Positions 1-64,000 of a stretch of DNA of 64,000 bases are shown here, in pieces. The position numbers were made by a program, and so were the translations under genes. Below the pieces are notes generated by a model. It worked only from the letters and a program-made list of their open reading frames with translations, made no database searches and was not told where the DNA came from. Numbering within the stretch: position 1 is the stretch's first letter; each line of letters opens with the position of its first letter. This stretch comes from Aestuariivirga litoralis (GTDB lineage: Bacteria > Pseudomonadota > Alphaproteobacteria > Rhizobiales > Aestuariivirgaceae). The stretch lies in assembly GCF_015714715.1 (NCBI RefSeq), contig NZ_WAHS01000002.1, forward strand, positions 62,001-126,000, given 5' to 3'.

Positions 1-5
1 AACAT

Positions 6-1520
6 ATGGCCCTGCCCGTTCTTTCTAAAACCCAGATTCTGAACCAGCTTGATAGTGGCTATCACTGGACCGGCAGCACCATAACTTATTCCGTTCCCAC
101 ATCCGTGAGCTCGATGACGGGATCATATGAGAAGACCAGCTTCACGGCCTTGAGTGCACAGCAAACCAGCGCCTTCCAGCTGGCCATCAGCCTGTGGAGC
201 GATGTGATCGCCAAGCCGGTGGTGAACGCTGGCACAGGCAGGGCAAATATCACTGTCGGCAATTTCAATGACAGCACTGGCAGCGATTACGCTCATACCT
301 ATTTCCCGACCTGGGGCTCCGTTTGGTTCAACACCTTCTTCAACGGCGTGAACTACGGCAAGACCAATGACCTTGTGCACCCCACGGTGGGGCTGCACGG
401 CTTTGCCACTTACATTCACGAATTGGGCCATGGCTTCGGCCTTGATCATGCAGGCAACTACAATGCCGGCAACGGCACGCCAGCGCCGGGAAGCTATCAA
501 GACAGCACAGTTTATTCGATCATGTCCTATTTCGGCCCAAGCATGGGCGACGGCACCGACAGCAGAACCCATGTGAAATACAGCCAGGAAGTGGCCTGGG
601 GCAGCTGGGGCGGCTATGACGCACAGACGCCGATGCTGAATGACGTGATGACCATGCAGAACATGTATGGCGTGTCCACCACCACCCGCACCGGCAACAC
701 GACCTATGGCTATCATTCCAATGTGACCGGCGGTGCGGCCTCGATTTATAATTTTGACACCAACACCCACCCGGTCATGTGCATCTTCGACTCCTCGGGC
801 ATTGATACGCTGGACTTGAGCGGTGATGCGCATAATGACCAGATCAATCTGAACTCCGGCGCCTTCAGCAATGTGATGGGCCTGACCAACAACCTCTCAA
901 TCGCCTATTCCTGCACCATTGAAAACGCCACTGGCGGCAGCGGCAATGACACCATCACCGGCAATGCCGAAGCCAATAAGCTGCTGGGCGGTGCTGGTAA
1001 TGACATCATCTCGGGCGGCGCAGGTGCAGACAACATGGACGGCGGCAGCGGCATCAACACGCTTGATTACTCGAGCAGTGCGGCAGGCGTGAACATCAAC
1101 CTGGCCACGCTGAAGGCCAGCGGCGGCGACGCGACAGGCGATACGTTCTTGAACTTCCAGAATGTGACGGGTTCATTGACTGGCGCCGACACGTTGGTTG
1201 GCAATGGCGCAGCAAACACGTTGTCCGGCGGCAATGGCAACGATTTCCTGCAGGGCGGTGGCGGCGATGACAAGCTGACCGGCGGCGCAGGCGCAGACAT
1301 GTTCCAGTTCCTCACCGGCGATGGCGGCCGCGATGAAATCACCGACTTCAAGATCGGCACCGATCACGTCCAGCTGTCGAAGAGCTTTGCGGCCAGCTTC
1401 GCGGCGCTGCATTTCACCATGTCTGGCGACAGCGCCGTTCTGACGATGGGCAACGAAACCATCGTGTTCGATCACATCGCGATGAACCAACTGCACGCCA
1501 GCGATTTCATTTTCGTGTAA
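6..1520 (+). CDS. Serralysin-type RTX metalloprotease (peptidase M10)
   Basis: Predicted secreted zinc endopeptidase. The zinc site HELGHGFGLDH starts near residue 138 (HExxHxxGxxH), and a Met-turn, SIMSYF, lies near residue 171. Glycine/aspartate nonapeptide RTX repeats (GGSGND, GGAGND, GGAGAD types) occupy about residues 312-360 and 400-432 and should form a calcium-binding beta-roll. There is no N-terminal signal peptide, which fits type I secretion through a C-terminal signal. The 504-residue length is normal for the family. Only five bases precede the ATG in the window, so the ribosome site cannot be judged, but the N-terminus (INQLDSGYHWTG-like) resembles family starts. No ABC exporter or inhibitor gene is adjacent. 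Confidence 0.9.
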   Translation: MALPVLSKTQILNQLDSGYHWTGSTITYSVPTSVSSMTGSYEKTSFTALSAQQTSAFQLAISLWSDVIAKPVVNAGTGRANITVGNFNDSTGSDYAHTYFPTWGSVWFNTFFNGVNYGKTNDLVHPTVGLHGFATYIHELGHGFGLDHAGNYNAGNGTPAPGSYQDSTVYSIMSYFGPSMGDGTDSRTHVKYSQEVAWGSWGGYDAQTPMLNDVMTMQNMYGVSTTTRTGNTTYGYHSNVTGGAASIYNFDTNTHPVMCIFDSSGIDTLDLSGDAHNDQINLNSGAFSNVMGLTNNLSIAYSCTIENATGGSGNDTITGNAEANKLLGGAGNDIISGGAGADNMDGGSGINTLDYSSSAAGVNINLATLKASGGDATGDTFLNFQNVTGSLTGADTLVGNGAANTLSGGNGNDFLQGGGGDDKLTGGAGADMFQFLTGDGGRDEITDFKIGTDHVQLSKSFAASFAALHFTMSGDSAVLTMGNETIVFDHIAMNQLHASDFIFV

Positions 1521-1527
1521 GTCGCCT

Positions 1528-1550
1528 CTGCTGACTTAGTGTGTCAGCAG
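1528..1550 (+). terminator. Hairpin after the protease gene
   Basis: Perfect 8-bp inverted repeat CTGCTGAC/GTCAGCAG with a 7-nt loop, starting 7 nt after the protease stop codon. Only a weakly T-rich stretch (ATATTCTATTCC) follows, so it is a weak terminator or a 3'-end stabilising hairpin. Confidence 0.4.
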
Positions 1551-1593
1551 GGATATTCTATTCCTGCATTTCATCCCTCTGCAGGAGCGCTTC

Positions 1594-2028
1594 GTGCTGA
1601 CGCCATTTGAAACAAAATCCGTTCGCATGGAACGCTTTCTGCTGGTCTCGGTGCAAGCCCCCACCGAAGACATGGAGCGTATTGCCGCCGCCATCGGCGA
1701 ACTCACGCCGCTGCCACTGGGCAAGTATGACCAGAACACCTTTGAGACAGCGACGGGTCTGGAACGCTACCGCCCGCTTGAAGGCGCGGCGGCGGGTGCT
1801 GAAACAGACCTGCGAAAACGGCCGGGCGTCGCCACGCTCAATTTCCAGATTCCGCCTGACCAGCCATTGCTGGAGAAAATCGTCGAACGCATCTTTCAGG
1901 TGCACTCCTATCAGGAGCCGGTGATCATCGTGCAGGAGGTTCTGGCCAGCCGCTCCAAGGGGCTCGACGACAAGGACAATCCGCACCGCTGGTGGAACAC
2001 CACCGGTGACTGGAAGAAGAAGGCCTAG
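1594..2028 (+). CDS. NIF3/YqfO-like PII-fold domain protein
   Basis: A 144-residue protein. The segment GKYDQ...RYRPLEGA...HSYQEPVI matches the pattern of the ferredoxin-like (PII/CutA-like) insert of NIF3/YqfO proteins (GNYD...FRPLEG...HPYEEP). Similar stand-alone proteins in databases are sometimes mislabelled structural toxin RtxA, and no toxin feature is visible. Start chosen: GTG at 1594 with AGGAG at 1583-1587, 6 nt upstream; ATG 1627 is the alternative. The stop codon overlaps that of cydB on the other strand by 4 nt. Function unknown. Confidence 0.7.
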   Translation: MLTPFETKSVRMERFLLVSVQAPTEDMERIAAAIGELTPLPLGKYDQNTFETATGLERYRPLEGAAAGAETDLRKRPGVATLNFQIPPDQPLLEKIVERIFQVHSYQEPVIIVQEVLASRSKGLDDKDNPHRWWNTTGDWKKKA

Positions 2029-3026
2029 TGATAGCCGCCGTGCTCATCCGTCTTGCCGCGGAACACCCAATAGGCATGCGCGGTATAGATCAGGATGATC
2101 GGCAGCAGCACGACTGTTCCCGCCAGTAGGAAGCTCAAGGAAATATCCGGCCCTGCGGCTTCCCAGATGGTCACTGATGTAGGCACGATATAGGGATAGA
2201 AGCTGATGCCCAGCCCTATGAAACAGGCGATAAACACCCCCAGCACGGCCACGAAGGGCAACCAGTCCGACTTCTCGTTGAGGCCGAGCCAGAAGATGCC
2301 CGCACAGGCCACAACCAAAGCCGGCACCAGCGATGTGTACAGCACCGCCGGCCAGACCAGCCATTTGGTGAAATAGTCGCCATTAATGAACGGCGTCCAC
2401 AGCGACACGATGCCGATGAGCACCAGCAATGCGACGCCCAGCACCCGTGCTTTGATGCGCGCATTTTTCTGCAGGTCGCCGCTGGTTTTCAGGATCAGCC
2501 AGCACGCGCCAAGTGTGGCATAGCCCACTAAGACAGCCAGCCCCGTGAGCAGACTGAAGGGATTGAACCAATCGAAGGACCCGCCTGCAAAAGCCCTGTT
2601 GGCCACCGGAATGCCATGCACCAGCGTGCCCAACGAAACGCCCTGCATGAACGCCGCCAGCGCCGAGCCGCCAAAGAAAGCCCAATCCCACCACGGCAGG
2701 CTATGGGTGGCGCGCGGGCGGAATTCAAAGGCCACGCCGCGCAGAATGAGACCCAGCAGCATCAGTGTCAGCGGGAGATAGAGCGCCGGCAGGATGATCG
2801 AATAGGCCAGCGGAAACACCGCCAGCAAACCCCCGCCGCCCAGCACCAGCCAGGTTTCATTGCCGTCCCAGACGGGCGCAATGGTGTTCATCATTACATC
2901 GCGGTGTTTTTCGTCGCGCTCGGTGAGGAACAGCGTGCCGATGCCGAGGTCAAATCCATCAAGGATCACATAGAGCATCACCGCAACAGCGATGAGAAAG
3001 GCCCAGATCAGCGGATAATCAAGCAT
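2025..3026 (-). CDS. cydB: Cytochrome bd-type quinol oxidase subunit II
   Basis: Hydrophobic 333-residue multi-spanning membrane protein with the CydB N-terminal pattern (ILDGFDLGIGTLFL near residues 22-35) and the conserved WDGNETWLVLGGG stretch. With CydA it forms the inner-membrane oxidase that reduces oxygen with electrons from quinol without pumping protons. Its start overlaps the 3' end of cydA by 8 nt, so the two are co-translated. No cydX-like small ORF follows, because the gene ends inside the stop codon of the convergent gene. No cydCD assembly genes are in the window. Confidence 0.93.
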   Translation of the reverse strand: MLDYPLIWAFLIAVAVMLYVILDGFDLGIGTLFLTERDEKHRDVMMNTIAPVWDGNETWLVLGGGGLLAVFPLAYSIILPALYLPLTLMLLGLILRGVAFEFRPRATHSLPWWDWAFFGGSALAAFMQGVSLGTLVHGIPVANRAFAGGSFDWFNPFSLLTGLAVLVGYATLGACWLILKTSGDLQKNARIKARVLGVALLVLIGIVSLWTPFINGDYFTKWLVWPAVLYTSLVPALVVACAGIFWLGLNEKSDWLPFVAVLGVFIACFIGLGISFYPYIVPTSVTIWEAAGPDISLSFLLAGTVVLLPIILIYTAHAYWVFRGKTDEHGGYH

Positions 3027-4410
3027 GATTTCCTCCTTCGCCGCTCATCGACGCGCTGCGCAGCGGGCCTTCATCGAGGGCGGGCACATCCACTTCAGGC
3101 CCGGCAAAGAACAGCCGTGCGATGTAAAGCGCGCCCGCGCCGAAAACCACAAAATAGGTGAGCACAAAGGCCAGCAGCGAAAATCCGACCAGCGGTGCCG
3201 GCACCGGCGACAGCGAGTCCTTGGTGAGCAGGAAGCCATAGACCGTATATGGCTGGCGGCCCACTTCAGTCGTCACCCAGCCCGCCAGCACGGCGATGAA
3301 CCCGGCAGGCGTCATCACTGCCGCCGCCCAGAGGAACAAGGGCGTGGCGTAGAGCTTGCCGCGCCAGCGCAGATAGAGGCTCCACAGGCCCAGCCCGAAA
3401 ATCGCAAAGCCGATGCCCACCATCAAGCGGAAGGACCAGAACACGATGGACGCGTTGGGCCGCTTGTCCTTCGGGAAATCCTTGAGGCCCTTCACCACGC
3501 CATCCACGCTGTGCGTAAGGATCAGCGAGCCGAGCCTCGGGATCTCAATCGTGTAGCGCATCATTTCGGCTTCATCGTCCGGTATGCCGAACAGAATGAG
3601 CGGCTGCCCGGCGCGGGTTTCATAATCGCCTTCCATCGCGGCCACTTTGGCCGGCTGGTATTCCAGTGTGTTCAGCCCGTGCAGATCGCCTGCGATAATC
3701 TGGATGGGTGCAACCAGCGTGGCCATCCACATCGCCATCGACAACATGCGGCGCGAGGCAGGCTCGCCGCCCTTGTGGCGCAGCACATGGAATGCCCCCA
3801 CGCCACCCACGACGAGCGCAGTGGTGAGATAGGCCGCCAGCACCATATGCACCAGCCGGTACGGGAACGAGGGCGTGAACATGACCTTCCACCAATCGGT
3901 GGGGATGAACTGTCCCGCCGCGTTGATCTCGAATCCCTGCGGCGTCTGCATCCAGCTATTGGCCATCAGAATCCAGGTGGCCGATACCAATGTGCCGGTC
4001 GCCACCATCAGCGTGGCGAAGAAATGCAGGCGCGGTCCCACCCGCTCGCGGCCAAACAGCATGACACCGAGAAAGCCCGCTTCCAGAAAGAACGCCGAAA
4101 ACACTTCATAACCCATCAGCGGGCCGATCACTGGGCCGGCCTTGTCGGAAAACACCGACCAGTTGGTGCCGAATTCGTAGGACATGACGAGGCCAGACAC
4201 CACGCCCATGCCGAAGACCACGGCGAATATCTTTTTCCAGTAATCAAAAAGCTTGCGGTATTCAGACTTGCCGGTGCGCAGGTCGAGAAATTCCAGCACC
4301 GCCAGATAACTCGCGAGCCCGATGGAGAAAGCCGGCAGCACGATATGGAAGGAAATGGTGAAGGCAAATTGTGCCCGCGCCAAAGTCAATACATCAAGAC
4401 CCATCCACAT
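3019..4410 (-). CDS. cydA: Cytochrome bd-type quinol oxidase subunit I
   Basis: Membrane subunit carrying the haems and quinol site of the bd oxidase. Visible features are the N-terminal haem-ligand region (SFHIVLPAF, His near residue 22), the GWVTTEVGRQPW-like motif (here GRQPY), and a compact 463-residue length against about 520 in E. coli. The short form suggests a reduced Q-loop, as in cyanide-insensitive CIO-type oxidases. It is first in a cydAB pair. The upstream neighbour is a LacI-type gene on the same strand, about 50 nt away, and there is no obvious shared regulation. Confidence 0.93.
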   Translation of the reverse strand: MWMGLDVLTLARAQFAFTISFHIVLPAFSIGLASYLAVLEFLDLRTGKSEYRKLFDYWKKIFAVVFGMGVVSGLVMSYEFGTNWSVFSDKAGPVIGPLMGYEVFSAFFLEAGFLGVMLFGRERVGPRLHFFATLMVATGTLVSATWILMANSWMQTPQGFEINAAGQFIPTDWWKVMFTPSFPYRLVHMVLAAYLTTALVVGGVGAFHVLRHKGGEPASRRMLSMAMWMATLVAPIQIIAGDLHGLNTLEYQPAKVAAMEGDYETRAGQPLILFGIPDDEAEMMRYTIEIPRLGSLILTHSVDGVVKGLKDFPKDKRPNASIVFWSFRLMVGIGFAIFGLGLWSLYLRWRGKLYATPLFLWAAAVMTPAGFIAVLAGWVTTEVGRQPYTVYGFLLTKDSLSPVPAPLVGFSLLAFVLTYFVVFGAGALYIARLFFAGPEVDVPALDEGPLRSASMSGEGGNHA

Positions 4411-4460
4411 GCGGTGATTTCCCGTTTCAAACGCATCATAGGCCGTAAAAACCGGTTAGG

Positions 4461-5489
4461 TCAGGGCAGATTGTCGCGCATGAAAATGTCGATGCGGATG
4501 CGCTCCTGTGCTTCGATCACGGTGGAATTATCGGCCTTGGCCATCAGCACGCGCACAGCGGATCGCACTTCATGTCCGGGGTCCTGGTTGATGATCACAT
4601 CAATGGTGCCCCTGATCAGCGCGCGGCGCGAACCTTCGGTCACTTCATGCGCGATGAACACCACATGCTTGGCGCGGCCACCCACTTCCAATGCAGCCGT
4701 GATGCCCGCCGTGCCACCACCAACGTTATAAATGCCCAGCAGATCGGGATGCTCGCGCAGCAGCTGCTTGGCCAGTTCTTCCGACCGCTCCATGTTGTCG
4801 CGCGATTCCCGCACCGGCAGCACCAGCAGATCAGGGAACTCATGCGCCATCACCTGCTCGAAACCGAACTGACGCTCAATATGGTCGCGCAAGGCCAGCG
4901 AGCCGGCAAACAGGCCCACCTTGCCTTTGCGCCCATGCAGGAAGCGGCCCATCAGCCCGGCCACGGTGCGCCCGGCAGACGAGTTGTCGATGCCTGCATA
5001 ATGCAGGCGTTTCGAACCCGGCACGTCTGACACGAGCGTGACCACGGCAACGCCCTTGGCCACCAAAGCATTGATCGCCTCGCGCACCGCCGGGTGATCC
5101 AGCGCCACCACGGCCACGCCATCGATGCCCTCTTCCAGCCCATCCAGCACCTTGGCCAGCAGCGGGCCGTCAAACACGTCCACCCGCTTGACCATGATGG
5201 CCACGCGCTCGCCCGCCATGCGGCGAGCTGCCTCTTCAACCTCTTCAGAAATGCGGTTCATGAACTCGCCCGCCGTGTTGGGCAGCACGAACCAGAAACG
5301 ATATTCGCGGCCGCGCGCCAGGCGGGCCGCTATGCGGTCGGGCTGGTAGTTCAACTCACGGATGGCGGCTTCGACTTTTTCAATCGTGCGCGCCTTGACT
5401 CCCGGCCTGCGGTTCAGCACACGATCAATGGTGGCCACAGAGACGCCCGCTTTCTGGGCCACATCCTGAATTGTTATTTTTGCCATCAT
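4461..5489 (-). CDS. LacI-family transcriptional regulator
   Basis: A 342-residue repressor. The N-terminal helix-turn-helix (ITIQDVAQKAGVSVATIDRVLN, about residues 5-26) is followed by the hinge NYQPDRIAARLARG and a periplasmic-binding-protein-like sugar-binding domain. Two tandem ATGs (5489, 5486) could start it. It is divergent from the hydantoinase operon at 5549 with only 59 nt between them, so it is the likely regulator of that operon. A small palindrome lies in the gap. The effector is unknown; LacI proteins with this type of ligand domain usually bind sugars or polyols. Confidence 0.9.
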   Translation of the reverse strand: MMAKITIQDVAQKAGVSVATIDRVLNRRPGVKARTIEKVEAAIRELNYQPDRIAARLARGREYRFWFVLPNTAGEFMNRISEEVEEAARRMAGERVAIMVKRVDVFDGPLLAKVLDGLEEGIDGVAVVALDHPAVREAINALVAKGVAVVTLVSDVPGSKRLHYAGIDNSSAGRTVAGLMGRFLHGRKGKVGLFAGSLALRDHIERQFGFEQVMAHEFPDLLVLPVRESRDNMERSEELAKQLLREHPDLLGIYNVGGGTAGITAALEVGGRAKHVVFIAHEVTEGSRRALIRGTIDVIINQDPGHEVRSAVRVLMAKADNSTVIEAQERIRIDIFMRDNLP

Positions 5490-5508
5490 TCTTTTGAAGC
5501 GAATCTAT

Positions 5509-5517
5509 CAAGACTTG
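5509..5517. promoter_or_regulatory. Possible LacI-family operator
   Basis: CAAGACTTG is a 9-nt palindrome around one central base in the 59-nt gap between the divergent regulator and hydantoinase genes. LacI-family operators are palindromes of this kind but usually longer, so this is a weak assignment based on position. Confidence 0.3.
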
Positions 5518-5548
5518 TCAAACGCCAATCATTCGGTAACAACATCTT

Positions 5549-7627
5549 ATGGCACTTCCCCTCAAACTGGCTGCTGATATCGGCGGCACATTCACCGACA
5601 TTGTTCTCGAGCAAGGAAAAAAGCGCTGGAGCGGCAAGATACTCACCACGGTCCACGCGCCTGAAGTGGCCGTGCTGGAAGGCTTGCAACAAGTCATCCG
5701 CGATGCGGGCTTCAAGCCATCCGACGTGGATGTCTTCATTCATGGCACCACGCTGGCCACCAATGCTCTCATCGAACGCAAGGGCGCCAAGACGGCCTTC
5801 ATCACCACCGAAGGCTTCCGCGATGTGATCGAGCAAGGTTATGAAAAGCGCTTCGACCATTATGATTTAATGATTGACCGCGCCTCGCCACTGGTGCCGC
5901 GCCATCTGCGTCTCGGCATCAAGGAACGCCTGGCCACCAATGGCGATGTGCTGATTCCGCTGGACGAGTCAGCCGTACCTGCGCTGGCCGCCACCATCCG
6001 CGAAGAAGGCTGCAAGGCCGTGGCCATCGGGCTTTTGCATTCCTATGCGCATGAAAGCCATGAACGCCGCATTGCCGAGCTACTGAAGCCATTGCTGCCG
6101 GATGACGTGACCATCTGCCTGTCATCGGAAGTCGCACCCGAAATCCGCGAATATGAGCGCTTCTCCACCACGGTCGCCAATGCGTATGTGCGCCCGCTGA
6201 TGGCCAGCTACCTGTTCCGCCTGCGCGACGGCCTGGCCCAGCTGGGCATGGAATGCCCGCTCTATCTAATGATGTCCGGCGGTGGCTTGACCACGCTAGA
6301 AACGGCTGCGCGCTTCCCGATCCGTTTGGTTGAATCCGGCCCTGCAGGTGGCGCGATCCTGGCCAGCCGCATGGCACAGAGTCTCGATCTGCCGGAAGTG
6401 TTGTCTTTCGACATGGGCGGCACGACTGCAAAAATCTGCCTGCTGTCTGATGCAGAGCCTGAACGTGCGCACCGCTTCGAGATCGCGCGTGCCTATAAGG
6501 ACATGAAGGGCTCCGGTATTCCGGTCCGCATTCCCGTGATTGAAATGGTGGAGATCGGTGCCGGCGGTGGCTCCATCGCGCGCGTCGATAAATTGGGCCG
6601 TCTCACTGTCGGCCCCGATAGCGCGGGTTCTACCCCCGGCCCCGTCTCTTATGGGCGTGGTGGCACGATGCCGACGGTCACCGATGCCAATGTGGTGCTG
6701 GGCAAGATCGATCCGGAATTCTTTGCCGGTGGCAAAGTGAAACTGGAAATTGATGGCGCCAAAAATGCCTTCGCCGAACAGATCGGCAGCACGCTTGGGC
6801 TGAAAGATTTCTGGCCCGCCGCAGGCGTGGCCGAAATCGTGGAAGAGAACATGGCCAATGCCGCGCGCGTGCATGCCATTGAGCGCGGCAAAGACATTGC
6901 CAATTGCGTGATGATCGCCTTCGGTGGCGGCGCACCGCTGCATGCTTGCAGATTGGCCGAGAAAGTCGGCGTGTCAAAAATCATTGTGCCACTGGGCGCG
7001 GGCGTGGGTTCCGCCATCGGCTTTTTGCAAGCGCCCGTCGCTTATGAAATCACCAAGAGCGCTGCCGTCAATCTCGATCACTTCGATGCGGCAAAGGTCA
7101 ACCAACTTCTCAAGACCATGGCGCAAGATGCTGAATCTGTTGTCAAACCCGCCATGGAAAAAGGCAAACCTTCGCTCACCATCAAAGCCGATTGCCGCTA
7201 TGTCGGCCAAGGCCATGAGATCCAGGTTTCCCTACCCGTCCGTACACTGACGAATGCCGATGGAAAGAAATTGAAGGCTGCGTTCGAGAGCGCCTACAAG
7301 GCGATCTATGGCCTGGTGATCCCCGGTCAGCAGGCCGAGGCGATCACCTGGTCGGTGACTTCATCATCGCCCATCCCGAAAGTGGAACGCGCCAAGAAGG
7401 CACCGAAGAAGGCCGCCCCCAAGCCGCTGCGCACTCGCCAGATTTTCGATGCTGCAGCAGGCAAGCTGATGAGCGCGCCGGTTTACTGGCGCTTCGATAT
7501 GCCGCCCGGTTCTGCAATCAAGGGCCCGGCGATCATTGCCGAGCATGAAACGTCCACGATCGTCGGCAGCCGCTTCAAGGCCGAGATCAACAGCCTCGGT
7601 CAGATCGTGATGGAGAAGGTGAAATGA
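5549..7627 (+). CDS. Hydantoinase/oxoprolinase subunit A (HyuA family)
   Basis: A 692-residue member of the ATP-dependent hydantoinase A/5-oxoprolinase family. Two actin-like phosphate-binding segments are visible: ADIGGTFTDIV near residues 9-19 and SFDMGGTTAK near residue 288. Family members, with HyuB, open cyclic amides such as N-methylhydantoin or 5-oxoproline, or carboxylate ketones; the substrate cannot be read from sequence. First gene of five overlapping genes (ATGA junctions throughout) read away from a LacI-type regulator. No hydantoin racemase, carbamoylase or permease gene accompanies it, so classic hydantoin salvage is not supported. Confidence 0.9.
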   Translation: MALPLKLAADIGGTFTDIVLEQGKKRWSGKILTTVHAPEVAVLEGLQQVIRDAGFKPSDVDVFIHGTTLATNALIERKGAKTAFITTEGFRDVIEQGYEKRFDHYDLMIDRASPLVPRHLRLGIKERLATNGDVLIPLDESAVPALAATIREEGCKAVAIGLLHSYAHESHERRIAELLKPLLPDDVTICLSSEVAPEIREYERFSTTVANAYVRPLMASYLFRLRDGLAQLGMECPLYLMMSGGGLTTLETAARFPIRLVESGPAGGAILASRMAQSLDLPEVLSFDMGGTTAKICLLSDAEPERAHRFEIARAYKDMKGSGIPVRIPVIEMVEIGAGGGSIARVDKLGRLTVGPDSAGSTPGPVSYGRGGTMPTVTDANVVLGKIDPEFFAGGKVKLEIDGAKNAFAEQIGSTLGLKDFWPAAGVAEIVEENMANAARVHAIERGKDIANCVMIAFGGGAPLHACRLAEKVGVSKIIVPLGAGVGSAIGFLQAPVAYEITKSAAVNLDHFDAAKVNQLLKTMAQDAESVVKPAMEKGKPSLTIKADCRYVGQGHEIQVSLPVRTLTNADGKKLKAAFESAYKAIYGLVIPGQQAEAITWSVTSSSPIPKVERAKKAPKKAAPKPLRTRQIFDAAAGKLMSAPVYWRFDMPPGSAIKGPAIIAEHETSTIVGSRFKAEINSLGQIVMEKVK

Positions 7628-9276
7628 GCAAGCAACCCTCCAGCGCCAACAAGGCCCTCGAAGCCATTCGCACCCAGGTGATGTGGAACCGCCTGATCGC
7701 GGTTGTGGAAGAACAGGCGCAATCGCTTTTGCGCACAGCCTTCGGCACCATCACGCGTGAGGCCGGTGATCTTTCCGCCGGTGTTTATGATCCAGAAGGC
7801 CGGATGATCGCGCAGGCGATGACCGGCACGCCGGGCCATGTGAATACGATGGCCACCGCCGTGAAGCACTTCTTCAAATGGTATCCACAATCCACCATGA
7901 AGCCGGGTGATGTTTACATCACCAATGACCCCTGGCTCGGCACCGGACATCTGTTCGACTACGTGATGATGACGCCGGTGTTCCTCGGCAAGAAGCTCGT
8001 CGCCTTCTTCGCCTCCACCTGCCACGTGATCGATGTGGGCGGCATTGGCTTTTCGGCCAAGGGCAATTCCTCCTTCGATGAAGGCATGTATGTGCCGCAT
8101 ATGATGCTGCGCAAACAGGGCGTGCTGAATGATGACCTGATGAAGGTCATCCTCGGCAACACCCGCAATCCGGTGGAAGTGAAGGGCGACCTGCTTTCGC
8201 TGGTCTCCGCCAATGATACGGGCGCGCGCCGCCTCGTCGAGATGATGACGGAATTCAAGCTGCCGTCCCTCGACAAGCTGGCCAAGCACATCCTCACTCA
8301 GTCCGAAAAGGGCATGCGCGAAGCCATCAAGGCGCTGCCCAATGGCGAATGGTCCTATGAGCTGCCGCTCGATGGCTATGAAAAGCCCATCGTCATCAAG
8401 GCCAAGCTGATCATCAACAATGGCAAGGTGACGGTGGATTACCGCGGCACTTCGTCTGTTTCAATCTACGGCATTAACAGCCCGCGCACCTACACGGAAG
8501 CCTATACAGTCTTCGCGCTGAAGGCGATTGTGGCCCCGCATGTGCCGAACAACATCGGCTCGCTCTCCTGCTTCGACATTGAGACCGACCCGCACACCGT
8601 GGTGGACCCGATCCGCCCCTCGCCCGTCACCTCGCGCCATGTCACCGGGCAAATGCTGGCCGATGCCGTGTTCGGCTGCCTATGCCAGACACTTCCGGGC
8701 AAGGTGCAAGCTGAAAGCGCCGGCTCCATCTGGATGCTGATGTTCAACTCGGCCCATGGGAAAGTGGACCCCGCATTGCTGAAAAACGCGCAGGAATATG
8801 CCGTGCTCTCCATCGGCCTCGGTGGCATTGGCGGCAGGCCAGGCAAGGACGGCCTGTCATGCATGGCCTTCCCCTCCGGCATCGGCGGCATTCCTGTTGA
8901 AATCATTGAGGGCCAGTGCCCGCTCTGGTTCAAGGAAAAGCAGTTCCTGCCCAATTCCGGCGGTGACGGCGAATGGCGCGGCGGACTTTCGCAGCGCTTT
9001 GAAGTGCGCAACCGTGAGGCCACACCCTTCACCATTTCAGCTGCCACCTTTGACCGTATCCGCAACGCTGCTCAGGGCCGCGATGGCGGCAAGCCGGGCT
9101 CGCTCGGCATTGCCAAGCTTGCATCGGGCGCGCATCTTCCCGACAAGGGCGTGCATCTGGTGCCGAGCGGCGATGCCTTGATCATTGAGCTGCCCGGTGG
9201 CGGCGGCTTTGGTGATCCAGCAAAACGTACGTCTGAGAACCGCGCAGCCGACAAGAAAGCGGGAGTAGTGACATGA
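7624..9276 (+). CDS. Hydantoinase/oxoprolinase subunit B (HyuB family)
   Basis: A 550-residue partner of the HyuA-type protein upstream. Typical family stretches include DPEGRMIAQAMTGTPGHVN near the N-terminus, YITNDPWLGTGHLFDYVMM near residue 100, and a C-terminal LPGGGGFGDPAKR. Length agrees with stand-alone HyuB. The start ATG overlaps the hyuA stop (ATGA), and its own stop overlaps the next start in the same way, implying coupled translation and fixed stoichiometry. Substrate unknown. Confidence 0.9.
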   Translation: MSKQPSSANKALEAIRTQVMWNRLIAVVEEQAQSLLRTAFGTITREAGDLSAGVYDPEGRMIAQAMTGTPGHVNTMATAVKHFFKWYPQSTMKPGDVYITNDPWLGTGHLFDYVMMTPVFLGKKLVAFFASTCHVIDVGGIGFSAKGNSSFDEGMYVPHMMLRKQGVLNDDLMKVILGNTRNPVEVKGDLLSLVSANDTGARRLVEMMTEFKLPSLDKLAKHILTQSEKGMREAIKALPNGEWSYELPLDGYEKPIVIKAKLIINNGKVTVDYRGTSSVSIYGINSPRTYTEAYTVFALKAIVAPHVPNNIGSLSCFDIETDPHTVVDPIRPSPVTSRHVTGQMLADAVFGCLCQTLPGKVQAESAGSIWMLMFNSAHGKVDPALLKNAQEYAVLSIGLGGIGGRPGKDGLSCMAFPSGIGGIPVEIIEGQCPLWFKEKQFLPNSGGDGEWRGGLSQRFEVRNREATPFTISAATFDRIRNAAQGRDGGKPGSLGIAKLASGAHLPDKGVHLVPSGDALIIELPGGGGFGDPAKRTSENRAADKKAGVVT

Positions 9277-10034
9277 TGCTCAAATCAGCCGGACTTGCTT
9301 TGGCGTTGTGCCTTGCCAGTGCCACGCCTTCTTTTGCCGGCGATGGTGCTGAACTGAACATCCTCGGCTTCTCCGCCGATAGCCGCTATTTCGCCTTCGA
9401 ACAATTCGGCGAGCAGGATGGCTCAGGCTATGCCTTTGACGAAATTTTCGTCGTCGATCTGACCAAGGATGCCTGGGTAAAAGATTCTCCCATCCGCGTG
9501 CTGGGCAAGGATGACGAGAAGCTGGGTGTCGTGATGCAGCAGGCGCGGGCCAAATATGCAGCGCTTGAGAAAACCTATGCCATCACCTCTCCCGTCCGTG
9601 TGCTGGCGCGCAGCCCGGTCTATGAAGTGATCGAGGACCGCAAGACCATCACTTTCGACACCTGGTATATGTCGAGCGAATTCGGCTCCACCCCCGATGT
9701 GCCCGACACCCTGAAGGAAGTGCGCTATGTGCTGAGCGTGGCGGAAAAGCCATTGCCACGGCCAAGCACCTGCCCTGAGGACATGGGCGACGACTACAAG
9801 GGTTTCACCCTGAAGCTCAAATCCATCAAGGACGGTTCGGAGCGTGAGCTTGTCTCTGATGCGGCCATCCCCAATTCGCGCGGCTGCCCCTTTGGCTATG
9901 ACGTTCAGGCCGTGGTTGATGGTTTCAGCGATACGCAAACTGATCAGGTGGTCGCCATCCTGGGTGTCTACTCGCTGGGCTTCGAAGGCAAGGACCTGCG
10001 CTACATGGCCGTACCCTTCAAACTGAAGCCATGA
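9273..10034 (+). CDS. Secreted DUF2259 protein
   Basis: A 253-residue protein with a clear signal peptide (MMLKSAGLALALCLASATPSFA, cleavage after AFA near residue 22). The mature N-terminus (LNILGFSADSRYFAFEQFGEQDGSGYAFDEIFVVDL) matches DUF2259, a family of predicted secreted proteins. Its role is unknown. Its ATG overlaps the hyuB stop and its stop overlaps the next start, so an exported protein is embedded in a cytoplasmic enzyme operon. It could bind or sense the substrate in the periplasm, or it may simply be a passenger. Confidence 0.75.
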   Translation: MMLKSAGLALALCLASATPSFAGDGAELNILGFSADSRYFAFEQFGEQDGSGYAFDEIFVVDLTKDAWVKDSPIRVLGKDDEKLGVVMQQARAKYAALEKTYAITSPVRVLARSPVYEVIEDRKTITFDTWYMSSEFGSTPDVPDTLKEVRYVLSVAEKPLPRPSTCPEDMGDDYKGFTLKLKSIKDGSERELVSDAAIPNSRGCPFGYDVQAVVDGFSDTQTDQVVAILGVYSLGFEGKDLRYMAVPFKLKP

Positions 10035-10837
10035 AGCTTTCGGCTGAACATATCGATCAGTATCGCGCCGACGGTGCGACTGTAGTGCGCGGCGCATTCT
10101 CGCCTGCGCAGATGAAACTGCTGGAGCAAGGCATCACCCGCAACATGGCGGAGCCTTCGGCCCTCGCCATCGTGGCCAGCCGCCCGGAAGACCCCGGCTA
10201 TTTCATCGAAGACTTCTGCAACTGGCGGCGCATCGATGAGTATAAGCGCTTCGTTGAAGAAAGCCCCGCCGCCGCCATTGCCGCGCAGCTCATGGGTGCG
10301 CAGCAGACGCGCCTCTATCACGATCACTTGCTGGTCAAAGAGCCGAAGACCACGGCCAAGACGCCCTGGCACCAGGATCAGCCCTACTACAATATCGACG
10401 GCTTCCAGAATGTCTCGATGTGGCTGCCGGTTGATCCGGTGGCAGAAGCCTCGACCCTGAAATTCGTTGCCGGCTCGCATAAAGGCGGCTGGCTCATGCC
10501 ACGCACCTTCATGAACAATGAAGCCAAGTGGTTTCCCGAAGGCACGCTGAAAGAACTGCCGGACATCGATGGCAACCCGGACCAATTCAAGATTCTCGCC
10601 TGGGCGCTGGAGCCGGGCGATGCCGTGTTTTTCCATATGCTCACGCTGCACGGCGCGGGCGGCGTGGCAAGTGGAAGCCGCCGCCGCGTGCTTTCTGTGC
10701 GTTTCATCGGCGATGACGTGACCCACGCGCCACGCAAATGGCGCACGTCGCCGCCCTTCCCCGGCCTCGAACAGCGCCTGCCCGCCGGTGCCGCGATGAC
10801 CACAGAAGAATTCCCCATCCTTTGGAGCGCCTCATGA
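10031..10837 (+). CDS. PhyH-family Fe(II)/2-oxoglutarate dioxygenase
   Basis: A 268-residue phytanoyl-CoA dioxygenase family protein. The iron site is visible as WHQD (His114, Asp116) with a distal His near residue 207 in LTLHGAGG, followed by an arginine-rich strand (GSRRRVLSVRF) that would hold 2-oxoglutarate. Members hydroxylate small molecules such as acyl-CoAs, ectoine, amino acids or phosphonates, and the substrate here is open. It is fourth in the LacI-linked operon, overlapping both neighbours by 4 nt. An oxidative step beside ring-opening HyuAB suggests degradation of a small heterocycle or modified sugar. Confidence 0.88.
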   Translation: MKLSAEHIDQYRADGATVVRGAFSPAQMKLLEQGITRNMAEPSALAIVASRPEDPGYFIEDFCNWRRIDEYKRFVEESPAAAIAAQLMGAQQTRLYHDHLLVKEPKTTAKTPWHQDQPYYNIDGFQNVSMWLPVDPVAEASTLKFVAGSHKGGWLMPRTFMNNEAKWFPEGTLKELPDIDGNPDQFKILAWALEPGDAVFFHMLTLHGAGGVASGSRRRVLSVRFIGDDVTHAPRKWRTSPPFPGLEQRLPAGAAMTTEEFPILWSAS

Positions 10838-11388
10838 GCAATCTTTATCAATCCGCCCTCGCCGAACTCGGCACTGTTTTCGACAAGCTGAATGATGCAG
10901 ATGTCGACAAGGCCTGCAGCATGATCGCCGCCGCGAAGAAGATCGTGGTCTTCGGCGGCGGACGTGAACGCCTGCAGATCATGGGCTTTGCGATGCGCCT
11001 CTGTCACATGGGTCTTGCGGTTGCCGTCGAGGGCGACATGACCACGCCTCCGGTCGGCAAGGGCGATCTCTTCATCGTCACCTGTGGCCCCGGCGAAATT
11101 TCAACCGCACTCGCATTGATGGGTGTGGCCAAGGATGCCGGCGCCAAGATCCTGTTCATCACCGCCCAGCCCAAGGGGCGTGGTGCGGCCTACGCTGATT
11201 TCGTTTTGCTGCTGCCGGCACAAACCATGGCCGATGACCAAGGTGAAAAGAAATCATCCACGCTGCCCATGGGCTCGCTTTTTGAGGGCGCGCTTTTCGT
11301 ATTGTTCGAAGTGATGATCCTGAAACTCATCAAGCAGATGGCCATCAAGCCCGAAGCGATGCGCGCCAATCACACCAATCTCGAATAG
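10834..11388 (+). CDS. SIS-domain sugar-phosphate isomerase-like protein
   Basis: A 184-residue single SIS domain (KKIVVFGGGRERLQIMGFAMRLCHMG near residues 30-55, then an acidic/serine region near 70-95). The size is that of 6-phospho-3-hexuloisomerase (HxlB/PHI) and related sugar-phosphate isomerases. Start chosen: ATG 10834, overlapping the dioxygenase stop as ATGA; an upstream in-frame ATG inside that gene is less likely. Last gene of the operon. A SIS enzyme together with a LacI regulator points to a sugar or polyol moiety in the substrate. Confidence 0.82.
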   Translation: MSNLYQSALAELGTVFDKLNDADVDKACSMIAAAKKIVVFGGGRERLQIMGFAMRLCHMGLAVAVEGDMTTPPVGKGDLFIVTCGPGEISTALALMGVAKDAGAKILFITAQPKGRGAAYADFVLLLPAQTMADDQGEKKSSTLPMGSLFEGALFVLFEVMILKLIKQMAIKPEAMRANHTNLE

Positions 11389-11446
11389 CGCCGCAATTCA
11401 GCCTGATTGAAACGCAAAGTAGCGCCATCCTAGTGGAGATTATTGC

Positions 11447-11644
11447 ATGAAAATAGTTTCGTTGATCTGTGTTGCCGCCACCTTGCTGTTTCTCGCCGGC
11501 TGCACCGAAGATAATTTCCGCTCCGCAGGCCGCTCGATGGTGCGTGGCGCCTGCGCCAGCAATCCGGGCGGCTGCTCGATGGATTGCAGCGCGGGTGAAA
11601 GTGCCACCCGCACTGGCAGTTGCATCCGCGACCCGAACAAGTGA
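11447..11644 (+). CDS. Small Cys-rich lipoprotein
   Basis: A 65-residue protein with a lipoprotein signal (hydrophobic stretch, then lipobox LAGC with Cys near residue 19). The mature part is short, with five further cysteines in SMVRGACASNPGGCSMDCSAGE...GSCIRDP, so disulfides are likely. Start ATG at 11447 follows a GGAG sequence (GTGGAGAT). It stands alone, 58 nt after the SIS gene. No family recognised; membrane-anchored envelope location is inferred. Confidence 0.65.
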   Translation: MKIVSLICVAATLLFLAGCTEDNFRSAGRSMVRGACASNPGGCSMDCSAGESATRTGSCIRDPNK

Positions 11645-11655
11645 TCCTAGTGGCC

Positions 11656-13704
11656 TCAGCTCATCCTTGGCATGCAAAGCGGCCATAGGGGCGCCAGGCC
11701 CCAATCCATATCTGGGCTGAAGTCACCCGCATTTTCAGCCAGCGGCTCACCCGTAAAAAATGCCAGCAGGATCGCGATGCGCCTGTCATGGCCGGCACTG
11801 TCTTGGTTGTAATCCTTAAACGTGCGCCGTGACTTGGCGAGATAACGGATGGCCGCATCAAGGCTCTGCCCATTGATCCCCCTATAATCATGCAGGTTGA
11901 TCCCAATTCTGGCGCTAACGCAGGCCAGCGCAGCCCAGGCTTCGAGGCTGAACAAGGAATAATGCAGCGGCAGGTGGCGCTTCAGCTCCTCCGGCTGTGC
12001 GCCGGACCCATTGATCTGTTCGGCAAGTTTGACGGAAAGCCCCCGGCAAATGCGCGTGGCAGATTCAACATTGCCGGTGAAAAGATAAAGCTGCACGGCC
12101 AGCACGGCAGTCCACAATGAAATATTGTTGGGCCTTTCAAGTGCGAAGGGAAGTTGTCCGCTCTTCTCAACGTCCTGGAGCAGATCGCGGCACCATTGGC
12201 GAATGTCCTGTGCTTGCTTTGCGGGCAACGCTTTCAGTTTGATTAGCGTGTCCACCGTCTGAGGCAAAAGCCAGAGGTCACGGGCAGCGACCAACCCGTA
12301 AGGATTTGGGGTTTTCCGCTCAGGCCGGAGTTGCGCAAAACGCAAATTGGGATTCATTCGCGTCTTCTTGTCGAGTATCCAGGTTTCCAGAATACCGCGT
12401 GCCCGCGCCGCATATTCCTTCTTGCCCAACACATAGGCCCCGTGCGCCAACACTGAGCTGTCACGCAAGAATTGACTAAGAGCGGCCCTGTCATCCCTGC
12501 CCGCACTTTCAGGTGCTACTACACGCCGCGGCGGGCGCAACATCTGGCTAACACAGGCTAGAACCGAACGCGGCGATAACAAATCCAATCGTCCAAAGCC
12601 TGTCGGGTAGCGCGGGGCACAGAAAAAATCCTGCTTGTTGCCACTGGGCGCAGTTGCCTCCTTGTCAAGAATGCGCGCGGTGGGCGAGGCCATGACTTGT
12701 GCACAAAGCCCATCCAGCGCTGTGCGATGCGAATTCAGTTCCGCAGCGTAGGTGTGGAACACATCCGCGCGGGCGAAATTTTTCTTGGCCTGCGCAATGT
12801 CCAGCTCCGCCGATAGCAATTCCACGCCTTCAAAGCGCGCACTCCAACGGCCCAAATCATTGTTTTCAACCTTGGCCGATGAGTGGGTGGGCAGGCGCAT
12901 GGTGAATCCGCCCGTTACGAATTGGCCCCTGCTCTTGCTCGGGGGAAGACAGACATTATCCCATGGCGGCGACCACCATTTGTCCCACGGGCCTGGCACG
13001 CCAATCCGTCGGAAAAGCTCGGTCTTGTTCTTGTTGCCGTAACGCCGGGCTTCATCAAATCTGTCCTCGGCATCAAATCGGAACGCGATCTGCGGCTCGT
13101 CAGGGTTTTTTGGCGGCGAAACCAGGCTGGCAATTTCGTTGTGTTCATAAATACGCTGCATGCCAATGGCGACAAATTTCGCATCGCCCGCCGCACGGGT
13201 CGCTTCCACGAAAGATCGCCACCCCTCGCGCGCGAACATGATGCCCCCATCAAAAGGCAGCACCCATTTCGAACGGGCCTGCCCATGTGACAGGGCCAGA
13301 TTGCGGGCATGGTTGATGTTGATCAGGGCCTGTGACTTGTGCCTGATCTTCCATTCGAGGCTGAGCACCGGAAAGGATTCACCCCATTTCGCAGCCTGGC
13401 GCGCGCTGAGTCTCGGCAGGCCGCTGACATCGAGGAAAGCTGTGAAATGCGCCTGCGTGACAAAAGGAATGACAAGGTAATTGTGCCCCGCCGCTTTGAT
13501 CACCCGGATCATTTCCTGAGCCAGTGCAGGGTCCACAATGCGGTTCAGGATCCACCACTTCTCCGCTTCGGGAAACGCATCCTCATGCGCAATGATATAT
13601 TGCAGGTTTTCGAGCCCGCTGCGGCTGGCGTGGCGGGGCGGCAGGTCATTGCCCAAAATGCGGTAGATCGAAAATTCCTTCGGTTCTCGCGCAACGCGCT
13701 TCAT
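11656..13704 (-). CDS. Glycosyltransferase-like/alginate-lyase-like fusion protein
   Basis: A 682-residue two-part protein. Residues 1-330 look like a glycosyltransferase-type domain: an N-terminal YRILGNDLPPRH motif, NHARNLALSHGQ, and a DxD-like LPFDGG. Residues 370-680 match the alginate lyase/heparinase-like (alpha/alpha) toroid: AARDLWLLPQ, NNISLWTAV near 526, and QPEELKRHLPLHYSLFSLEAW near 568-588, close to the family's Q-P-x-E...LHYSxFxLEA signature. No signal peptide or membrane segment. Its ATG overlaps the kynureninase stop by 4 nt. A role in making or trimming a uronic-acid-rich polysaccharide is inferred. The expected catalytic NNHG is only partly kept (NNIS), so lyase activity is doubtful. 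Confidence 0.7.
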   Translation of the reverse strand: MKRVAREPKEFSIYRILGNDLPPRHASRSGLENLQYIIAHEDAFPEAEKWWILNRIVDPALAQEMIRVIKAAGHNYLVIPFVTQAHFTAFLDVSGLPRLSARQAAKWGESFPVLSLEWKIRHKSQALININHARNLALSHGQARSKWVLPFDGGIMFAREGWRSFVEATRAAGDAKFVAIGMQRIYEHNEIASLVSPPKNPDEPQIAFRFDAEDRFDEARRYGNKNKTELFRRIGVPGPWDKWWSPPWDNVCLPPSKSRGQFVTGGFTMRLPTHSSAKVENNDLGRWSARFEGVELLSAELDIAQAKKNFARADVFHTYAAELNSHRTALDGLCAQVMASPTARILDKEATAPSGNKQDFFCAPRYPTGFGRLDLLSPRSVLACVSQMLRPPRRVVAPESAGRDDRAALSQFLRDSSVLAHGAYVLGKKEYAARARGILETWILDKKTRMNPNLRFAQLRPERKTPNPYGLVAARDLWLLPQTVDTLIKLKALPAKQAQDIRQWCRDLLQDVEKSGQLPFALERPNNISLWTAVLAVQLYLFTGNVESATRICRGLSVKLAEQINGSGAQPEELKRHLPLHYSLFSLEAWAALACVSARIGINLHDYRGINGQSLDAAIRYLAKSRRTFKDYNQDSAGHDRRIAILLAFFTGEPLAENAGDFSPDMDWGLAPLWPLCMPRMS

Positions 13705-14933
13705 GTCACCGCGGCCTTGGCCTTGAATTTCGGCTTGTCCCAGAGGCGCTTGGAGAGAACCTGATGCAGATGCTCCACCGCATCATAGACATCCGCATAA
13801 GACACGTAGAGCGGTGTGAAGCCAAAGCGCATCAGATTGGGCGCCCGGAAATCGCCGATGACTTTGCGCGAGATCAGTGCCTGCATGATGGCGTAGCTTT
13901 CGTCATGCGCAAGGCAAACATGGCTGCCGCGCTGGCTCCAATCCTGTTCGCCGTGAACGGATATGCCGAATTTCCCGCAACGCTCCTCCGCCAATTTTGC
14001 AAACAGCGCGCATTGCTTCATCGCCTTGGCATGCAGTTTCTCCATCGACACGCCCTTCCACACATCCATGGCCGCATCCAGCGCCACCATGTTCAGCATC
14101 GGCTGCGTGCCAACTTGAAAACGCGTCACATTTTCAGCGCCGGCAAACTGCTGCGCAAACGCAAAGGGCTTGGCATGACCCCACCAGCCCACCAATGCAG
14201 GCATCACTTCTTTCTGCAGGCGTGGATGCACAAAAGCAAAGGCTGGCGCACCTGGCCCGCCATTCAGATATTTATAGGTGCAGCCCACTGCAAAATCCGC
14301 ATCGACATCCATCAGACGCCCCGGCACTGAGCCTGCGCTATGCGCCAGATCCCAGATCATCAGCGCACCATTTTCATGCGCCTTGGCAGTGATCGCCTTC
14401 ATGTCGTGGCGGTGTGACGTGCGGTAATCCACTTCGGTGACCATCACCACCGCTACATCTTCATTGATCGATTGCAGAACCTGATCCGGCTCCACCACCT
14501 TGAGCACATGCCCATCCGCCATGAATTGCGTGAGGCCTTGCGCCACATAAAGATCGGACGGGAAATTGCCGCTGTCCGACAGGATCACCTTGCGCCCGCG
14601 CCTTTTGGCCACCGCAGCAGAAAGCACCTTGAACAGATTGACCGAGATCGTATCCGCCACAATAACGCTGCCGGGCACCCCGCCGATCAGCTTGGCGATC
14701 TTGTCACCGATCACTTGCGGCAGGTGAAACCAGCCATGCTTGTTCCATGACGTGATGAGATCACGCCCCCATTCCACTTCCACCGCATGCTTCACCCGCG
14801 CCACAGCCGCCTTGGGCAACACGCCCAGCGAATTTCCGTCGAGATAGATCATGCCTTTTGGAATGCTGAATGCATTGCGCTTTTTTGCAAAAACATCCTT
14901 GCGGTCGAGGGCTACAGCGTCTTTACGATTCAT
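13701..14933 (-). CDS. kynU: Kynureninase
   Basis: PLP enzyme splitting kynurenine to anthranilate and alanine in tryptophan breakdown. Visible are YLDGNSLGVLP near the N-terminus, DLAHSAGSVPGRL, and the cofactor-lysine region CTYKYLNGGPGAPAF. At 410 residues the length is normal. Start chosen: ATG at 14933 with a perfect AGGAGGA ribosome site at 14941-14947; an upstream start would extend it 40 residues without family support. No tryptophan dioxygenase or kynurenine formamidase is nearby. It is followed, with a 4-nt overlap, by the glycosyltransferase/lyase fusion, an unexpected partner. Confidence 0.92.
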   Translation of the reverse strand: MNRKDAVALDRKDVFAKKRNAFSIPKGMIYLDGNSLGVLPKAAVARVKHAVEVEWGRDLITSWNKHGWFHLPQVIGDKIAKLIGGVPGSVIVADTISVNLFKVLSAAVAKRRGRKVILSDSGNFPSDLYVAQGLTQFMADGHVLKVVEPDQVLQSINEDVAVVMVTEVDYRTSHRHDMKAITAKAHENGALMIWDLAHSAGSVPGRLMDVDADFAVGCTYKYLNGGPGAPAFAFVHPRLQKEVMPALVGWWGHAKPFAFAQQFAGAENVTRFQVGTQPMLNMVALDAAMDVWKGVSMEKLHAKAMKQCALFAKLAEERCGKFGISVHGEQDWSQRGSHVCLAHDESYAIMQALISRKVIGDFRAPNLMRFGFTPLYVSYADVYDAVEHLHQVLSKRLWDKPKFKAKAAVT

Positions 14934-14982
14934 CTTGGTCTCCTCCTGTAAATTCGCCACAAACCGCCCTATTCTGCAAGCC

Positions 14983-16122
14983 ATGTTGCGGTGGATGATG
15001 GCATTTCTGGTGTTTTCCGGTCTGGGCGGCACTGCCCTAGCCGCCGACCTCACACCGGGTGAAGCCTATATCCTGATCAAGCATGCAAGACCCGGCGTCA
15101 CTGATCCAGACGGCTGGGCCGCCGATCTGATCGATGTGCTGAAAGCCCAATCCATCCCCGCCAACCGCGAGAATGTTTGCGCGGTCATCGCGGTGATCGA
15201 TCAGGAGTCAAATTTCATTGCGAACCCCACAGTGCCGGGCCTTGGACGACTGGCGGAGAAATCCCTGCGCGAGAAATTCGGCCACGTGCCGTTCCTGTCC
15301 ACCTATGTGATGGACTGGCTGGACTCGCATCCCGCAGGAGGCACCAGCTATCTGCAACGCATTCGCATCGCCAAGACCGAGCAGGACCTTGATCTCACCT
15401 ACCGCGCCCTGGTCAATGATTTCGGCACAGCCAGCAACATGTCATTCGTGGTTCAAAGCGGCTTGCTCAATAGAGCAATTGAGGAACGCAACAATATTTC
15501 CACCGTAGGCTCCATGCAGGTCTCGGTGCATTTCGCATTGGATGAAGCCAGGAAGCGCCGCTATCTGCCGATGACGCTGAGCGATGTCTATGCCGTGCGT
15601 GACGAACTCTACACAAGGCGCGGCGGCATGTATTACGGCGTGCGCCAGCTGCTGGGCTACGAGACCGGCTACAACCGCAAAATCTTCCGCTTTGCAGACT
15701 TCAATGCCGGCCGCTATTCCAGCCGCAATGCATCCTTCCAGCATATCATCGCCACGCTGGCCAAACAGAAACTGGCCCGCGATGGTGACCTGCTGATCTA
15801 TGACAAGAACGGCACGGCGCAAGCCGCGGTCAGCAGTTCCGAATCCGCGTTGCGCAGCCTCTCATCCACCAATGCGCTAGGGCTTTCGGACAAGCTGATT
15901 CGAAGCGACCTGCTGCAGGAAAAGGACGATGCTTTCGCACTGACCCAGACTTTCATTGCGGTGAAGGGCCTCTATTTGCGTCAAACGGGCCAGCCCGCAC
16001 CCTATGCGGAATTGCCCGGGATCGACCTGGCCAGCCCAAAGCTCTCACACAAGATGACGACAGCCTCCTACGCCACCAGCGTGGACCGCCGCTATGCCAA
16101 ATGCGCCGCCGCCCGCCTGTGA
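14983..16122 (+). CDS. Exported DUF1615 (YaiW-like) protein
   Basis: A 379-residue exported protein. The signal peptide is MLRWMMAFLVFSGLGGTALA (about 20 residues, no lipobox Cys). The mature region (LTPGEAYILIKHARP...VCAVIAVIDQESNF) fits DUF1615, whose E. coli member YaiW is an outer-membrane lipoprotein. The VIxQES segment resembles a lysozyme-like fold entrance, but no cell-wall activity is established. ATG 14983 gives the signal peptide; an upstream in-frame start overlaps the kynU leader and is rejected. Divergent from kynU with a 49-nt gap. Confidence 0.75.
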   Translation: MLRWMMAFLVFSGLGGTALAADLTPGEAYILIKHARPGVTDPDGWAADLIDVLKAQSIPANRENVCAVIAVIDQESNFIANPTVPGLGRLAEKSLREKFGHVPFLSTYVMDWLDSHPAGGTSYLQRIRIAKTEQDLDLTYRALVNDFGTASNMSFVVQSGLLNRAIEERNNISTVGSMQVSVHFALDEARKRRYLPMTLSDVYAVRDELYTRRGGMYYGVRQLLGYETGYNRKIFRFADFNAGRYSSRNASFQHIIATLAKQKLARDGDLLIYDKNGTAQAAVSSSESALRSLSSTNALGLSDKLIRSDLLQEKDDAFALTQTFIAVKGLYLRQTGQPAPYAELPGIDLASPKLSHKMTTASYATSVDRRYAKCAAARL

Positions 16123-16196
16123 TCAGGCTTGCAGCCTCTATGTCACGGATCGTAAAGGTGGGCCGGGCCGTTCAGGCCGCGTGACGGGGACGAAGG

Positions 16197-17063
16197 ATGG
16201 CGTGGTTCAGGAGGTTGTTTGGAAAGACAAAGCCGGGCCTTTTCATTTTTGCAATTCCCCTCATTCCGAAACATCGAGCGGTGGATTGGAACCGGACCAT
16301 GGAATTGCTGGGTGCCACATTGCGCTCGGCCTTGAACCAGATTGATCCCAATTTTCAGATCATCGTCGCGGCGGAAGACCAGATTGATATTCCCGAAGCC
16401 CGGCACCCAAAAGTCACCATCGCATATTTCGCCACGCAACCGCCCAAAGCCGGCACAGAATTGCTCCACGCCACGTCATTCCTGGATCACCAGAACAGAC
16501 GTCAGTTCTTAACGCAAAAGGCCAAGGACGCCGGCGGCACTCATGTGATGATTCTGGATGCTGACGATCTGGTCAGCCGTCATCTCGTCCACACGATCAA
16601 CGTTCTTCCATCCGCATCTGGCTATGCTTTCACCCGCGGTCACGTGATGGATTTTCAAACCAGGAAAATCTATCCCTGCCCCAGCGCGCGGATTGGTGTG
16701 GGAAGCTTTGAAGAATTTTGCGGCAGCGGGCATGTATTCACGCTTGCGCAGGATCCAGCATTGCCGCAGCCCTGGCCTGAGGCCATGGTTGAACAAAGGC
16801 ATAAATTGGTGAGCAATCTGATGCGCGAAAACGCGCACCCCTTTTTGCAGGTCAGGGAACGCCTCGTGATCTACATGCTGAACTCGGGCGTGAACATGTC
16901 GAACGAAGGAACGCCCGATAGTCCCTTCAAGAAATTTGCAGTTTACGCGTCAACCGTTCCAGCCACCTATGGCCACCCGATGACGCGCAGGCAAATCAGG
17001 GAATTCGCGCTTGATCAAAACACCAGCCCGTTCTTGATGCCAAAGCGGAATGGATCATCATGA
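16197..17063 (+). CDS. Putative rhamnosyltransferase-like glycosyltransferase, copy 1
   Basis: A 288-residue GT-A-type protein resembling the putative rhamnosyl transferase family. It has FIFAIPLIPKHRAVDWNR near the N-terminus, a strand pattern FQIIVAAEDQ, and a DxD site ILDADD near residue 121, with SGVNMSNEG near the C-terminus. The following gene is a clear paralog, and their junction is a 4-nt ATGA overlap. Probably cytoplasmic, adding a sugar to a surface polysaccharide; donor and acceptor are unknown. The DxD protein at 11656-13704 lies only about 2.5 kb away on the other strand. Confidence 0.75.
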   Translation: MAWFRRLFGKTKPGLFIFAIPLIPKHRAVDWNRTMELLGATLRSALNQIDPNFQIIVAAEDQIDIPEARHPKVTIAYFATQPPKAGTELLHATSFLDHQNRRQFLTQKAKDAGGTHVMILDADDLVSRHLVHTINVLPSASGYAFTRGHVMDFQTRKIYPCPSARIGVGSFEEFCGSGHVFTLAQDPALPQPWPEAMVEQRHKLVSNLMRENAHPFLQVRERLVIYMLNSGVNMSNEGTPDSPFKKFAVYASTVPATYGHPMTRRQIREFALDQNTSPFLMPKRNGSS

Positions 17064-17902
17064 GGTTATTTTCGCGCCTCCTTGCAAAATGGAATAAGAC
17101 TTCGGCTGAAGGAACTTTCGTCATCGCGATTCCTCTCATTCCCCGCAAGCGGGCCAAGGATTGGGATCAAATCCTCTCAAAGCTTCAGGCAACGTTGCGC
17201 TCTACACTGGGTCAAACAGACCCTGATTTCCGGATCATCATTTGCACGGAAGACGAAATTGATCTCCCCGAGGCGCGGCATCCGAAAGTGCGGATCTTGC
17301 TCTATGGTGCAGGCCGCCCGCCAAGCGCCTATAAAAACACCCACACGCTGGCCATACAAGATGCATATGCGCGCCGTATGCGCTTGACCGATGAGGCCAT
17401 GAGAATTTCAGCGCGTCACCTGATGTTTCTCGATGCGGATGATCTCGTCAGCAATCGCCTGGTCGAAACAATCAAGGCGCTTCCCTTTTCCTGCGCCTAC
17501 GCCTTGTCATCCGGTTTCGTCATGGACGATGCGACAAAAAAAGTGGCACTTTGTCCGAGTGAGTTGATCAAAATTTCGCATTTTGATTCCTTCTGCGGCA
17601 GTTCCTGGGTGTTTTCGCTTTCACCCCAAAGCACGCTTCCGAGAGGATGGCTCCGTCTTGTGAAAAACACCGGCCATCATCAAGTCCGCGAAGCGCTGTC
17701 GGCCAGTGGGACGTCCATTCATAATATTGAACAACCCCTTGCCATTTATCTCCTGAACACCGGCCACAATATGTCGGGTGCAGGCACCTCGGATTCCACG
17801 CCGGGTTATTACGGAACGAATGGAGCAGCGATTGCCGCCAAGCATGGCCGCGCGCTGACGCCGGAGGAGTCGAAAGAGTTCGGCTTCCCAAACAGCCTTT
17901 AG
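17060..17902 (+). CDS. Putative rhamnosyltransferase-like glycosyltransferase, copy 2
   Basis: A 280-residue paralog of the preceding protein, aligning throughout: FVIAIPLIPRKRAKDWDQ, FRIIICTEDEIDLPEARHPKV, a DxD in FLDADDLVSNRLVETIKALP near residue 125, and NTGHNMSGAG near the C-terminus. The pair most likely arose by tandem duplication and may act one after the other on one glycan. Its stop shares a TTAG overlap with the stop of the convergent DUF1989 gene. Confidence 0.75.
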   Translation: MRLFSRLLAKWNKTSAEGTFVIAIPLIPRKRAKDWDQILSKLQATLRSTLGQTDPDFRIIICTEDEIDLPEARHPKVRILLYGAGRPPSAYKNTHTLAIQDAYARRMRLTDEAMRISARHLMFLDADDLVSNRLVETIKALPFSCAYALSSGFVMDDATKKVALCPSELIKISHFDSFCGSSWVFSLSPQSTLPRGWLRLVKNTGHHQVREALSASGTSIHNIEQPLAIYLLNTGHNMSGAGTSDSTPGYYGTNGAAIAAKHGRALTPEESKEFGFPNSL

Positions 17903-18768
17903 GGTAACAACCCATCCTTGATACCAAGATAATTGCTGACGGGCGGCGGGGTCCAGCCTTTCGGCGCAGCTGGCGGCGCGTAAATTTCCACCAGCAGCGG
18001 ATGGCAGGCAGACTTGTCACTCGAATGCTCGTCACCGCAATCACCGCCCGGGCAGGCCGACAGCGCAGCCAGCAGATCAATCTCCGCGAAGCATTCAAGA
18101 TAGTCACCCGGCCGCGCCGGCGTGGCCTTCATGAAATATTGCCCGGTGTCGCGCGTGAAGCCGGTGCACATGAACACATTCAGCACGTCGTGCACGAAGG
18201 GCTCCGCCGACGCTTGGGTGCGGCCCGTTGCTGACGCGAAGGCGCGCGTGAGGTTGGAATGGCAGCAATGGTGATAGTCGCCACCCGCCAACAATTTGTG
18301 CGTATAGGGATCACAGCGCGTGCCGATCACATCATGCACGCTGCCGCCGAATTCATCGAAGCCGTACCAATCCAGCGTGTCTTCGGTGATGGTGGCGATG
18401 GGGCGCAGATACGGCAGATTGCTCCACAATCTGTCGCCGGTTGAAACATGCGTGCCATGCAGCGCGCGCGTCTTGCCGGAGAAAAACCGCTCCGCATGAT
18501 TCCCCTTGGCCCACAAATTGAGATCACCGACTTGCGGGCCTTCTACCGAGACAATGCGAAAGAAATGCCCCGCTGGAACTTCAAATGATTTGGCATCGCG
18601 CGGCGGCACCAGCACTTCGCTTGTCTTTGTCCAACCCTCGCGCGCTGCGCGGTAGGAGGAGAGATCAGGCTTCGGCAGATCATCCACTGCATAGCAGATG
18701 ACAGGCTTCACGGCCTTGCGCTTCTGCGCATCGGTGGGCGGATTGAACTCAGGAAATTGCGGCTTCAT
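17899..18768 (-). CDS. DUF1989 (urea carboxylase-associated type) protein
   Basis: A 289-residue protein of DUF1989, a family often found beside urea carboxylase or allophanate hydrolase genes. Supporting stretches are VPAGHFFRIVSVEGPQVGDLNLW, ERFFSGKTRALHGTHVSTGD, and several Cys/His residues in GGDYHHCCHSNLTRA that could bind metal. The biochemical role is not settled. It lies 18 nt downstream of tdh on the same strand, so it probably belongs to the kbl-tdh transcript. No urea amidolyase gene is in the window. Confidence 0.85.
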   Translation of the reverse strand: MKPQFPEFNPPTDAQKRKAVKPVICYAVDDLPKPDLSSYRAAREGWTKTSEVLVPPRDAKSFEVPAGHFFRIVSVEGPQVGDLNLWAKGNHAERFFSGKTRALHGTHVSTGDRLWSNLPYLRPIATITEDTLDWYGFDEFGGSVHDVIGTRCDPYTHKLLAGGDYHHCCHSNLTRAFASATGRTQASAEPFVHDVLNVFMCTGFTRDTGQYFMKATPARPGDYLECFAEIDLLAALSACPGGDCGDEHSSDKSACHPLLVEIYAPPAAPKGWTPPPVSNYLGIKDGLLP

Positions 18769-18786
18769 GCGCGAAGCATGACACGT

Positions 18787-19812
18787 TTACGCCCAGTCGA
18801 GAACCACCTTGCCGCAAGCGCCCTGCTTCATCAGCGCAAAGCCCTGCGCATAATCCGCCGCCTTCATCCGGTGGGTGATCACCTTGCGCACGTCGAGGCC
18901 TGACTGCAGCATGGCGATCATCTTGTACCAGGTCTCGAACATTTCGCGGCCATAGATGCCCTTGATGGTGAGTGACTTGAAGATCACCCGGTTCCAGTCC
19001 ACCGGCGTGGCCTTGGCAGGAATGCCCAGCATGGCGATCTTGCCGCCCATGATCATGTGATCGACCATCTGGTCGAAAGCCTGGGGTGCTCCCGACATTT
19101 CAAGCCCAATATCGAAACCCTCATGCATGTGCAGCTTGGCCATCACATCGCGCAGATTTTCACGGCTCACATTGACCGTGACGGCATCGGTGACCTGATT
19201 GCAAAGCTCCAGCCGGTAGTCATTCACGTCAGTCACCACGATATGCCGCGCACCCACATGGCGGCAGACGGCAGCGGCCATGATGCCGATGGGGCCAGCG
19301 CCGGTGATCAGCACATCTTCACCGATCAGATCAAACGACAAGGCTGTGTGCACTGCATTGCCCAGCGGGTCGAGAATGGCGCCAATCTCGTCATCCACTT
19401 CCGGTGGCAGATGGATCGCATTGAAGGCCGGGATTTTCAGATATTCCGCAAAGGCGCCGGGCACGTTGACGCCTACGCCCTTCGTCTCGGGATCAAGATG
19501 GAAATGCCCCGCACGCGCCATGCGGCTTTTCATGCCGATCAGATGGCCCTCGCCCGAAACCCGGTCACCCACTTTCACGCTGCGCACATGGCTGCCAATG
19601 TCGACAACCCGCCCCGCAAATTCATGGCCCACCACCATCGGCACCGGAATGGTTTTCTGCGCCCACTCATCCCATTTCCAGATGTGCAGATCAGTGCCGC
19701 AAATGCCGGTCTTGGCCACCTGGATGATAATGTCATCCACGCCCATTTCGGGCCTGGGCTCATCGCGCATGACGAGGCCTTCAGCGCGTTCGGCTTTGAC
19801 CAGAGCTCTCAT
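18787..19812 (-). CDS. tdh: L-threonine 3-dehydrogenase
   Basis: Zinc-dependent medium-chain dehydrogenase (341 residues) oxidising threonine to 2-amino-3-ketobutyrate with NAD. Key features are the catalytic zinc Cys in [17 protein letters not shown] near residue 38, [12 protein letters not shown], and a Rossmann motif [13 protein letters not shown] near residue 172. The GTDxHIxxWDxWA signature is typical of Tdh. It overlaps the kbl stop by 4 nt, the classic kbl-tdh pair converting threonine to glycine and acetyl-CoA. Confidence 0.95.
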
Positions 19813-20996
19813 GCAATCATCTTCAACTTGCGGCCCACCTTGATGAAGGCGTTGGCGGCCGTTTCAACATCGCGGGCCGAATGCGCGGCAGACATTTGCG
19901 TGCGGATGCGCGCCTTGCCCTGCGGCACCACCGGATAGAAAAAGCCGGTGACATAAACGCCCTCGGCATAAAGCTCGCGCGCCATATCCTGCGCCAGCTT
20001 GGCCTCGCCCAGCATCACCGGAATGATCGGATGCTCGCCCGGCTGCAGCGTGAAACCCGCTGCCGTCATTGTCTGGCGGAACTGCGCGGCATTGGCGAAC
20101 AATTGCTTGCGCAGATCATCGCCCTCTTCGGCGAGATCAATCGCCTTCAGGCTGGCGGCCACGATGGGCGGCGGCAATGAATTGGAAAATAGATAGGGCC
20201 GCGCCCTTTGGCGCATCAGATCAATGATCGGCTGCGCGGCGGCGATGTATCCGCCCGCCGAGCCGCCCAAAGCCTTGCCCAAAGTGCCAGTAAGAATATC
20301 AACCTTGATCCCCGCGCGGGCCGGCGTGCCCGCACCCTTCGGCCCCGTGAAGCCCGTGGCGTGGCAATCATCCACCATAATCAGCGCATCATATTTATCA
20401 GCCAGCGCGCGCACGGTTTTGAGATCGGCGAAGAAGCCATCCATCGAGAACACGCCATCAGTGGCGATCACGATGCGGCGCGCATTGGCGGCCTTGGCTT
20501 CCTTCAGCTTGGCCTCAAGATCATTCATATCATTGTTGGCATAGCGGAAGCGCTTGGCCTTGGAGAGGCGGATGCCGTCAATGATCGAAGCATGGTTCAG
20601 CGCATCGGAAATGATCGCATCCTGTTCGCCGAACAAAGGCTCAAACACCGCGCCATTGGCATCAAAGCAGGCGGCAAACAGGATCGAGTCTGCCATGCCG
20701 AGATAGGAGGCGATGCGCGCCTCCAGTTGCTTGTGCAGATCAGTCGTGCCGCAAATGAACCGCACCGAAGCCATGCCGAAGCCGTGTGAGTCCAACGCAT
20801 CCTTGGCGGCGGCAATCAGTGCCGGGTGATTGGCCAGGCCCAGATAATTATTGGCGCAGAAATTGAGAACGTCATCCCTGCCGGTGACGGCGATGTGCGC
20901 GGATTGCGAAGAGACAATCTCGCGCTCCACTTTCCACAATGATTGGTCCTTGATGGATTGCAGTTCTTCAGCGAGCGAGGCGGCAAATGTTGTCAT
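19809..20996 (-). CDS. kbl: Glycine C-acetyltransferase (2-amino-3-ketobutyrate CoA ligase)
   Basis: PLP enzyme of the alpha-oxoamine synthase family (395 residues) that splits 2-amino-3-ketobutyrate with CoA into glycine and acetyl-CoA. Visible are [13 protein letters not shown], the cofactor-contacting DDCHATGF, and the Schiff-base lysine in [15 protein letters not shown] near residue 244. Start ATG 20996. Followed by tdh with a 4-nt overlap. The MoaD-like gene ends only 57 nt upstream on the same strand, so it may also be read through from the molybdenum hydroxylase genes. Confidence 0.95.
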
Positions 20997-21053
20997 GCAG
21001 CAAAGTGTAGCTGATCCCTCCCAAGGCGGGGAGTGAAATCCTTCAACGCTTCT

Positions 21054-21305
21054 TCAGCCCCCCGGCACCCGGGGCATCAGGTAAATCTCCGCACCTGCGG
21101 GCAGTTCCGTTTCCCACTTGTCCCGGTAAATCTTGCCATTGATCGAAACGGCCACCCCGCGCTTAATATGCGGCTCCATACCGGGATGCGCGTCGATGAG
21201 CTTGCGGAACAGCTCACGGATGGTGCTGGCCTGCACCTCTAGCGTCTCCGCTCCGCCTACCAGCGGACGGAGCGCACCCCAGAGATGGATTTTGTGGACG
21301 CTCAC
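21054..21305 (-). CDS. MoaD/ThiS-like ubiquitin-fold protein
   Basis: An 83-residue beta-grasp protein ending in Gly-Gly (MPRVPGG), the tail that is adenylated and thiocarboxylated in MoaD and ThiS. VAVSINGKIYRDKWETEL is typical of MoaD-like proteins. Its start overlaps the stop of the molybdenum hydroxylase large subunit by 4 nt, which suggests a dedicated sulfur carrier for molybdopterin synthesis or cofactor sulfuration of that enzyme. No moaE is adjacent. Confidence 0.8.
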   Translation of the reverse strand: MSVHKIHLWGALRPLVGGAETLEVQASTIRELFRKLIDAHPGMEPHIKRGVAVSINGKIYRDKWETELPAGAEIYLMPRVPGG

Positions 21306-23584
21306 CCCTTCTTGTGGGCCTTCAGTGATTTCAGCACGCGCGGTGGCGACATTGGCAGATGCGTCTGGCGTACGCCGGTGGCATTGCTCATCGCGATCGC
21401 CAAAGCAGCCAGCGGCGGCACGATCGAGGTTTCGCCCACGCCGCGCACGCCGTAGGGGTGATGCGGATTGGGGATTTCCAAAATCTGCGTGTCAATGAAG
21501 GGCAAGTCCGAACAGACGGGAATGCGGTAATCGAGGAAGCCGGCATTCTGCAGGCGGCCATCCTTTCCGTAAACATATTCCTCGTTCAGCGCCCAGCCGA
21601 TGCCCTGCGCGGCACCGCCCTGATACTGGCCTTCCACGTAAGCCGGATGCAGCGCCTTGCCAGCGTCTTGAATCACTGTGTAGCGCTTGACGAGACTGCG
21701 GCCGGTTTCCGGATCAACCTCGATATCGGCAATATGCGTGGCGAAGGACACGCCGGCATTATCGGCCGAGATTTCGGCATGGCCGGCGACAGGCCCGCCG
21801 GTGCTCGACGCCTGTGCAGCGATTTCCTTCAGCGACAAAGGCGCGCGGTTGCCGTGATGCACGCCCTTGGCATGGGCGCCACCGTCTTTCCATTCCACTT
21901 CTTCAAGCGGAATTTCCCAGATCTTGGCGGCGCGCTCACGCAGCACCGTGATGGCGTTGCGCGCCGCGAACACGGCGGCCATCGAGCTGGAGAATGTGCC
22001 ACGGCTGCCATCGGTCATGTCATTATGACCGAGCGAAGACGTATCAGCCACGATGGAACGCACGGACTCATAAGGCACGCCCAGTTCTTCGGCGACAGCC
22101 ATGGCGATGGCGGCACGTGAGCCGCCCACGTCAATCGTGCCCTGTGCCACAGTCACAAAACCATCGGGCGTGACATTGAGATCAATGCAGGTCTGGCCGC
22201 CGAAATTGAACCAGAAACCGCAAGCCATGCCGCGGCCCTGGTTCTTGCCCAGAGGCGCCTTCATATGCGGATGATTCTTGGCGGCCTGCAGCGTGGGGCC
22301 AATGCCGATGGGGCCATAGACTGGGCCGTAAGACGAGCGTGTGCCCTCCTTCGCCGCATTCTTGATACGGAAATCAATCGGGTCCATGCCGATCTTTTCA
22401 GAAAGTTCCTCCACCGTGCTTTCAATCGCGAAGGCCGCAGCCGGGGCTGAAGGTGCGCGGTAAGCGGCGCATTTCGGGCGGTTGACGATCACGTCCTTGG
22501 CCACCGTTTTCACATTCTTCAAATCGTAGCAGGCAAAGGCGGTCATCGCGCCGAATTCGGCCCAGTTCGACGGGAACGCCCCGCCCTGATAGCGCAGCTC
22601 GGCCCAGGCCGCAGTGATGGTGCCGTCCTTCTTGGCGCCGATCTTCACGTCGATGGACGTCGAAGAGGTTGGCCCGGTGCAACGGAACACTTCATCACGC
22701 GTCATCGTCAACTTCACAGGGCGGTTGGCCTTGCGTGACAGAGCGAGTGCGAGCGGTTCAGCCCATACATGCGTCTTGCCGCCGAAGCCGCCACCGATTT
22801 CCGACGAGGTCACGCGCAGCTTGTTGGCATCAAGGCCCAGCAAAGATGCGCACTGGTTGCGGTACACGAAATGGCCTTGGGTGCAGACCCACATTTCAGC
22901 CATTCCATCGGGTGAGACCGATGCAGTCACTGAATGCGGCTCGATATAACCCTGATGCGTCTGCTCGGTTTTATACGAACGGCTGATCACCACATCGGCT
23001 TCAGCAAAACCCGCTTCCACATCGCCATGGCCATATTCGGAATATTTGTTCTGGTTGCTGGCAACGCTGGGCTGCTCCGGCAGGCCTTCGGTGAAAATAT
23101 GCGCGTGAATGACGGGGGCACCTTTGGCCAGCGCCTCATCCACGTCGGTCACATGCGGCAATTGCTTGTAGGTGACTTCAATCAGCTTCAACGCTTTGCG
23201 CGCGGTGGTGGCGTCAATCGCAGCCACGGCAGCAACAGCATGGCCATCATAGAGAGCCTTCTGGCGCGCCATGCAGTTTTCCAGAATGTCGAGCAGCCCA
23301 CGATCGCCATCGGTGAGATCGGGCAGATCCTTCGAGGTGATGACGGCTTTTACACCCGCCAGCTTCTCGGCCTTTGACGTGTCGATCTTCACGATCTGCG
23401 CATGGGCATGCGGTGAACGCAGCACCAGGCCGACGAGTTGCCCCGGCATGTTGTAATCCGCACCATAGCGGGCGCGGCCCGTCACCTTGTCCACACCATC
23501 AGGGCGGCGCGGGCGGGTGCCGATCACCTTGAATTGCTTTTCGACGCGGTCGGGATTCATCGGACCAATATTGTCAGCAGCCAT
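21302..23584 (-). CDS. Xanthine dehydrogenase-family molybdopterin-binding subunit
   Basis: Catalytic large subunit (760 residues) of a three-subunit molybdenum hydroxylase. Visible are GRARYGADYNMPGQLVG near the N-terminus, the cofactor segment GGGFGGKTHVWAEP, an AYRAPSAPAAAF loop, and the catalytic glutamate region VRGVGETSIVPP near residue 730. The AYRAPSA loop differs from the AYxCSFR of true CO dehydrogenase, so CO oxidation is unlikely. A purine, aldehyde or N-heterocycle substrate is possible. Order is FAD subunit, Fe-S subunit, this gene, then MoaD-like, in one run. Confidence 0.9.
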   Translation of the reverse strand: MAADNIGPMNPDRVEKQFKVIGTRPRRPDGVDKVTGRARYGADYNMPGQLVGLVLRSPHAHAQIVKIDTSKAEKLAGVKAVITSKDLPDLTDGDRGLLDILENCMARQKALYDGHAVAAVAAIDATTARKALKLIEVTYKQLPHVTDVDEALAKGAPVIHAHIFTEGLPEQPSVASNQNKYSEYGHGDVEAGFAEADVVISRSYKTEQTHQGYIEPHSVTASVSPDGMAEMWVCTQGHFVYRNQCASLLGLDANKLRVTSSEIGGGFGGKTHVWAEPLALALSRKANRPVKLTMTRDEVFRCTGPTSSTSIDVKIGAKKDGTITAAWAELRYQGGAFPSNWAEFGAMTAFACYDLKNVKTVAKDVIVNRPKCAAYRAPSAPAAAFAIESTVEELSEKIGMDPIDFRIKNAAKEGTRSSYGPVYGPIGIGPTLQAAKNHPHMKAPLGKNQGRGMACGFWFNFGGQTCIDLNVTPDGFVTVAQGTIDVGGSRAAIAMAVAEELGVPYESVRSIVADTSSLGHNDMTDGSRGTFSSSMAAVFAARNAITVLRERAAKIWEIPLEEVEWKDGGAHAKGVHHGNRAPLSLKEIAAQASSTGGPVAGHAEISADNAGVSFATHIADIEVDPETGRSLVKRYTVIQDAGKALHPAYVEGQYQGGAAQGIGWALNEEYVYGKDGRLQNAGFLDYRIPVCSDLPFIDTQILEIPNPHHPYGVRGVGETSIVPPLAALAIAMSNATGVRQTHLPMSPPRVLKSLKAHKKG

Positions 23585-23587
23585 GGC

Positions 23588-24058
23588 TCAAGCCCTCATT
23601 TCTTTGGCAGCGGCCTGAACGGCGCGCACGATCTTGTCATAGCCGGTGCAGCGGCAGAGATTGCCGGCGAGACCGAACCGGATTTCTTCTTCCGATGGAT
23701 CAGGGTTCTTGGTCAGCAGCGCCTTGGCCGCCATCAAAATGCCCGGCGTGCAGATGCCGCATTGAAGGGCAGCGCCATCAATGAAGTTCTGCTGCAGCGG
23801 ATGCAGCTTCGCCCCATCGGCCATGCCTTCGATGGTCTCAACCGACTTGCCATCCATCTCCGCACCTAGCACCAGGCATGAGCAGACGAGACGGCCATCG
23901 AGGATCACCGAGCACGCGCCGCAATCGCCCGTGCCGCAGCCTTCCTTGGCGCCCGTGAGCCCCAAGCGGTTGCGCAGCACATCGAGCAGCACTTCATCTT
24001 CAGCGCAGGTGAATTCGACCGGGTCACCATTGACGGTGGTTTGAACATGAGCTCCCAT
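23588..24058 (-). CDS. (2Fe-2S)-binding subunit of molybdenum hydroxylase
   Basis: A 156-residue electron-transfer subunit with two [2Fe-2S] sites. The plant-ferredoxin-type cluster is in EGCGTGDCGACSVILDG (about residues 40-56) and the helical-domain cluster in QCGICTPGILM and GNLCRCTGYDKI. It passes electrons from the molybdenum site to the FAD subunit. It starts within 1 nt of the FAD subunit's stop and lies 3 nt upstream of the large subunit, so the three are one transcript. Confidence 0.94.
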   Translation of the reverse strand: MGAHVQTTVNGDPVEFTCAEDEVLLDVLRNRLGLTGAKEGCGTGDCGACSVILDGRLVCSCLVLGAEMDGKSVETIEGMADGAKLHPLQQNFIDGAALQCGICTPGILMAAKALLTKNPDPSEEEIRFGLAGNLCRCTGYDKIVRAVQAAAKEMRA

Positions 24059-24921
24059 TATTTTCCTCCTGCGCGGCTAAAGGCAATTTCAGCAGCGCGG
24101 CGCGCCAGCACGCCTGCCACTTCGGTGCGGAACTCAACTGTGCCGCGCTTGTCATCAATCGGTTTGCAGGCTGCGGAACAGGCCGCAGCAAGCTTGGCCT
24201 TGGCTTCGTCATCCAGCTTGGTGCCGATGATCGCCTTGGCGGCATCTTTCACCAGGATAGCAGTGATTGCCACCGCACCCAGTGCCACGCGGGCAGAGGT
24301 GATCACACCCTTGGCATCGAGCGTCAGGTTCACCGCACAAGACACAACGGCAATATCCATTTCGGTGCGCGGAATGAAACGCAGATAGGCATCGCCCGAC
24401 CGCGCCGCCTTCTTCGGTAATTCAATCGCAGTGATGAATTCGCCTTTCTTCAGATTGGTGCGGCCCACGCCAGCGGGCACATCTTCCACCGCCAGTTTGC
24501 GCGAACCCTTGGCGCTGGTGATCACAACTTTCGCACCCGCAGCCATCAGGCCTGGCACGCTGTCTGCGGCGGGCGAGGCATTGCAGAGATTGCCAGCCAT
24601 CGTGCAGCGGCCTTGAACCTGCTTCGAACCAATGAGGCTTGCACCTTCGACCACGCCGGGCCAGGCCTTCACCAGATCCTTGTTCTCAGTGAGTGCGGCG
24701 CAAGGCACAGCAGCACCGATCACAAAACTGGATGCCGATTTCTTGATTTCCTTGATGCCCTTGATCGCCTTGATATCGACAATCAGATCCGGCTCCAGCA
24801 TGCCGGCCTTCATCTTCACCAGCAGGTCCGTACCCCCGGCAAGCACAAAAGCTTTGCCTTTTTCCTTGGCCAGCAAAGTGGCCGCCTCTTTCGCTGTTCC
24901 CGGCTGTATATAGCGCATCAT
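24058..24921 (-). CDS. FAD-binding subunit of molybdenum hydroxylase
   Basis: A 287-residue CoxM/XdhB-type subunit. The two FAD-binding motifs are recognisable: FVLAGGTDLLVKM near residue 25 and CTMAGNLCNASPAAD near residue 106. First gene of the run of FAD, Fe-S, Mo and MoaD-like genes. Its start lies 141 nt from the divergent phosphotransferase start, where promoters for both should sit. Substrate not predictable. Confidence 0.92.
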   Translation of the reverse strand: MMRYIQPGTAKEAATLLAKEKGKAFVLAGGTDLLVKMKAGMLEPDLIVDIKAIKGIKEIKKSASSFVIGAAVPCAALTENKDLVKAWPGVVEGASLIGSKQVQGRCTMAGNLCNASPAADSVPGLMAAGAKVVITSAKGSRKLAVEDVPAGVGRTNLKKGEFITAIELPKKAARSGDAYLRFIPRTEMDIAVVSCAVNLTLDAKGVITSARVALGAVAITAILVKDAAKAIIGTKLDDEAKAKLAAACSAACKPIDDKRGTVEFRTEVAGVLARRAAEIAFSRAGGK

Positions 24922-25028
24922 TTCAATCCTTTAGAGCGATTCCAGACTATGACTTGCTCATCATGCGGTCAACCAAATGGAGTGTTGCAGCGCCGCATGA
25001 CAGATGCGCCATCGCATTGACTTTGCCC

Positions 25029-25059
25029 ATTCTCCTGTCTTTCATTGCGACAGGAGAAT
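25029..25059 (+). promoter_or_regulatory. Hairpin sequestering the ribosome-binding site
   Basis: Perfect 11-bp inverted repeat ATTCTCCTGTC (25029-25039) and GACAGGAGAAT (25049-25059) with a 9-nt loop TTTCATTGC. The right arm holds the AGGAGA Shine-Dalgarno sequence of the gene starting at 25063, and the left arm is its exact complement. In RNA this would hide the ribosome site. It could also be a DNA operator palindrome. Confidence 0.6.
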
Positions 25060-25062
25060 ATC

Positions 25063-25938
25063 TTGAGCGACCATATGACACGCCTGCACAGCCTGCCGAT
25101 TTGGCAAGGCGCACTTGAAGTTGAGCCACTGTCCGGTGGTGTGTCCAACCATGGCTTCAAGGTGAAAGATCAAAGCAGCACTTACGTTGCGCGCTTTGGC
25201 GACGACTATCCCTTCCATCAAGTTTCACGCGCCCGCGAAGCCATCGCCTCGCGCGCCGCCTTTGAGGCAGGCCTTTCACCCGAACTGGTTTACGCTGCCC
25301 CCGGCGTCACTGTGCTGCGCTTCATCGAGGCTAAAACTTATGCCGAGGTGGATGTGCGGGCGAACTGGCAACCCTGCGTCGATATCATCAAGCGCTGCCA
25401 TCACGAGATGCCCCGCCGCGTGCTCGGCCAGGGGGCCATCTTCTGGGTGTTCCAGATCATCCGCGACTATGGCGCAACGCTGATTGCAAAAAATCATGCG
25501 CGCGCAGGTGAAGTGGCGTCATGGCTGAAAGTGGTGGACCAGTTGGAAGCCGAGCAAGTGCCGTTGCCCATCATCTTCGGGCATCATGACTTGCTCCCCA
25601 CCAACTTCATGCACGATGGCAAGCGCATCTGGCTGATTGACTGGGAATATGGAGCCTTCGGCACGGCGATGTTTGATCTCGCCAACATCGCAGCCGCCAA
25701 TTCCTTCGACGACAATCTCGAAGCGCAAATGCTGGAGCGTTATTTTGAGGGGAAGCCGGATGAGGCCCTGGCACGCGCCTTCTCAGCCATGAAAGTGGGG
25801 GCGGCTTTGCGTGAAGCCACCTGGGGCATGATCTCGGAACTGTTCCTCAATGCCCCAGGCGTCGACTACGTGGCTTACGCGGCGGAATATCTGGGCCGCT
25901 ATGAAGCGGCGCTCAGCAACCACCGCAGCCGGTTTTAG
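25063..25938 (+). CDS. Choline/aminoglycoside kinase-like phosphotransferase
   Basis: A 291-residue kinase-fold protein of the APH/choline kinase type. The nucleotide-loop region is EPLSGGVSNHGFKVKDQ near residue 17, the catalytic segment is FGHHDLLPTNFMHDG (HxDxxxxN) near residue 172, and the metal-binding motif is IDWEYG near residue 191. The VSNxxF start and WEYG ending favour choline/ethanolamine kinase over antibiotic kinase. Start is uncertain: TTG 25063 has AGGAGA 5 nt upstream, and ATG 25075 is the alternative. The stop overlaps the convergent transglycosylase stop (TTAG). Confidence 0.85.
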   Translation: MSDHMTRLHSLPIWQGALEVEPLSGGVSNHGFKVKDQSSTYVARFGDDYPFHQVSRAREAIASRAAFEAGLSPELVYAAPGVTVLRFIEAKTYAEVDVRANWQPCVDIIKRCHHEMPRRVLGQGAIFWVFQIIRDYGATLIAKNHARAGEVASWLKVVDQLEAEQVPLPIIFGHHDLLPTNFMHDGKRIWLIDWEYGAFGTAMFDLANIAAANSFDDNLEAQMLERYFEGKPDEALARAFSAMKVGAALREATWGMISELFLNAPGVDYVAYAAEYLGRYEAALSNHRSRF

Positions 25939-26729
25939 TTACCGTCGATCTGCTTACCCATAATGGCCAGCGCCTGCTGATAGACCGAAGCCGCATTCCA
26001 GCCTTGGATAGCTGAGAAATTCGGCTGGCCCGGCTGATAGCCAGCACCGCGCTTCCAGCCATGGCCGCGCAGGAAGTTGGCGGTGGACCGCAAGGCGGTT
26101 TCCTTGTTGGACAGCGAACCACCGGTGCCATAGGCAAAGATGTTCTTCGGCATGAATTGCGTCTGGCCCACTTCACCATGCATCGCACCCACGGAATTGG
26201 CCGACAGCACACCCTTGTCCACCAGCTTCAAAGCGGCAATTGCCTGCTCGGTGAAAAAGTCATGACGGCGGCAATCATAGGCCAAAGAGGCCACGGCCGA
26301 GATAGTGTTCTGGTTGCCGGTCACGGCACCAAAGCCAGTCTCCATGCCCCAGATCGCAATGATCGGGCCAGCGGGCACGCCATAAGTTGCTTCGATTGAA
26401 GCAAACAAGGCGGCATTGGCCTTCTTGAGACCACGTCCGCGCGCCACGATGGCACCGGAGCCGCGCTTGCTCATGAATTCACCGAGGGAAAGATGAAAGC
26501 TGTGCTGGTTGCGATCCGCATAGATCGTCTTGGTGGCATAATGCGTGCCGGCCAATGCTGAAAGCCCGCGCGGGCCAACGCCTGCCGCCTTGGCTTCCGG
26601 CGCAAAGGCCACTTTCCAGGCCTCGAAGCCACCTGCAGCATTGCCGCATTGTGCCGCCTGCGCCGATACAGCACCCGCCACCAGAGCTGCCGCAACCATC
26701 ATTGATTTCAAAAACCGCATATGCCTCAT
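25935..26729 (-). CDS. Lytic murein transglycosylase (MltB type)
   Basis: A 264-residue exported muramidase-like enzyme cleaving peptidoglycan to 1,6-anhydromuropeptides. The N-terminal signal peptide is MRFLKSMMVAAALVAGAVSAQA (from Met4). The catalytic glutamate lies in AIWGMETGFG near residue 128, and GAMHGEVGQTQFMP follows. It is a soluble periplasmic form because the lipobox is missing. MltB usually has a longer C-terminus; this short type is common in alphaproteobacteria. Start is either ATG 26729 or 26720. Confidence 0.88.
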   Translation of the reverse strand: MRHMRFLKSMMVAAALVAGAVSAQAAQCGNAAGGFEAWKVAFAPEAKAAGVGPRGLSALAGTHYATKTIYADRNQHSFHLSLGEFMSKRGSGAIVARGRGLKKANAALFASIEATYGVPAGPIIAIWGMETGFGAVTGNQNTISAVASLAYDCRRHDFFTEQAIAALKLVDKGVLSANSVGAMHGEVGQTQFMPKNIFAYGTGGSLSNKETALRSTANFLRGHGWKRGAGYQPGQPNFSAIQGWNAASVYQQALAIMGKQIDGN

Positions 26730-26853
26730 CTCCCCTGATTATCCGCCTCCCGCATTAACTGCCTTTGTTCTGAAGATTGGTCAATGCACAGCGAACTTGA
26801 ATTATTGTTCGGAAATCTGTATCAAGCGTTCTATAAAACGAACGAGTTAGATT

Positions 26854-27636
26854 ATGACATTGAATTCGCAGGGTCTTTTCGAGGAAAAAGTGCTGGAGAT
26901 CCAGCACTATACCGACCGGCTGTTCCGTTTCCGCATTACCCGCCCACAAAGCTTCCGTTTCCGCTCCGGCGAGTTCGTGATGATCGGCCTGCCCATCAAC
27001 GGCAAAAACCTGATGCGCGCCTATTCGGTGGCCAGCCCATCGTGGGATGAAAGCCTGGAATTCTATTCCATCAAGGTTCAGGACGGCCCGCTCACCTCGC
27101 ATCTGCAGAACATCAAGGTCGGCGACACGATTTTGATGCGCCAGAAAACCACCGGCACCTTGGTGCATGATGCGCTGTTGCCCGGCAAGCGCCTGTTCAT
27201 GATTTCCACCGGCACCGGTGTGGCGCCCTTCGCCTCGGTGATGCGCGATCCCGAAACATATGAAAAATTCGAAACCGTCATCCTCGCCCATACCTGCCGC
27301 GATGCGGCCGAACTGAAATATGGCTTTGACACTGTTGAAGTGAGCAAGAACGATCCGCTGGTGGGCGAGCAGGCCGCGAAGCAGCTCTTTCATTTTGCCT
27401 CCACCACGCGCGAGAAAACCGCCCAGATGGGCCGCATCACCACGCTGATCGAGAATGGTGGACTGTTCACAACGATGGGCATCGCCGCGCTCAACCCGCA
27501 AGAAGACCGGTTGATGATGTGCGGCTCGATGGCGATGATCAAGGATATGAAGGCGCTGCTGGAAGCCAGGGGCTTCGTCGAAGGCTCACTCGCCGACCCG
27601 GGAAGCTTCGTGATCGAACGCGCCTTCGTCGGCTAG
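26854..27636 (+). CDS. fpr: Ferredoxin--NADP reductase
   Basis: A 260-residue FAD flavoprotein of the bacterial Fpr type. FAD-binding MRAYSVASPSWDE (RxYS) is near residue 50, the NADP site GTGVAPFASVMRDPETYE is near residue 113, and the C-terminus FVIERAFVG is typical of the family. It exchanges electrons between NADPH and ferredoxin or flavodoxin, often in oxidative stress. A possible -10 (TATAAA at 26832-26837) sits inside a short inverted repeat CGTTC/GAACG just before the gene; the -35 is poor, so this is not listed separately. Confidence 0.93.
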   Translation: MTLNSQGLFEEKVLEIQHYTDRLFRFRITRPQSFRFRSGEFVMIGLPINGKNLMRAYSVASPSWDESLEFYSIKVQDGPLTSHLQNIKVGDTILMRQKTTGTLVHDALLPGKRLFMISTGTGVAPFASVMRDPETYEKFETVILAHTCRDAAELKYGFDTVEVSKNDPLVGEQAAKQLFHFASTTREKTAQMGRITTLIENGGLFTTMGIAALNPQEDRLMMCGSMAMIKDMKALLEARGFVEGSLADPGSFVIERAFVG

Positions 27637-27707
27637 TTCAAGGCGTTGGAAGGAACCCCCTTCAATCTTGGGCGTTGTAGTGAGACTGTGTTCGTCATAA
27701 GATTGTC

Positions 27708-28379
27708 ATGCCTGCCGGGCGAAATGGGTGCGTGAAAATGCCATTGCTTGCTTCCGAACGCCTGCGTGACAGTTACAGCCTCGCTAAGGAAGTTTTCCTC
27801 GCATTGTTCACCGTGCGCATGTCGCCGGTGGCATTCCATCTCGATTATTTTGCATTTCCGCCGATCATCCTGGGCTCTATCATCTGGGGCGCGCAGGGCC
27901 TTCATTGGTACACCGCCATGGGCCTGTTTATCGTCGGACTCGCCTGCTGGACTCTGGCAGAATATGTATTGCACCGTTACGCGCTGCATCATTTGCCCTG
28001 GTTCTCCGATCAGCACACCGCGCATCATGAAGCACCGCGGGCGATGATCGCTTCCCCGACGGTTTTCTCATTTGCCTTCTTCTACGCCTTTGGCTTCGTG
28101 CCGGTTTGGCTCCTCTTTGGATTTTACATTTCGCTCGGTTGGTTCGCTGGCTTCTTGACGGGCTACGTGATGTTCGGTGCTGTGCATGAAATGGTGCATC
28201 ACTCGCAAAACCAATGGGCCATCATGCGCTATTGGAAGCGCCTCCACGCCATTCATCATCACGGAAATTCGGACCGAAATTTCGGTGTGATTACAGGCTT
28301 TTGGGACCATGTCTTCGGAACTTACGAGAACAAGCTGAGGCGCGTTCCGCTGCGTGAGATTGATCCCGACGAAGCTTAG
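27708..28379 (+). CDS. Fatty acid hydroxylase/sterol desaturase family membrane protein
   Basis: A 223-residue membrane protein with the histidine-box pattern of the fatty acid hydroxylase superfamily: HRYALHH, HTAHHEAPR, HEMVHH, and HAIHHHG near the C-terminus, which together hold a di-iron centre. Hydrophobic segments lie near residues 55-90 and 120-155. Substrate may be a lipid or carotenoid. ATG 27738 (MPLLASE) is an alternative start. The stop overlaps the convergent FAH-family gene by 4 nt (TTAG). Confidence 0.85.
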   Translation: MPAGRNGCVKMPLLASERLRDSYSLAKEVFLALFTVRMSPVAFHLDYFAFPPIILGSIIWGAQGLHWYTAMGLFIVGLACWTLAEYVLHRYALHHLPWFSDQHTAHHEAPRAMIASPTVFSFAFFYAFGFVPVWLLFGFYISLGWFAGFLTGYVMFGAVHEMVHHSQNQWAIMRYWKRLHAIHHHGNSDRNFGVITGFWDHVFGTYENKLRRVPLREIDPDEA

Positions 28380-29524
28380 AGCAGCTTGCGCTTCGCTATG
28401 TTGCGCATGAAATCAGCAAGGCCGAAATTCCACTTCGGAGCCTTGTTGGTATAGACCACGCGGTTGCGCAAAACACCCAGAAGCGGTGTCGATATTTCCA
28501 CCACATCGCCTACATGATGGGTGAAGCCCTTGCCCTTTTCACCACGGTCATCAGTGGGCGCAAACATCGTGCCGAGATAGACCACCAGACCATCCGGATA
28601 TTGATGATGTTCATTGATGGCATTGGCCACGATCTCCTGCGGGTCGCGGCTGATCAGGGCCATGTTGGAATGGCCCTCCATCACGAAACCGTCTTTGCCG
28701 GAAACTTTCATCGCCAGTTCGGATTTGCGCACATCATCCAGCGAGAAGGATTTGTCGAAAAACCGGATGAACGGCCCCAGCGATGCCGAAGCATTGTTGT
28801 CCTTGGCCTTGCCGAGCAGCAGTGCCGAGCGGCCTTCGAAGTCACGCAGGTTCACGTCATTGCCCAGAGTCGCGCCGACGATTTTTCCTGTGGATGAAAC
28901 CACCATCACAATTTCAGGCTCGGGATTATTCCACGATGATTTCGGGTGAATGCCCACTTCCATGTTGTGCGCGACCGATGAGAGCACGGGAGCCTTGGTG
29001 AAAATCTCCGCATCGGGCCCGATACCCACTTCGAGATATTGGCTCCAGGCATTGGCCTTGATGAGTGCGGCTTTCAACGCCGCCGCCTTGTCGGAGCCCG
29101 GCTTGATGGCGCGCAGGTCTCCGCCCACCAGATCATTGATCGTGCCGCGCACGCTTGCAGCCGCCGAAGCATCGCCGCGCGTGCGCTCTTCGATTACCCG
29201 CTCCAGCATCGAGGCGGCAAAGGTCACGCCAGCTGCCTTGACGGCCTGCAGATCGATCGGAGACAAAAGCCACGGCTTGTTCTTCTTGCGCTTTTTCTCG
29301 GCCGCATTGGCCAGAACATCGGCGACCTTCCCGATCACCTTGCCCTTGGCAGCTTTCAACACCTTGGCCGGGTTCTTCTCCTCGCAGAGATCGCGCATCG
29401 TGGCAAAGCTCTTGGTCACATCCACCAGCTTGTCGCCTTCAAGCTTCACCACAGCCGGGCCGATCTTGGGCAGCCACACGCGGCCTGCAAGGATGCCAGA
29501 CGACGGAAGATCAGGATGGGACAT
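28376..29524 (-). CDS. Fumarylacetoacetate hydrolase-family enzyme
   Basis: A 382-residue FAH-superfamily protein. The metal-binding acidic residues lie in SSWNNPEPEIVMVV near residue 205, followed by TLGNDVNLRDFEGRSALLLGKAKDNNAS. The layout resembles 2-keto-3-deoxy-sugar-acid dehydratase-like or acylpyruvase-like members; substrate not assigned. Start chosen: ATG 29524 with AAGGAG 6-11 nt upstream; an earlier start would add 34 residues without family support. Divergent from the glutamate synthase-like gene with a 155-nt gap. Confidence 0.85.
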   Translation of the reverse strand: MSHPDLPSSGILAGRVWLPKIGPAVVKLEGDKLVDVTKSFATMRDLCEEKNPAKVLKAAKGKVIGKVADVLANAAEKKRKKNKPWLLSPIDLQAVKAAGVTFAASMLERVIEERTRGDASAAASVRGTINDLVGGDLRAIKPGSDKAAALKAALIKANAWSQYLEVGIGPDAEIFTKAPVLSSVAHNMEVGIHPKSSWNNPEPEIVMVVSSTGKIVGATLGNDVNLRDFEGRSALLLGKAKDNNASASLGPFIRFFDKSFSLDDVRKSELAMKVSGKDGFVMEGHSNMALISRDPQEIVANAINEHHQYPDGLVVYLGTMFAPTDDRGEKGKGFTHHVGDVVEISTPLLGVLRNRVVYTNKAPKWNFGLADFMRNIAKRKLL

Positions 29525-29679
29525 GAGAACTCCTTCTCGCAACTGCGAAGACAAACATTGAAAAGACAGCCATTTCTCTAGCTGAAATGTTTTCTGGAGT
29601 GAAGAATTGTCATAAGCCTGCGGCAAGCAGGCGCTGCAATGCTGCGCCAGCAGCCGATTCGGCTCAGGGGAATTTAGGG

Positions 29680-31293
29680 ATGAACTTTCTGCTTTATGGG
29701 ATGGAGAAACGTTATCTCACCCTCACCATCGTGACGCTGCTTGCCGTGCTCTGTGCAATAGGCTGGATTCTCAATCCGGCCTGGTATCTGGAATTCGGCG
29801 CACTGCTCGCTCTGGCGGTTATGGCCGTGGTGGTCGGCGTGCATGACATGATCCAGACGCGCCATGCCATCCTGCGCAACTACCCGCTGATCGGTCATAT
29901 GCGCTTCCTGATGGAAATGATCCGGCCGGAGCTGCGCCAGTATTTTTTCGAGGCTGATACCGATGGCCGCCCGTTTCCGCGTGAGCGCCGCGCCATCGTC
30001 TATCAACGTGCGAAGGGCCAGCTCGACAAGCGCCCCTTCGGCACCCATGCCGACATCTATTCCGCCGGCTATGAATGGATGTTGCATTCCATCATGCCCG
30101 CACCCGTGGTGCATGAGCCTTTCCGTGTGATGATCGGCGGGCCAACCTGCACACAGCCTTACAATTCCTCGATCTTCAACATCTCGGCCATGAGCTATGG
30201 CGCACTTTCCGCCAACGCCATCCGCGCGCTGAACAAAGGCGCCAAGATGGGCAACTTCGCGCATGATACCGGTGAAGGTTCGGTCAGCCCCTATCACCGC
30301 GAAGGTGGCGGCGACCTGATCTGGGAAATCGGTTCAGGCTATTTCGGCTGCCGCAATGCCGATGGTTCTTTCTCGCCCGAGAATTTTGCCAAGACCGCCG
30401 CCGATCCGCAGATCAGGATGATCGAGATCAAACTGAGCCAGGGTGCCAAGCCAGGCCATGGCGGTGTGCTGCCCGGCCCCAAGGTGACCGCCGAAATTGC
30501 AGAAATCCGCGGCGTGGCGCAGGGTGTTGATTGCGTCTCACCCGCCAGCCACAGCGCTTTCTCCACCCCCATGGGCCTCATCCAGTTCGTCGAGCAGTTG
30601 CGCAAGCTGTCCCACGGCAAGCCGGTGGGCTTCAAGCTTTGCATCGGCCACCGCACGGAATTTCTTGCGATCATCAAGGCCATGCTTGAATCAAAGATCA
30701 CGCCGGATTTCATCGTGGTGGATGGCAAGGAAGGCGGCACCGGTGCGGCCCCTGCCGAGTTCATGGACAATCTCGGCATGCCCATGCGCGACGGCCTGGC
30801 TTTCGTGCATGCCGCACTGGTCGGTGCAGGTCTGCGCGACCGTGTGAAGATCGGTTGTGCCGGCAAGATCATCACCGGCTTCGATATGGCGCGTGCCTTT
30901 GCCCTCGGTGCTGATTGGTGCAACGCTGCGCGCGGTTTCATGTTCGCCGTGGGCTGCATCCAGGCGCAAGCCTGCCACACCGGCCATTGCCCGACCGGAG
31001 TTGCCACCCAAGACAAGATGCGCCAGCGCGCCATCGTGGTCGGCGACAAGGCCACACGCGTGGCCAATTTCCAGCGCGAGACAATCAATTCGCTGGCCGA
31101 GCTTCTGGCCGCGGCTGGTCTCACTTCTCCCAGGGATCTGAAGCCACATCACATCCTGCGGCGCGGCGGTGCTGGTAAAGTCGTCTCGCTGGCCAATCAG
31201 TTTGTGGCCGTGCACGATGGCGACCTGCTGAACGGAAAAGTGCCCGAGCCGTGGAAACGCCCCTGGGCCACGGCAAGGGCAGAGGCGTTTTAA
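29680..31293 (+). CDS. Membrane-anchored glutamate synthase-like FMN protein
   Basis: A 537-residue protein with two N-terminal hydrophobic segments (about residues 8-28 and 33-52) in front of a GltB-type FMN/Fe-S domain. Characteristic pieces are NISAMSYGALSANAIRALN, GEGSVSPYH, GAKPGHGGVLPG, DGKEGGTGAAP, and the cysteine array CIQAQACHTGHCPTGVATQ near residue 426 (C-x5-C-x4-C, as for the 3Fe-4S cluster). The amidotransferase domain is missing, so it is not a complete glutamate synthase. Start ATG 29680 preferred (TTAGGGA nearby). Physiological role unknown. Confidence 0.87.
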   Translation: MNFLLYGMEKRYLTLTIVTLLAVLCAIGWILNPAWYLEFGALLALAVMAVVVGVHDMIQTRHAILRNYPLIGHMRFLMEMIRPELRQYFFEADTDGRPFPRERRAIVYQRAKGQLDKRPFGTHADIYSAGYEWMLHSIMPAPVVHEPFRVMIGGPTCTQPYNSSIFNISAMSYGALSANAIRALNKGAKMGNFAHDTGEGSVSPYHREGGGDLIWEIGSGYFGCRNADGSFSPENFAKTAADPQIRMIEIKLSQGAKPGHGGVLPGPKVTAEIAEIRGVAQGVDCVSPASHSAFSTPMGLIQFVEQLRKLSHGKPVGFKLCIGHRTEFLAIIKAMLESKITPDFIVVDGKEGGTGAAPAEFMDNLGMPMRDGLAFVHAALVGAGLRDRVKIGCAGKIITGFDMARAFALGADWCNAARGFMFAVGCIQAQACHTGHCPTGVATQDKMRQRAIVVGDKATRVANFQRETINSLAELLAAAGLTSPRDLKPHHILRRGGAGKVVSLANQFVAVHDGDLLNGKVPEPWKRPWATARAEAF

Positions 31294-31321
31294 TCAGTAC
31301 ACAGATGAATTGAGCTTGGCG

Positions 31322-32227
31322 TCAGGCCGGGCCGCCGCCCAGGAAACGCACAAGCTCCTGCAGCATCGGTTTGTCAGCTTTGGCCTTGGGATGCACCAAG
31401 GCGTGCCGGCGCCCGAGCGGCAAGCCACGATCTGAAAGAACGATGAGCCGCCCTTGGCTGAGCGCCTCGATGGCCGTCAGCCTTTGCCCGAGGATCACAC
31501 CAATCCCGCGCTCCGCCAATTCGTGCGCCAGGCCGGAATGGCTGACCACATGGCCGACAGATTGCACACTGCGGCCCGCGCCAAAGCGCAAGAGCCAATC
31601 AGTCCATGAAGGTCGCGACCCGAATTCCGGGCCCCAATCGATGTGGATGAAGTCCTCATCGGGGATGGCTTGCAGCCAGTCTTCAGGCTTGCACTGGATG
31701 CGTTCCAGATAGGCCGGCGCGCACATCGGCACCACTTCATCCTGCAGCAGAAAGTGAGCCGTCAATTCGGGATAATAATTCGCGCCGTAAGCCATGCGCA
31801 GGTCAATGTCGTCACGCGCAAAATTAACGGGGTCATTTTCCTCGCGCAGTTCAAACCGGAAATCCGGATAGATTTCAGAGAAGGCCTGAAGCCGCGGGAT
31901 CAACCAGAATTCCCCCAACGACGGCAATACGCTGATCAGCAGCCGCGAGCGCACCCGCCTGCCCATGGCCCGCGCTGTCGATACAGCGATTTGTTCCAGC
32001 GCCTGATGCACGGTTTTGAAAATCTCTTCTCCCGCATCTGTCAACACCACGCGGTTGTTGTGCCGGGTGAACAATTGCTTGCCCAGAAATCCTTCAAGAT
32101 TGCGCACATGCTGGCTGACGGCAGCAGCACTGATATGCAACGCCTTGGCGGCTGCCACATAGCTGCCGTGGCGGGCCGCACATTCGAAAGCCCGAAGGGC
32201 GTTAAGGGGAGGAAGGGTGAGGGGCAT
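31322..32227 (-). CDS. LysR-family regulator (GcvA-like)
   Basis: A 301-residue LysR protein. The helix-turn-helix is in NALRAFECAARHGSYVAAAKALHISAAAVSQHVRNLEG, with the GcvA-type variant spacing, followed by a substrate-binding domain. Start ATG 32227 chosen because it begins the HTH region correctly; an upstream start adds 34 unsupported residues. Divergent from a 2OG oxygenase gene across 91 nt, so it is the likely regulator of that gene. Confidence 0.88.
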   Translation of the reverse strand: MPLTLPPLNALRAFECAARHGSYVAAAKALHISAAAVSQHVRNLEGFLGKQLFTRHNNRVVLTDAGEEIFKTVHQALEQIAVSTARAMGRRVRSRLLISVLPSLGEFWLIPRLQAFSEIYPDFRFELREENDPVNFARDDIDLRMAYGANYYPELTAHFLLQDEVVPMCAPAYLERIQCKPEDWLQAIPDEDFIHIDWGPEFGSRPSWTDWLLRFGAGRSVQSVGHVVSHSGLAHELAERGIGVILGQRLTAIEALSQGRLIVLSDRGLPLGRRHALVHPKAKADKPMLQELVRFLGGGPA

Positions 32228-32230
32228 GGC

Positions 32231-32243
32231 TAAGTAATTCTTA
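32231..32243. promoter_or_regulatory. Possible LysR box
   Basis: TAAGTAATTCTTA fits T-N11-A with an inverted repeat TAAG/CTTA, lying just upstream of the LysR start in the shared divergent region. Short and AT-rich, so it could be chance. Confidence 0.35.
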
Positions 32244-32318
32244 GTCAGGTTAAATATTTCCGCCGTTGTGAGCAAGTTAAAACATGGCAAGTTGCCTCCA
32301 ACTGTTGAGACTCTCCCT

Positions 32319-33107
32319 ATGCATGACATCCTCGATCTCGTTCGTTATCCGCTGCATCAACCAGGCACTGCAGCTTGGTCTGCCCTCGTTAAAAACTGCC
32401 AGCAAGAGCTTGATCGCGAAGGCATGTTCAATCTCGAAGGCTTCATGAAGCCTGAGGCCTTGGCCAAGGCGATGACCGAAATCCGCCCGGTGATGGAAAC
32501 GCTCTCATTCGTGCACAAGCGCCGGCACAATGTTTATTTCAAGAAAGACGTGCCGGGCATCGAGGCTGGCCACCCAGCCCTCAATATGGTGGACACGATC
32601 AACCACACGGTATGCGCTGACCAGATCCCGCAAAGCACTTTGATGTGGGTCTATGAATGGCCGCATTTCGCGGTGTTTCTGGCCGCTGTGATGAACAAGA
32701 ACGTGCTCTATCCCATGCGCGATCCATTGGCCCGCGCCAATGTCATGTGTTACCGCGATGGCGAAGCGCTGAACTGGCATTTCGACCGGTCGGAATTCAC
32801 CACCACGCTGCTGCTGCAGGCACCATCAAGCGGTGGCGATTTCGAATACCGCAAGGACCTGCGCACCGCAGAAGATCCGAATTTTGCAGGCGTAGCCAAA
32901 GTGCTGCGCGGCCAGGACAATGACACGCGCTCTCTCAAATTGGCGGCCGGCACATTGAACGTGTTCCGCGGCGTGAACACCCTGCACCGGGTGACGCCAT
33001 GCGTCGGACCGAATGAGCGCTACATCGCAGTTCTCTCTTACTTTGAACGGCCCGGAGTGATGTTTTCGAAAGAGGAACAGGTGGGCTTTTACGGCCGCGC
33101 GGCCTGA
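32319..33107 (+). CDS. ArpA/HalD-like 2OG-Fe(II) oxygenase
   Basis: A 262-residue protein of the family that includes ArpA-like and BesD/HalD-type amino acid oxygenases. The iron facial triad is WHFD (His154, Asp156) and His223 in TLHRVTPCVGPNERY, with Arg in the last segment for 2-oxoglutarate. Because the acidic residue is kept, hydroxylation rather than halogenation is expected. ATG 32319 gives the natural start MHDILDLVRYP; a GTG at 32268 would add 17 residues. Likely substrate an amino acid, controlled by the divergent LysR protein. Confidence 0.82.
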   Translation: MHDILDLVRYPLHQPGTAAWSALVKNCQQELDREGMFNLEGFMKPEALAKAMTEIRPVMETLSFVHKRRHNVYFKKDVPGIEAGHPALNMVDTINHTVCADQIPQSTLMWVYEWPHFAVFLAAVMNKNVLYPMRDPLARANVMCYRDGEALNWHFDRSEFTTTLLLQAPSSGGDFEYRKDLRTAEDPNFAGVAKVLRGQDNDTRSLKLAAGTLNVFRGVNTLHRVTPCVGPNERYIAVLSYFERPGVMFSKEEQVGFYGRAA

Positions 33108-33128
33108 ACGATCCGGGGCCGGGAGGTC

Positions 33129-33166
33129 TCATGGTTTGCTTTACTGCCCCCAGTCGGCGACCATGA
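33129..33166 (+). ncRNA. Structured RNA candidate between genes
   Basis: Outer 7-bp arms TCATGGT (33129-33135) and ACCATGA (33160-33166) enclose a 4-bp stem ACTG/CAGT with a CCCC loop. A purine-rich GGAGGAGG follows, then a strong terminator at 33174-33209. Together they resemble a small transcript or a 3'-UTR element. No promoter was seen and no known family was recognised. Confidence 0.4.
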
Positions 33167-33173
33167 ACGGAGG

Positions 33174-33209
33174 AGGCCCTGCCCAGTTTCTGGGCGGGGC
33201 CTTTTTCTT
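33174..33209 (+). terminator. Rho-independent terminator
   Basis: 12-bp stem AGGCCCTGCCCA/TGGGCGGGGCCT with one G-U wobble and a 5-nt loop, followed by TTTTTCTT. It lies 67 nt after the oxygenase gene and would end that transcript or a small RNA starting in between. Confidence 0.85.
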
Positions 33210-33360
33210 GCCGTGCATTTTGAGTGACTTAGGTGAAGATTTAGGGGCTATCTCACGTTTACAACCAATGGTTGCTATTGGGATTACCGATTCCTCATTA
33301 AGGTTTTTTTAAGATTTGACGGAGCCTCTGGGGAAGAGGCCATGCGGAAGGGGTGTTTCA

Positions 33361-34347
33361 ATGTTTAACACACGCAAACTTGCGATTTCTGCCGGCTTGT
33401 TTTTTGGCCTCACGCTTCAGGGCGCATCATCGGTTTGGGCTGAAGATATTTCAGGACCAGCGGTGGCAGAGCCCAACGGCAAATTTAGCATTGAAGGCGG
33501 CATCTACGGCAATCAGGCCGATTTCCTTGGCCTTGGTTCTTTCACCTTGCCTCTCGGTGAAACCCTCGGGCTGCAGATCGACGGCGCGGCGGGCATGCGC
33601 CAGAACAAGTTCCTGGGCGGCGCTGGTGCACATCTCTTCTTGCGTGATCCTTCTACTTACCTCCTTGGTGCCTATGGCAGCGCCCACACCTGGGACGGCA
33701 TCAATGTTTACCGCGCCGCCGTGGAAGCTGAACTCTATATGGGCGATGTCACCCTGACGGGCCTCGGCGGCCTTGAGTCGTACGATTATCCCACGATGTC
33801 GGGTGGCATGATCGTCCTGAACCAGGACAATTCGCATTTCTTTGGTCAGGTTGACCTTAATTTCTACGCCACCGACAATTTGATGTTGTCGGCGGGCTTC
33901 CACTATCTTGATCAGGTTCCGCTGGCAGCGCTTGCTGCGGAGTACAAGATTGAAGATTCAAATGTCTCGCTCTTCGCCAATGCGCTCATTGGTGACAGCC
34001 AGATCAACCAGGCCAATGTTGGTATCCGCATTTACACCGGCACGGCCATCATGAACTCCTTGCGCAAGACTCATCGTACGCGCGACCCGCAAAACTATGT
34101 GCCCGTGTTCCATAATCTCGCACTTGCCGCTCCAGTGCCAGCTGGCGTCTGCGGCGATGGCGCGCTGGATGCTGGTGAACAATGCGACGACGGCAACACC
34201 GTCGGCGGCGATGGTTGCGCTTCGAACTGCCAGACCGAGAGCTGTGGAAACGGCGTCCTGGATGTCGGAGAGCAGTGTGATGACGGCAATACCACCAGTG
34301 GCGATGGCTGCGATTTCCAGTGCAATACTGAAAATATCATAAATTGA
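33361..34347 (+). CDS. Beta-barrel-like exported protein with DUF4215 Cys-rich repeats
   Basis: A 328-residue exported protein. The signal peptide is [27 protein letters not shown]. The middle (about residues 38-230) alternates short polar and hydrophobic strands, as in an outer-membrane barrel. The C-terminus (about residues 264-325) holds two tandem CGDG[13 protein letters not shown]...GDGC repeats of the Myxococcus cysteine-rich (DUF4215) type, probably exposed and disulfide-bonded. Start ATG 33361 chosen for the signal peptide. No function known. Confidence 0.75.
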
Positions 34348-34409
34348 TCTTCGAAAGATCGCGAGGCGCAGTTCAGCGCCTCGCCATTGAATCGGCTTTT
34401 TATAAGATC

Positions 34410-34610
34410 ACATCGCCGGGGCTTGAGGGCACTGCCTGCCTTCACCGTGTTGTATAGCAGGCAGGCGATGGTCATGGGGCGTACGCCGCCGGCCACCGGA
34501 GTGGTGGCACCGGCAACCTTCTCGCAAGACGCAAAATCACAATCGCCGACCAGCTTGGCCTTGCCATCACGCTCGATGCGGTTGCTGCCCACGTCAATCA
34601 CCGTGGTACC
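34410..34610 (-). pseudogene. Decayed copy of the 3' end of folD
   Basis: About 200 nt aligning with the last 210 nt of folD (35647-35858), in the same orientation. In translation it reads [19 protein letters not shown], then [18 protein letters not shown], where folD has [15 protein letters not shown]. It has lost about 12 nt near the C-terminus, shifting the ending to ALKPRRCDL, and no 5' part of folD remains. It is therefore a non-functional relic. Its upstream end is a perfect palindrome. Confidence 0.85.
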
Positions 34611-34627
34611 TCAGTGATTGACGTGGG
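34588..34627. repeat. Perfect 14-bp inverted repeat at the relic boundary
   Basis: CCCACGTCAATCAC (34588-34601) and GTGATTGACGTGGG (34614-34627) with a 12-nt loop. The left arm is folD coding sequence, and the right arm is its exact mirror outside the relic. There is no T-run, so it is not a standard terminator. Confidence 0.9.
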
Positions 34628-34641
34628 ACGTAGACCGCGTG

Positions 34642-35061
34642 TCAGTCGTTCTGACAGGTGTTCTCATATTTGGCGCAGGCGGAGTTATTGCCAGCCTTAC
34701 ACTTGCGGTCCAATTTGCGGCATTGATAGGAATTGGGATCGACATTGAATGACGGCGTATTATTCGTGGCACCACCACTGGTGCAGTAGCTTTGGGTGAT
34801 CTTGCAGGTGGTGCTTGCACCGTTGTTCTTCACGGTGCAGGACCACTGCGCTGGCTTGTAATTAACGTTCCCACCAAACTGGGCATCGAGGCTGCGGGTG
34901 ACCTGGAGGCCCTGCGCATTGGCGATTGCCAGTGCCTGGTTCTGGTTGGAAGCCGTGCCGGACGCCGACACAGAACCGCAAACAGCCATGGCCGTACCGG
35001 AGAGCCAAAAGGCCGTTGCGGCAATGACCGCAGCGCGCGTAATCAATTGAAGGTGTTTCAC
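34642..35061 (-). CDS. Exported Cys-rich small protein, paralog A
   Basis: A 139-residue exported protein. The signal peptide is (V/M)KHLQLITRAAVIAATAFWLSGTAMA. The mature part has eight or more cysteines and the core QNQALAIANAQGLQV...VNYKPAQWSC...TCKITQSYCTSGG, which matches the protein at 35277 residue for residue in pattern. A Cys-rich tail (CRKLDRKCKAGNNSACAKYENTC) is extra. Start: GTG 35061 with AAGGGA upstream; the longer ORF is not supported. Family not recognised. Confidence 0.7.
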   Translation of the reverse strand: MKHLQLITRAAVIAATAFWLSGTAMAVCGSVSASGTASNQNQALAIANAQGLQVTRSLDAQFGGNVNYKPAQWSCTVKNNGASTTCKITQSYCTSGGATNNTPSFNVDPNSYQCRKLDRKCKAGNNSACAKYENTCQND

Positions 35062-35276
35062 GATATGCCGTCCCTTGGATGGAGAGCCCCTGGCCAGATG
35101 AGATTGCGCGAGGTTCACGGACCAGTCAACCCGCATCCTGCGCACTGCGCCAACCTCAACAGCACCATGCTTCGGCAAGCCTTCCGGTTCCACCCCAATT
35201 TCTGCTTGAAACCGATTGATCGAATGTGCAGCGTGGTGCACCGGGGGCTAGCAGCGATGGACGGGAGCACAATCCA

Positions 35277-35606
35277 ATGAACTATGTAAGGGGAATATCG
35301 GCAGCGGCTGTTGCGCTATCGGTCACGCTGTCAGCCAGCAGTGCATTTGCTGGTTGCAGCTATATCAGACAAACCGCGGCCGGAAAAGATCAGAACTCTA
35401 CACTTGCGGCGGCCAACACTGCTGGATTGAAGGTAGTAAATCGAATTCAACAGCTATATGGCTCAGATGTGCGCTATGAGCCAGCCCGATCGAGCTGCAA
35501 GCGGTCCGGCGGCCTCTTCACGTGCACGATTACCCAGAAATACTGTGTCACCGGTGGGGAGCACCCACCATGCGAGTGGGAGAACGGCATGTGCGGTATG
35601 GGTTGA
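35277..35606 (+). CDS. Exported Cys-rich small protein, paralog B
   Basis: A 109-residue exported protein with the signal peptide MNYVRGISAAAVALSVTLSASSAFA. Mature core: QNSTLAAANTAGLKV...VRYEPARSSC...TCTITQKYCVTGG, homologous to paralog A on the other strand but with a shorter C-terminus (CEWENGMCGMG). The two starts face away from each other across 215 nt, and the pair is bracketed by folD and its relic. Probably a periplasmic or secreted disulfide-rich protein; function unknown. Confidence 0.7.
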   Translation: MNYVRGISAAAVALSVTLSASSAFAGCSYIRQTAAGKDQNSTLAAANTAGLKVVNRIQQLYGSDVRYEPARSSCKRSGGLFTCTITQKYCVTGGEHPPCEWENGMCGMG

Positions 35607-35644
35607 CGGGGTGAAAGGGAGGGGCATGCGACTGCCCCTCGCGC

Positions 35645-36523
35645 TTACATCGCCGGCGCTTTGATGCCTTTGATCGCGCTGGCAGCCTTCACCGTGTTGT
35701 AAAGCAGGCAGGCAATCGTCATCGGGCCTACACCACCGGGCACGGGCGTGATTGCTCCGGCCACTTTTTCGCAGGATGCAAAATCACAATCGCCGACCAG
35801 CTTGGCCTTGCCGTCGCGTTCGATGCGGTTGATGCCGACGTCAATCACGGTTGCACCCGGCTTGATCCAGTCGCCCTTCACCATCTCGGGCCGGCCCACG
35901 GCGGCGATGACGAGATCGGCCTGCCGCACGATGGACGGTAAATCCTTCGATTTCGAATGCGCAATGGTCACTGTGCAATTCTCCGCCAGCAGCAGCTGCG
36001 CCACCGGCTTGCCGACGATGTTGGAACGTCCGATCACCACGGCATTGATGCCGGAAAGATCACCCAGCACATCCTTGGCCAGCATCACGCAGCCGGTCGG
36101 CGTGCAGGCGACAAGCGCCTCCTGGCCGGTGGAAAGGCGGCCCACATTGACCACATGGAACCCGTCCACATCCTTGGCCGGATCAATGGCGTTCAGCACC
36201 TTGGCTGAGTCGATCTGCTTGGGCAGCGGCATCTGCACGAGAATGCCATGCACCGACGAATCCTTGTTCAGCTTGTCCACCAGCGCGAGGAGATCGGATT
36301 CGGATGTATCGGCAGGCAGCTTGTGCTCCCACGAATTCATCCCCACTTCGACCGTCTGCTTGGCCTTGTTGGCCACATAGACTTTCGACGCCGGGTCTTC
36401 GCCAACCAACACCACGGCGAGGCCCGGGGTGAGGCCGTGCTCAGCCTTCAGCGTGCTCACCGCCCCGGCGATGCGCTTGCGCAAGCCCTCAGCAAAAGCT
36501 TTTCCGTCAATGAGTTTGGCCAT
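35645..36523 (-). CDS. folD: Methylenetetrahydrofolate dehydrogenase/cyclohydrolase
   Basis: Bifunctional folate enzyme (292 residues) interconverting 5,10-methylene-, methenyl- and 10-formyl-tetrahydrofolate with NADP. The active-site lysine segment is [14 protein letters not shown] near residue 50, and the NADP/fold motifs are [16 protein letters not shown] and [19 protein letters not shown]. Start ATG 36523, after which the family N-terminus [12 protein letters not shown] begins. With fhs (38740-40413) it supplies one-carbon units. A relic of its 3' end lies 1 kb away. Confidence 0.95.
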
Positions 36524-36752
36524 GGTGCTTCCCCGTTCGAATTGTTGGCCATCACATAGCCAATCCATGCAGGGAAGCCAGCCTCAGTAACCGCTTTTTC
36601 GGTCAATTCCGTCATTTCGGTGACAATGGCCGCAACGCAGCATTCAATTTCACCGAACCCCAACCGCGCAACTGCAGCAAAGTGGCGAATTGCCAGCGTT
36701 TGACTCAGATTTGGGGTTGTATCAAGGTCGACTGCGGTTGGGGGATATCAAA

Positions 36753-38696
36753 ATGTCAGCTTTGGTCTTTAGCCTCGCACGGTACCAATATGCCCGCCGC
36801 CTTTTGGCCGGACTGATTGTCTTGGTTGTCGGACTTATCATTGGCAGCCTATGGGGACCACGCGATGCTCTGGCTTCGCCACCCACCGGCGAATGCAAAA
36901 CCATGTATTTGAAATGGCAGAAGCAAGGCGGATACGGATCTTTTGCTTGGTCTCAGCGTGGTGGCCGTTGCGGATATAACAACAACGCCCTTCATCAGGA
37001 TGATTCCCGTGCAAGTGCCCTCAAGGCTTGTGCGCGGAATGATTGTGTCATTATCCAAACTCTGAATAGCCCCTCAGAATGGGTCTCCAATATCAAGACA
37101 TGCTTTGATGGCAATGAAGGTGCCATAGAAGCATGTGGGTGGTTGATAAACAACCGCAAGGAAAAGGGTCGCGATCTGGGCTCGGATTACAACATGCTTG
37201 GCGTGATCTACGCCAAACAGGGCAATGCTGCCCTGGCACGGCAATACTATGATCTTGCCATCAAAGCCTATCCAAAGCAGGCATGGGCGATCAGCAATAT
37301 CGGTCGGCAGATGTACGACAGAGGCGATTATCAAGGGGCTCTGGATTATCTGAAAAAAGCCGTGGCGCTGTTCAAGGATCCGGGACACTGCCAAGCGCCG
37401 GACTGCGATTTCCGCGCTCGCAACCAGGAAATGATTGAACAGATAAGCGGCGAGCTGGAACGGATTAAAACGGCAAACTCCTTCGCACTTTGTATCAGTG
37501 CAACATCATCAAAACTTGATTCCTGGAATACTGAAAGAATTTATGCGGCAGCCGAAGCCAAACGGCGCGGACTGACCTTGGGTGATTGCCGGGTGCTTGC
37601 GGGGCGCGAACGTGCCGTCAATACCTATGAAAACTACCCGCCACGGGGTGTCTGTGATGCAGGGCTTGATGATGCGCGCCTGGCCTTCAAGGGAACTGAC
37701 TCTGACGCCGCGCGCGAGGCGCATCGGCGGAATTTCACTCTGGGCGATTGCCGGCGCCTGCTGGGCCTGCGGGAAAACCCGGTGCCTGAAGCCGTGACAA
37801 ATGGTGCCACTCAGTTGCTCAGCCAGATTGAGCAATTCTCCAGCGGTGGCCATGAATTTGCCGATCCCGTTGCTATCGCCCGTGCCGTGAGCGAACTGAA
37901 AGCGGCTCTGGCAGATGGTAAAACGGAGGACGTTCAAGCCAAGACAGCGACTCTGGCGCAGCTTACATCCGTCAACAAAACCTTCTCCAGCTTCACCGTT
38001 TCTGTCGAAGCCCATAAAATAGATCTCGCCACCACAGAGCTGATGATCAACCGAGCCAAGCTCGCGTCCATGTCAGGATTTGCAAAGGACTATGTTTCAC
38101 ATCACCTGACGTCAGACAAGAATCCGCAATTGTTGGGCATCATCGACAATTTGGAAGACCAGGCGAAATCCTCCGCCGGTCCAGATCTCGCAAAGCTGGT
38201 GACAGACACGCTCAAAACCTTCGAGAACGCGGGGCTGCAAGGTGATGTCAAGGATGCGATGACGCCGCGCGTCAAGGCGGCCGAAGACGCTGCCGCCGTG
38301 CTGAACAGCGATATGCCAGACGAGGCCGTTATCAAATCTCTAGCCGCCGGCTCTGATGATGCCCCCTGGACAGCAATAGCCCGGCAGAGACTGGAAAGCC
38401 TGGCTTTGCATCTGGCGCCAGATGGCCGCTTCGCTCTCGAATTTGGCCCCTTCGCCGACCGGGCACGGGCCCTGGAAATCTGGGACCGGATCCAGAAGCT
38501 TTATCCAGACACGATCAGCAACATCAAGCCATTCGCGCCCGGAGGCAACGCCGGCACAGGAACGGCCATGCTCTATTTCGATTCCGATCTTTCTGGACCC
38601 GTTGCAATTTCAAGCTGCCGGTTGATGACAGCCGTCAGTGGGCAGTCATGCAAAGTAGTCGATGGAATCCAGAAAATATTGGTCAAAAAGCAATGA
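36753..38696 (+). CDS. Envelope protein with TPR and SPOR-like domains
   Basis: A 647-residue protein with one N-terminal membrane segment (RRLLAGLIVLVVGLIIGSLW, residues 15-34). Next comes a Cys-containing DUF4189-like segment (CKTMYLKWQ...GSFAW...ACARNDCVII, about 50-95). TPR-like repeats (YNMLGVIYAKQGNAALARQY, then AWAISNIGRQMYDRGDYQGAL) lie near residues 145-205. Two copies of a short motif ending RRxLTLGDCRxLxGxRE lie near 265-285 and 320-340, and a SPOR-like C-terminus ends SSCRLMTAVSGQSCKVV. SPOR domains bind denuded peptidoglycan, so a periplasmic cell-wall role is inferred. Start ATG 36753 after GGGGGATATCAAA. Confidence 0.65.
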   Translation: MSALVFSLARYQYARRLLAGLIVLVVGLIIGSLWGPRDALASPPTGECKTMYLKWQKQGGYGSFAWSQRGGRCGYNNNALHQDDSRASALKACARNDCVIIQTLNSPSEWVSNIKTCFDGNEGAIEACGWLINNRKEKGRDLGSDYNMLGVIYAKQGNAALARQYYDLAIKAYPKQAWAISNIGRQMYDRGDYQGALDYLKKAVALFKDPGHCQAPDCDFRARNQEMIEQISGELERIKTANSFALCISATSSKLDSWNTERIYAAAEAKRRGLTLGDCRVLAGRERAVNTYENYPPRGVCDAGLDDARLAFKGTDSDAAREAHRRNFTLGDCRRLLGLRENPVPEAVTNGATQLLSQIEQFSSGGHEFADPVAIARAVSELKAALADGKTEDVQAKTATLAQLTSVNKTFSSFTVSVEAHKIDLATTELMINRAKLASMSGFAKDYVSHHLTSDKNPQLLGIIDNLEDQAKSSAGPDLAKLVTDTLKTFENAGLQGDVKDAMTPRVKAAEDAAAVLNSDMPDEAVIKSLAAGSDDAPWTAIARQRLESLALHLAPDGRFALEFGPFADRARALEIWDRIQKLYPDTISNIKPFAPGGNAGTGTAMLYFDSDLSGPVAISSCRLMTAVSGQSCKVVDGIQKILVKKQ

Positions 38697-38699
38697 AAT

Positions 38700-38730
38700 C
38701 CCTCGCTCCCGGCTGAGCCGGGAACGAGGG
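38700..38730 (-). terminator. Hairpin between convergent genes
   Basis: 14-bp stem CCCTCGCTCCCGGC/GCCGGGAACGAGGG with one mismatch and a TGA loop, 3 nt after the SPOR-protein stop and 9 nt before the fhs stop. On the minus strand it is followed by ATTTCATTGCTTTTT, so it most likely terminates fhs; on the plus strand it is followed by A-rich sequence. Confidence 0.7.
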
Positions 38731-38739
38731 AAAAATTGC

Positions 38740-40413
38740 TTAGAACAAGCCTTCGATCTGGCCGCCCTTGCCGAGGCCGATCACTTCGGCTGATGGCACC
38801 TTGGGCAGGCCTGGCATGGTCATGATCTCACCGCAGACAACCACGATGAATTCCGCACCCGCCGAGAGGCGCACTTCGCGGATTGGGATCGTGTGGTTGG
38901 TGGGTGCACCCTTGAGGTTCGGGTCGGTCGAGAATGAATATTGCGTCTTGGCCATGCAGATCGGGAACTTGCCGTAACCGGCGGCTTCCCAGGTCTTGAG
39001 CTGGTCGCGCACGCTCTTGTCGGCGATGACGTCATCGGCGCGGTAGATTTCGCGGGCAATGGTCTTCACCTTGTCGAACAGCGAGAGCTCTTCGCCATAG
39101 ATCGGCTTGAACTGCGAGCCCTTCTCGGCCAGCGTGACCACATGCTTGGCCAAAGCTTCCGTACCCTTGGAGCCTTCGGCCCAATGGGTGCACTTGAAGG
39201 CTTCCACGCCGTGTTCCTTGGCGAAGGCCTTGATCACTTCGATCTCGGCATCGGTGTCGGCGATGAAGTGGTTGATGGCGACAGCAATCGGCACACCGAA
39301 CTTCTTCATGTTCTCAAGGTGACGGCCCAGATTGGCGCAGCCCTTCTTGAGCGCTTCCACATTTTCCTTCTTCAGATCTTCCTTGGCCACACCGCCATGC
39401 ATCTTGAGGGCGCGCACGGTGGCGACGATCACGGCAGCAGCCGGGGTGAGGTTGGCCTTGCGGCACTTGATGTCGAAGAACTTTTCAGCGCCAAGGTCAG
39501 CGCCGAAACCTGCTTCGGTAACGACGTAATCAGCCAGCTTCAATGCCGTCTGCGTGGCCATGACCGAGTTGCAGCCATGGGCGATGTTGGCGAACGGACC
39601 GCCATGCACAAAGGCCGGATTGTTTTCCAGCGTCTGAACCAGGTTCGGCTGCAGCGCGTCCTTCAGCAGAACCACCATGGCGCCAGCGGCTTTGATATCC
39701 TTGGCGAGAACCGGGGTCTTGTCCTTCTTGTAGGCGACGACGATCTGGCCGATGCGGCGCTCAAGGTCGGCAATTGAAGTGGCGAGGCACAGGATGGCCA
39801 TGATTTCCGAAGCCACCGTGATGTCGAAACCAGCTTCGCGTGGATAGCCGTTGGCCACGCCGCCCAGCGAGCAGACGATTTCGCGCAGCGCACGGTCATT
39901 CATGTCCATCACACGGCGCCAGGCCACGCGGCGGGTGTCGATGCCGAGCTCATTGCCCCAATAGATGTGGTTGTCGATCATCGCCGACAGCAGGTTGTGA
40001 GCTGAGGTGATGGCGTGGAAGTCACCGGTAAAGTGCAGGTTGATGTCTTCCATCGGAACGATCTGGGCATAACCGCCGCCAGCCGCACCACCCTTCATGC
40101 CGAAGCACGGGCCGAGTGATGGTTCGCGCAATGCGACGATGGCCTTCTTGCCGATCTTGTTGAGGCCGTCACCCAGACCCACGGTCGTGGTGGTCTTGCC
40201 TTCACCGGCAGGGGTTGGGTTGATGGCGGTGACGAGGATCAGCTTGCCGTCCGGCTTCTTGGCCAGCGTGTCGATATAGCTGAGTGTCACCTTGGCTTTG
40301 GTGTGGCCGTAAGGAACCAGGTCCGCCTCCGGAATGCCCAGCTTCTTGCCGATTTCCATGATCGGCTTCATCTTGGCTTCGCGTGCGATTTCGATATCGG
40401 ATTTAACGGTCAT
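38740..40413 (-). CDS. fhs: Formate--tetrahydrofolate ligase
   Basis: ATP-dependent enzyme (557 residues) making 10-formyltetrahydrofolate from formate. The P-loop [18 protein letters not shown] is near residue 63, and [22 protein letters not shown] follows. The C-terminus [20 protein letters not shown] is intact. Start ATG 40413 follows GAGGAAGC; an earlier in-frame start would add 47 residues lacking family similarity. It faces the 390-nt region shared with the cold shock gene. With folD it completes formate entry into the one-carbon pool. Confidence 0.96.
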
Positions 40414-40803
40414 TGCTTCCTCGGCGCTGGGGTTTGGGAATCTTGTTGGCGCGCACCATAAACATTTGCGTTTCAGTGCCACAACAAAATCCGTCTCAGC
40501 TCTATCTGTGAGCGACAAGGCGTTACGATGAACCGGGACGGTGAGGGTCCTCATCCGGTCGCCTTTTGGGCATTTGCCCGCCCGCTTCCCAAATGTCGCA
40601 AAATGCTCCGGAGCGCCGTTTAATCAATAGTGGCTTGTCAGGGTGCGACAACCTGTCTATAATGCTGCGGTCGAGTTTCCCTGGTTGGCGCTCTAGCTCT
40701 GCTCTTGAAACACAAGCGCCATTGCTTCTCCCTTCCAGATTCGATGCCCGGTTTGTCGTGTCTGCGAAAAACTGGAACAACATTGTCTTGAGAAGGAAAG
40801 TCT
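40414..40803. other. 390-nt divergent intergenic region (fhs/csp)
   Basis: No convincing gene is seen. It holds the csp promoter at 40635-40663 and about 135 nt of csp leader. The half nearest fhs (40414-40630) should contain the fhs promoter, but no clear -35/-10 pair was found there. Confidence 0.6.
40635..40663 (+). promoter_or_regulatory. Sigma-70-type promoter of the cold shock gene
   Basis: -35 TTGTCA (40635-40640), 17-nt spacer, -10 TATAAT (40658-40663). Transcription should start near 40670, giving a leader of about 134 nt before the ATG, as in thermoregulated cspA-type mRNAs. Confidence 0.8.
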
Positions 40804-41013
40804 ATGCAAAAAGGCACCGTTAAGTGGTTCAACACGCAAAAAGGCTACGGCTTCATTCAGCCTGAAGCAGGTGGTCCGGACGTGTTCGTCCACATCAGCG
40901 CTGTTGAAAAAGCTGGTCTGCGCGGCCTCAATGAAGGCCAGAAAGTCAGCTACGAAATCGTAGCCGACAAGCGCACCGGCAAATCTGCCGCCGACCAGCT
41001 GCAAGCCATCTAA
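40804..41013 (+). CDS. Cold shock protein (CspA family)
   Basis: A 69-residue single cold-shock domain. RNP1 is KGYGFIQP (residues 13-20) and RNP2 is VFVHISAV. It is a nucleic-acid chaperone binding single-stranded RNA. GAAGGAAAG lies just before the ATG. It has its own promoter, a long leader and its own terminator, so it is monocistronic. Which csp paralog it is cannot be told from sequence alone. Confidence 0.95.
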
Positions 41014-41043
41014 AACGTCTACAAAAGCCGCACATCACTAAGC

Positions 41044-41087
41044 GCCGCATTCTTTCGGGCCAAGGAAAGAGTGCGGCTTTTGTTTTT
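41044..41087 (+). terminator. Terminator of the cold shock gene
   Basis: 13-bp stem GCCGCATTCTTTC/GAAAGAGTGCGGC with one wobble pair and an 8-nt loop, followed by TTTTGTTTTT. The right arm can instead pair with AAAAGCCGCAC at 41023-41033, an alternative 11-bp stem. The last T's touch the stop of the convergent dehydratase gene. Confidence 0.88.
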
Positions 41088-42019
41088 CAAGTGAAACTCA
41101 CGGCCGTGGTGTTGGCGCCGCACAGCAAAACCGCCACGCGTTCACCCGGCGATGGCTGGTATTTGCCCGACAGCAGCGCGGCAAATGCACAAGCTCCGCC
41201 CGGTTCCGCCACCACGCGCATCTCCCGCCACAAGGCCGCTTGAGCCGCGCGAATATCATCATCCGAAACCAGCAAGCTTTGTGTGATGTATCGCTGCGCC
41301 ACCGGGAACATCAAAGCGCCTACCTGTTTGGGTGAAAGTGAATCTGATGCAATGCCGTCAGTGGGTGCATCGACGGGCCGGCCCGCCGCGAGCGCCATAT
41401 GCAGCGTGGGTGATCCTTCCGGCTCCACCGCCACCACCTTCACGCGATTTTCAAACCAGGCCGCAATGCCGCCGATCAATCCACCGCCGCCCACCGCAAC
41501 CAGCAACGTATCAACCTCCGGCGCATCTTCCTCCAGCTCGAGCCCGACTGTGCCCTGCCCCATCATCGTCTCCACCTGCTCGAAAGCGTGGATCGGCATG
41601 GCACCGGTTTTCGCCACATGCGCCTGGCTGGCGGCCAGCGCATCGGCGTAGCGCGCCCCACCGATCACCAGATCCGCACCATAGGACCGTATGGCATCAG
41701 CCTTGGCTGGCGAAGTGACTTCAGGAACAAAAATGCTGGCTTTGTGCCCCGCAGCCCGCGCCGCATAGGCCACCGCAGCACCATGATTGCCACCTGATGC
41801 CGCAACCACACCAGCCGCCGGCACGGGCCGCGTGAGCATGTTGGTGAAAGCTCCGCGCGCCTTGAAAGAGCCCGACACCTGCATGTATTCGTGCTTGAAG
41901 ATGATCTCTGGCACGGCAAGCGCGAAATCCGCACCCTTCACGGAAGTGATAGGCGTGCGGCGGATATGCGGGCGGATGGCCTTGTAAGCTTCGGCAATCT
42001 TGTCTTTCGAAATACTCAT
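41087..42019 (-). CDS. Threonine/serine dehydratase-like PLP enzyme
   Basis: A 310-residue type II PLP enzyme. The Schiff-base lysine is in YMQVSGSFKARGAFTNM near residue 53, and the phosphate-binding loop is in VAVGGGGLIGGIAAW near residue 172. Such enzymes deaminate threonine or serine to 2-oxobutyrate or pyruvate. It has no regulatory ACT domain, so a catabolic (TdcB-like) or serine racemase-like form fits. Only 15 nt separate it from the FabF-like gene upstream, so the two may be cotranscribed. Confidence 0.86.
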   Translation of the reverse strand: MSISKDKIAEAYKAIRPHIRRTPITSVKGADFALAVPEIIFKHEYMQVSGSFKARGAFTNMLTRPVPAAGVVAASGGNHGAAVAYAARAAGHKASIFVPEVTSPAKADAIRSYGADLVIGGARYADALAASQAHVAKTGAMPIHAFEQVETMMGQGTVGLELEEDAPEVDTLLVAVGGGGLIGGIAAWFENRVKVVAVEPEGSPTLHMALAAGRPVDAPTDGIASDSLSPKQVGALMFPVAQRYITQSLLVSDDDIRAAQAALWREMRVVAEPGGACAFAALLSGKYQPSPGERVAVLLCGANTTAVSFT

Positions 42020-42034
42020 CCCGCGCCCTGCGTT

Positions 42035-43306
42035 TCAAACCGGCTTGGAGAATATCACACTCGCATTCACACCGCCAAAGCCGAAACCGTTGGACAAAAC
42101 ATGCTGGAAAGTTTTGCTCTCAGCCTTGGGGCCGACCAGTTTCAACCCTTCCGCCAGCGGGTCTGGATTGGTGAGGTTCAATGTCGGCGGCATCACACCT
42201 TTGATCAAAGACATGATGGCGAAGATCGCTTCCACACCACCCGCCGCACCGAGCAGATGACCCGTGGCGGATTTGGTGGCGCTGATCGCCACATCAGCGC
42301 TCATGCCGAACAACCGCTTGATCGCCATCAGCTCGCCCTTGTCGCCCACTGGCGTTGAGGTGGAATGCGCATTGATATGACCGATATCGGCGGGCGAAAG
42401 CTTCGCGTCTCGCAATGCAATTTCCATTGCACGCCGCGCGCCTTCGCCATCCTCCGGCCCGGCGGTAAGATGATAGGCATCGGCGGTGGTGCCATAGCCC
42501 GAAACCTCGGCAATGATCGTGGCACCGCGCGCCTTGGCATGCGCTTCGGATTCGATCACCAATATGCCAGCACCCTCGCCCATCACAAAACCATCACGCG
42601 CGGAATCAAACGGCCGCGAAGCCTGTTCGGGATGATCGGTGAAACCAGTAGAGAGCGCGCGTGCGGCGGCAAAGGAGCCGAGCGACACGCGGTCAATGCA
42701 GGCTTCTGCCCCGCCGCAGATTGCCACGTCGGCTTCACCCGCGCGGATCATCCGCGCCGCATCGCCAATCGCCTGAACGCTGGCGGCGCAGGCCGTAACC
42801 GGCGCACCCATGGGCCCGCGGAAACCATGCAGGATGGAAACCCAGCCCGAAGCGAGGTTGGCCAGAAAGGCCGGCACGGTGAAAGGCGACAGGCGGCGCA
42901 CGCCGGAAGTGTTCACTGTTTCGATGGCATGGCGGATGGTGACAAAGCCACCGATACCGGAGGCAATCACGGTGGCAGTACGCGTGCGCTGGTCTTCGGT
43001 TTCTGGCTTCCATCCCGCCTGTGCGATGGCTTCGCTGGCCGCCTGGATGGCGAAGGCGATGAAACGGTCCATCTTCTTCTGGTCTTTGACAATGATGGCC
43101 TTGTCGATATCGAAACCGGCTTCGGCATCTTCCGCAATCGAAGGCACCACGCCGCCCACCTTGGCAGCGAGATCAGGCACGATCTCTTCCGGCAAACGGC
43201 GCAGGCCGGAACGTCCGGCCAGCAAACGCGCCCACACCTTGTCCACCCCAACGCCCAGCGGTGAAACGATGCCCATGCCGGTAACGACAACTTTGGTTCT
43301 GCTCAT
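42035..43306 (-). CDS. Beta-ketoacyl-ACP synthase II (FabF-like)
   Basis: A 423-residue condensing enzyme. The active-site cysteine is in GAPVTACAASVQAIGDA near residue 170, the histidines are in HINAHSTSTPVGD and KSATGHLLGAAGG, and the C-terminus SNGFGFGGVNAS is standard. The product joins malonyl-ACP to acyl-ACP. It starts directly after a MarR-type regulator gene (0-nt gap), not near fabG/acpP, so it may be a secondary or regulated FabF copy rather than the housekeeping one. Confidence 0.9.
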   Translation of the reverse strand: MSRTKVVVTGMGIVSPLGVGVDKVWARLLAGRSGLRRLPEEIVPDLAAKVGGVVPSIAEDAEAGFDIDKAIIVKDQKKMDRFIAFAIQAASEAIAQAGWKPETEDQRTRTATVIASGIGGFVTIRHAIETVNTSGVRRLSPFTVPAFLANLASGWVSILHGFRGPMGAPVTACAASVQAIGDAARMIRAGEADVAICGGAEACIDRVSLGSFAAARALSTGFTDHPEQASRPFDSARDGFVMGEGAGILVIESEAHAKARGATIIAEVSGYGTTADAYHLTAGPEDGEGARRAMEIALRDAKLSPADIGHINAHSTSTPVGDKGELMAIKRLFGMSADVAISATKSATGHLLGAAGGVEAIFAIMSLIKGVMPPTLNLTNPDPLAEGLKLVGPKAESKTFQHVLSNGFGFGGVNASVIFSKPV

Positions 43307-43756
43307 TTAGAGTGTCTCCTTCAATTTGCTCTGCGCCACGCGTTCGATCTTGCGCAGAATATTGCGCGCCCGATCTGCATCAGCGCCCAATGCGGCTTCG
43401 AATTCGGCTTGAGTTTGGTGCCAGATTTTGACAGCGCGCTTCAGCACCGCAGCACCAGCCGGAGTGAGCTTCACGCTCTGCCCGCCGCGCCCGCGCGCAT
43501 TGTCGCTTTCAACCCACTTGTTCTTCTTGAGTACGGCAAGATTGCGGGTGAGAGCCGAGGCCTCAATATCCAGCGACCGCGACAGCGTGGCCACCGAGGC
43601 ATCCTTGCTCTGGTTCAACGCCACCAGCACGGAGAACTGGCTGATCCGCAGGCCCACTTTCTGCATGCGCGCATCAAGCACCCGCGTAATCGCCCGCGCC
43701 GTAGAGCGCGCGCGAAAGCCGAAACAATTCTCAGGGATATAGGCGAGGTCCAGCAT
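43307..43756 (-). CDS. MarR-family transcriptional regulator
   Basis: A 149-residue winged-helix regulator. The DNA-binding core is SVATLSRSLDIEASALTRNLAVLKKNKWVE (about residues 53-82), with the wing GRGGQSVKLTPAG. Its stop abuts the FabF-like start, so it likely controls that gene and itself. Ligand unknown. Start ATG 43756; AAATGCTGG precedes the start without a clear Shine-Dalgarno site. Confidence 0.88.
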   Translation of the reverse strand: MLDLAYIPENCFGFRARSTARAITRVLDARMQKVGLRISQFSVLVALNQSKDASVATLSRSLDIEASALTRNLAVLKKNKWVESDNARGRGGQSVKLTPAGAAVLKRAVKIWHQTQAEFEAALGADADRARNILRKIERVAQSKLKETL

Positions 43757-43794
43757 TTAACATGCATATACATGATTAAATGCTGGACTGCAAA

Positions 43795-44388
43795 TCAGCG
43801 CAGAAAATCCTGCACCGCCGCCAGTTCTTCATTGCGGAGTTCATGCCCGCCCTGGTGCCAATGCAATTCTGCCTCAACACCTTGCGCCTTGAACCAATCA
43901 GCCAGAGTCTGCGTCATCGGCGCCGGACAGATCGGATCGTGCTTCCCCGCCGTAATCAGCACACGGGTTCCCTTCAGATCAACCGGCGCTGGCTGCCAGG
44001 GGATCAGCGGATGCATCAGGATCACATCGCTGAATAATTGAGGCCGCGCCATCACTACCGAAGCCAGAATGTTGGCTCCGTTCGAATAGCCAAGCCCGAT
44101 CACCCGGGGTGCATCGCCCTTATGCGCAGCGACAAAATCCGCCATCGCACTGGTGCGCTGCGCCAGATCTTCCATGTCATAGACGCCTTCCGCCTTGCGG
44201 CGGAAATAACGCAGCATGCCCTGCTCCGAAACGTCGCCGCGCGGGCTGATCACATGGGCTTGCGGCATCAACTCCTGCGCCAGGCCATGAAACTGGTTCT
44301 CGTTGCCGCCGGTGCCATGAAACGTAAAAATAAGTGGAGCGCCGGGCGAACCCGGCGTCTCATTGAATGTGTAGGTCATGGCGCTCAC
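43795..44388 (-). CDS. MhqD-like alpha/beta hydrolase (carboxylesterase)
   Basis: A 197-residue alpha/beta hydrolase with the nucleophile serine in GLGYSNGAN (GxSxG, near residue 100), Asp in AGKHDPICP and His in WHQGGHEL. It overlaps the ring-cleaving dioxygenase-like gene by 4 nt. In Bacillus subtilis, MhqD and MhqO/MhqE-type proteins form a quinone and catechol detoxification set, so the same role is likely here. Confidence 0.85.
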   Translation of the reverse strand: MSAMTYTFNETPGSPGAPLIFTFHGTGGNENQFHGLAQELMPQAHVISPRGDVSEQGMLRYFRRKAEGVYDMEDLAQRTSAMADFVAAHKGDAPRVIGLGYSNGANILASVVMARPQLFSDVILMHPLIPWQPAPVDLKGTRVLITAGKHDPICPAPMTQTLADWFKAQGVEAELHWHQGGHELRNEELAAVQDFLR

Positions 44389-45323
44389 GCTGCATCAATG
44401 ATCGGCTGCAGCGACTTGTCCAGCATGGCGCGTAAGTGTTCATGCTGCTTGGGCAGGCGCAAGCCTTCACCCAGATGTGCCAGCTCTTCATCGCGCGCAA
44501 AGCCCGGCTCATTGGTGGAGACTTCGAACAGCACGCCACCCGGCGTGCGAAAGTAAATCGCCCAAAAATAATCGCGGTCAATCACCGGCGTCACCTGATA
44601 GCCGGTGTCCATCAGCGCCTTGCGCACTTCGAGCTGCTTGGCGCGGTTCTCCACCGCAAAAGCCACATGATGCACCGTGCCTGAACCGGCACGCGCCATC
44701 GCTGCGCCCGGCAGCGTCTGCAGGTCAATCACATCGGCACCATTGCCGCCCTCCATCACAAAGCGATGCACATCGCCACGCTTTTCCTGAGCCGTGTACC
44801 CCATGAACTTCAGCAGTTCGGCAGTGGCACCTTCATCGCGCAGCCGCAGGCTGGTGGAATGAAACCCACGAATGGCATGATCGCCATCAACACCGCCTTG
44901 CGTCCATGGTGCACGCTTGTCGCCTTCGGTTTCCACCAAAGCGAAACTGTCACCATCAACACCGGTGAAGTGCAGCTGCTTGGCGCCGAAGCTCTCATCT
45001 TTCGAAAGCCCGCCCACCTTGTGTGCGGTCAAACGCTCCTCCCAGTAGCCCAGCGAGCCCTTGGGCACCGAGAACAACGTGCGGCCGACCTCGCCCACGC
45101 CCGGCGTGGCGCGGCCAATATTGGGGAATGGAAAATACGTCATCACCGAGCCGGGTGTGCCCTGCTCGTCGCCGTAATAGAGATGATAGACATCCGGCGC
45201 GTCGAAATTCACCGTCTTCTTCACCCGGCGCAGGCCAAGCGTTTTTGTGAAGAAGTGATTGTTGTTTTGCGCATCCCCGGCAAATGAAGTGACGTGATGC
45301 AGACCCTTGATGGCATTGATCAT
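44385..45323 (-). CDS. MhqO-like ring-cleaving dioxygenase
   Basis: A 312-residue protein with two vicinal-oxygen-chelate modules. Metal ligands are suggested by GLHHVTSFAGD (His near residue 9), TVHHVAFAVE and LFEVSTNEPGF (Glu). The MhqO/MhqE-type protein cleaves thiol-reactive quinol derivatives. Start ATG 45323 after GCGAGGATC. It is the first gene of the two-gene unit and faces a LysR gene across 106 nt that contains a good operator. Confidence 0.88.
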   Translation of the reverse strand: MINAIKGLHHVTSFAGDAQNNNHFFTKTLGLRRVKKTVNFDAPDVYHLYYGDEQGTPGSVMTYFPFPNIGRATPGVGEVGRTLFSVPKGSLGYWEERLTAHKVGGLSKDESFGAKQLHFTGVDGDSFALVETEGDKRAPWTQGGVDGDHAIRGFHSTSLRLRDEGATAELLKFMGYTAQEKRGDVHRFVMEGGNGADVIDLQTLPGAAMARAGSGTVHHVAFAVENRAKQLEVRKALMDTGYQVTPVIDRDYFWAIYFRTPGGVLFEVSTNEPGFARDEELAHLGEGLRLPKQHEHLRAMLDKSLQPIIDAA

Positions 45324-45399
45324 GATGATCCTCGCTTTCTGTTGAGCAGAAGATGGGCGCGAAAATGCCTTTCCACAATCCGGAATAAAATGCATAATC

Positions 45400-45418
45400 T
45401 ATTTCTAAATTTGAAATA
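45400..45418. promoter_or_regulatory. LysR-type operator
   Basis: TATTTC (45400-45405), TAAATTT, GAAATA (45413-45418): a perfect 6-bp inverted repeat with T-N11-A spacing, 11 nt before the LysR start and about 77 nt before the dioxygenase start. Its position suits control of both divergent genes. Confidence 0.6.
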
Positions 45419-45429
45419 ATGACCCAGCC

Positions 45430-46362
45430 ATGATCGGGAAAATTGAACGTATACAAGCCTTTGCCGAAGTAGCCCGGCGCGAAAACTTCTCCGCCGCTGC
45501 CCGCGCGCTGAACCTCTCACCGCCCGGCATCACCCGGTTAGTGGCGGAGTTGGAACGTGATCTCAGCGTCCAGCTTCTGGTGCGCACCACACGCAAGGTG
45601 GCTCTCACCACCGCAGGCCGCCTCTATCTCGACAAGGTGGAGGACGTGCTCAAAAATTTGCGCGATGCCGATGAACTGGTACGCGCCGAGCAGAACCAGT
45701 TGGCCGGGCACTTGCGCATTTCAGCGCCCTTGTCTTTCGGCCAGCGCTATCTCGCCACCGCCGTCAATCGCTTCCGCATCCTGCATGACAAGATCAATAT
45801 CACCCTCACACTGGATGACAGCCTGGCAGATTTGCTGAGCGATGAATTTGACATGGCGCTGCGCATCGCCGGCCCACCGAAAGATCAATCCGCCATCTGG
45901 CGCAAGATGAGCCTGATGCCGCGCGTGTTGGTGGCAGCGCCGTCTTATCTCTCAAGGCGCGGCACGCCCCACACGCCGGGCGATCTCAAGGCGCACAACT
46001 GCCTCGGCTATGCTCACGCCGGCGAGCAGCCATCATGGGTTTTGAGCAAGACCAGGAAAACCGAAACCGTGCCGCCGCAAGCCTTCTGCTTTTCCTGCAA
46101 CAATGGCGACCTGCTGGCCGATCTCGCCGCCCTAGGCGAAGGCATCGCCCTGCTGCCGGGCTTCATCGTGGATGACAGCATCAACGGCGGCACGCTTGTG
46201 GAAATCATGAGCGATTGGGCCGCCCCAGAAATCTGGCTCAGCGCCGTCTATCCGCCGTTTGAAAAGCTGCCTGCGAAGGTCGCGGTTTTCACACAATTTA
46301 TCGAGGATGCGATGGCGGATCGGGGGCAAGTTGATCTCAGTACATCTCCGCACAAATCTTGA
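45430..46362 (+). CDS. LysR-family regulator divergent from the quinone pair
   Basis: A 310-residue LysR protein with HTH ERIQAFAEVARRENFSAAARALNLSPPGITRLVAELE (residues 5-41) and a LysR substrate-binding domain (FDMALRIAGPPKDQSAIWRK). PcaQ/CrgA-type members of this group sense aromatic or quinone compounds. It likely controls the MhqO/MhqD-like genes through the palindrome at 45400-45418. Confidence 0.9.
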   Translation: MIGKIERIQAFAEVARRENFSAAARALNLSPPGITRLVAELERDLSVQLLVRTTRKVALTTAGRLYLDKVEDVLKNLRDADELVRAEQNQLAGHLRISAPLSFGQRYLATAVNRFRILHDKINITLTLDDSLADLLSDEFDMALRIAGPPKDQSAIWRKMSLMPRVLVAAPSYLSRRGTPHTPGDLKAHNCLGYAHAGEQPSWVLSKTRKTETVPPQAFCFSCNNGDLLADLAALGEGIALLPGFIVDDSINGGTLVEIMSDWAAPEIWLSAVYPPFEKLPAKVAVFTQFIEDAMADRGQVDLSTSPHKS

Positions 46363-46535
46363 AAATTCGGGCAAATACGGCAATCGGATCAGGAGGAAGT
46401 TTACACATCAAAGGCCGCATGCTTTCCTCAATTACAGACGAGAGAAACTGTCATCACCTCCTGCCGAGCAGCCTGGGCCATGTTTGCGTGAGTTGCGGCA
46501 ATGACGACCTAACTGATCAATGAGTGAGTTACGGA

Positions 46536-47624
46536 ATGAAAATTTTTGTCGCACTCTTAACCCTCATTTGTATTGCTCTCACTTTAAACCTCTCGTCGGC
46601 AGAGGCAGGAAGCTGCATTGCATTATCGGTGGGCAATACCAGCAAGGGAATTATCGGAGGTTTTGCTAGGGCTGAAAGCTGTGCCGCTGCCAAAACCAGC
46701 GCCTTGACGCAATGCCGTTACTTAGAGCGAGCAAGCTGCGAGATCATTTCAACTCACGAAGATGGCTGTGGTTATGTCACCTCATACTACACCCGCAATG
46801 GAAGCAATTTTTGGGTTGAAGCGGAAACACCCAATCTTTCGATTGGCAAAGCGCTTTCGAAAGGAGCCATCAATTACAAGGTGCCAGTGGGCGCCTGTTC
46901 CTCTCAATATCCCCAAGCGGTATCGGAAGAAGGCGAAGACGATGATGAAGAGGCCTTCAGGCAAGACGAGGAGGCTGCCAAGCAGATGCACCTGCCAGGG
47001 CTGACCTCTAAATCACCAGTCCCATCACAAAATGAAGGCTCGGTAGCGTCCGAGGATCAGATGGCCTTAGAGGACGACCCAACCCCGGACGTGCCACCAT
47101 CCAACTCTAAAAAAATCTTCAATGACAGAATTTCAGACAACGCCAACGAGCCTGCTCCGTTTGCGAGGGCAGATGATTCCGAAAACTCACTCACTGATCT
47201 AAGCCAAGATGCAGCGCCGGCATCAACCTATAAAAAAATCTACAGTGACAGAATCTCGGCCAGCACTGGCCAGACTTCTCCCGAATCTGCCATGGAGGAT
47301 GCGTTCGCCAACAGCGTTACGAGCATGGGCATAACATTCGCTGACATTACCGATCAGCTGCGCGCCAGGTATTCGATTGATTCTCACGTTTCGGCACCTG
47401 TTGTCATCAAAGTGGCAAGTGGCAGCGAAGCCGAGAAAAAGGGCATCAAGGCGGGCGACGTGATTCTCGGCACGACCGACGAAAACACTTCCGATTCCTT
47501 GAGCCTGGGCTTGGCCATCAGGAAATACGAGGCTCGCGGCCAAGCCAGCACGCTTCTCCGCATTTCGCCGCTGGGCCAGCGGAACAACATTTCGTTTCAA
47601 ATACTCCAAAACGGGACGCGTTGA
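46536..47624 (+). CDS. Exported DUF4189-like protein with PDZ domain
   Basis: A 362-residue exported protein with the signal peptide MKIFVALLTLICIALTLNLSSAEA. The Cys-containing N-domain (CIALSVG...SCAAAKTSALTQCRYLE...CEIISTHEDGCGYVT, about residues 28-80) resembles DUF4189. A long acidic, proline-rich linker follows, holding a repeated KKI(F/Y)xDRIS motif near residues 192 and 233. A PDZ domain (VVIKVASGSEAEKKGIKAGDVILGT) lies near 290-330. Start: ATG 46536 over GTG 46524. No protease domain is visible, so it may be an adaptor or scaffold in the periplasm. Confidence 0.65.
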   Translation: MKIFVALLTLICIALTLNLSSAEAGSCIALSVGNTSKGIIGGFARAESCAAAKTSALTQCRYLERASCEIISTHEDGCGYVTSYYTRNGSNFWVEAETPNLSIGKALSKGAINYKVPVGACSSQYPQAVSEEGEDDDEEAFRQDEEAAKQMHLPGLTSKSPVPSQNEGSVASEDQMALEDDPTPDVPPSNSKKIFNDRISDNANEPAPFARADDSENSLTDLSQDAAPASTYKKIYSDRISASTGQTSPESAMEDAFANSVTSMGITFADITDQLRARYSIDSHVSAPVVIKVASGSEAEKKGIKAGDVILGTTDENTSDSLSLGLAIRKYEARGQASTLLRISPLGQRNNISFQILQNGTR

Positions 47625-47650
47625 TGAAAACCTAGAAATTGCCGCGAATT

Positions 47651-48070
47651 TCACCAATCCGCCACGCGGTCACCGCCGACGAATTGCGCGCTCTTCGCTG
47701 TATATTCAAACAGCTCGATGCGCTCGCCTGATGGGCCCTTGGTCCAGGCCTGCCAGGTATCATCCACGCCATATTTCTTGTCGGTGATTTTAACGCCCTT
47801 GGCGCGGATTTGGCTGATCGCCTCGTCAATCGACGTCACTTCCAGGCAGAAATGATTGATCGCGCCAAGTGAAGGGAACGGCGCTTCGGCATGAATGAAA
47901 ATTTCAATCCAGGTGCGGGCACCCGCCTCGATATAAAGCCCGATCTTCTTGCCGCTCTTGGAAAACTCAAACGCCTTGTTGAGGCCCAGCACATCGCAAT
48001 AGAAATGCTCTGACGCGGCGAGATCATGCGTCATCATGCAGGCATGGGCGATTTGTTTGACAAAGCTCAT
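47651..48070 (-). CDS. VOC-family (glyoxalase/bleomycin resistance-like) protein
   Basis: A 139-residue single vicinal-oxygen-chelate module starting KQIAHACMMTHDLAASEHFYCDVLGL and ending with VDDTWQAWTKGPSGERIELFEY (a Glu that could bind metal). Function could be glyoxalase-like, dioxygenase or antibiotic binding. Its start overlaps the stop of the following DUF1311 gene, so it is the last gene of a three-gene minus-strand run. Confidence 0.82.
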   Translation of the reverse strand: MSFVKQIAHACMMTHDLAASEHFYCDVLGLNKAFEFSKSGKKIGLYIEAGARTWIEIFIHAEAPFPSLGAINHFCLEVTSIDEAISQIRAKGVKITDKKYGVDDTWQAWTKGPSGERIELFEYTAKSAQFVGGDRVADW

Positions 48071-48471
48071 TCGGGCAACAATCCTCTCAGGTCTTTCACA
48101 CGTTCTTCAGTAAGCGAGGCACGGCAGCCGCCCATCAAGGGCCCCTCGCCGGTGCCACCATGCATGGGCAGGCCGGCCGCGACACATTCGGCATCACGAT
48201 AAGCCAGCCAGGCGCGCTGCGATGCCAGCAATGTCTTGGCATAATAGCCATCATTCTCGCCGCTCTCCTGATCACTTTGTGCGGCCCATTCTTTCAGCTT
48301 GGGCCATAGCGCGTTCAATTCTTTGTCGGCTTTGTCGAAGGCAATATCGGCACACTGGTTCATGTCTGCAGTCGTCTGAGGCTCATCACAATTAAGAGCG
48401 TCGTCTGCATGCGCGCCGGCAGGCCAAAATAGTGCGAGACCCAACAGAAAATGTGCCGGCGTGATTTTCAT
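48067..48471 (-). CDS. Exported DUF1311 (LprI-like) protein, copy 1
   Basis: A 134-residue exported protein. The signal peptide is MKITPAHFLLGLALFWPAGAHA. The mature part carries the DUF1311 pattern ALNCDEPQTTADMNQCADIAFDKADKELNALW...LLASQRAWLAYRDAEC, with paired cysteines. This family is related to the LprI lysozyme-inhibitor domain. Start ATG 48471 overlaps the stop of its upstream paralog by 4 nt. Likely periplasmic; the exact role is unknown. Confidence 0.8.
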   Translation of the reverse strand: MKITPAHFLLGLALFWPAGAHADDALNCDEPQTTADMNQCADIAFDKADKELNALWPKLKEWAAQSDQESGENDGYYAKTLLASQRAWLAYRDAECVAAGLPMHGGTGEGPLMGGCRASLTEERVKDLRGLLPE

Positions 48472-48857
48472 TCCAGACCCCAATCATTCAATTCCTTGAT
48501 GCGCGCCTCGGTCTGCGCCGCCAGGCAATTGTTCACCAGCATCGGCTCAATCGAGCCGCCATGGCCCTCAAAGCCCAGCCATTTGCATTGCGCATCGCGG
48601 TAAGCCAGCCATGCCTTCTGCGAAGCCAGCAAAGCCTCGGCATAATCATGCTTGCCGCTGTCCTTGTCGCTGTCTTCGGCCGCCGCCTTGATCTTGGGCC
48701 AGATCGCGTTCAGCGCCTTGTCGGCCTTGCCATATTCAAGCTGCGCGCACAGCGTCATGTCATTCTGGCTCTGCGCATTGGCACAATCCGGCGCATCATC
48801 CGCCAAGGCCGGGGCCAGCGGAAGCCCGAGCGCCAAAGCCACAATTATCCATTTCAT
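48468..48857 (-). CDS. Exported DUF1311 (LprI-like) protein, copy 2
   Basis: A 129-residue paralog of the previous protein. It has the signal peptide MKWIIVALALGLPLAPALA and a DUF1311 core (DCANAQSQNDMTLCAQLEYGKADKALNAIWPKIK...LLASQKAWLAYRDAQC). The two genes look like a tandem duplication. First gene in the run of two DUF1311 genes and the VOC gene. The divergent ureide gene starts 91 nt away. Confidence 0.8.
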   Translation of the reverse strand: MKWIIVALALGLPLAPALADDAPDCANAQSQNDMTLCAQLEYGKADKALNAIWPKIKAAAEDSDKDSGKHDYAEALLASQKAWLAYRDAQCKWLGFEGHGGSIEPMLVNNCLAAQTEARIKELNDWGLE

Positions 48858-48948
48858 GCGACCACCTCACCATCAATTGCCAAGCGGGGTGAGGTTGCCA
48901 TATCCTGTCGTAAAATCAAATCAGGGTATTTGGGAAACGCAAGGCTCC

Positions 48949-49776
48949 ATGACCGATTCAAATTATTTCGCACCCCATGGCGGCCTGCCGCCGCAAACCC
49001 AGCTGCTCAGCGGCCGGGCAGTTTTCACTGAAGCCTATGCCGTCATCCCCAAGGGCGTGATGCAGGACATCGTGACCAGCGAATTGCCCTTCTGGGAAAA
49101 AACCCGCTGCTGGATCCTGGCGCGCCCGCTATCCGGATTTTCCGAAACCTTCACCGAATATATCATGGAAGTGTCACCCGGCGGCGGCAGCAAGAACCCC
49201 GAGCCGGACGCTGAGGTGCAAGCCGTGCTGTTCGTGATGGAAGGCAGGGGCACGCTGAATGTGGCCGGCAAGACCCATGCATTGGAACCCGGCTCATACG
49301 CTTACATCCCCGCGGGCACGGCCTGGACCATCAGCAATGAAAGCAAAGCCCCCATCCGCTTCATGTGGGTGCGCAAAGCTTACGAAGCAGTGCAAGGCAT
49401 CGACAAGCCGGAAGCTTTTTTCCTGAATGAACATGATGTGGTGCCGGGTTCGATGCCGGGCACCAAAGGCGCATGGTCCACCACGCGCTTTGTCTCGCCC
49501 ACCGATTTGCGCCACGACATGCATGTGAACATCGTCAATTTCGAACCGGGCGGCGTGATCCCGTTCATGGAAACCCATGTGATGGAACACGGGCTTTACG
49601 TGCTGGAAGGCAAGGCGGTCTACCGGCTGAACAGCGACTGGGTGGAAGTGGAGGCCGGCGATTTCATGTGGCTGCGCGCTTTCTGTCCGCAAGCCTGTTA
49701 CGCGGGCGGCCCCGGCCGTTTCCGCTATTTGCTCTACAAGGATGTGAACCGCCATCCGAAGCTGCGCTACAGATGA
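48949..49776 (+). CDS. (S)-ureidoglycine aminohydrolase-like double cupin
   Basis: A 275-residue bicupin resembling AllE/UGLYAH, which releases ammonia from (S)-ureidoglycine to give ureidoglycolate in allantoin breakdown. It has an N-terminal cupin (EAYAVIPKGVMQDIVTSELP...GGGSKNPEPDAEVQAVLFVMEG) and a C-terminal cupin with metal-ligand spacing (EPGGVIPFMETHVMEHGLYVLEGKAVYRL). Start ATG 48949 follows AAGG; longer upstream starts would run through the divergent gene. It overlaps the following allA-like gene by 4 nt. Confidence 0.88.
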   Translation: MTDSNYFAPHGGLPPQTQLLSGRAVFTEAYAVIPKGVMQDIVTSELPFWEKTRCWILARPLSGFSETFTEYIMEVSPGGGSKNPEPDAEVQAVLFVMEGRGTLNVAGKTHALEPGSYAYIPAGTAWTISNESKAPIRFMWVRKAYEAVQGIDKPEAFFLNEHDVVPGSMPGTKGAWSTTRFVSPTDLRHDMHVNIVNFEPGGVIPFMETHVMEHGLYVLEGKAVYRLNSDWVEVEAGDFMWLRAFCPQACYAGGPGRFRYLLYKDVNRHPKLRYR

Positions 49777-50243
49777 AAATCGAAAAGCTGACGCGCAAAG
49801 GTTTCGCTGCTTTCGGTGATGTGATCGAACTGGCTGGTGCCAAGCACTACGGCATCAACCAGGGTTTTGCTGAGCGATATGATGACCTATGCAATGTTGA
49901 TGTGATCGAAGGTGGTGCCGTCAAAGTCTCACTCTTCGACGTGAAGCCGCGCCCGCATCCGATCTGCATTGACCTGATGGAACGCCACCCTTTGGGCAGC
50001 CAGGCGTTCTACCCGCTTCAGGATGAAGATTGGCTGGTGCTGGTCTGCGGTGCCCCCAAGGACGAAAACTCATACCGCTGCTTTCGCGCCACGGGGAAAC
50101 AGGGCATCAACTATGCCCGTAACACCTGGCATTTCCCGCTGCTGGTTTTTGCGCCATCAAGATTCATCATCGTGGACCGCAAGGGCCCCGGCAACAATCT
50201 GGAAGAAGTAATGCTGGAAAAGGCGCTCTTTTTGGCGCCCTAA
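49773..50243 (+). CDS. allA: Ureidoglycolate lyase
   Basis: A 156-residue cupin-like enzyme cleaving ureidoglycolate to glyoxylate and urea. Stretches typical of AllA are GFAAFGDVIEL near the N-terminus, ERHPLGSQAFYPL near residue 69, and NYARNTWHFPLLVF near residue 109. It is translationally coupled to the bicupin upstream, so the two consecutive steps are made together. Allantoinase and allantoicase genes are not in the window. The stop overlaps the convergent aldolase stop (CTAA). Confidence 0.93.
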   Translation: MKIEKLTRKGFAAFGDVIELAGAKHYGINQGFAERYDDLCNVDVIEGGAVKVSLFDVKPRPHPICIDLMERHPLGSQAFYPLQDEDWLVLVCGAPKDENSYRCFRATGKQGINYARNTWHFPLLVFAPSRFIIVDRKGPGNNLEEVMLEKALFLAP

Positions 50244-51286
50244 TTCCCCAGCCGCTTCACCAACCCGGCAAACTTCGCCACATCGGCCTCCGGCGTGGCA
50301 AACGACAATACCAGCCGCGCGCAGCATTCATCTGCTGCCAATCCGTCCAGCGGCCATTCGTAAAATTTCACGCCTTCTTTTTCGAGCGCTTCGAACAAAC
50401 GGCGCGGCATGATCGGGAACACTTCATTGGCTTCAACGGGCGCGGCCAGCCGCACGCCACTCACCGCAGTGAGCGCAGCAGCAGCTTCCGCCGCACGCAC
50501 ATTGGCGTAACCGGCATTCTTCAGCCACAGATCATCCTTCAGATAGGCATGCATCTGTGCTGAAAGAAAACGGCCTTTGGAGAGCAACTGCCCGGCCCGC
50601 TTGCGGCGATAGAGAAAATCCTCTGCCAGAGCTTCATCAAAGAACACCACGCTTTCCAAAATCATCGCACCATTCTTGGTGCCGCCGAAGGACAGCACAT
50701 CAATGCCGGCCTTCCACGTCATCTCAGCCGGCGTGCAGCCCAGCCACACCAAGGCATTGGCAAAGCGCGCGCCATCCATATGTACCTTGAGGCCCGCCTT
50801 GTGGGCCACATCACTCAGCGCCTTGATCTCTGCCAGCGTGTAAACGCGGCCCAGTTCTGTGGCTTGCGACAGCGAAAGCGCCGATGGCTTCGGCCCATGC
50901 TCGCCATGCACATATTGCGCAATCTTCGCGGAAACCGAATCCGGCGTGATCTTGTTGCCGGCACCCGGCACCGTCAGCAACTTGGCTCCACCGGTAAAAA
51001 GCTCCGGGCAGTTGCATTCATCGGTGCTGATATGCGCGTCTTGGTGGCAGATAATGCCGCCAAATGGCGGGCACAAAGCTGAAAGTGAAAGACTGTTCGC
51101 ACCCGTGCCGTTCATCACCGAGAAGGCCCGCACCGGCTTTTCAAACAGTTTGGAAAGCGCGGCCTCAGCCTCCTTGGCGCTGTCGTCATGGCAATAGGAC
51201 ACATCGGTGAGGCGCGCATTCGCCGCCACAATGGCATCCATGATCTGCGGGTGAACGCCATACACATTGTCGGAATTGAAATTCAT
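50240..51286 (-). CDS. ltaE: Low-specificity threonine aldolase
   Basis: PLP enzyme (348 residues) splitting threonine or allo-threonine to glycine and acetaldehyde. The N-terminus FNSDNVYGVHPQIMDAIVAAN is typical, KVHMDGARFANAL provides the cofactor Asp, and the Schiff-base lysine is in SFGGTKNGAMILES near residue 203. Its start overlaps the stop of the FAD oxidase upstream by 4 nt. It provides another threonine-to-glycine route besides tdh-kbl. Confidence 0.92.
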   Translation of the reverse strand: MNFNSDNVYGVHPQIMDAIVAANARLTDVSYCHDDSAKEAEAALSKLFEKPVRAFSVMNGTGANSLSLSALCPPFGGIICHQDAHISTDECNCPELFTGGAKLLTVPGAGNKITPDSVSAKIAQYVHGEHGPKPSALSLSQATELGRVYTLAEIKALSDVAHKAGLKVHMDGARFANALVWLGCTPAEMTWKAGIDVLSFGGTKNGAMILESVVFFDEALAEDFLYRRKRAGQLLSKGRFLSAQMHAYLKDDLWLKNAGYANVRAAEAAAALTAVSGVRLAAPVEANEVFPIMPRRLFEALEKEGVKFYEWPLDGLAADECCARLVLSFATPEADVAKFAGLVKRLGN

Positions 51287-52686
51287 GATTCACTTTCTAA
51301 AGGAAGAACGCGTCCGGGATTGAGAATATTCTTGGGGTCGAAGGCTTGCTTGAGGCTGCGCATCATGTCGAGCTCGACCGGCGATTTGATCTTCAGCATG
51401 TCTTGCGCCTTGAGCCGCCCAATGCCATGTTCGGCACTGATTGAGCCATTGCGCTTCAGCACTTCAGCAAACACCACTTCATTCATCGCCTGCCACTGTG
51501 CAAGAAAGGCCTGCTTGTCCATGCCCACCGGCTGGCTCACATTGAAGTGAATATTGCCGTCGCCCATATGCCCAAACGGGCAAGGCCGGGCACCCGGCAT
51601 GAAACGCGCCACTGCTGCGATGGCCGCTTCGAGAAAATCGGGAACGCGTGAAACCGGCACGGAAACATCATGCTTGATCGAGCCGCCTTCGAATTTCTGC
51701 GACTCCGACAGACTCTCGCGCATATGCCAGAAGCTCTGACGTTGCGCTTCTGATTGCGCCAATGCGCCATCGGTGAGCACTCCCTTGGTAAGGGAGAGGT
51801 CTAGCACCTCTTCAACGCTCTCCGACGATCCATCGGCAATTTCAAACAATACATACCAGGGCGAAGCAGTGCTGAGCGGATTGACCGCCTGCATATGCTG
51901 AACCGCAAAGCCCACGCCAATTGCAGGCAGCAATTCAAACGCCACCACATGCCCATTGCTGCCCTTCACCAGATGCAGCAACTCCAGCGCCGCCTGCGGC
52001 GTGGACACGGCGCAGAAACACGTGTCATAACGGCGCGGGCGCGGAAACAGTTTCAGCACCGCAGCAGTGATCACCCCCAGCGTGCCTTCAGCGCCGATGA
52101 ACAGATCCTTCAGATCATAGCCCGTATTGTCCTTGCGCAACGAGCGTAGACCATCCCAGATGCGGCCATCCGCCAGCACCACTTCAAGCCCCAAACAAAG
52201 CTCGCGCGTGTTGCCATAAGCCAACACGTTCAACCCGCCCGCATTGCTCGACAGATTGCCGCCAATCCGCGCCGAACCTTCCGAGGCCAGCGACAGCGGG
52301 AACAGCCGGTCCACTTCCTCCGCCGCCTTCTGCACATTCTGCAAAATGCAGCCAGCCTCCACTGTCATCGTATTATTGGCTGCATCAACTTCGATCACCC
52401 GCGTCATCCGGTTGAGCGACAGCAGCACTTCATCGCCCTGCGGGATCTGTCCGTTCACCAGTCCGGTATTGCCGGATTGCGGCACGATCCTGGTATTCGT
52501 TTCATGCGCCAGTTTCAGAATGGCGGAAATCTCCGCAGTGTTCGCCGGCCGCAGCACAACCGGCGTGGTGCCGCGCCACATATCGCGCCATTCTTTTAAG
52601 TAGGGCACCTGGTCAGCGGCATCGGTGATTGCGTTCTTCTCACCGACGATGGCAATGAATCTGTCACGCAAATTTTGATCCATCAT
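51283..52686 (-). CDS. FAD-linked 2-hydroxyacid dehydrogenase (GlcD/D-lactate or 2-hydroxyglutarate type)
   Basis: A 467-residue FAD oxidoreductase of the GlcD/DLD/D2HGDH group. The FAD-binding domain holds VVPQSGNTGLVNGQIPQ near residue 62 and GGLNVLAYGNTRELCLGLE near residue 150. The C-terminus has FGHMGDGNIHFNVSQP and ISAEHGIGRLKAQD, found in D-lactate and D-2-hydroxyglutarate dehydrogenases. Two tandem ATGs (52686, 52683); the first overlaps the preceding stop as ATGA. Confidence 0.88.
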   Translation of the reverse strand: MMDQNLRDRFIAIVGEKNAITDAADQVPYLKEWRDMWRGTTPVVLRPANTAEISAILKLAHETNTRIVPQSGNTGLVNGQIPQGDEVLLSLNRMTRVIEVDAANNTMTVEAGCILQNVQKAAEEVDRLFPLSLASEGSARIGGNLSSNAGGLNVLAYGNTRELCLGLEVVLADGRIWDGLRSLRKDNTGYDLKDLFIGAEGTLGVITAAVLKLFPRPRRYDTCFCAVSTPQAALELLHLVKGSNGHVVAFELLPAIGVGFAVQHMQAVNPLSTASPWYVLFEIADGSSESVEEVLDLSLTKGVLTDGALAQSEAQRQSFWHMRESLSESQKFEGGSIKHDVSVPVSRVPDFLEAAIAAVARFMPGARPCPFGHMGDGNIHFNVSQPVGMDKQAFLAQWQAMNEVVFAEVLKRNGSISAEHGIGRLKAQDMLKIKSPVELDMMRSLKQAFDPKNILNPGRVLPLESES

Positions 52687-53597
52687 GCCCTCGGTGCCGC
52701 CGCACGTTTCAAGCGATCGTTGATCGCCTCCCCCAACCCCATCTCGGGAATCGCAGCTACGGCAATTGTTGAGGAATTGGCGTTATCCAATTGATGCAGC
52801 ATGGCAAAAAGATTTGCTGCAGCCTCCACCACATCGCCCGTGCGCGACAGGTTGAGCGGCGCATCAAGCGCCCCAAATCCCAACCGTGCTTCGCCCTCAC
52901 GCCACTCTTTCGCATTGAGCCGCATGACAGCGCGCGGCGCATAATGAGACTCGAGTTGCCCTGGCGCGTGCAGGGGTCCGGCCACGGGTGCTTGCAGTTT
53001 TTGACCCAGGGCATCTTCTATTTTTTCGCGTGCAAGGCCGCCCGCGCGCAACAGGCGTGGCATATCATCAAGCAAGCTCACCACGGTGGATTCGACCCCG
53101 ACTGCAGATGGCCCACCATCAAGAATGAAATCAACCTTGTCGCCCAAACCCTCACGCACGTGTTGCGAAGTGGTTGGGCTGATGCGGCCCGAAGGATTGG
53201 CAGAAGGTGCCACCACCGGGCGGCCTACTGCGCGCAACAATTCCAGCGCCAGAGGATGCTGCGGCACGCGGAGCGCAATCGATGGCAGCCCCGCCGAAGC
53301 CAGCAACGAGACCGGGCAGCCCGCCTTGCGCGGCAGCACCAGCGTCAACGGCCCCGGCCAGAACCGCGCCGCCAAAGTCAAAGCCGCCGCCGGAAATTCC
53401 GCCAACGCAAAAGCGTCCTCAACATCGGTCACATGCGAAATCAGCGGATTGAATTGCGGCCGCCCTTTGGCCGCATAAATCCGCGCCACGGCACGGTCAT
53501 CAGTGGCATCGGCCCCCAACCCGTAAACCGTCTCGGTCGGGAAAGCCACCAGGCCACCGCCAAGCAAAATAGTCGCTGCTGTCTCCATATCCGTCAT
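52683..53597 (-). CDS. L-threonylcarbamoyladenylate synthase (Sua5 type)
   Basis: A 304-residue protein that makes threonylcarbamoyl-AMP from threonine, bicarbonate and ATP for the t6A37 modification of tRNA. The YrdC domain is clear (AFPTETVYGLGADATDD, KGRPQFNPLISHV, FWPGPLTLVLP, VVAPSANPSGRISPT), and the extra C-terminal 90 residues are the Sua5 domain. First gene of a three-gene run with the FAD oxidase and ltaE. Confidence 0.93.
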   Translation of the reverse strand: MTDMETAATILLGGGLVAFPTETVYGLGADATDDRAVARIYAAKGRPQFNPLISHVTDVEDAFALAEFPAAALTLAARFWPGPLTLVLPRKAGCPVSLLASAGLPSIALRVPQHPLALELLRAVGRPVVAPSANPSGRISPTTSQHVREGLGDKVDFILDGGPSAVGVESTVVSLLDDMPRLLRAGGLAREKIEDALGQKLQAPVAGPLHAPGQLESHYAPRAVMRLNAKEWREGEARLGFGALDAPLNLSRTGDVVEAAANLFAMLHQLDNANSSTIAVAAIPEMGLGEAINDRLKRAAAPRA

Positions 53598-53644
53598 GGC
53601 CGCGCCCTATAGCATCTGCTTCCAAATTCGGCTAGCCAAGCGCC

Positions 53645-54619
53645 ATGCCCACACTTGTCTATTCTCACCCAACGTCTTTGGCCCATCAGACGCCGGATGG
53701 CCATCCGGAGCGGATTGACCGCATCCGCGCCGTGCATCAGGTGATCTCCTCGCCGCTGTTCAAGCCGCTGGTTCACCGCGAAGCGCCGCTGGGCACTGGC
53801 GAACAGATCATCCGCGCCCACACCGAGGAGCATTACCAGCGCCTCTTGGCGGCTGCACCCGAAGTGGGCTTTGAATATCTCGATTCTGACACCGTTATGA
53901 GTGCGGGCACTTTGCCCGCCGTCCTGCGCGCCGTCGGCGGCGCCTGCGCTGCCGTCGATGCTGTGATGAAAGGTGATGGCGAAAATGCCTTTGTCGCCAT
54001 GCGCCCGCCCGGCCACCATGCCGAGCATAACCGGGCTATGGGCTTTTGCTTTTTCAATCAGGCCGCCATCGCTGCCTTGCATGCGCGCGCCAAACACGGC
54101 GCGCAGCGCGTGGCCGTGATTGATTTCGATGTGCATCACGGCAATGGCACACAGGATATTTTCTGGTCGGATGAAAATCTGTTCTACGGGTCTACCCATC
54201 AAATGCCGCTTTATCCCGGGACCGGCTCACGCAGCGAAACCGGCGTGGGCAATATTTTCAATGCGCCTTTAAAGGCCGGCGATGGCGGCGTGGAATTTCG
54301 GGAAGCGATGAACAGCGTCATCCTGCCCGCGCTCAACCTGTTTGAGCCGGAACTGCTGATCATCTCCGCCGGTTTCGATGCGCATGTGCGCGATCCGCTG
54401 GGCAGCCTCGAACTGGTGGAAGAAGATTTCGCCTGGGCCACTTTGCAACTGATGGAAATTGCCGACACGCATTGCGATGGTAAAATTGTTTCGGTGCTGG
54501 AGGGCGGCTATGATCTGCAAGGTCTCGCCGGCGGCGTGGGCGTGCATTTGCAAACGCTGATGCATGGCTCCGCCTTCATGGACGGCATGGAAGAACAAGA
54601 GGAAGACGACAATGAGTGA
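53645..54619 (+). CDS. Histone deacetylase-family (AcuC-like) amidohydrolase
   Basis: A 324-residue zinc amidohydrolase. The catalytic and zinc residues are seen in [19 protein letters not shown] (near residue 120), [13 protein letters not shown] (Asp/His, near 158) and [12 protein letters not shown] (Asp, near 240). Bacterial relatives remove acetyl groups from acetoin-related proteins, polyamines or acyl-lysines; the target is unknown. Its stop overlaps the xseB start by 8 nt, an arrangement seen in many alphaproteobacteria. Confidence 0.9.
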
Positions 54620-54857
54620 CGCCACCGATATCACCGGCATGACCTTTGAAAAGGCCTTGGCCGAGCTGGAAACCATCGTGGCCAAACTTGAAAGCGGCAA
54701 GGTTGACCTCGAAGAATCGATCAAGATCTATGAGCGCGGCGAAGCTCTGCGCAAGCATTGCCAGACCAAACTGGCAGAGGCAGAAGCCCGTATCGAAAAG
54801 ATCACGCTCTCGCCGCAGGGCAAACCCACCGGCGTGACCAAGCTGGATGTGGAGTGA
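54612..54857 (+). CDS. xseB: Exodeoxyribonuclease VII small subunit
   Basis: An 81-residue coiled-coil subunit. [43 protein letters not shown] is the characteristic helical hairpin of XseB, which with XseA degrades single-stranded DNA. Start ATG 54612 lies inside the preceding stop region. Its stop overlaps the GTG start of tlyA. Confidence 0.95.
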
Positions 54858-55579
54858 GCAAACTCCGCCTCGATGAAGCCTTGGTGGTGCGCGGGCTTTA
54901 TCCCTCGCGGGCCCGTGCTCGTGATGCTGTGATGCGCGGCACCGTGCTGGTCAATGAAGCCCCAGCCCGCAAGCCCTCGCAGAACATTTCCGAAGAAGAC
55001 AAGTTGCGCGTGCATGACAAGGCGCGCGACTATGTATCCCGCGCCGCGCTGAAACTGATCCACGCGCTTGATCATTTCAATATTGAGGTGGACGGGCGCC
55101 GTTGTCTGGACCTTGGCGCTTCAACCGGCGGTTTCTCTCAAGTGCTGTTGGAGCGCGGCGCATCACAGGTCATCGCCATCGAAGTTGGCCACGGCCAGAT
55201 GATGCTGCAGGATGAGCGGCTGGATCTGCGTGAGGGCGTGAATGCGCGTGACCTGACGCGTGATGACGTGCCGGATGATGTGTCTCTGGTGGTCTGCGAT
55301 GTGAGTTTCATCCCGCTGCACATTGCACTGGGGCCCGCGCTTGAACTGGCGACGGAAGGTTCTCATTTGGTGGCGCTGATCAAGCCGCAATTCGAAGTGG
55401 GCCGCGACGCGCTGGGCAAGGGTGGCATCGTGCGCGAAGAACATCTGCAGCAGCAGGCCTGTGACGATGTGGCGGAATTCATCCGCCGCAACGGCTGGCG
55501 CGTGCTCGGCGTCACCGCTTCACCGATGGAAGGCGGCGACGGCAACAGAGAATTCCTGATCGCCGCCCATAAAGGCTAA
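54854..55579 (+). CDS. tlyA: TlyA-family rRNA methyltransferase
   Basis: A 241-residue protein with an S4 RNA-binding domain at the N-terminus ([31 protein letters not shown]) and a FtsJ-like methyltransferase domain ([18 protein letters not shown] near residue 82). TlyA enzymes 2'-O-methylate cytidines in 16S and/or 23S rRNA. Start: GTG 54854 overlapping the xseB stop (GTGA). Some family members are annotated as haemolysins for historical reasons. Stop overlaps the convergent PLP enzyme stop (CTAA). Confidence 0.93.
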
Positions 55580-56718
55580 ACGCCCGAAAGCGCCTGCTCA
55601 ATATCGGCGATCAGGTCATTCACATTCTCGATGCCGATCGAAAGGCGCACGAGATTATCAGGCAACGTACTCGTCGGCCCCTCCACCGTCTTGCGATGTT
55701 CGGCCAGGCTTTCCACCCCGCCAAGCGAGGTGGCTGGCGCAATGATTTTCAGCAAGGTACAAAACCGCTGCGCGCCATTGAAATCCGATTTGACCTGCAA
55801 GCTCATCATGCCGCCATAGCCACCGGTCATCTGCTTCTTCGCGATGGCATGGCCGTTCTGCGTGGCAAGGCCAGGATACAGCACGCGCTCGATCTTCGGA
55901 TGATTGGAAAAATGCCGCGCAATGGCCAGCGCATTTCCGGTGGCCTGATTGTAGCGCACAAACAACGTGCGAAGCCCGCGCAGCAGAAGCCAGCATTCAA
56001 ATGGCGGCAATGGCGAGCCGGTGATCGTGCGCAAGCGTTGCACTTCCTGCCAGCGCGCATTCACTTCGCGCGTGACCAATATGCCAGCCAGAACGTCAGA
56101 GTGCCCATTGAGATATTTGGTGGCGGAGTGGAAAATAACATCTGCACCCAGCGTAAGCGGATTGCAGGCCACAGCACCCAGCGATGTGGCGTCCACCGCG
56201 AGGATGGCGCCCACTCTATGCGCGGCGGAAGCAGCGGCCGCAATGTCGATCACGTCCCAAGTCGGGTTCACCGGAGTTTCGATCCACACGAGATCAGTCT
56301 TCGGTGTAATTGCTGCGGATAGCTCTTCGAGATTGCTCGGATCACACAGCGTGAGCGAAATGCGGCCCTTTCTGTCCAGTTCCTGCAGCCAGGCTCTCAC
56401 GCCGTAATACATCACCGCGGGCGCCACCACATGCCCACCTTGCGGAATGGTTTCGGTCAGCGCCACCACGGCAGCCATACCTGAGGCGAAGGCCAAGGCA
56501 GCAGCGCCCTTCTCCAAACGCGCCACCGTTTCTTCAAGCGCCCACAAATTCGGTGAACCGTTGCGCTGGTAGTTCTCTTTCAGTCGTGGCTGATAATTTT
56601 CATCACGCGCATACGTCGTGGTTAGATAAACGGGTGGAGATACGGCGCCGGAATGCGGCTCGATGCCGGTGGCACTCTGCGCGGCAATGGTTTCAGGACG
56701 GAGTTTGGAGTTCGACAT
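55576..56718 (-). CDS. Transsulfuration-type PLP enzyme (MetB/MetC/MetZ-like)
   Basis: A 380-residue Cys/Met-metabolism PLP enzyme. The Schiff-base lysine is in IFHSATKYLNGHSDVLAG near residue 196, and the fold has the usual TTYARDENYQP entry and LVRLSIGIENVNDLIADIEQAL end. Choice between cystathionine gamma-synthase, cystathionine lyase and O-acylhomoserine sulfhydrylase cannot be made by eye. ATG 56718 has no Shine-Dalgarno sequence: the CTGGCCCC just before it is the right arm of a nested hairpin. Confidence 0.87.
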   Translation of the reverse strand: MSNSKLRPETIAAQSATGIEPHSGAVSPPVYLTTTYARDENYQPRLKENYQRNGSPNLWALEETVARLEKGAAALAFASGMAAVVALTETIPQGGHVVAPAVMYYGVRAWLQELDRKGRISLTLCDPSNLEELSAAITPKTDLVWIETPVNPTWDVIDIAAAASAAHRVGAILAVDATSLGAVACNPLTLGADVIFHSATKYLNGHSDVLAGILVTREVNARWQEVQRLRTITGSPLPPFECWLLLRGLRTLFVRYNQATGNALAIARHFSNHPKIERVLYPGLATQNGHAIAKKQMTGGYGGMMSLQVKSDFNGAQRFCTLLKIIAPATSLGGVESLAEHRKTVEGPTSTLPDNLVRLSIGIENVNDLIADIEQALSGV

Positions 56719-56720
56719 GT

Positions 56721-56768
56721 GGGGCCAGATAGAAATGTGAAGGAATATCCTTCAACACCACTGGCCCC
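56721..56768 (-). promoter_or_regulatory. Nested hairpin in the leader of the PLP enzyme gene
   Basis: Outer arms GGGGCCAG (56721-56728) and CTGGCCCC (56761-56768) pair perfectly over 8 bp and enclose an inner 7-bp stem TGAAGGA (56738-56744)/TCCTTCA (56748-56754) with a 3-nt loop. It ends 2 nt before the start codon on the transcript. By eye it does not match SAM-II. Confidence 0.55.
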
Positions 56769-56781
56769 GCATGATCAAGTC

Positions 56782-56994
56782 TTAAGCTGCGGCGTGCTTT
56801 CGCGTTGCAGTCTTTTTCACCGCGTGTTTCTTGGGGTGGTATTTTTGCGCTTTGATAAAGATCGCTTCGCGCTTGTCGGAATTTTTGGCCTCTTCAACGT
56901 CTGGGCCACCTTCCGAAACAAAGCGCATCATCGCATGCTTGTCAAAATCATGCTTTGCGGGTTTCTGCATCCAGTTCTTCAACCAGTTGAACAT
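56782..56994 (-). CDS. Small lysine-rich hypothetical protein
   Basis: A 70-residue basic protein, MFNWLKNWMQKPAKHDFDKHAMMRF..., ending in a lysine/histidine/alanine-rich tail (HPKKHAVKKTATRKHAAA). Start ATG 56994 with GGAG 6 nt upstream; an ATG 12 nt earlier is possible. The tail suggests nucleic-acid binding, but no family was recognised. It ends 63 nt before the PLP enzyme start. Confidence 0.5.
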   Translation of the reverse strand: MFNWLKNWMQKPAKHDFDKHAMMRFVSEGGPDVEEAKNSDKREAIFIKAQKYHPKKHAVKKTATRKHAAA

Positions 56995-57048
56995 CTGAAG
57001 CTCCATTCAAATAACTGAGATCGCCAGGCCCGTTCTGGGCCCGCGTTA

Positions 57049-57065
57049 CAGACATTCAATGTCTG
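57049..57065. repeat. Perfect 7-bp palindrome downstream of pdxH
   Basis: CAGACAT/ATGTCTG with a TCA spacer, between the pdxH stop (57084) and the small basic-protein gene. There is no T-run on either strand, so it could be a protein-binding site or a processing hairpin. Confidence 0.35.
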
Positions 57066-57083
57066 GAGGGTCGTTTTGGTTCC

Positions 57084-57719
57084 CTAGGGATAGAGCTTCA
57101 CCTTGTTCCAGCTATCGCCCACTGCGGCGCGGCGGAAAGCCACCCGGTCATGCAGGCGAAAAGGCCGGTCATGCCAGAATTCAATCGACAGCGGCTTCAC
57201 CCGAAAGCCACTCCAATAGGCCGGGCGTGGCACGTTTCCGATGGCATATTTGGCTGTGTACATGGCCACTGATGCCTCCAGTGCGAAGCGCCCTTCCAGC
57301 GGCCGTGATTGCGCACTGGCCCAGGCGCCGATGCGGCTGTCGCGCGCGCGCGAATTAAAATACGCATCAGCTTCCGCGTCCGTGACCTTTTCAACGAGCC
57401 CACGCACCCGCACCTGGCGGCGCAGGCTTTTCCAATGAAACACCAAGGCCGCCTTCAGCGTGGCCAGCAATTCCTGGCCTTTTTGGCTTTCATAATTGGT
57501 GTAGAAAACGAAACCTTGTTCATCAAAGCCCTTGAGCAGAACCATGCGCGCATTGGGCAGGCCTTCTTCATCCACCGTGGCCAGCGTCATCGCATTGCCG
57601 TCATTAGGCTCGGATTTCTCCGCGTCCTTCAGCCATTCGGCAAACAGCGCAAACGGGTCATCACGCTCGGTGAAGCCCGCTTGCGCCGTGGTCACTTTCA
57701 AGCGTTCAAGATCCATCAT
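57084..57719 (-). CDS. pdxH: Pyridoxamine 5'-phosphate oxidase
   Basis: FMN enzyme (211 residues) making pyridoxal phosphate from PNP or PMP. Recognised by [59 protein letters not shown] and the C-terminal [10 protein letters not shown]...WNKVKLYP. It supplies the cofactor for the many PLP enzymes in this window. Start: two tandem ATGs (57719, 57716), the first overlapping the SRPBCC stop as ATGA. Confidence 0.95.
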
Positions 57720-58243
57720 TTCTCCACGATCGTCTTGATACTGGCCAAGCCCTTTTCAAAATCCTTGCCGACGATCTTGTCCATGTCGAACACAAAGCTC
57801 AGCACGCGAAACAGGAACGGGCGCGTACCACGCATTTCCCATTTCAGATGCGTGCCCTTGTCCTTCGGCGTCAGGGTGAACTCGGTGATGTTGGAAGCCT
57901 GGAACGGCTTGATGAAATTGAGATCAAGCTGCATGCGGTTGGGTTTTTCTGATTGCGTGATGTGCATCACACCTTCGCCCACCTTCTTGTTGCCCACCCA
58001 GGCATAGTGCGCACCCACACCCGCATCAGCGCCGGAATACGTGCGTTTCAGATTGGGGTCCATACCTTCCCACGGCGACCAGGCGGTCCAGTTGCGGAAG
58101 TCATTCAGCTGGTCAAACACCTTGGCTTGCGAGGCGTTGAAATCCGCCTCGCGCACCACGCTGAAGGACGGTGACTGCATCAGCCCGTAAAGCAGCAACG
58201 CCGCAACAATGACGACGATGATGATGATGAGTGCGATGAGCAT
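57716..58243 (-). CDS. Membrane-anchored SRPBCC (START-like) protein
   Basis: A 175-residue protein with an N-terminal membrane anchor ([21 protein letters not shown], residues 2-22) and a SRPBCC/polyketide-cyclase-like domain ([25 protein letters not shown]...[13 protein letters not shown]). These domains bind hydrophobic ligands. It overlaps pdxH by 4 nt, so both are made together. Role unknown. Confidence 0.82.
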
Positions 58244-58310
58244 GCTGGCCTGTCCCCGTTATGTGATCGGCCAAGCATAGAGGCCATACAGCCCGTCCGT
58301 CCAGACGCCT

Positions 58311-58958
58311 TTATTTCAGTTTTTGATAGACCAGATGCAGCGCGCCCTCGCCTGCTTTGGTTTCAACGCAGGAATAGCCAAGCTTGGCCAGATCAATGCC
58401 GGCCAGCAGATTTTCGCCCTTGCCCATCACCAATGGCGAAATGGCCAAGTGCAGATGATCAACCAGGCCCGCAAGAAGACCATTGCGAACAGTCTGAACG
58501 CCACCATTGAGCCTGACATCCTTGCCCTGGGCTGCGGTTTTGGCCTTTGCCACCACAGCAGCGAGATCATCTGACACAAACTCAAACACCGTGCCGCCCT
58601 CCATGACGAGGGACGGCCTTGGGTAATGCGTCATCACAAAAACCGGAGTGTGATAGGGCGGATTTGGCCCCCACCAGCCTTTCCAGCTTTCATCCGTCCA
58701 TTCACCGCGCTGCGGCCCGAACATGTTGCGGCCCATGACCGAAGCGCCAATATTGTCAAAGCCGGTGGAGGCGAATTGATTATCAATACCGGTGCTGCCA
58801 CCATCTTTTCCAATCATGGTTTTGAACGTTTTGGTAGCCAGAAAAGACTTCGGCAATTCCATGCCGCCCTCGCCAAAGGGATTTTTCAGAGTCTGGTTTA
58901 ACCCGGCGGCAAATCCATCCACCGAAACCATGAAATTCTCAACGCGTACTCTCGACAT
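58311..58958 (-). CDS. RibD C-terminal/dihydrofolate reductase-like protein
   Basis: A 215-residue reductase-fold protein of the RibD_C/DHFR-like family: ENFMVSVDGFAAGLNQTL near the N-terminus, MGRNMFGPQRGEW near residue 75, and LDHLHLAISPLVMGKGENLLAG near the C-terminus. NADPH-dependent reduction of an unknown substrate is expected. It lies 10 nt downstream of the AHSA1 gene and closes the ArsR-controlled unit. Confidence 0.84.
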   Translation of the reverse strand: MSRVRVENFMVSVDGFAAGLNQTLKNPFGEGGMELPKSFLATKTFKTMIGKDGGSTGIDNQFASTGFDNIGASVMGRNMFGPQRGEWTDESWKGWWGPNPPYHTPVFVMTHYPRPSLVMEGGTVFEFVSDDLAAVVAKAKTAAQGKDVRLNGGVQTVRNGLLAGLVDHLHLAISPLVMGKGENLLAGIDLAKLGYSCVETKAGEGALHLVYQKLK

Positions 58959-58968
58959 TTTTATCCCC

Positions 58969-59946
58969 TCAATTCGCAGCGAGATATTTTTGCAAGGAAT
59001 CCAGCGTGCCGGTCCAGCCGCCGCTCATGCTGGCATGGGCAGCGCGGAAGGTCTGGCCTTCCTCATCATCAATGCCGGCATAGATCCATGAGATTTTCAG
59101 CTTGGTGGAATTCGGTCCTTCCGGGATGAACTCAAACTGCGTCACCATTTCCAGCGGCCAGGTCGGCGACATGGGATGTTTGGTGATCCCGCCGTCCCTG
59201 TCAGAGAAGCTCTGCAGATAGACCACGCGCGAATGCGGAGTGATCTCGGTGTAAGTCACCTTGCCCCACATTTCGCCGCCATTCGGCATCGCCAGCCCAT
59301 AATGATAGGTGCCGCCGGGCTTCAAATTCTGCTCGGCCTTTATCACCGTCATGCCGGGTGGTGCAAACCACTGCTTCATTTCCTCCACGCGCGTGCAGGC
59401 CTGAAACAGCCGCTCTTGCGCAACGGGATAAGTGCGCTCGATGACGAACATGTTCTTCTCATCAGCCATCGGCGCAACATAAGCTGCGAGGCGGTCGAGA
59501 TTCTGCTTGCCGCCCTCGGCCACGCCGAAGCTCAAAATATTGTCGCGTGCTGCCATGCTGGCTTCATTGACGCGAAGTTCAATGCGGGTCTTGCCGCCCT
59601 CTTCTTCGAACAGTTCCAGCTCGCCCACGAATTTGTGGTCGAATTCGCTGGCGCCGCCATTGTCATGGTCCCAGCGCATGTAACGCGGCGGATCAATCTC
59701 GCGGTAGATAATGCGGTTCGGCCAATCCTTGCCATCGGGCCCATGCATGGTGAACAGCCATTGCCCGTCCACTTTCACATCCATGCTTTTGATGCTGTTG
59801 CGGAAGCCGTCCGGCCCCCAGAAATGCTTGATGTGTTCCGGCGTGGTCAACACTTTCCAAACCAGGTCACGCGGCGCGGAGAGGAGACGGGTGGTGATGA
59901 TCTGCGGCTTGTCTTCAGGAAGAATGGTCTTCGAAAGGCTGGTCAT
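58969..59946 (-). CDS. Tandem AHSA1/SRPBCC-domain protein
   Basis: A 325-residue protein of two AHSA1-type domains. The first (about residues 12-150: LLSAPRDLVWKVLTTPEHIKHFWGPDGF) and second (about 165-325: TYPVAQERLFQACTRVEEMKQWFAPPGMTV) are similar to each other. Such double-domain proteins often accompany ArsR-type regulators. Ligand unknown. It sits 4 nt downstream of the arsR-like stop. Confidence 0.86.
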   Translation of the reverse strand: MTSLSKTILPEDKPQIITTRLLSAPRDLVWKVLTTPEHIKHFWGPDGFRNSIKSMDVKVDGQWLFTMHGPDGKDWPNRIIYREIDPPRYMRWDHDNGGASEFDHKFVGELELFEEEGGKTRIELRVNEASMAARDNILSFGVAEGGKQNLDRLAAYVAPMADEKNMFVIERTYPVAQERLFQACTRVEEMKQWFAPPGMTVIKAEQNLKPGGTYHYGLAMPNGGEMWGKVTYTEITPHSRVVYLQSFSDRDGGITKHPMSPTWPLEMVTQFEFIPEGPNSTKLKISWIYAGIDDEEGQTFRAAHASMSGGWTGTLDSLQKYLAAN

Positions 59947-59950
59947 GGTT

Positions 59951-60274
59951 TTACTCCTTGATTGAACTCAAATAGGTGGCGAGGCGGTCAAGCCGCTGTT
60001 CCCAGATTTCGCGGTACCCGCTCATCCACGCATCCACTTCGGCAAAGCCTTCGGGTGAAAGCTTACAGGGGCGCTGCTGGGCGGCACGGCTGCGGGTGAT
60101 CAGCCCCGCCACTTCCAGCACTTTGAGATGCTTGGAAATGGCGGGCAGGCTCATGTCAAAAGGTGCAGCCAAGGTGTTCACCGTGGCCTCTCCCTCGCGC
60201 AGCCTCGCCAGGATGGCGCGACGCGTCGGGTCGGCCAAAGCCTGGAGTTTGAGGCTGAGCGGATCAGAGGTCAT
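59951..60274 (-). CDS. ArsR-family transcriptional regulator
   Basis: A 107-residue winged-helix repressor. The HTH is in NTLAAPFDMSLPAISKHLKVLEVAGLITRSRAAQQRPCKL. The metal-binding ELCVCDL-type motif of ArsR/SmtB is missing, so it belongs to the non-metal group linked with AHSA1 proteins. It overlaps the DoxX start/stop junction by 1 nt. It likely represses the promoter upstream of doxX by binding TTAACT-N4-AGTTAA. Confidence 0.88.
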   Translation of the reverse strand: MTSDPLSLKLQALADPTRRAILARLREGEATVNTLAAPFDMSLPAISKHLKVLEVAGLITRSRAAQQRPCKLSPEGFAEVDAWMSGYREIWEQRLDRLATYLSSIKE

Positions 60275-60702
60275 TACTTCAGGCAGGTCCGGTTCCAGGT
60301 GAGAACACGGCCCGGGCCACTCACCGCGCCGAACAGCAAGCCGGCAGCAAAGGGAAAGTGGCTGACAAAAGCGCCGAAGTTCAAACCTTCAGCATCTTTC
60401 GACCAGGTGCTCATGCCGTGGAAGGAGAAGGCGAGGAACACGACATAGATGGCAGCGAGAATGCAGGCCTCGCGGAAATACGCGCCAGTGAGGAAACTGA
60501 TGAACAGTGCGAGTTCAAAGATGGCCGCAATCCAGGCCAGCGGCACTGACATCGGGAAGCCCGCTGATGCAATGTAAGTCGCGGTCATGTTGATATCGAT
60601 GAACTTGAACGTGAAGGCCATGGCGAACATCGCGGCCATCACCAGCCGGCCGACCAGCAGCGCCGCGGTTTTCCAGCCTTGGTTTTGAATTGTCTTATCC
60701 AT
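60274..60702 (-). CDS. DoxX-family membrane protein
   Basis: A 142-residue integral membrane protein with about four hydrophobic segments (AALLVGRLVMAAMFAMAF, ATYIASAGFPMSVPLAWIAAIFELALFISF, EACILAAIYVVFLAFSF, FVSHFPFAAGLLFGAV), typical of DoxX. Relatives take part in thiosulfate oxidation or redox stress. First gene of the unit of DoxX, ArsR, AHSA1 and RibD-like genes; ATG preceded by GGAGG 4-8 nt upstream. Confidence 0.85.
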   Translation of the reverse strand: MDKTIQNQGWKTAALLVGRLVMAAMFAMAFTFKFIDINMTATYIASAGFPMSVPLAWIAAIFELALFISFLTGAYFREACILAAIYVVFLAFSFHGMSTWSKDAEGLNFGAFVSHFPFAAGLLFGAVSGPGRVLTWNRTCLK

Positions 60703-60732
60703 AACATCCTCCTTATTTATCTATTCAGTTAA

Positions 60733-60748
60733 TTAACTTGTGAGTTAA
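60733..60748. promoter_or_regulatory. Putative ArsR-family operator
   Basis: Perfect inverted repeat TTAACT (60733-60738), TGTG, AGTTAA (60743-60748) in the leader of the DoxX gene, overlapping the -10 region of the promoter. The neighbouring TTAATTAA extends the AT-rich symmetry. Confidence 0.6.
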
Positions 60749-60774
60749 GTACAGAAACCGAAACACTCTGTCAA
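60746..60774 (-). promoter_or_regulatory. Promoter of the DoxX-ArsR unit
   Basis: On the minus strand, -35 TTGACA (60774-60769), 17-nt spacer, -10 TACTTA (60751-60746). The operator overlaps the -10, so binding of the ArsR-like protein would block the polymerase. Confidence 0.7.
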
Positions 60775-60865
60775 CGGCCCTCCACTTTCTTTCGTTCCTT
60801 TTTCATGGCAAGACGCGAAGCGGGTTTTGCGGAACCCTGACCGTTACAGATTTTCGGGGTAAATA

Positions 60866-61693
60866 ATGAGCAATACCAAAGGTTTGATGGCAGGCAAACG
60901 CGGCCTGATCATGGGCGTGGCCAACAACCGGTCAATCGCCTGGGGCATTTCCAAGGCCTGCGCCGACCAAGGCGCTGAACTGGCTTTCACCTATCAGGGC
61001 GATGCCCTCAAGAAGCGCGTCGAACCGCTGGCCGCCGAACTCAATTCCAAGATCGTGCTGCCCTGCGATGTGTCGGACATGGCTTCGCTCGATGCCGCCT
61101 TCGCCGAATTGAACAAGCATTGGGACTCAATTGATTTCGTCGTCCACGCCATTGCCTTCTCCGACAAGGATGAGCTGACCGGCCGTTACGTCGATACCTC
61201 GCCCGGCAATTTCTCCAACACCATGTTCATCTCGATCTATTCGTTCACCGCCGTCGCCCAGCGCGCCGAGAAGATGATGACCAAGGGTGGCTCCATGCTC
61301 ACCCTCACTTATTACGGTGCCGAAAAGTGGATGCCGCATTACAATGTGATGGGCGTGGCCAAGGCCGGCCTCGAAGCTTCCGTGCGCTACATGGCGGCTG
61401 ATCTCGGCGAGAAAAACATCCGCGTCAACGCAATCTCCGCTGGCCCGATCAAGACGCTGGCTGCGTCAGGCATCGGCGACTTCCGCTACATTCTTAAATG
61501 GAACGAATATAACGCCCCCCTGCGCCGCACAGTCACCATCGATGAAGTGGGCGACAGCGGCATGTATATGCTGTCCGATCTGTCGCGCGGCGTCACCGGC
61601 GAAATCCTTCACGTTGATAGCGGCTATCACATCGTCGGCATGAAAAATCCCTCGGCACCGGATATGGGACCCGCAGGCAGCCATAGCGAGTAA
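60866..61693 (+). CDS. fabI: Enoyl-ACP reductase (NADH)
   Basis: A 275-residue short-chain reductase-type enzyme completing each fatty acid elongation cycle. Rossmann start RGLIMGVANNRSIAWGISKACADQGAELAFTYQGD; catalytic YNVMGVAK (Y-x6-K); LRRTVTIDEVGDSGMYMLSDLS near the C-terminus. Start ATG 60866 after GGGGTAAATA. It is 10 nt from the phosphatase gene, and aroC follows, so a fabI-phosphatase-aroC transcript is likely. Confidence 0.95.
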   Translation: MSNTKGLMAGKRGLIMGVANNRSIAWGISKACADQGAELAFTYQGDALKKRVEPLAAELNSKIVLPCDVSDMASLDAAFAELNKHWDSIDFVVHAIAFSDKDELTGRYVDTSPGNFSNTMFISIYSFTAVAQRAEKMMTKGGSMLTLTYYGAEKWMPHYNVMGVAKAGLEASVRYMAADLGEKNIRVNAISAGPIKTLAASGIGDFRYILKWNEYNAPLRRTVTIDEVGDSGMYMLSDLSRGVTGEILHVDSGYHIVGMKNPSAPDMGPAGSHSE

Positions 61694-61703
61694 TCGCAGC
61701 AAC

Positions 61704-62306
61704 GTGGCGACACTGCCTCCCATCTATTTCATCCGCCACGGCGAGACCGACTGGAACAAGCAGGGCCTCGTTCAAGGCTCCATCGACATTGATCTCAATG
61801 AACTCGGCCGCAAACAAGCGGCTGAACTGGCGCAGGCTTTGCTGGCCCACAAGCCAGAACTGACCGGCTACAACTTCTTCGTCTCACCCCAGCGCCGCGC
61901 CCAGGATACGATGGCGGCCATCGCCACCGCTCAGGGCCGCGACCCCAAATCCATCACCACCGATGCCCGCCTGCGCGAACTCGGCTTCGGGATATGGGAG
62001 GGAAGGCCGTTCTGGGAAGTCAAAGCTTCACCCATCTATCCCGCCGATCTGGAAGGCCGCTTCTACTGGCGGCCTGAAGGTGGAGAATCCTACGAAGACG
62101 GCGTGGCTCGGGTACAAAGTTTTCTGGCCGATCTGACCGGCCCTGCCCTCGTCGTCTCGCATGGTGCAGTCGGCCGCTGCCTGATGGGGATCATCGCCGG
62201 CCTTCCGCCTGAGCGCATTTTGGAATTGCCCACGCTGCAGGGCCATTATTGTAAAATGGAAAACGGCGCGATCCAGTGGTTTGACTGCATGCATGAGGCG
62301 GTTTAG
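61704..62306 (+). CDS. Histidine phosphatase-family protein
   Basis: A 200-residue phosphoglycerate-mutase-like phosphatase. The catalytic RHG motif is in YFIRHGETDWNKQGLVQGSID near residue 9, and the second His is in PALVVSHGAVGRCLMG near residue 154. It could be a cofactor or sugar phosphatase; no substrate is indicated. Start near 61704 is a GTG (AACGTGGCG). It sits between fabI and aroC, 9 nt from aroC. Confidence 0.87.
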   Translation: MATLPPIYFIRHGETDWNKQGLVQGSIDIDLNELGRKQAAELAQALLAHKPELTGYNFFVSPQRRAQDTMAAIATAQGRDPKSITTDARLRELGFGIWEGRPFWEVKASPIYPADLEGRFYWRPEGGESYEDGVARVQSFLADLTGPALVVSHGAVGRCLMGIIAGLPPERILELPTLQGHYCKMENGAIQWFDCMHEAV

Positions 62307-62315
62307 ACCGTTTAT

Positions 62316-63401
62316 ATGTCACATAATACCTTTGGCCATCTGTTCCGCGTCACCACCTTTGGCGAAAGCCACGGCGTAGCGATTGGCGCTGTCGTTGATG
62401 GCTGCCCGCCCAATCTGAAAATCTCGGCCGAAGAAATCCAGGGGTTCCTCGACAAGCGCAAGCCCGGCCAGAACCGCTTCACCACCCAGCGCCAGGAAGC
62501 TGATCAGGTGAAAATCCTGTCGGGCGTTTTCGAGGATGAACGCACCGACGGTCTGCGCACCACCGGCACGCCGATTGCGCTGCTGATCGAAAACACTGAC
62601 CAGCGCTCGAAAGACTATACCGAAATCCGCGACAAATTCCGCCCCGGCCATGCGGATTTTTCCTATCAGGAAAAATACGGCATCCGCGATTATCGCGGCG
62701 GCGGCCGTTCATCAGCGCGCGAGACCGCTTGCCGGGTGGCCGCCGGTGCCATTGCCCGCCTGGTCATCCCGCAGGTGAAAATTCGTGGCGCGCTGGTGCA
62801 GATCGGCCCGCACAAGATCGACCGCAAGAATTGGAACTGGGGCACGGTGAATGAAAACCCGTTCTTCTGCCCCGATGCCAAAGCCGCCGCGGAATGGGAA
62901 ACCTATCTCGATGGCGTGCGCAAGGCGGGTTCATCGGTAGGCGCCATCATCGAAGTCACCGCGTCGGGCGTGCCCGCCGGCTGGGGCGCGCCTTTGTATG
63001 GCAAGCTCGATGCCGAACTGGCCGCCGCCATGATGAGCATCAATGCGGTCAAGGGCGTGGAGATCGGCGACGGTTTCGCCGCCGCTGCGCTTTCCGGCGA
63101 AGAAAATGCCGACGAAATCCGCATGCGCCGCAATGTGCCTGAATTCCAGGCCAACCATGCCGGCGGCGTGCTCGGGGGCATATCTTCAGGCCAGGATGTG
63201 GTGGTGCGCTTCGCAGTAAAGCCCACATCCTCAATCCTGAAATCCCGCCAGACCGTGACCAAGGAAGGCGAAGACGCCGACATCATCACCAAAGGCCGCC
63301 ACGATCCCTGCGTAGGCATCCGCGCGGTACCAGTAGGCGAAGCCATGATGGCCTGCGTCCTGGCCGACGCCTTCCTGCGCCATCGCGGCCAAGTGGGTTA
63401 A
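62316..63401 (+). CDS. aroC: Chorismate synthase
   Basis: Flavin-dependent enzyme (361 residues) converting 5-enolpyruvylshikimate-3-phosphate to chorismate, the last common step of the aromatic pathway. Signatures: [50 protein letters not shown] and [10 protein letters not shown]. The C-terminus [12 protein letters not shown] is intact. Its stop abuts the convergent sortase gene. Confidence 0.97.
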
Positions 63402-63950
63402 TCATTTCACCAGCACCGCCTCTACCAGATACCGCTGCTTCCCATGCGTCAGCGCATCGAACGGATAGCACGTCGAAAGCACCAGATTGAATCCCGCCGC
63501 ATGGCGATCTATGCCTGACGCATCAGCATCCGCAATGCGCGTGCCTGTCACGCGGTAATCAAAGCGCAAGCCGTCATTGCGGGTGATGGCGATCACATCG
63601 CCCACAACGACATCCTTCAAAAAAGCAAAATGCGTATCGCGATGCGCCGCGATCACACTCGTGCCGCGCTCGCCCGGCTTGGCCGTTTCATCGAGCAGCG
63701 AAGGACCAAACGCCAACGCCTCACCGGATGCGCCTTTCAGCACAATCGCCTCAGCACCGATGCGGTTGATCTCCAGCTTTGCCACCGGCCAGGTATCAGC
63801 CCAGCTCCACGCCTTGACCGGTTTGCCCGTGATGACCGATTGCGCAAAGGCGCGCTCCAGCAACACTTGCGCCAGAGCAGCCTTGGCATAGATGTATCCC
63901 GCCTGACCCCCAAGCGCCAAAGCCGCTGCGATCAGCAGCAGCCCCAGCAT
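63402..63950 (-). CDS. Class GN (Gram-negative) sortase
   Basis: A 182-residue sortase with an N-terminal membrane anchor (LGLLLIAAALALGGQAGYIY). The catalytic residues are His in IAAHRDTHFAFL near residue 108, Cys in LSTCYPFD near residue 156, and Arg in KQRYLVE. This class usually sits beside a VIT/VWA-domain target protein in Proteobacteria; the partner would lie beyond the window end, upstream on this strand. Start ATG 63950 chosen; a GTG at 63995 would lie inside a terminator hairpin. Confidence 0.85.
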   Translation of the reverse strand: MLGLLLIAAALALGGQAGYIYAKAALAQVLLERAFAQSVITGKPVKAWSWADTWPVAKLEINRIGAEAIVLKGASGEALAFGPSLLDETAKPGERGTSVIAAHRDTHFAFLKDVVVGDVIAITRNDGLRFDYRVTGTRIADADASGIDRHAAGFNLVLSTCYPFDALTHGKQRYLVEAVLVK

Positions 63951-63965
63951 TTTGCGAAGATCAAA

Positions 63966-63993
63966 GCTCCCTCCCCGTTTCCGGGGAGGGAGC
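63966..63993 (-). terminator. Hairpin upstream of the sortase gene
   Basis: 12-bp perfect stem GCTCCCTCCCCG/CGGGGAGGGAGC with a 4-nt loop, followed on the minus strand by TTTGATCTT. It probably ends the gene beyond the window edge, or hides a GGGAGG sequence. Confidence 0.55.
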
Positions 63994-64000
63994 ACTGCGC

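Follow-up and report, generated by a model that had tools for sequence, protein, structure and literature searches.

Organisation of the locus

We analysed a 64,000-nucleotide stretch of the Aestuariivirga litoralis genome, hereafter the window. Its ORF list contains a gapless run of five forward-strand genes encoding HyuA (5549-7627), HyuB (7624-9276), a DUF2259 protein (9273-10034), a PhyH-family Fe(II)/2-oxoglutarate oxygenase (10031-10837) and a single-domain SIS protein (10834-11388). All four junctions (HyuA/HyuB, HyuB/DUF2259, DUF2259/PhyH and PhyH/SIS) are ATGA overlaps. The ORF coordinates 5549-11388 agree with the initial annotation, which had described five overlapping genes and a divergent LacI gene 59 nt away. 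The regulator gene (4461-5489, reverse strand; Pfam LacI 63 bits, Peripla_BP_4 ligand domain 149.5 bits) encodes a ligand domain closest to sugar-binding proteins. Between the two start codons lies a putative promoter/operator region of 59 nt (5490-5548), the core of which, in a side-by-side comparison, is nearly identical across the three species having the HyuAB-PhyH order. A scan returned 5 promoter-like sites against 2.4 expected and 12 terminator-like sites against 6.9 expected; neither kind supplied a usable site at the start of HyuA or between genes. No transporter adjoins the operon in the window gene list (read by eye), as had also been noted at the outset.

In the window, 14 of 41 pairs of adjacent same-strand genes overlap by 4 nt; across the window and 40 fetched loci the figure is 86/407. 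The gene calls in these and in the neighbour counts are our own, with codon scores trained on the window. A run of four such overlaps occurs once in this set, from HyuA to SIS. Another 4-nt overlap joins an alginate-lyase-domain gene (11656-13704) to a kynureninase gene (13701-14960), without evident common role; the former was also considered as a glycosyltransferase, which was rejected because Pfam gives an alginate-lyase domain. Since 4-nt overlaps are frequent here, the ATGA run, though noteworthy as an operon, is poor evidence for a common pathway. The three genes downstream of HyuAB are probably co-transcribed with it and dispensable for its reaction.

HyuAB as a candidate lactam hydrolase

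Genes for HyuAB are common and, in our experience, mostly bear guessed names. In the window, the two adjacent products belong to this family by domain content, with Hydantoinase_A at 277 bits (gathering score 22.9) in HyuA, the predicted ATP-binding (ASKHA) subunit of a cyclic amidohydrolase, and Hydantoinase_B at 450 bits (gathering score 26.8) in HyuB, the predicted metal-site subunit. A motif scan located DIGGT (10-14), DMGGT (288-292) and GSTPGP (360-365) in HyuA, corresponding to the family pattern of two DxGGT and one GxxPGP. The Asp-His-Asp-His site of HyuB was recognised by spacing and alignment: D49, H109, D112 and H134 are spaced like the CapB ligands D41, H99, D102 and H124, which are given, with the reference ATP motifs, in the relevant passages of PMC8453981. 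HyuAB thus retains both sets of motifs, for ATP and for metal, that characterise ring-opening amidohydrolases, in support of the ring-opening role first proposed for it.

HyuA aligns over nearly its full length with N-methylhydantoinase (7hk5) and with CapA (6yra, the code used in those passages), sharing its ATP motifs with the ATP-dependent hydantoinase/N-methylhydantoinase group, and N-methylhydantoinase is the closest solved relative of both subunits. The resemblance to the caprolactamase CapAB extends to the two-subunit make-up, the ATP motifs and the metal-ligand spacing, but HyuAB falls under the caprolactamase equivalog cut-offs (479.8 and 157.8 bits against 1000 in NCBIfam). The curated acetophenone carboxylase models were likewise matched only below their cut-offs, in line with the original remark that the gene set fits no familiar hydantoin, oxoproline or acetone pathway. 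From these motifs and alignments, HyuAB is quite likely an ATP-dependent lactam hydrolase.

Gene order in related genomes

For comparison we used 27 other genomes of the genus, defined by HyuB identity of at least 70% and excluding the genome studied here (G000); G016, whose locus is split over L293 and L294, was counted once. Many HyuAB loci end at contig ends, and L260 was examined over 10 kb of a 25.7-kb contig. LacI lies near HyuAB in 19/27 genomes, and the two stand as a conserved unit. DUF2259 and SIS were each found near HyuAB in 0/27 genomes and PhyH in two, and the five-gene order occurs in none of them, being unique to this genome among the genomes searched. Restriction of the order to a single genome had been named at the outset as an outcome that would refute the initial reading, and the view of the five genes as one pathway did not survive this comparison. 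A wider class scan recovered HyuB in 8/384 other genomes (nine loci, 56-63% identity). A phylum-drawn scan of 397 other genomes gave no HyuB at E 1e-185, and the 198 plasmid records with HyuB all showed less than 60% identity. A tree of 41 rows (midpoint root, long-branch warnings) groups the HyuB orthologues, 35 rows, in a single clade with support of 100/100.

The DUF2259 protein (Pfam 88.6 bits) has a signal-like N-terminus by eye. Its relatives reach 46% identity at best, and in 9/10 of the loci fetched for them they follow an ABC transporter operon assigned by eye to the LIV type; a structure model made without an alignment has a pLDDT of 40.5. The SIS protein scores 24.7 in Pfam, just below the gathering score of 25, and matches YckF (1m3s) with 93 bits. 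Its nearest family is HxlB/YckF, with the MGSLFE stretch kept, but it stays below the 6-phospho-3-hexuloisomerase equivalog cut-off (TIGR03127, 151 bits against 160) and no hexulose phosphate synthase is seen by eye among the window neighbours. Its relatives are located in sugar clusters elsewhere (by eye), and with none beside HyuAB in the other genus genomes the sugar hint first drawn from this gene is weak. A new pathway in which all five genes serve a sugar- or polyol-linked lactam would draw on the gapless ATGA coupling, the sugar-type LacI ligand domain and these SIS relatives, but the order confined to one genome and the persistence of LacI-HyuAB without DUF2259, SIS and PhyH make it very improbable.

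What lies behind HyuB varies from one close relative to the next. In G033, HyuB directly abuts the kynureninase gene. In G020, PhyH follows HyuB after 47 nt with no gene between, and PhyH with arsenic-like genes (by eye) precedes kynureninase. The corresponding junction in G013 measures 551 nt and holds an ORF without a Pfam family that precedes PhyH, on a contig without kynureninase; in the genome studied here five genes precede it. DUF2259 had no match in G013 or G020, and a DUF2259 relic in G013 was rejected, as the gap has only chance-length DNA matches to that gene. DUF2259 and SIS were very likely recruited late: PhyH would have entered behind HyuB in the common ancestor with the nearest relatives, with DUF2259 and SIS added afterwards in this lineage. 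Such a varied stretch, together with the frequency of 4-nt overlaps in these genomes, also agrees with a patchwork operon, whose genes would be trapped at an insertion-prone spot behind a regulated promoter and have no common substrate. Three species, however, share the HyuAB-PhyH order, with protein identities of 80-90%, so that selection may be retaining PhyH. We regard a patchwork as unlikely, though a serious option.

Kynureninase and the wider island

Kynureninase (KynU; 13701-14960, reverse strand; TIGR01814 310.2 bits, equivalog cut-off 246.4) begins 4.4 kb past the HyuB end and 2.3 kb past the operon; this conserved neighbour had not been connected with HyuAB in the initial annotation. 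In 16/27 other genus genomes the stretch fetched around HyuAB contained a KynU homologue. Outside the genus, KynU occurred near HyuAB in 7/9 orthologous loci, drawn from few genera, against 0/12 loci of other HyuAB and 0/40 control loci (KynU was sought at E 1e-15, with filtering by coverage, in HyuAB loci, and at E 1e-10 or 1e-20 in controls); the first contrast has a Fisher p of 3e-4 with loci treated as independent of relatedness. The proteins of the window, L190 and one of two in L184 pass the kynureninase model, whereas homologues in L182 (216.6 bits, the sole one there, 38% identity), L255 (242.8) and L256 (236.0) fall under the cut-off of 246.4. KynU was not seen in 11/27 genus genomes. 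Several loci without it lie on short contigs (L287, L288, L293/L294, L191 and L179). KynU is absent over 17.7-20 kb in L178, L180, L181, L183 and L189, where HyuAB lies near dimethylamine-, purine- or one-carbon-like genes (by eye), and from the whole 28-kb contig of the close relative G013 (L174, L300). Neighbour names such as HutF, HIU hydrolase, Tmm, Dmm, Fhs, FolD, IolG, OtnK, arsenic and LIV transporter were read by eye unless a family model is cited.

Compact copies with the order LacI|HyuAB-KynB-KynU-kinase-Mo hydroxylase were found in L188, L190, L289 and L291, with the arylformamidase (KynB) passing its family model in L190 and L291. Apart from arylformamidase, the window holds this whole unit spread across 21 kb. 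It includes a molybdenum hydroxylase of three subunits (large, Fe-S and FAD; 21302-24921, reverse strand). Its matches, among them the models for xanthine dehydrogenase and 4-hydroxybenzoyl-CoA reductase, all score below cut-off, and a subunit of at least 70% identity occurs near HyuAB in 9/27 genomes. Beside the hydroxylase genes lies a small gene (21054-21305, reverse strand; a gene call, MoaD/ThiS-like by eye), found at the same position in L190, L290 and L291. A choline-kinase/APH-like protein (25075-25938, forward strand; Pfam Choline_kinase and APH) also lies near HyuAB in 9/27. The neighbour counts in and outside the genus point to LacI|HyuAB plus KynU as the older unit, which in its fullest copies appears to comprise LacI|HyuAB, KynU, arylformamidase, the kinase-like protein and the molybdenum hydroxylase. 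In most copies the KynU and HyuAB genes are convergent or divergent and therefore do not form one operon.

The link to the kynurenine pathway rests on KynU here and KynB in relatives, both passing family models; it differs from that pathway in that tryptophan dioxygenase was not found in 13/16 genomes with the HyuAB-KynU association, and to our knowledge HyuAB is absent from the textbook scheme. The genome studied here does encode a tryptophan dioxygenase, on a different contig. An indoleamine dioxygenase search in 37 genomes gave no match and is uninformative, because the control was equally silent. HyuAB of L254 has indolepyruvate oxidoreductase-like genes as neighbours (293.7 bits, cut-off 650.9; POR domain).

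The PhyH-family oxygenase

The PhyH assignment is supported by Pfam (93.8 bits), conserved columns and a predicted structure (pLDDT 88.5). Of the facial triad, H114 and D116 are invariant and H207 is kept in at least 90% of 32 rows, and all three are invariant in a second set of 25 rows. MysH, an Fe/2OG dioxygenase of mycosporine-like amino acids, is the top sequence and fold match with the triad kept, but at only 25% identity in the fold alignment.

Elsewhere this PhyH family is tied to histidine and purine clusters. Among relatives of at least 60% identity, a HutH-cluster gene (cluster k2, 40% identity links; one member, of L040, tested with the family model) lies within six genes in 23/72 loci, eight of the 80 named PhyH loci being left out as they had no gene call at E 1e-60 with PhyH. 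HutH of L040 and HutH, HutU and HutI of L231 pass family models, and other relatives belong to Limnohabitans clusters resembling purine/allantoin use (by eye). These contexts would suit a HyuAB that opens a hydantoin- or imidazolone-type ring derived from histidine, purines or creatinine, with PhyH oxidising the same imidazole class, for example by N-demethylation or ring hydroxylation. N-methylhydantoinase as the closest solved relative agrees with this, as do purine or methylamine genes seen by eye around some HyuAB loci, an annotated dihydropyrimidinase some 6 kb from a 44% PhyH in L285, and a ureidoglycine aminohydrolase with a ureidoglycolate-lyase-like gene at 48.9-50.2 kb of the window. 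Against it, PhyH is scarce near HyuAB and HyuA/HyuB accompany PhyH in only 1/80 named PhyH loci; this locus, L033, is already counted among the 2/27 genus genomes. The hut operon of G000, complete by eye and with a HutH passing its model, lies on another contig without PhyH, so that the window PhyH was placed outside the hut pathway and its membership rejected. A literature search on an ergothioneine/hydantoin-5-propionate link gave no match. We consider the hydantoin/imidazolone substrate a minority possibility.

Proposed function

The neighbourhood suggests a substrate derived from tryptophan or indole, an assignment we make tentatively. Taken as a whole, an ATP-dependent lactam hydrolase in a LacI-controlled indole/kynurenine-type island, with an oxindole as likely substrate, is a proposal we hold with somewhat less than even confidence. 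HyuA would use its ASKHA ATP site to phosphorylate the carbonyl of the lactam, and the HyuB metal site would hydrolyse the activated ring. The substrate is most likely a tryptophan- or indole-derived lactam of the oxindole type, either oxindolylalanine or 2-oxindole-3-acetate formed by C2 hydroxylation of an indole. Arylformamidase and kynureninase would meanwhile convert formylkynurenine and kynurenine to anthranilate.

In the anaerobic indoleacetate pathway, a Mo hydroxylase acts before the IaaCE lactamase. IaaCE, a HyuAB relative, is proposed to open 2-oxoindoleacetate at the expense of ATP in the pertinent passages of PMC8453981 and PMC5214803. The likeness, drawn by description, lies in a HyuAB-type lactamase in an indole context; the window, however, has no mutase or CoA-transferase set by eye, and the partner here is kynureninase. 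Several observations count against a tryptophan/indole substrate: KynU and HyuAB are not one operon, KynU was not seen in 11 of the 27 genus genomes, some homologues score under the cut-off, few genera supply the loci from outside the genus, N-methylhydantoinase is the nearest relative with a solved structure, the ligand domain of LacI resembles sugar-binding proteins, and G000 has its own tryptophan dioxygenase.

The lack of a detected dioxygenase in the 13 genomes fits uptake of already oxidised tryptophan products. Oxindolylalanine is the third common tryptophan oxidation product beside N-formylkynurenine and kynurenine; a passage of PMC3766880 names the three together. The island might accordingly serve salvage of oxidised tryptophan, with arylformamidase and kynureninase consuming N-formylkynurenine and kynurenine and HyuAB opening the oxindolylalanine lactam. 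The substrates would form extracellularly by light or oxidants and no tryptophan dioxygenase would be needed, which would explain why none was found. We know of no ATP-dependent oxindolylalanine lactamase activity, and this more specific version is improbable.

The conserved tie of HyuAB to KynU across several alphaproteobacterial genera narrows the candidate substrates of one HyuAB group to a short list open to testing. The locus also shows that complete ATGA coupling does not have to make an operon a pathway: two of the five genes were found beside HyuAB in one genome only.

Operon structure

Gene calls place five forward-strand genes in one run (5549-11388) with ATGA at all four junctions, and a LacI gene diverges from it 59 nt away; the coupled run and divergent regulator described in the initial annotation are thereby confirmed, and its domain assignments (HyuA, HyuB, DUF2259, PhyH oxygenase, SIS isomerase) match the Pfam result. 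The family nearest to the SIS protein is 6-phospho-3-hexuloisomerase, with a score under the cut-off. Of the 41 same-strand neighbour pairs in the window, 14 overlap by four nucleotides, as do 86 of 407 pairs in the window plus 40 fetched loci; four successive overlaps were seen there once, in this operon. The operon is real as anatomy, though coupling of this kind is frequent among these genomes. At 6-1520 the window encodes a protein with RTX repeats whose C-terminal domain is of the serralysin type (Pfam: calcium-binding repeats and M10_C).

Conservation of gene order in the genus

The genus sample comprised 37 genomes, the source genome included, and HyuB orthologues of at least 70% identity were found in 27 others, whose HyuAB loci were counted together (that of genome G016 is split over two contigs). 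LacI was found near HyuAB in 19 of the 27, and homologues of kynureninase in 16. Arylformamidase was a neighbour in 10, a kinase-like protein in nine, the Mo hydroxylase also in nine (any subunit at ≥70% identity; large subunit in seven), PhyH in two, and DUF2259 and SIS in none; several loci end at contig ends, so the positive counts are lower bounds and the absences are weaker on short contigs. With these frequencies for DUF2259, SIS and PhyH, the proposal that all five genes serve one undescribed catabolic pathway is not supported.

Kynureninase as the conserved partner

The kynureninase of the window (13701-14960, reverse strand) passes TIGR01814 with 310 bits. A class-wide draw of 385 genomes searched for HyuB gave nine loci in eight other genomes at 56-63% identity. 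In seven of the nine, the stretch fetched includes a homologue of kynureninase; the remaining two stretches are 8.2 and 10 kb long. The nine come from few genera and so represent fewer independent events. Of three outside-genus homologues compared with the cut-off, one passes (246.8) and two are just short (242.8 and 236.0); within the genus, that of locus L182 is also under it (216.6). No kynureninase was found at 12 loci with other HyuAB, or at 40 control loci fetched for SIS, DUF2259 or PhyH. In a tree with long-branch warnings, the 35 rows of HyuB orthologues group together with 100/100 support, to the exclusion of the six other HyuB included.

A compact island, LacI|HyuAB-arylformamidase-kynureninase-kinase-Mo hydroxylase, is present at L188, L190, L289 (with an additional sarcosine-oxidase-like gene) and L291, while L290 has it minus the kinase; the arylformamidases of L190 and L291 pass the family model. 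Tryptophan dioxygenase is present in six of the 37 genus genomes (on contig 1 in the source genome) and was not found in 13 of the 16 with kynureninase near HyuAB. Taken together, a LacI-HyuAB-kynureninase island is supported, with gaps, genome G013 being a counter-example. A limited literature search returned no paper joining kynureninase and hydantoinase in a gene cluster, which does not prove the island's novelty.

At L184, two kynureninase homologues flank HyuAB (5948-7183 and 12627-13859); the score of one (314 bits) is over the model's cut-off and that of the other (228) under it. At L178, L181 and L183, HyuAB lies, without kynureninase, between genes that by eye resemble dimethylamine-oxidation and xanthine/5-hydroxyisourate genes. 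Elsewhere in the window, 48949-50243 encodes (S)-ureidoglycine aminohydrolase (519.6 bits, over the cut-off) in ATGA overlap with a ureidoglycolate-lyase-like gene (below cut-offs), followed on the opposite strand by a beta-eliminating-lyase family gene.

Assembly of the region behind HyuB

Between HyuB and kynureninase the window holds DUF2259, PhyH, SIS, a 65-residue ORF and a gene at 11656-13704, overlapping kynureninase by 4 nt, whose 682-residue product carries an alginate-lyase domain at its C-terminus. In G033, kynureninase directly abuts HyuB, and PhyH was not found in this 82% complete genome; its HyuB groups with that of G013 (support 89/95). In G013, a 551-nt gap containing an ORF without Pfam family separates HyuB from PhyH, and no kynureninase was found on that contig. 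In G020, PhyH follows HyuB by 47 nt, if it starts at ATG, and behind it lie genes that by eye seem arsenic-related, then kynureninase. The window PhyH groups with those of G013 and G020 (86/96); the next relatives in the tree (G025, G004, G007 and G032) have PhyH located elsewhere. DUF2259 relatives stand behind a LIV-type ABC transporter operon in nine of 10 fetched loci, and this operon lacks DUF2259 in the fetched stretches of G000 (the source genome), G020, G013 and G021. SIS relatives neighbour, by eye, aldose epimerase, sugar ABC transporter and similar genes. From these layouts, contexts and the PhyH tree, it seems that PhyH was the first to arrive behind HyuB and that DUF2259 and SIS joined afterwards, solely in this lineage.

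PhyH oxygenase

PhyH keeps H114, D116 and H207, its predicted structure is a good model (pLDDT 88.5), and its top solved match is MysH, the Fe/2OG dioxygenase of mycosporine-like amino acids (25%). A HutH-cluster gene occurs within six genes of PhyH at 23 of 72 named loci; HutH of L040 and HutH, HutU and HutI of L231 passed family models. In Limnohabitans, PhyH lies amid genes resembling, by eye, those of purine use. HyuA or HyuB is near PhyH at one of 80 named loci (L033, JAGWTZ010000024.1). These contexts, and the rarity of HyuAB nearby, make a small nitrogenous compound the probable substrate of PhyH and mark the link between PhyH and HyuAB as young.

A conserved PhyH oxygenase, with about 60% identity across phyla, occurs in hut operons and purine-like clusters (L040, L050-L111). 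Phytanoyl-CoA dioxygenase is not mentioned among the literature matches listed, so the role of this oxygenase in these clusters may be unassigned. Another protein of the window (32319-33107) also matches a family of the Fe/2OG type, Pfam HalD (halogenase D), with 47 bits.

HyuAB chemistry

HyuA keeps the motifs DIGGT, DMGGT and GSTPGP, and HyuB keeps D49, H109, D112 and H134, with a spacing similar to that of the CapB metal ligands as given in excerpts of PMC8453981. Alignments of both proteins to N-methylhydantoinase (7hk5) and caprolactamase CapAB (6yra) span almost their whole length. Motifs, ligands and alignments make activation of a lactam by ATP, then hydrolysis at the metal, the likely reaction. 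According to excerpts of PMC8453981 and PMC5214803, the proposed role of the HyuAB relative IaaCE, a lactamase of indoleacetate degradation, is ring opening of 2-oxoindoleacetate or of its CoA ester. At L254, genes like indolepyruvate oxidoreductase (score below cut-off) adjoin HyuAB. Given these genes and the kynureninase and arylformamidase neighbours, an oxindole would be the first choice of substrate for HyuAB.
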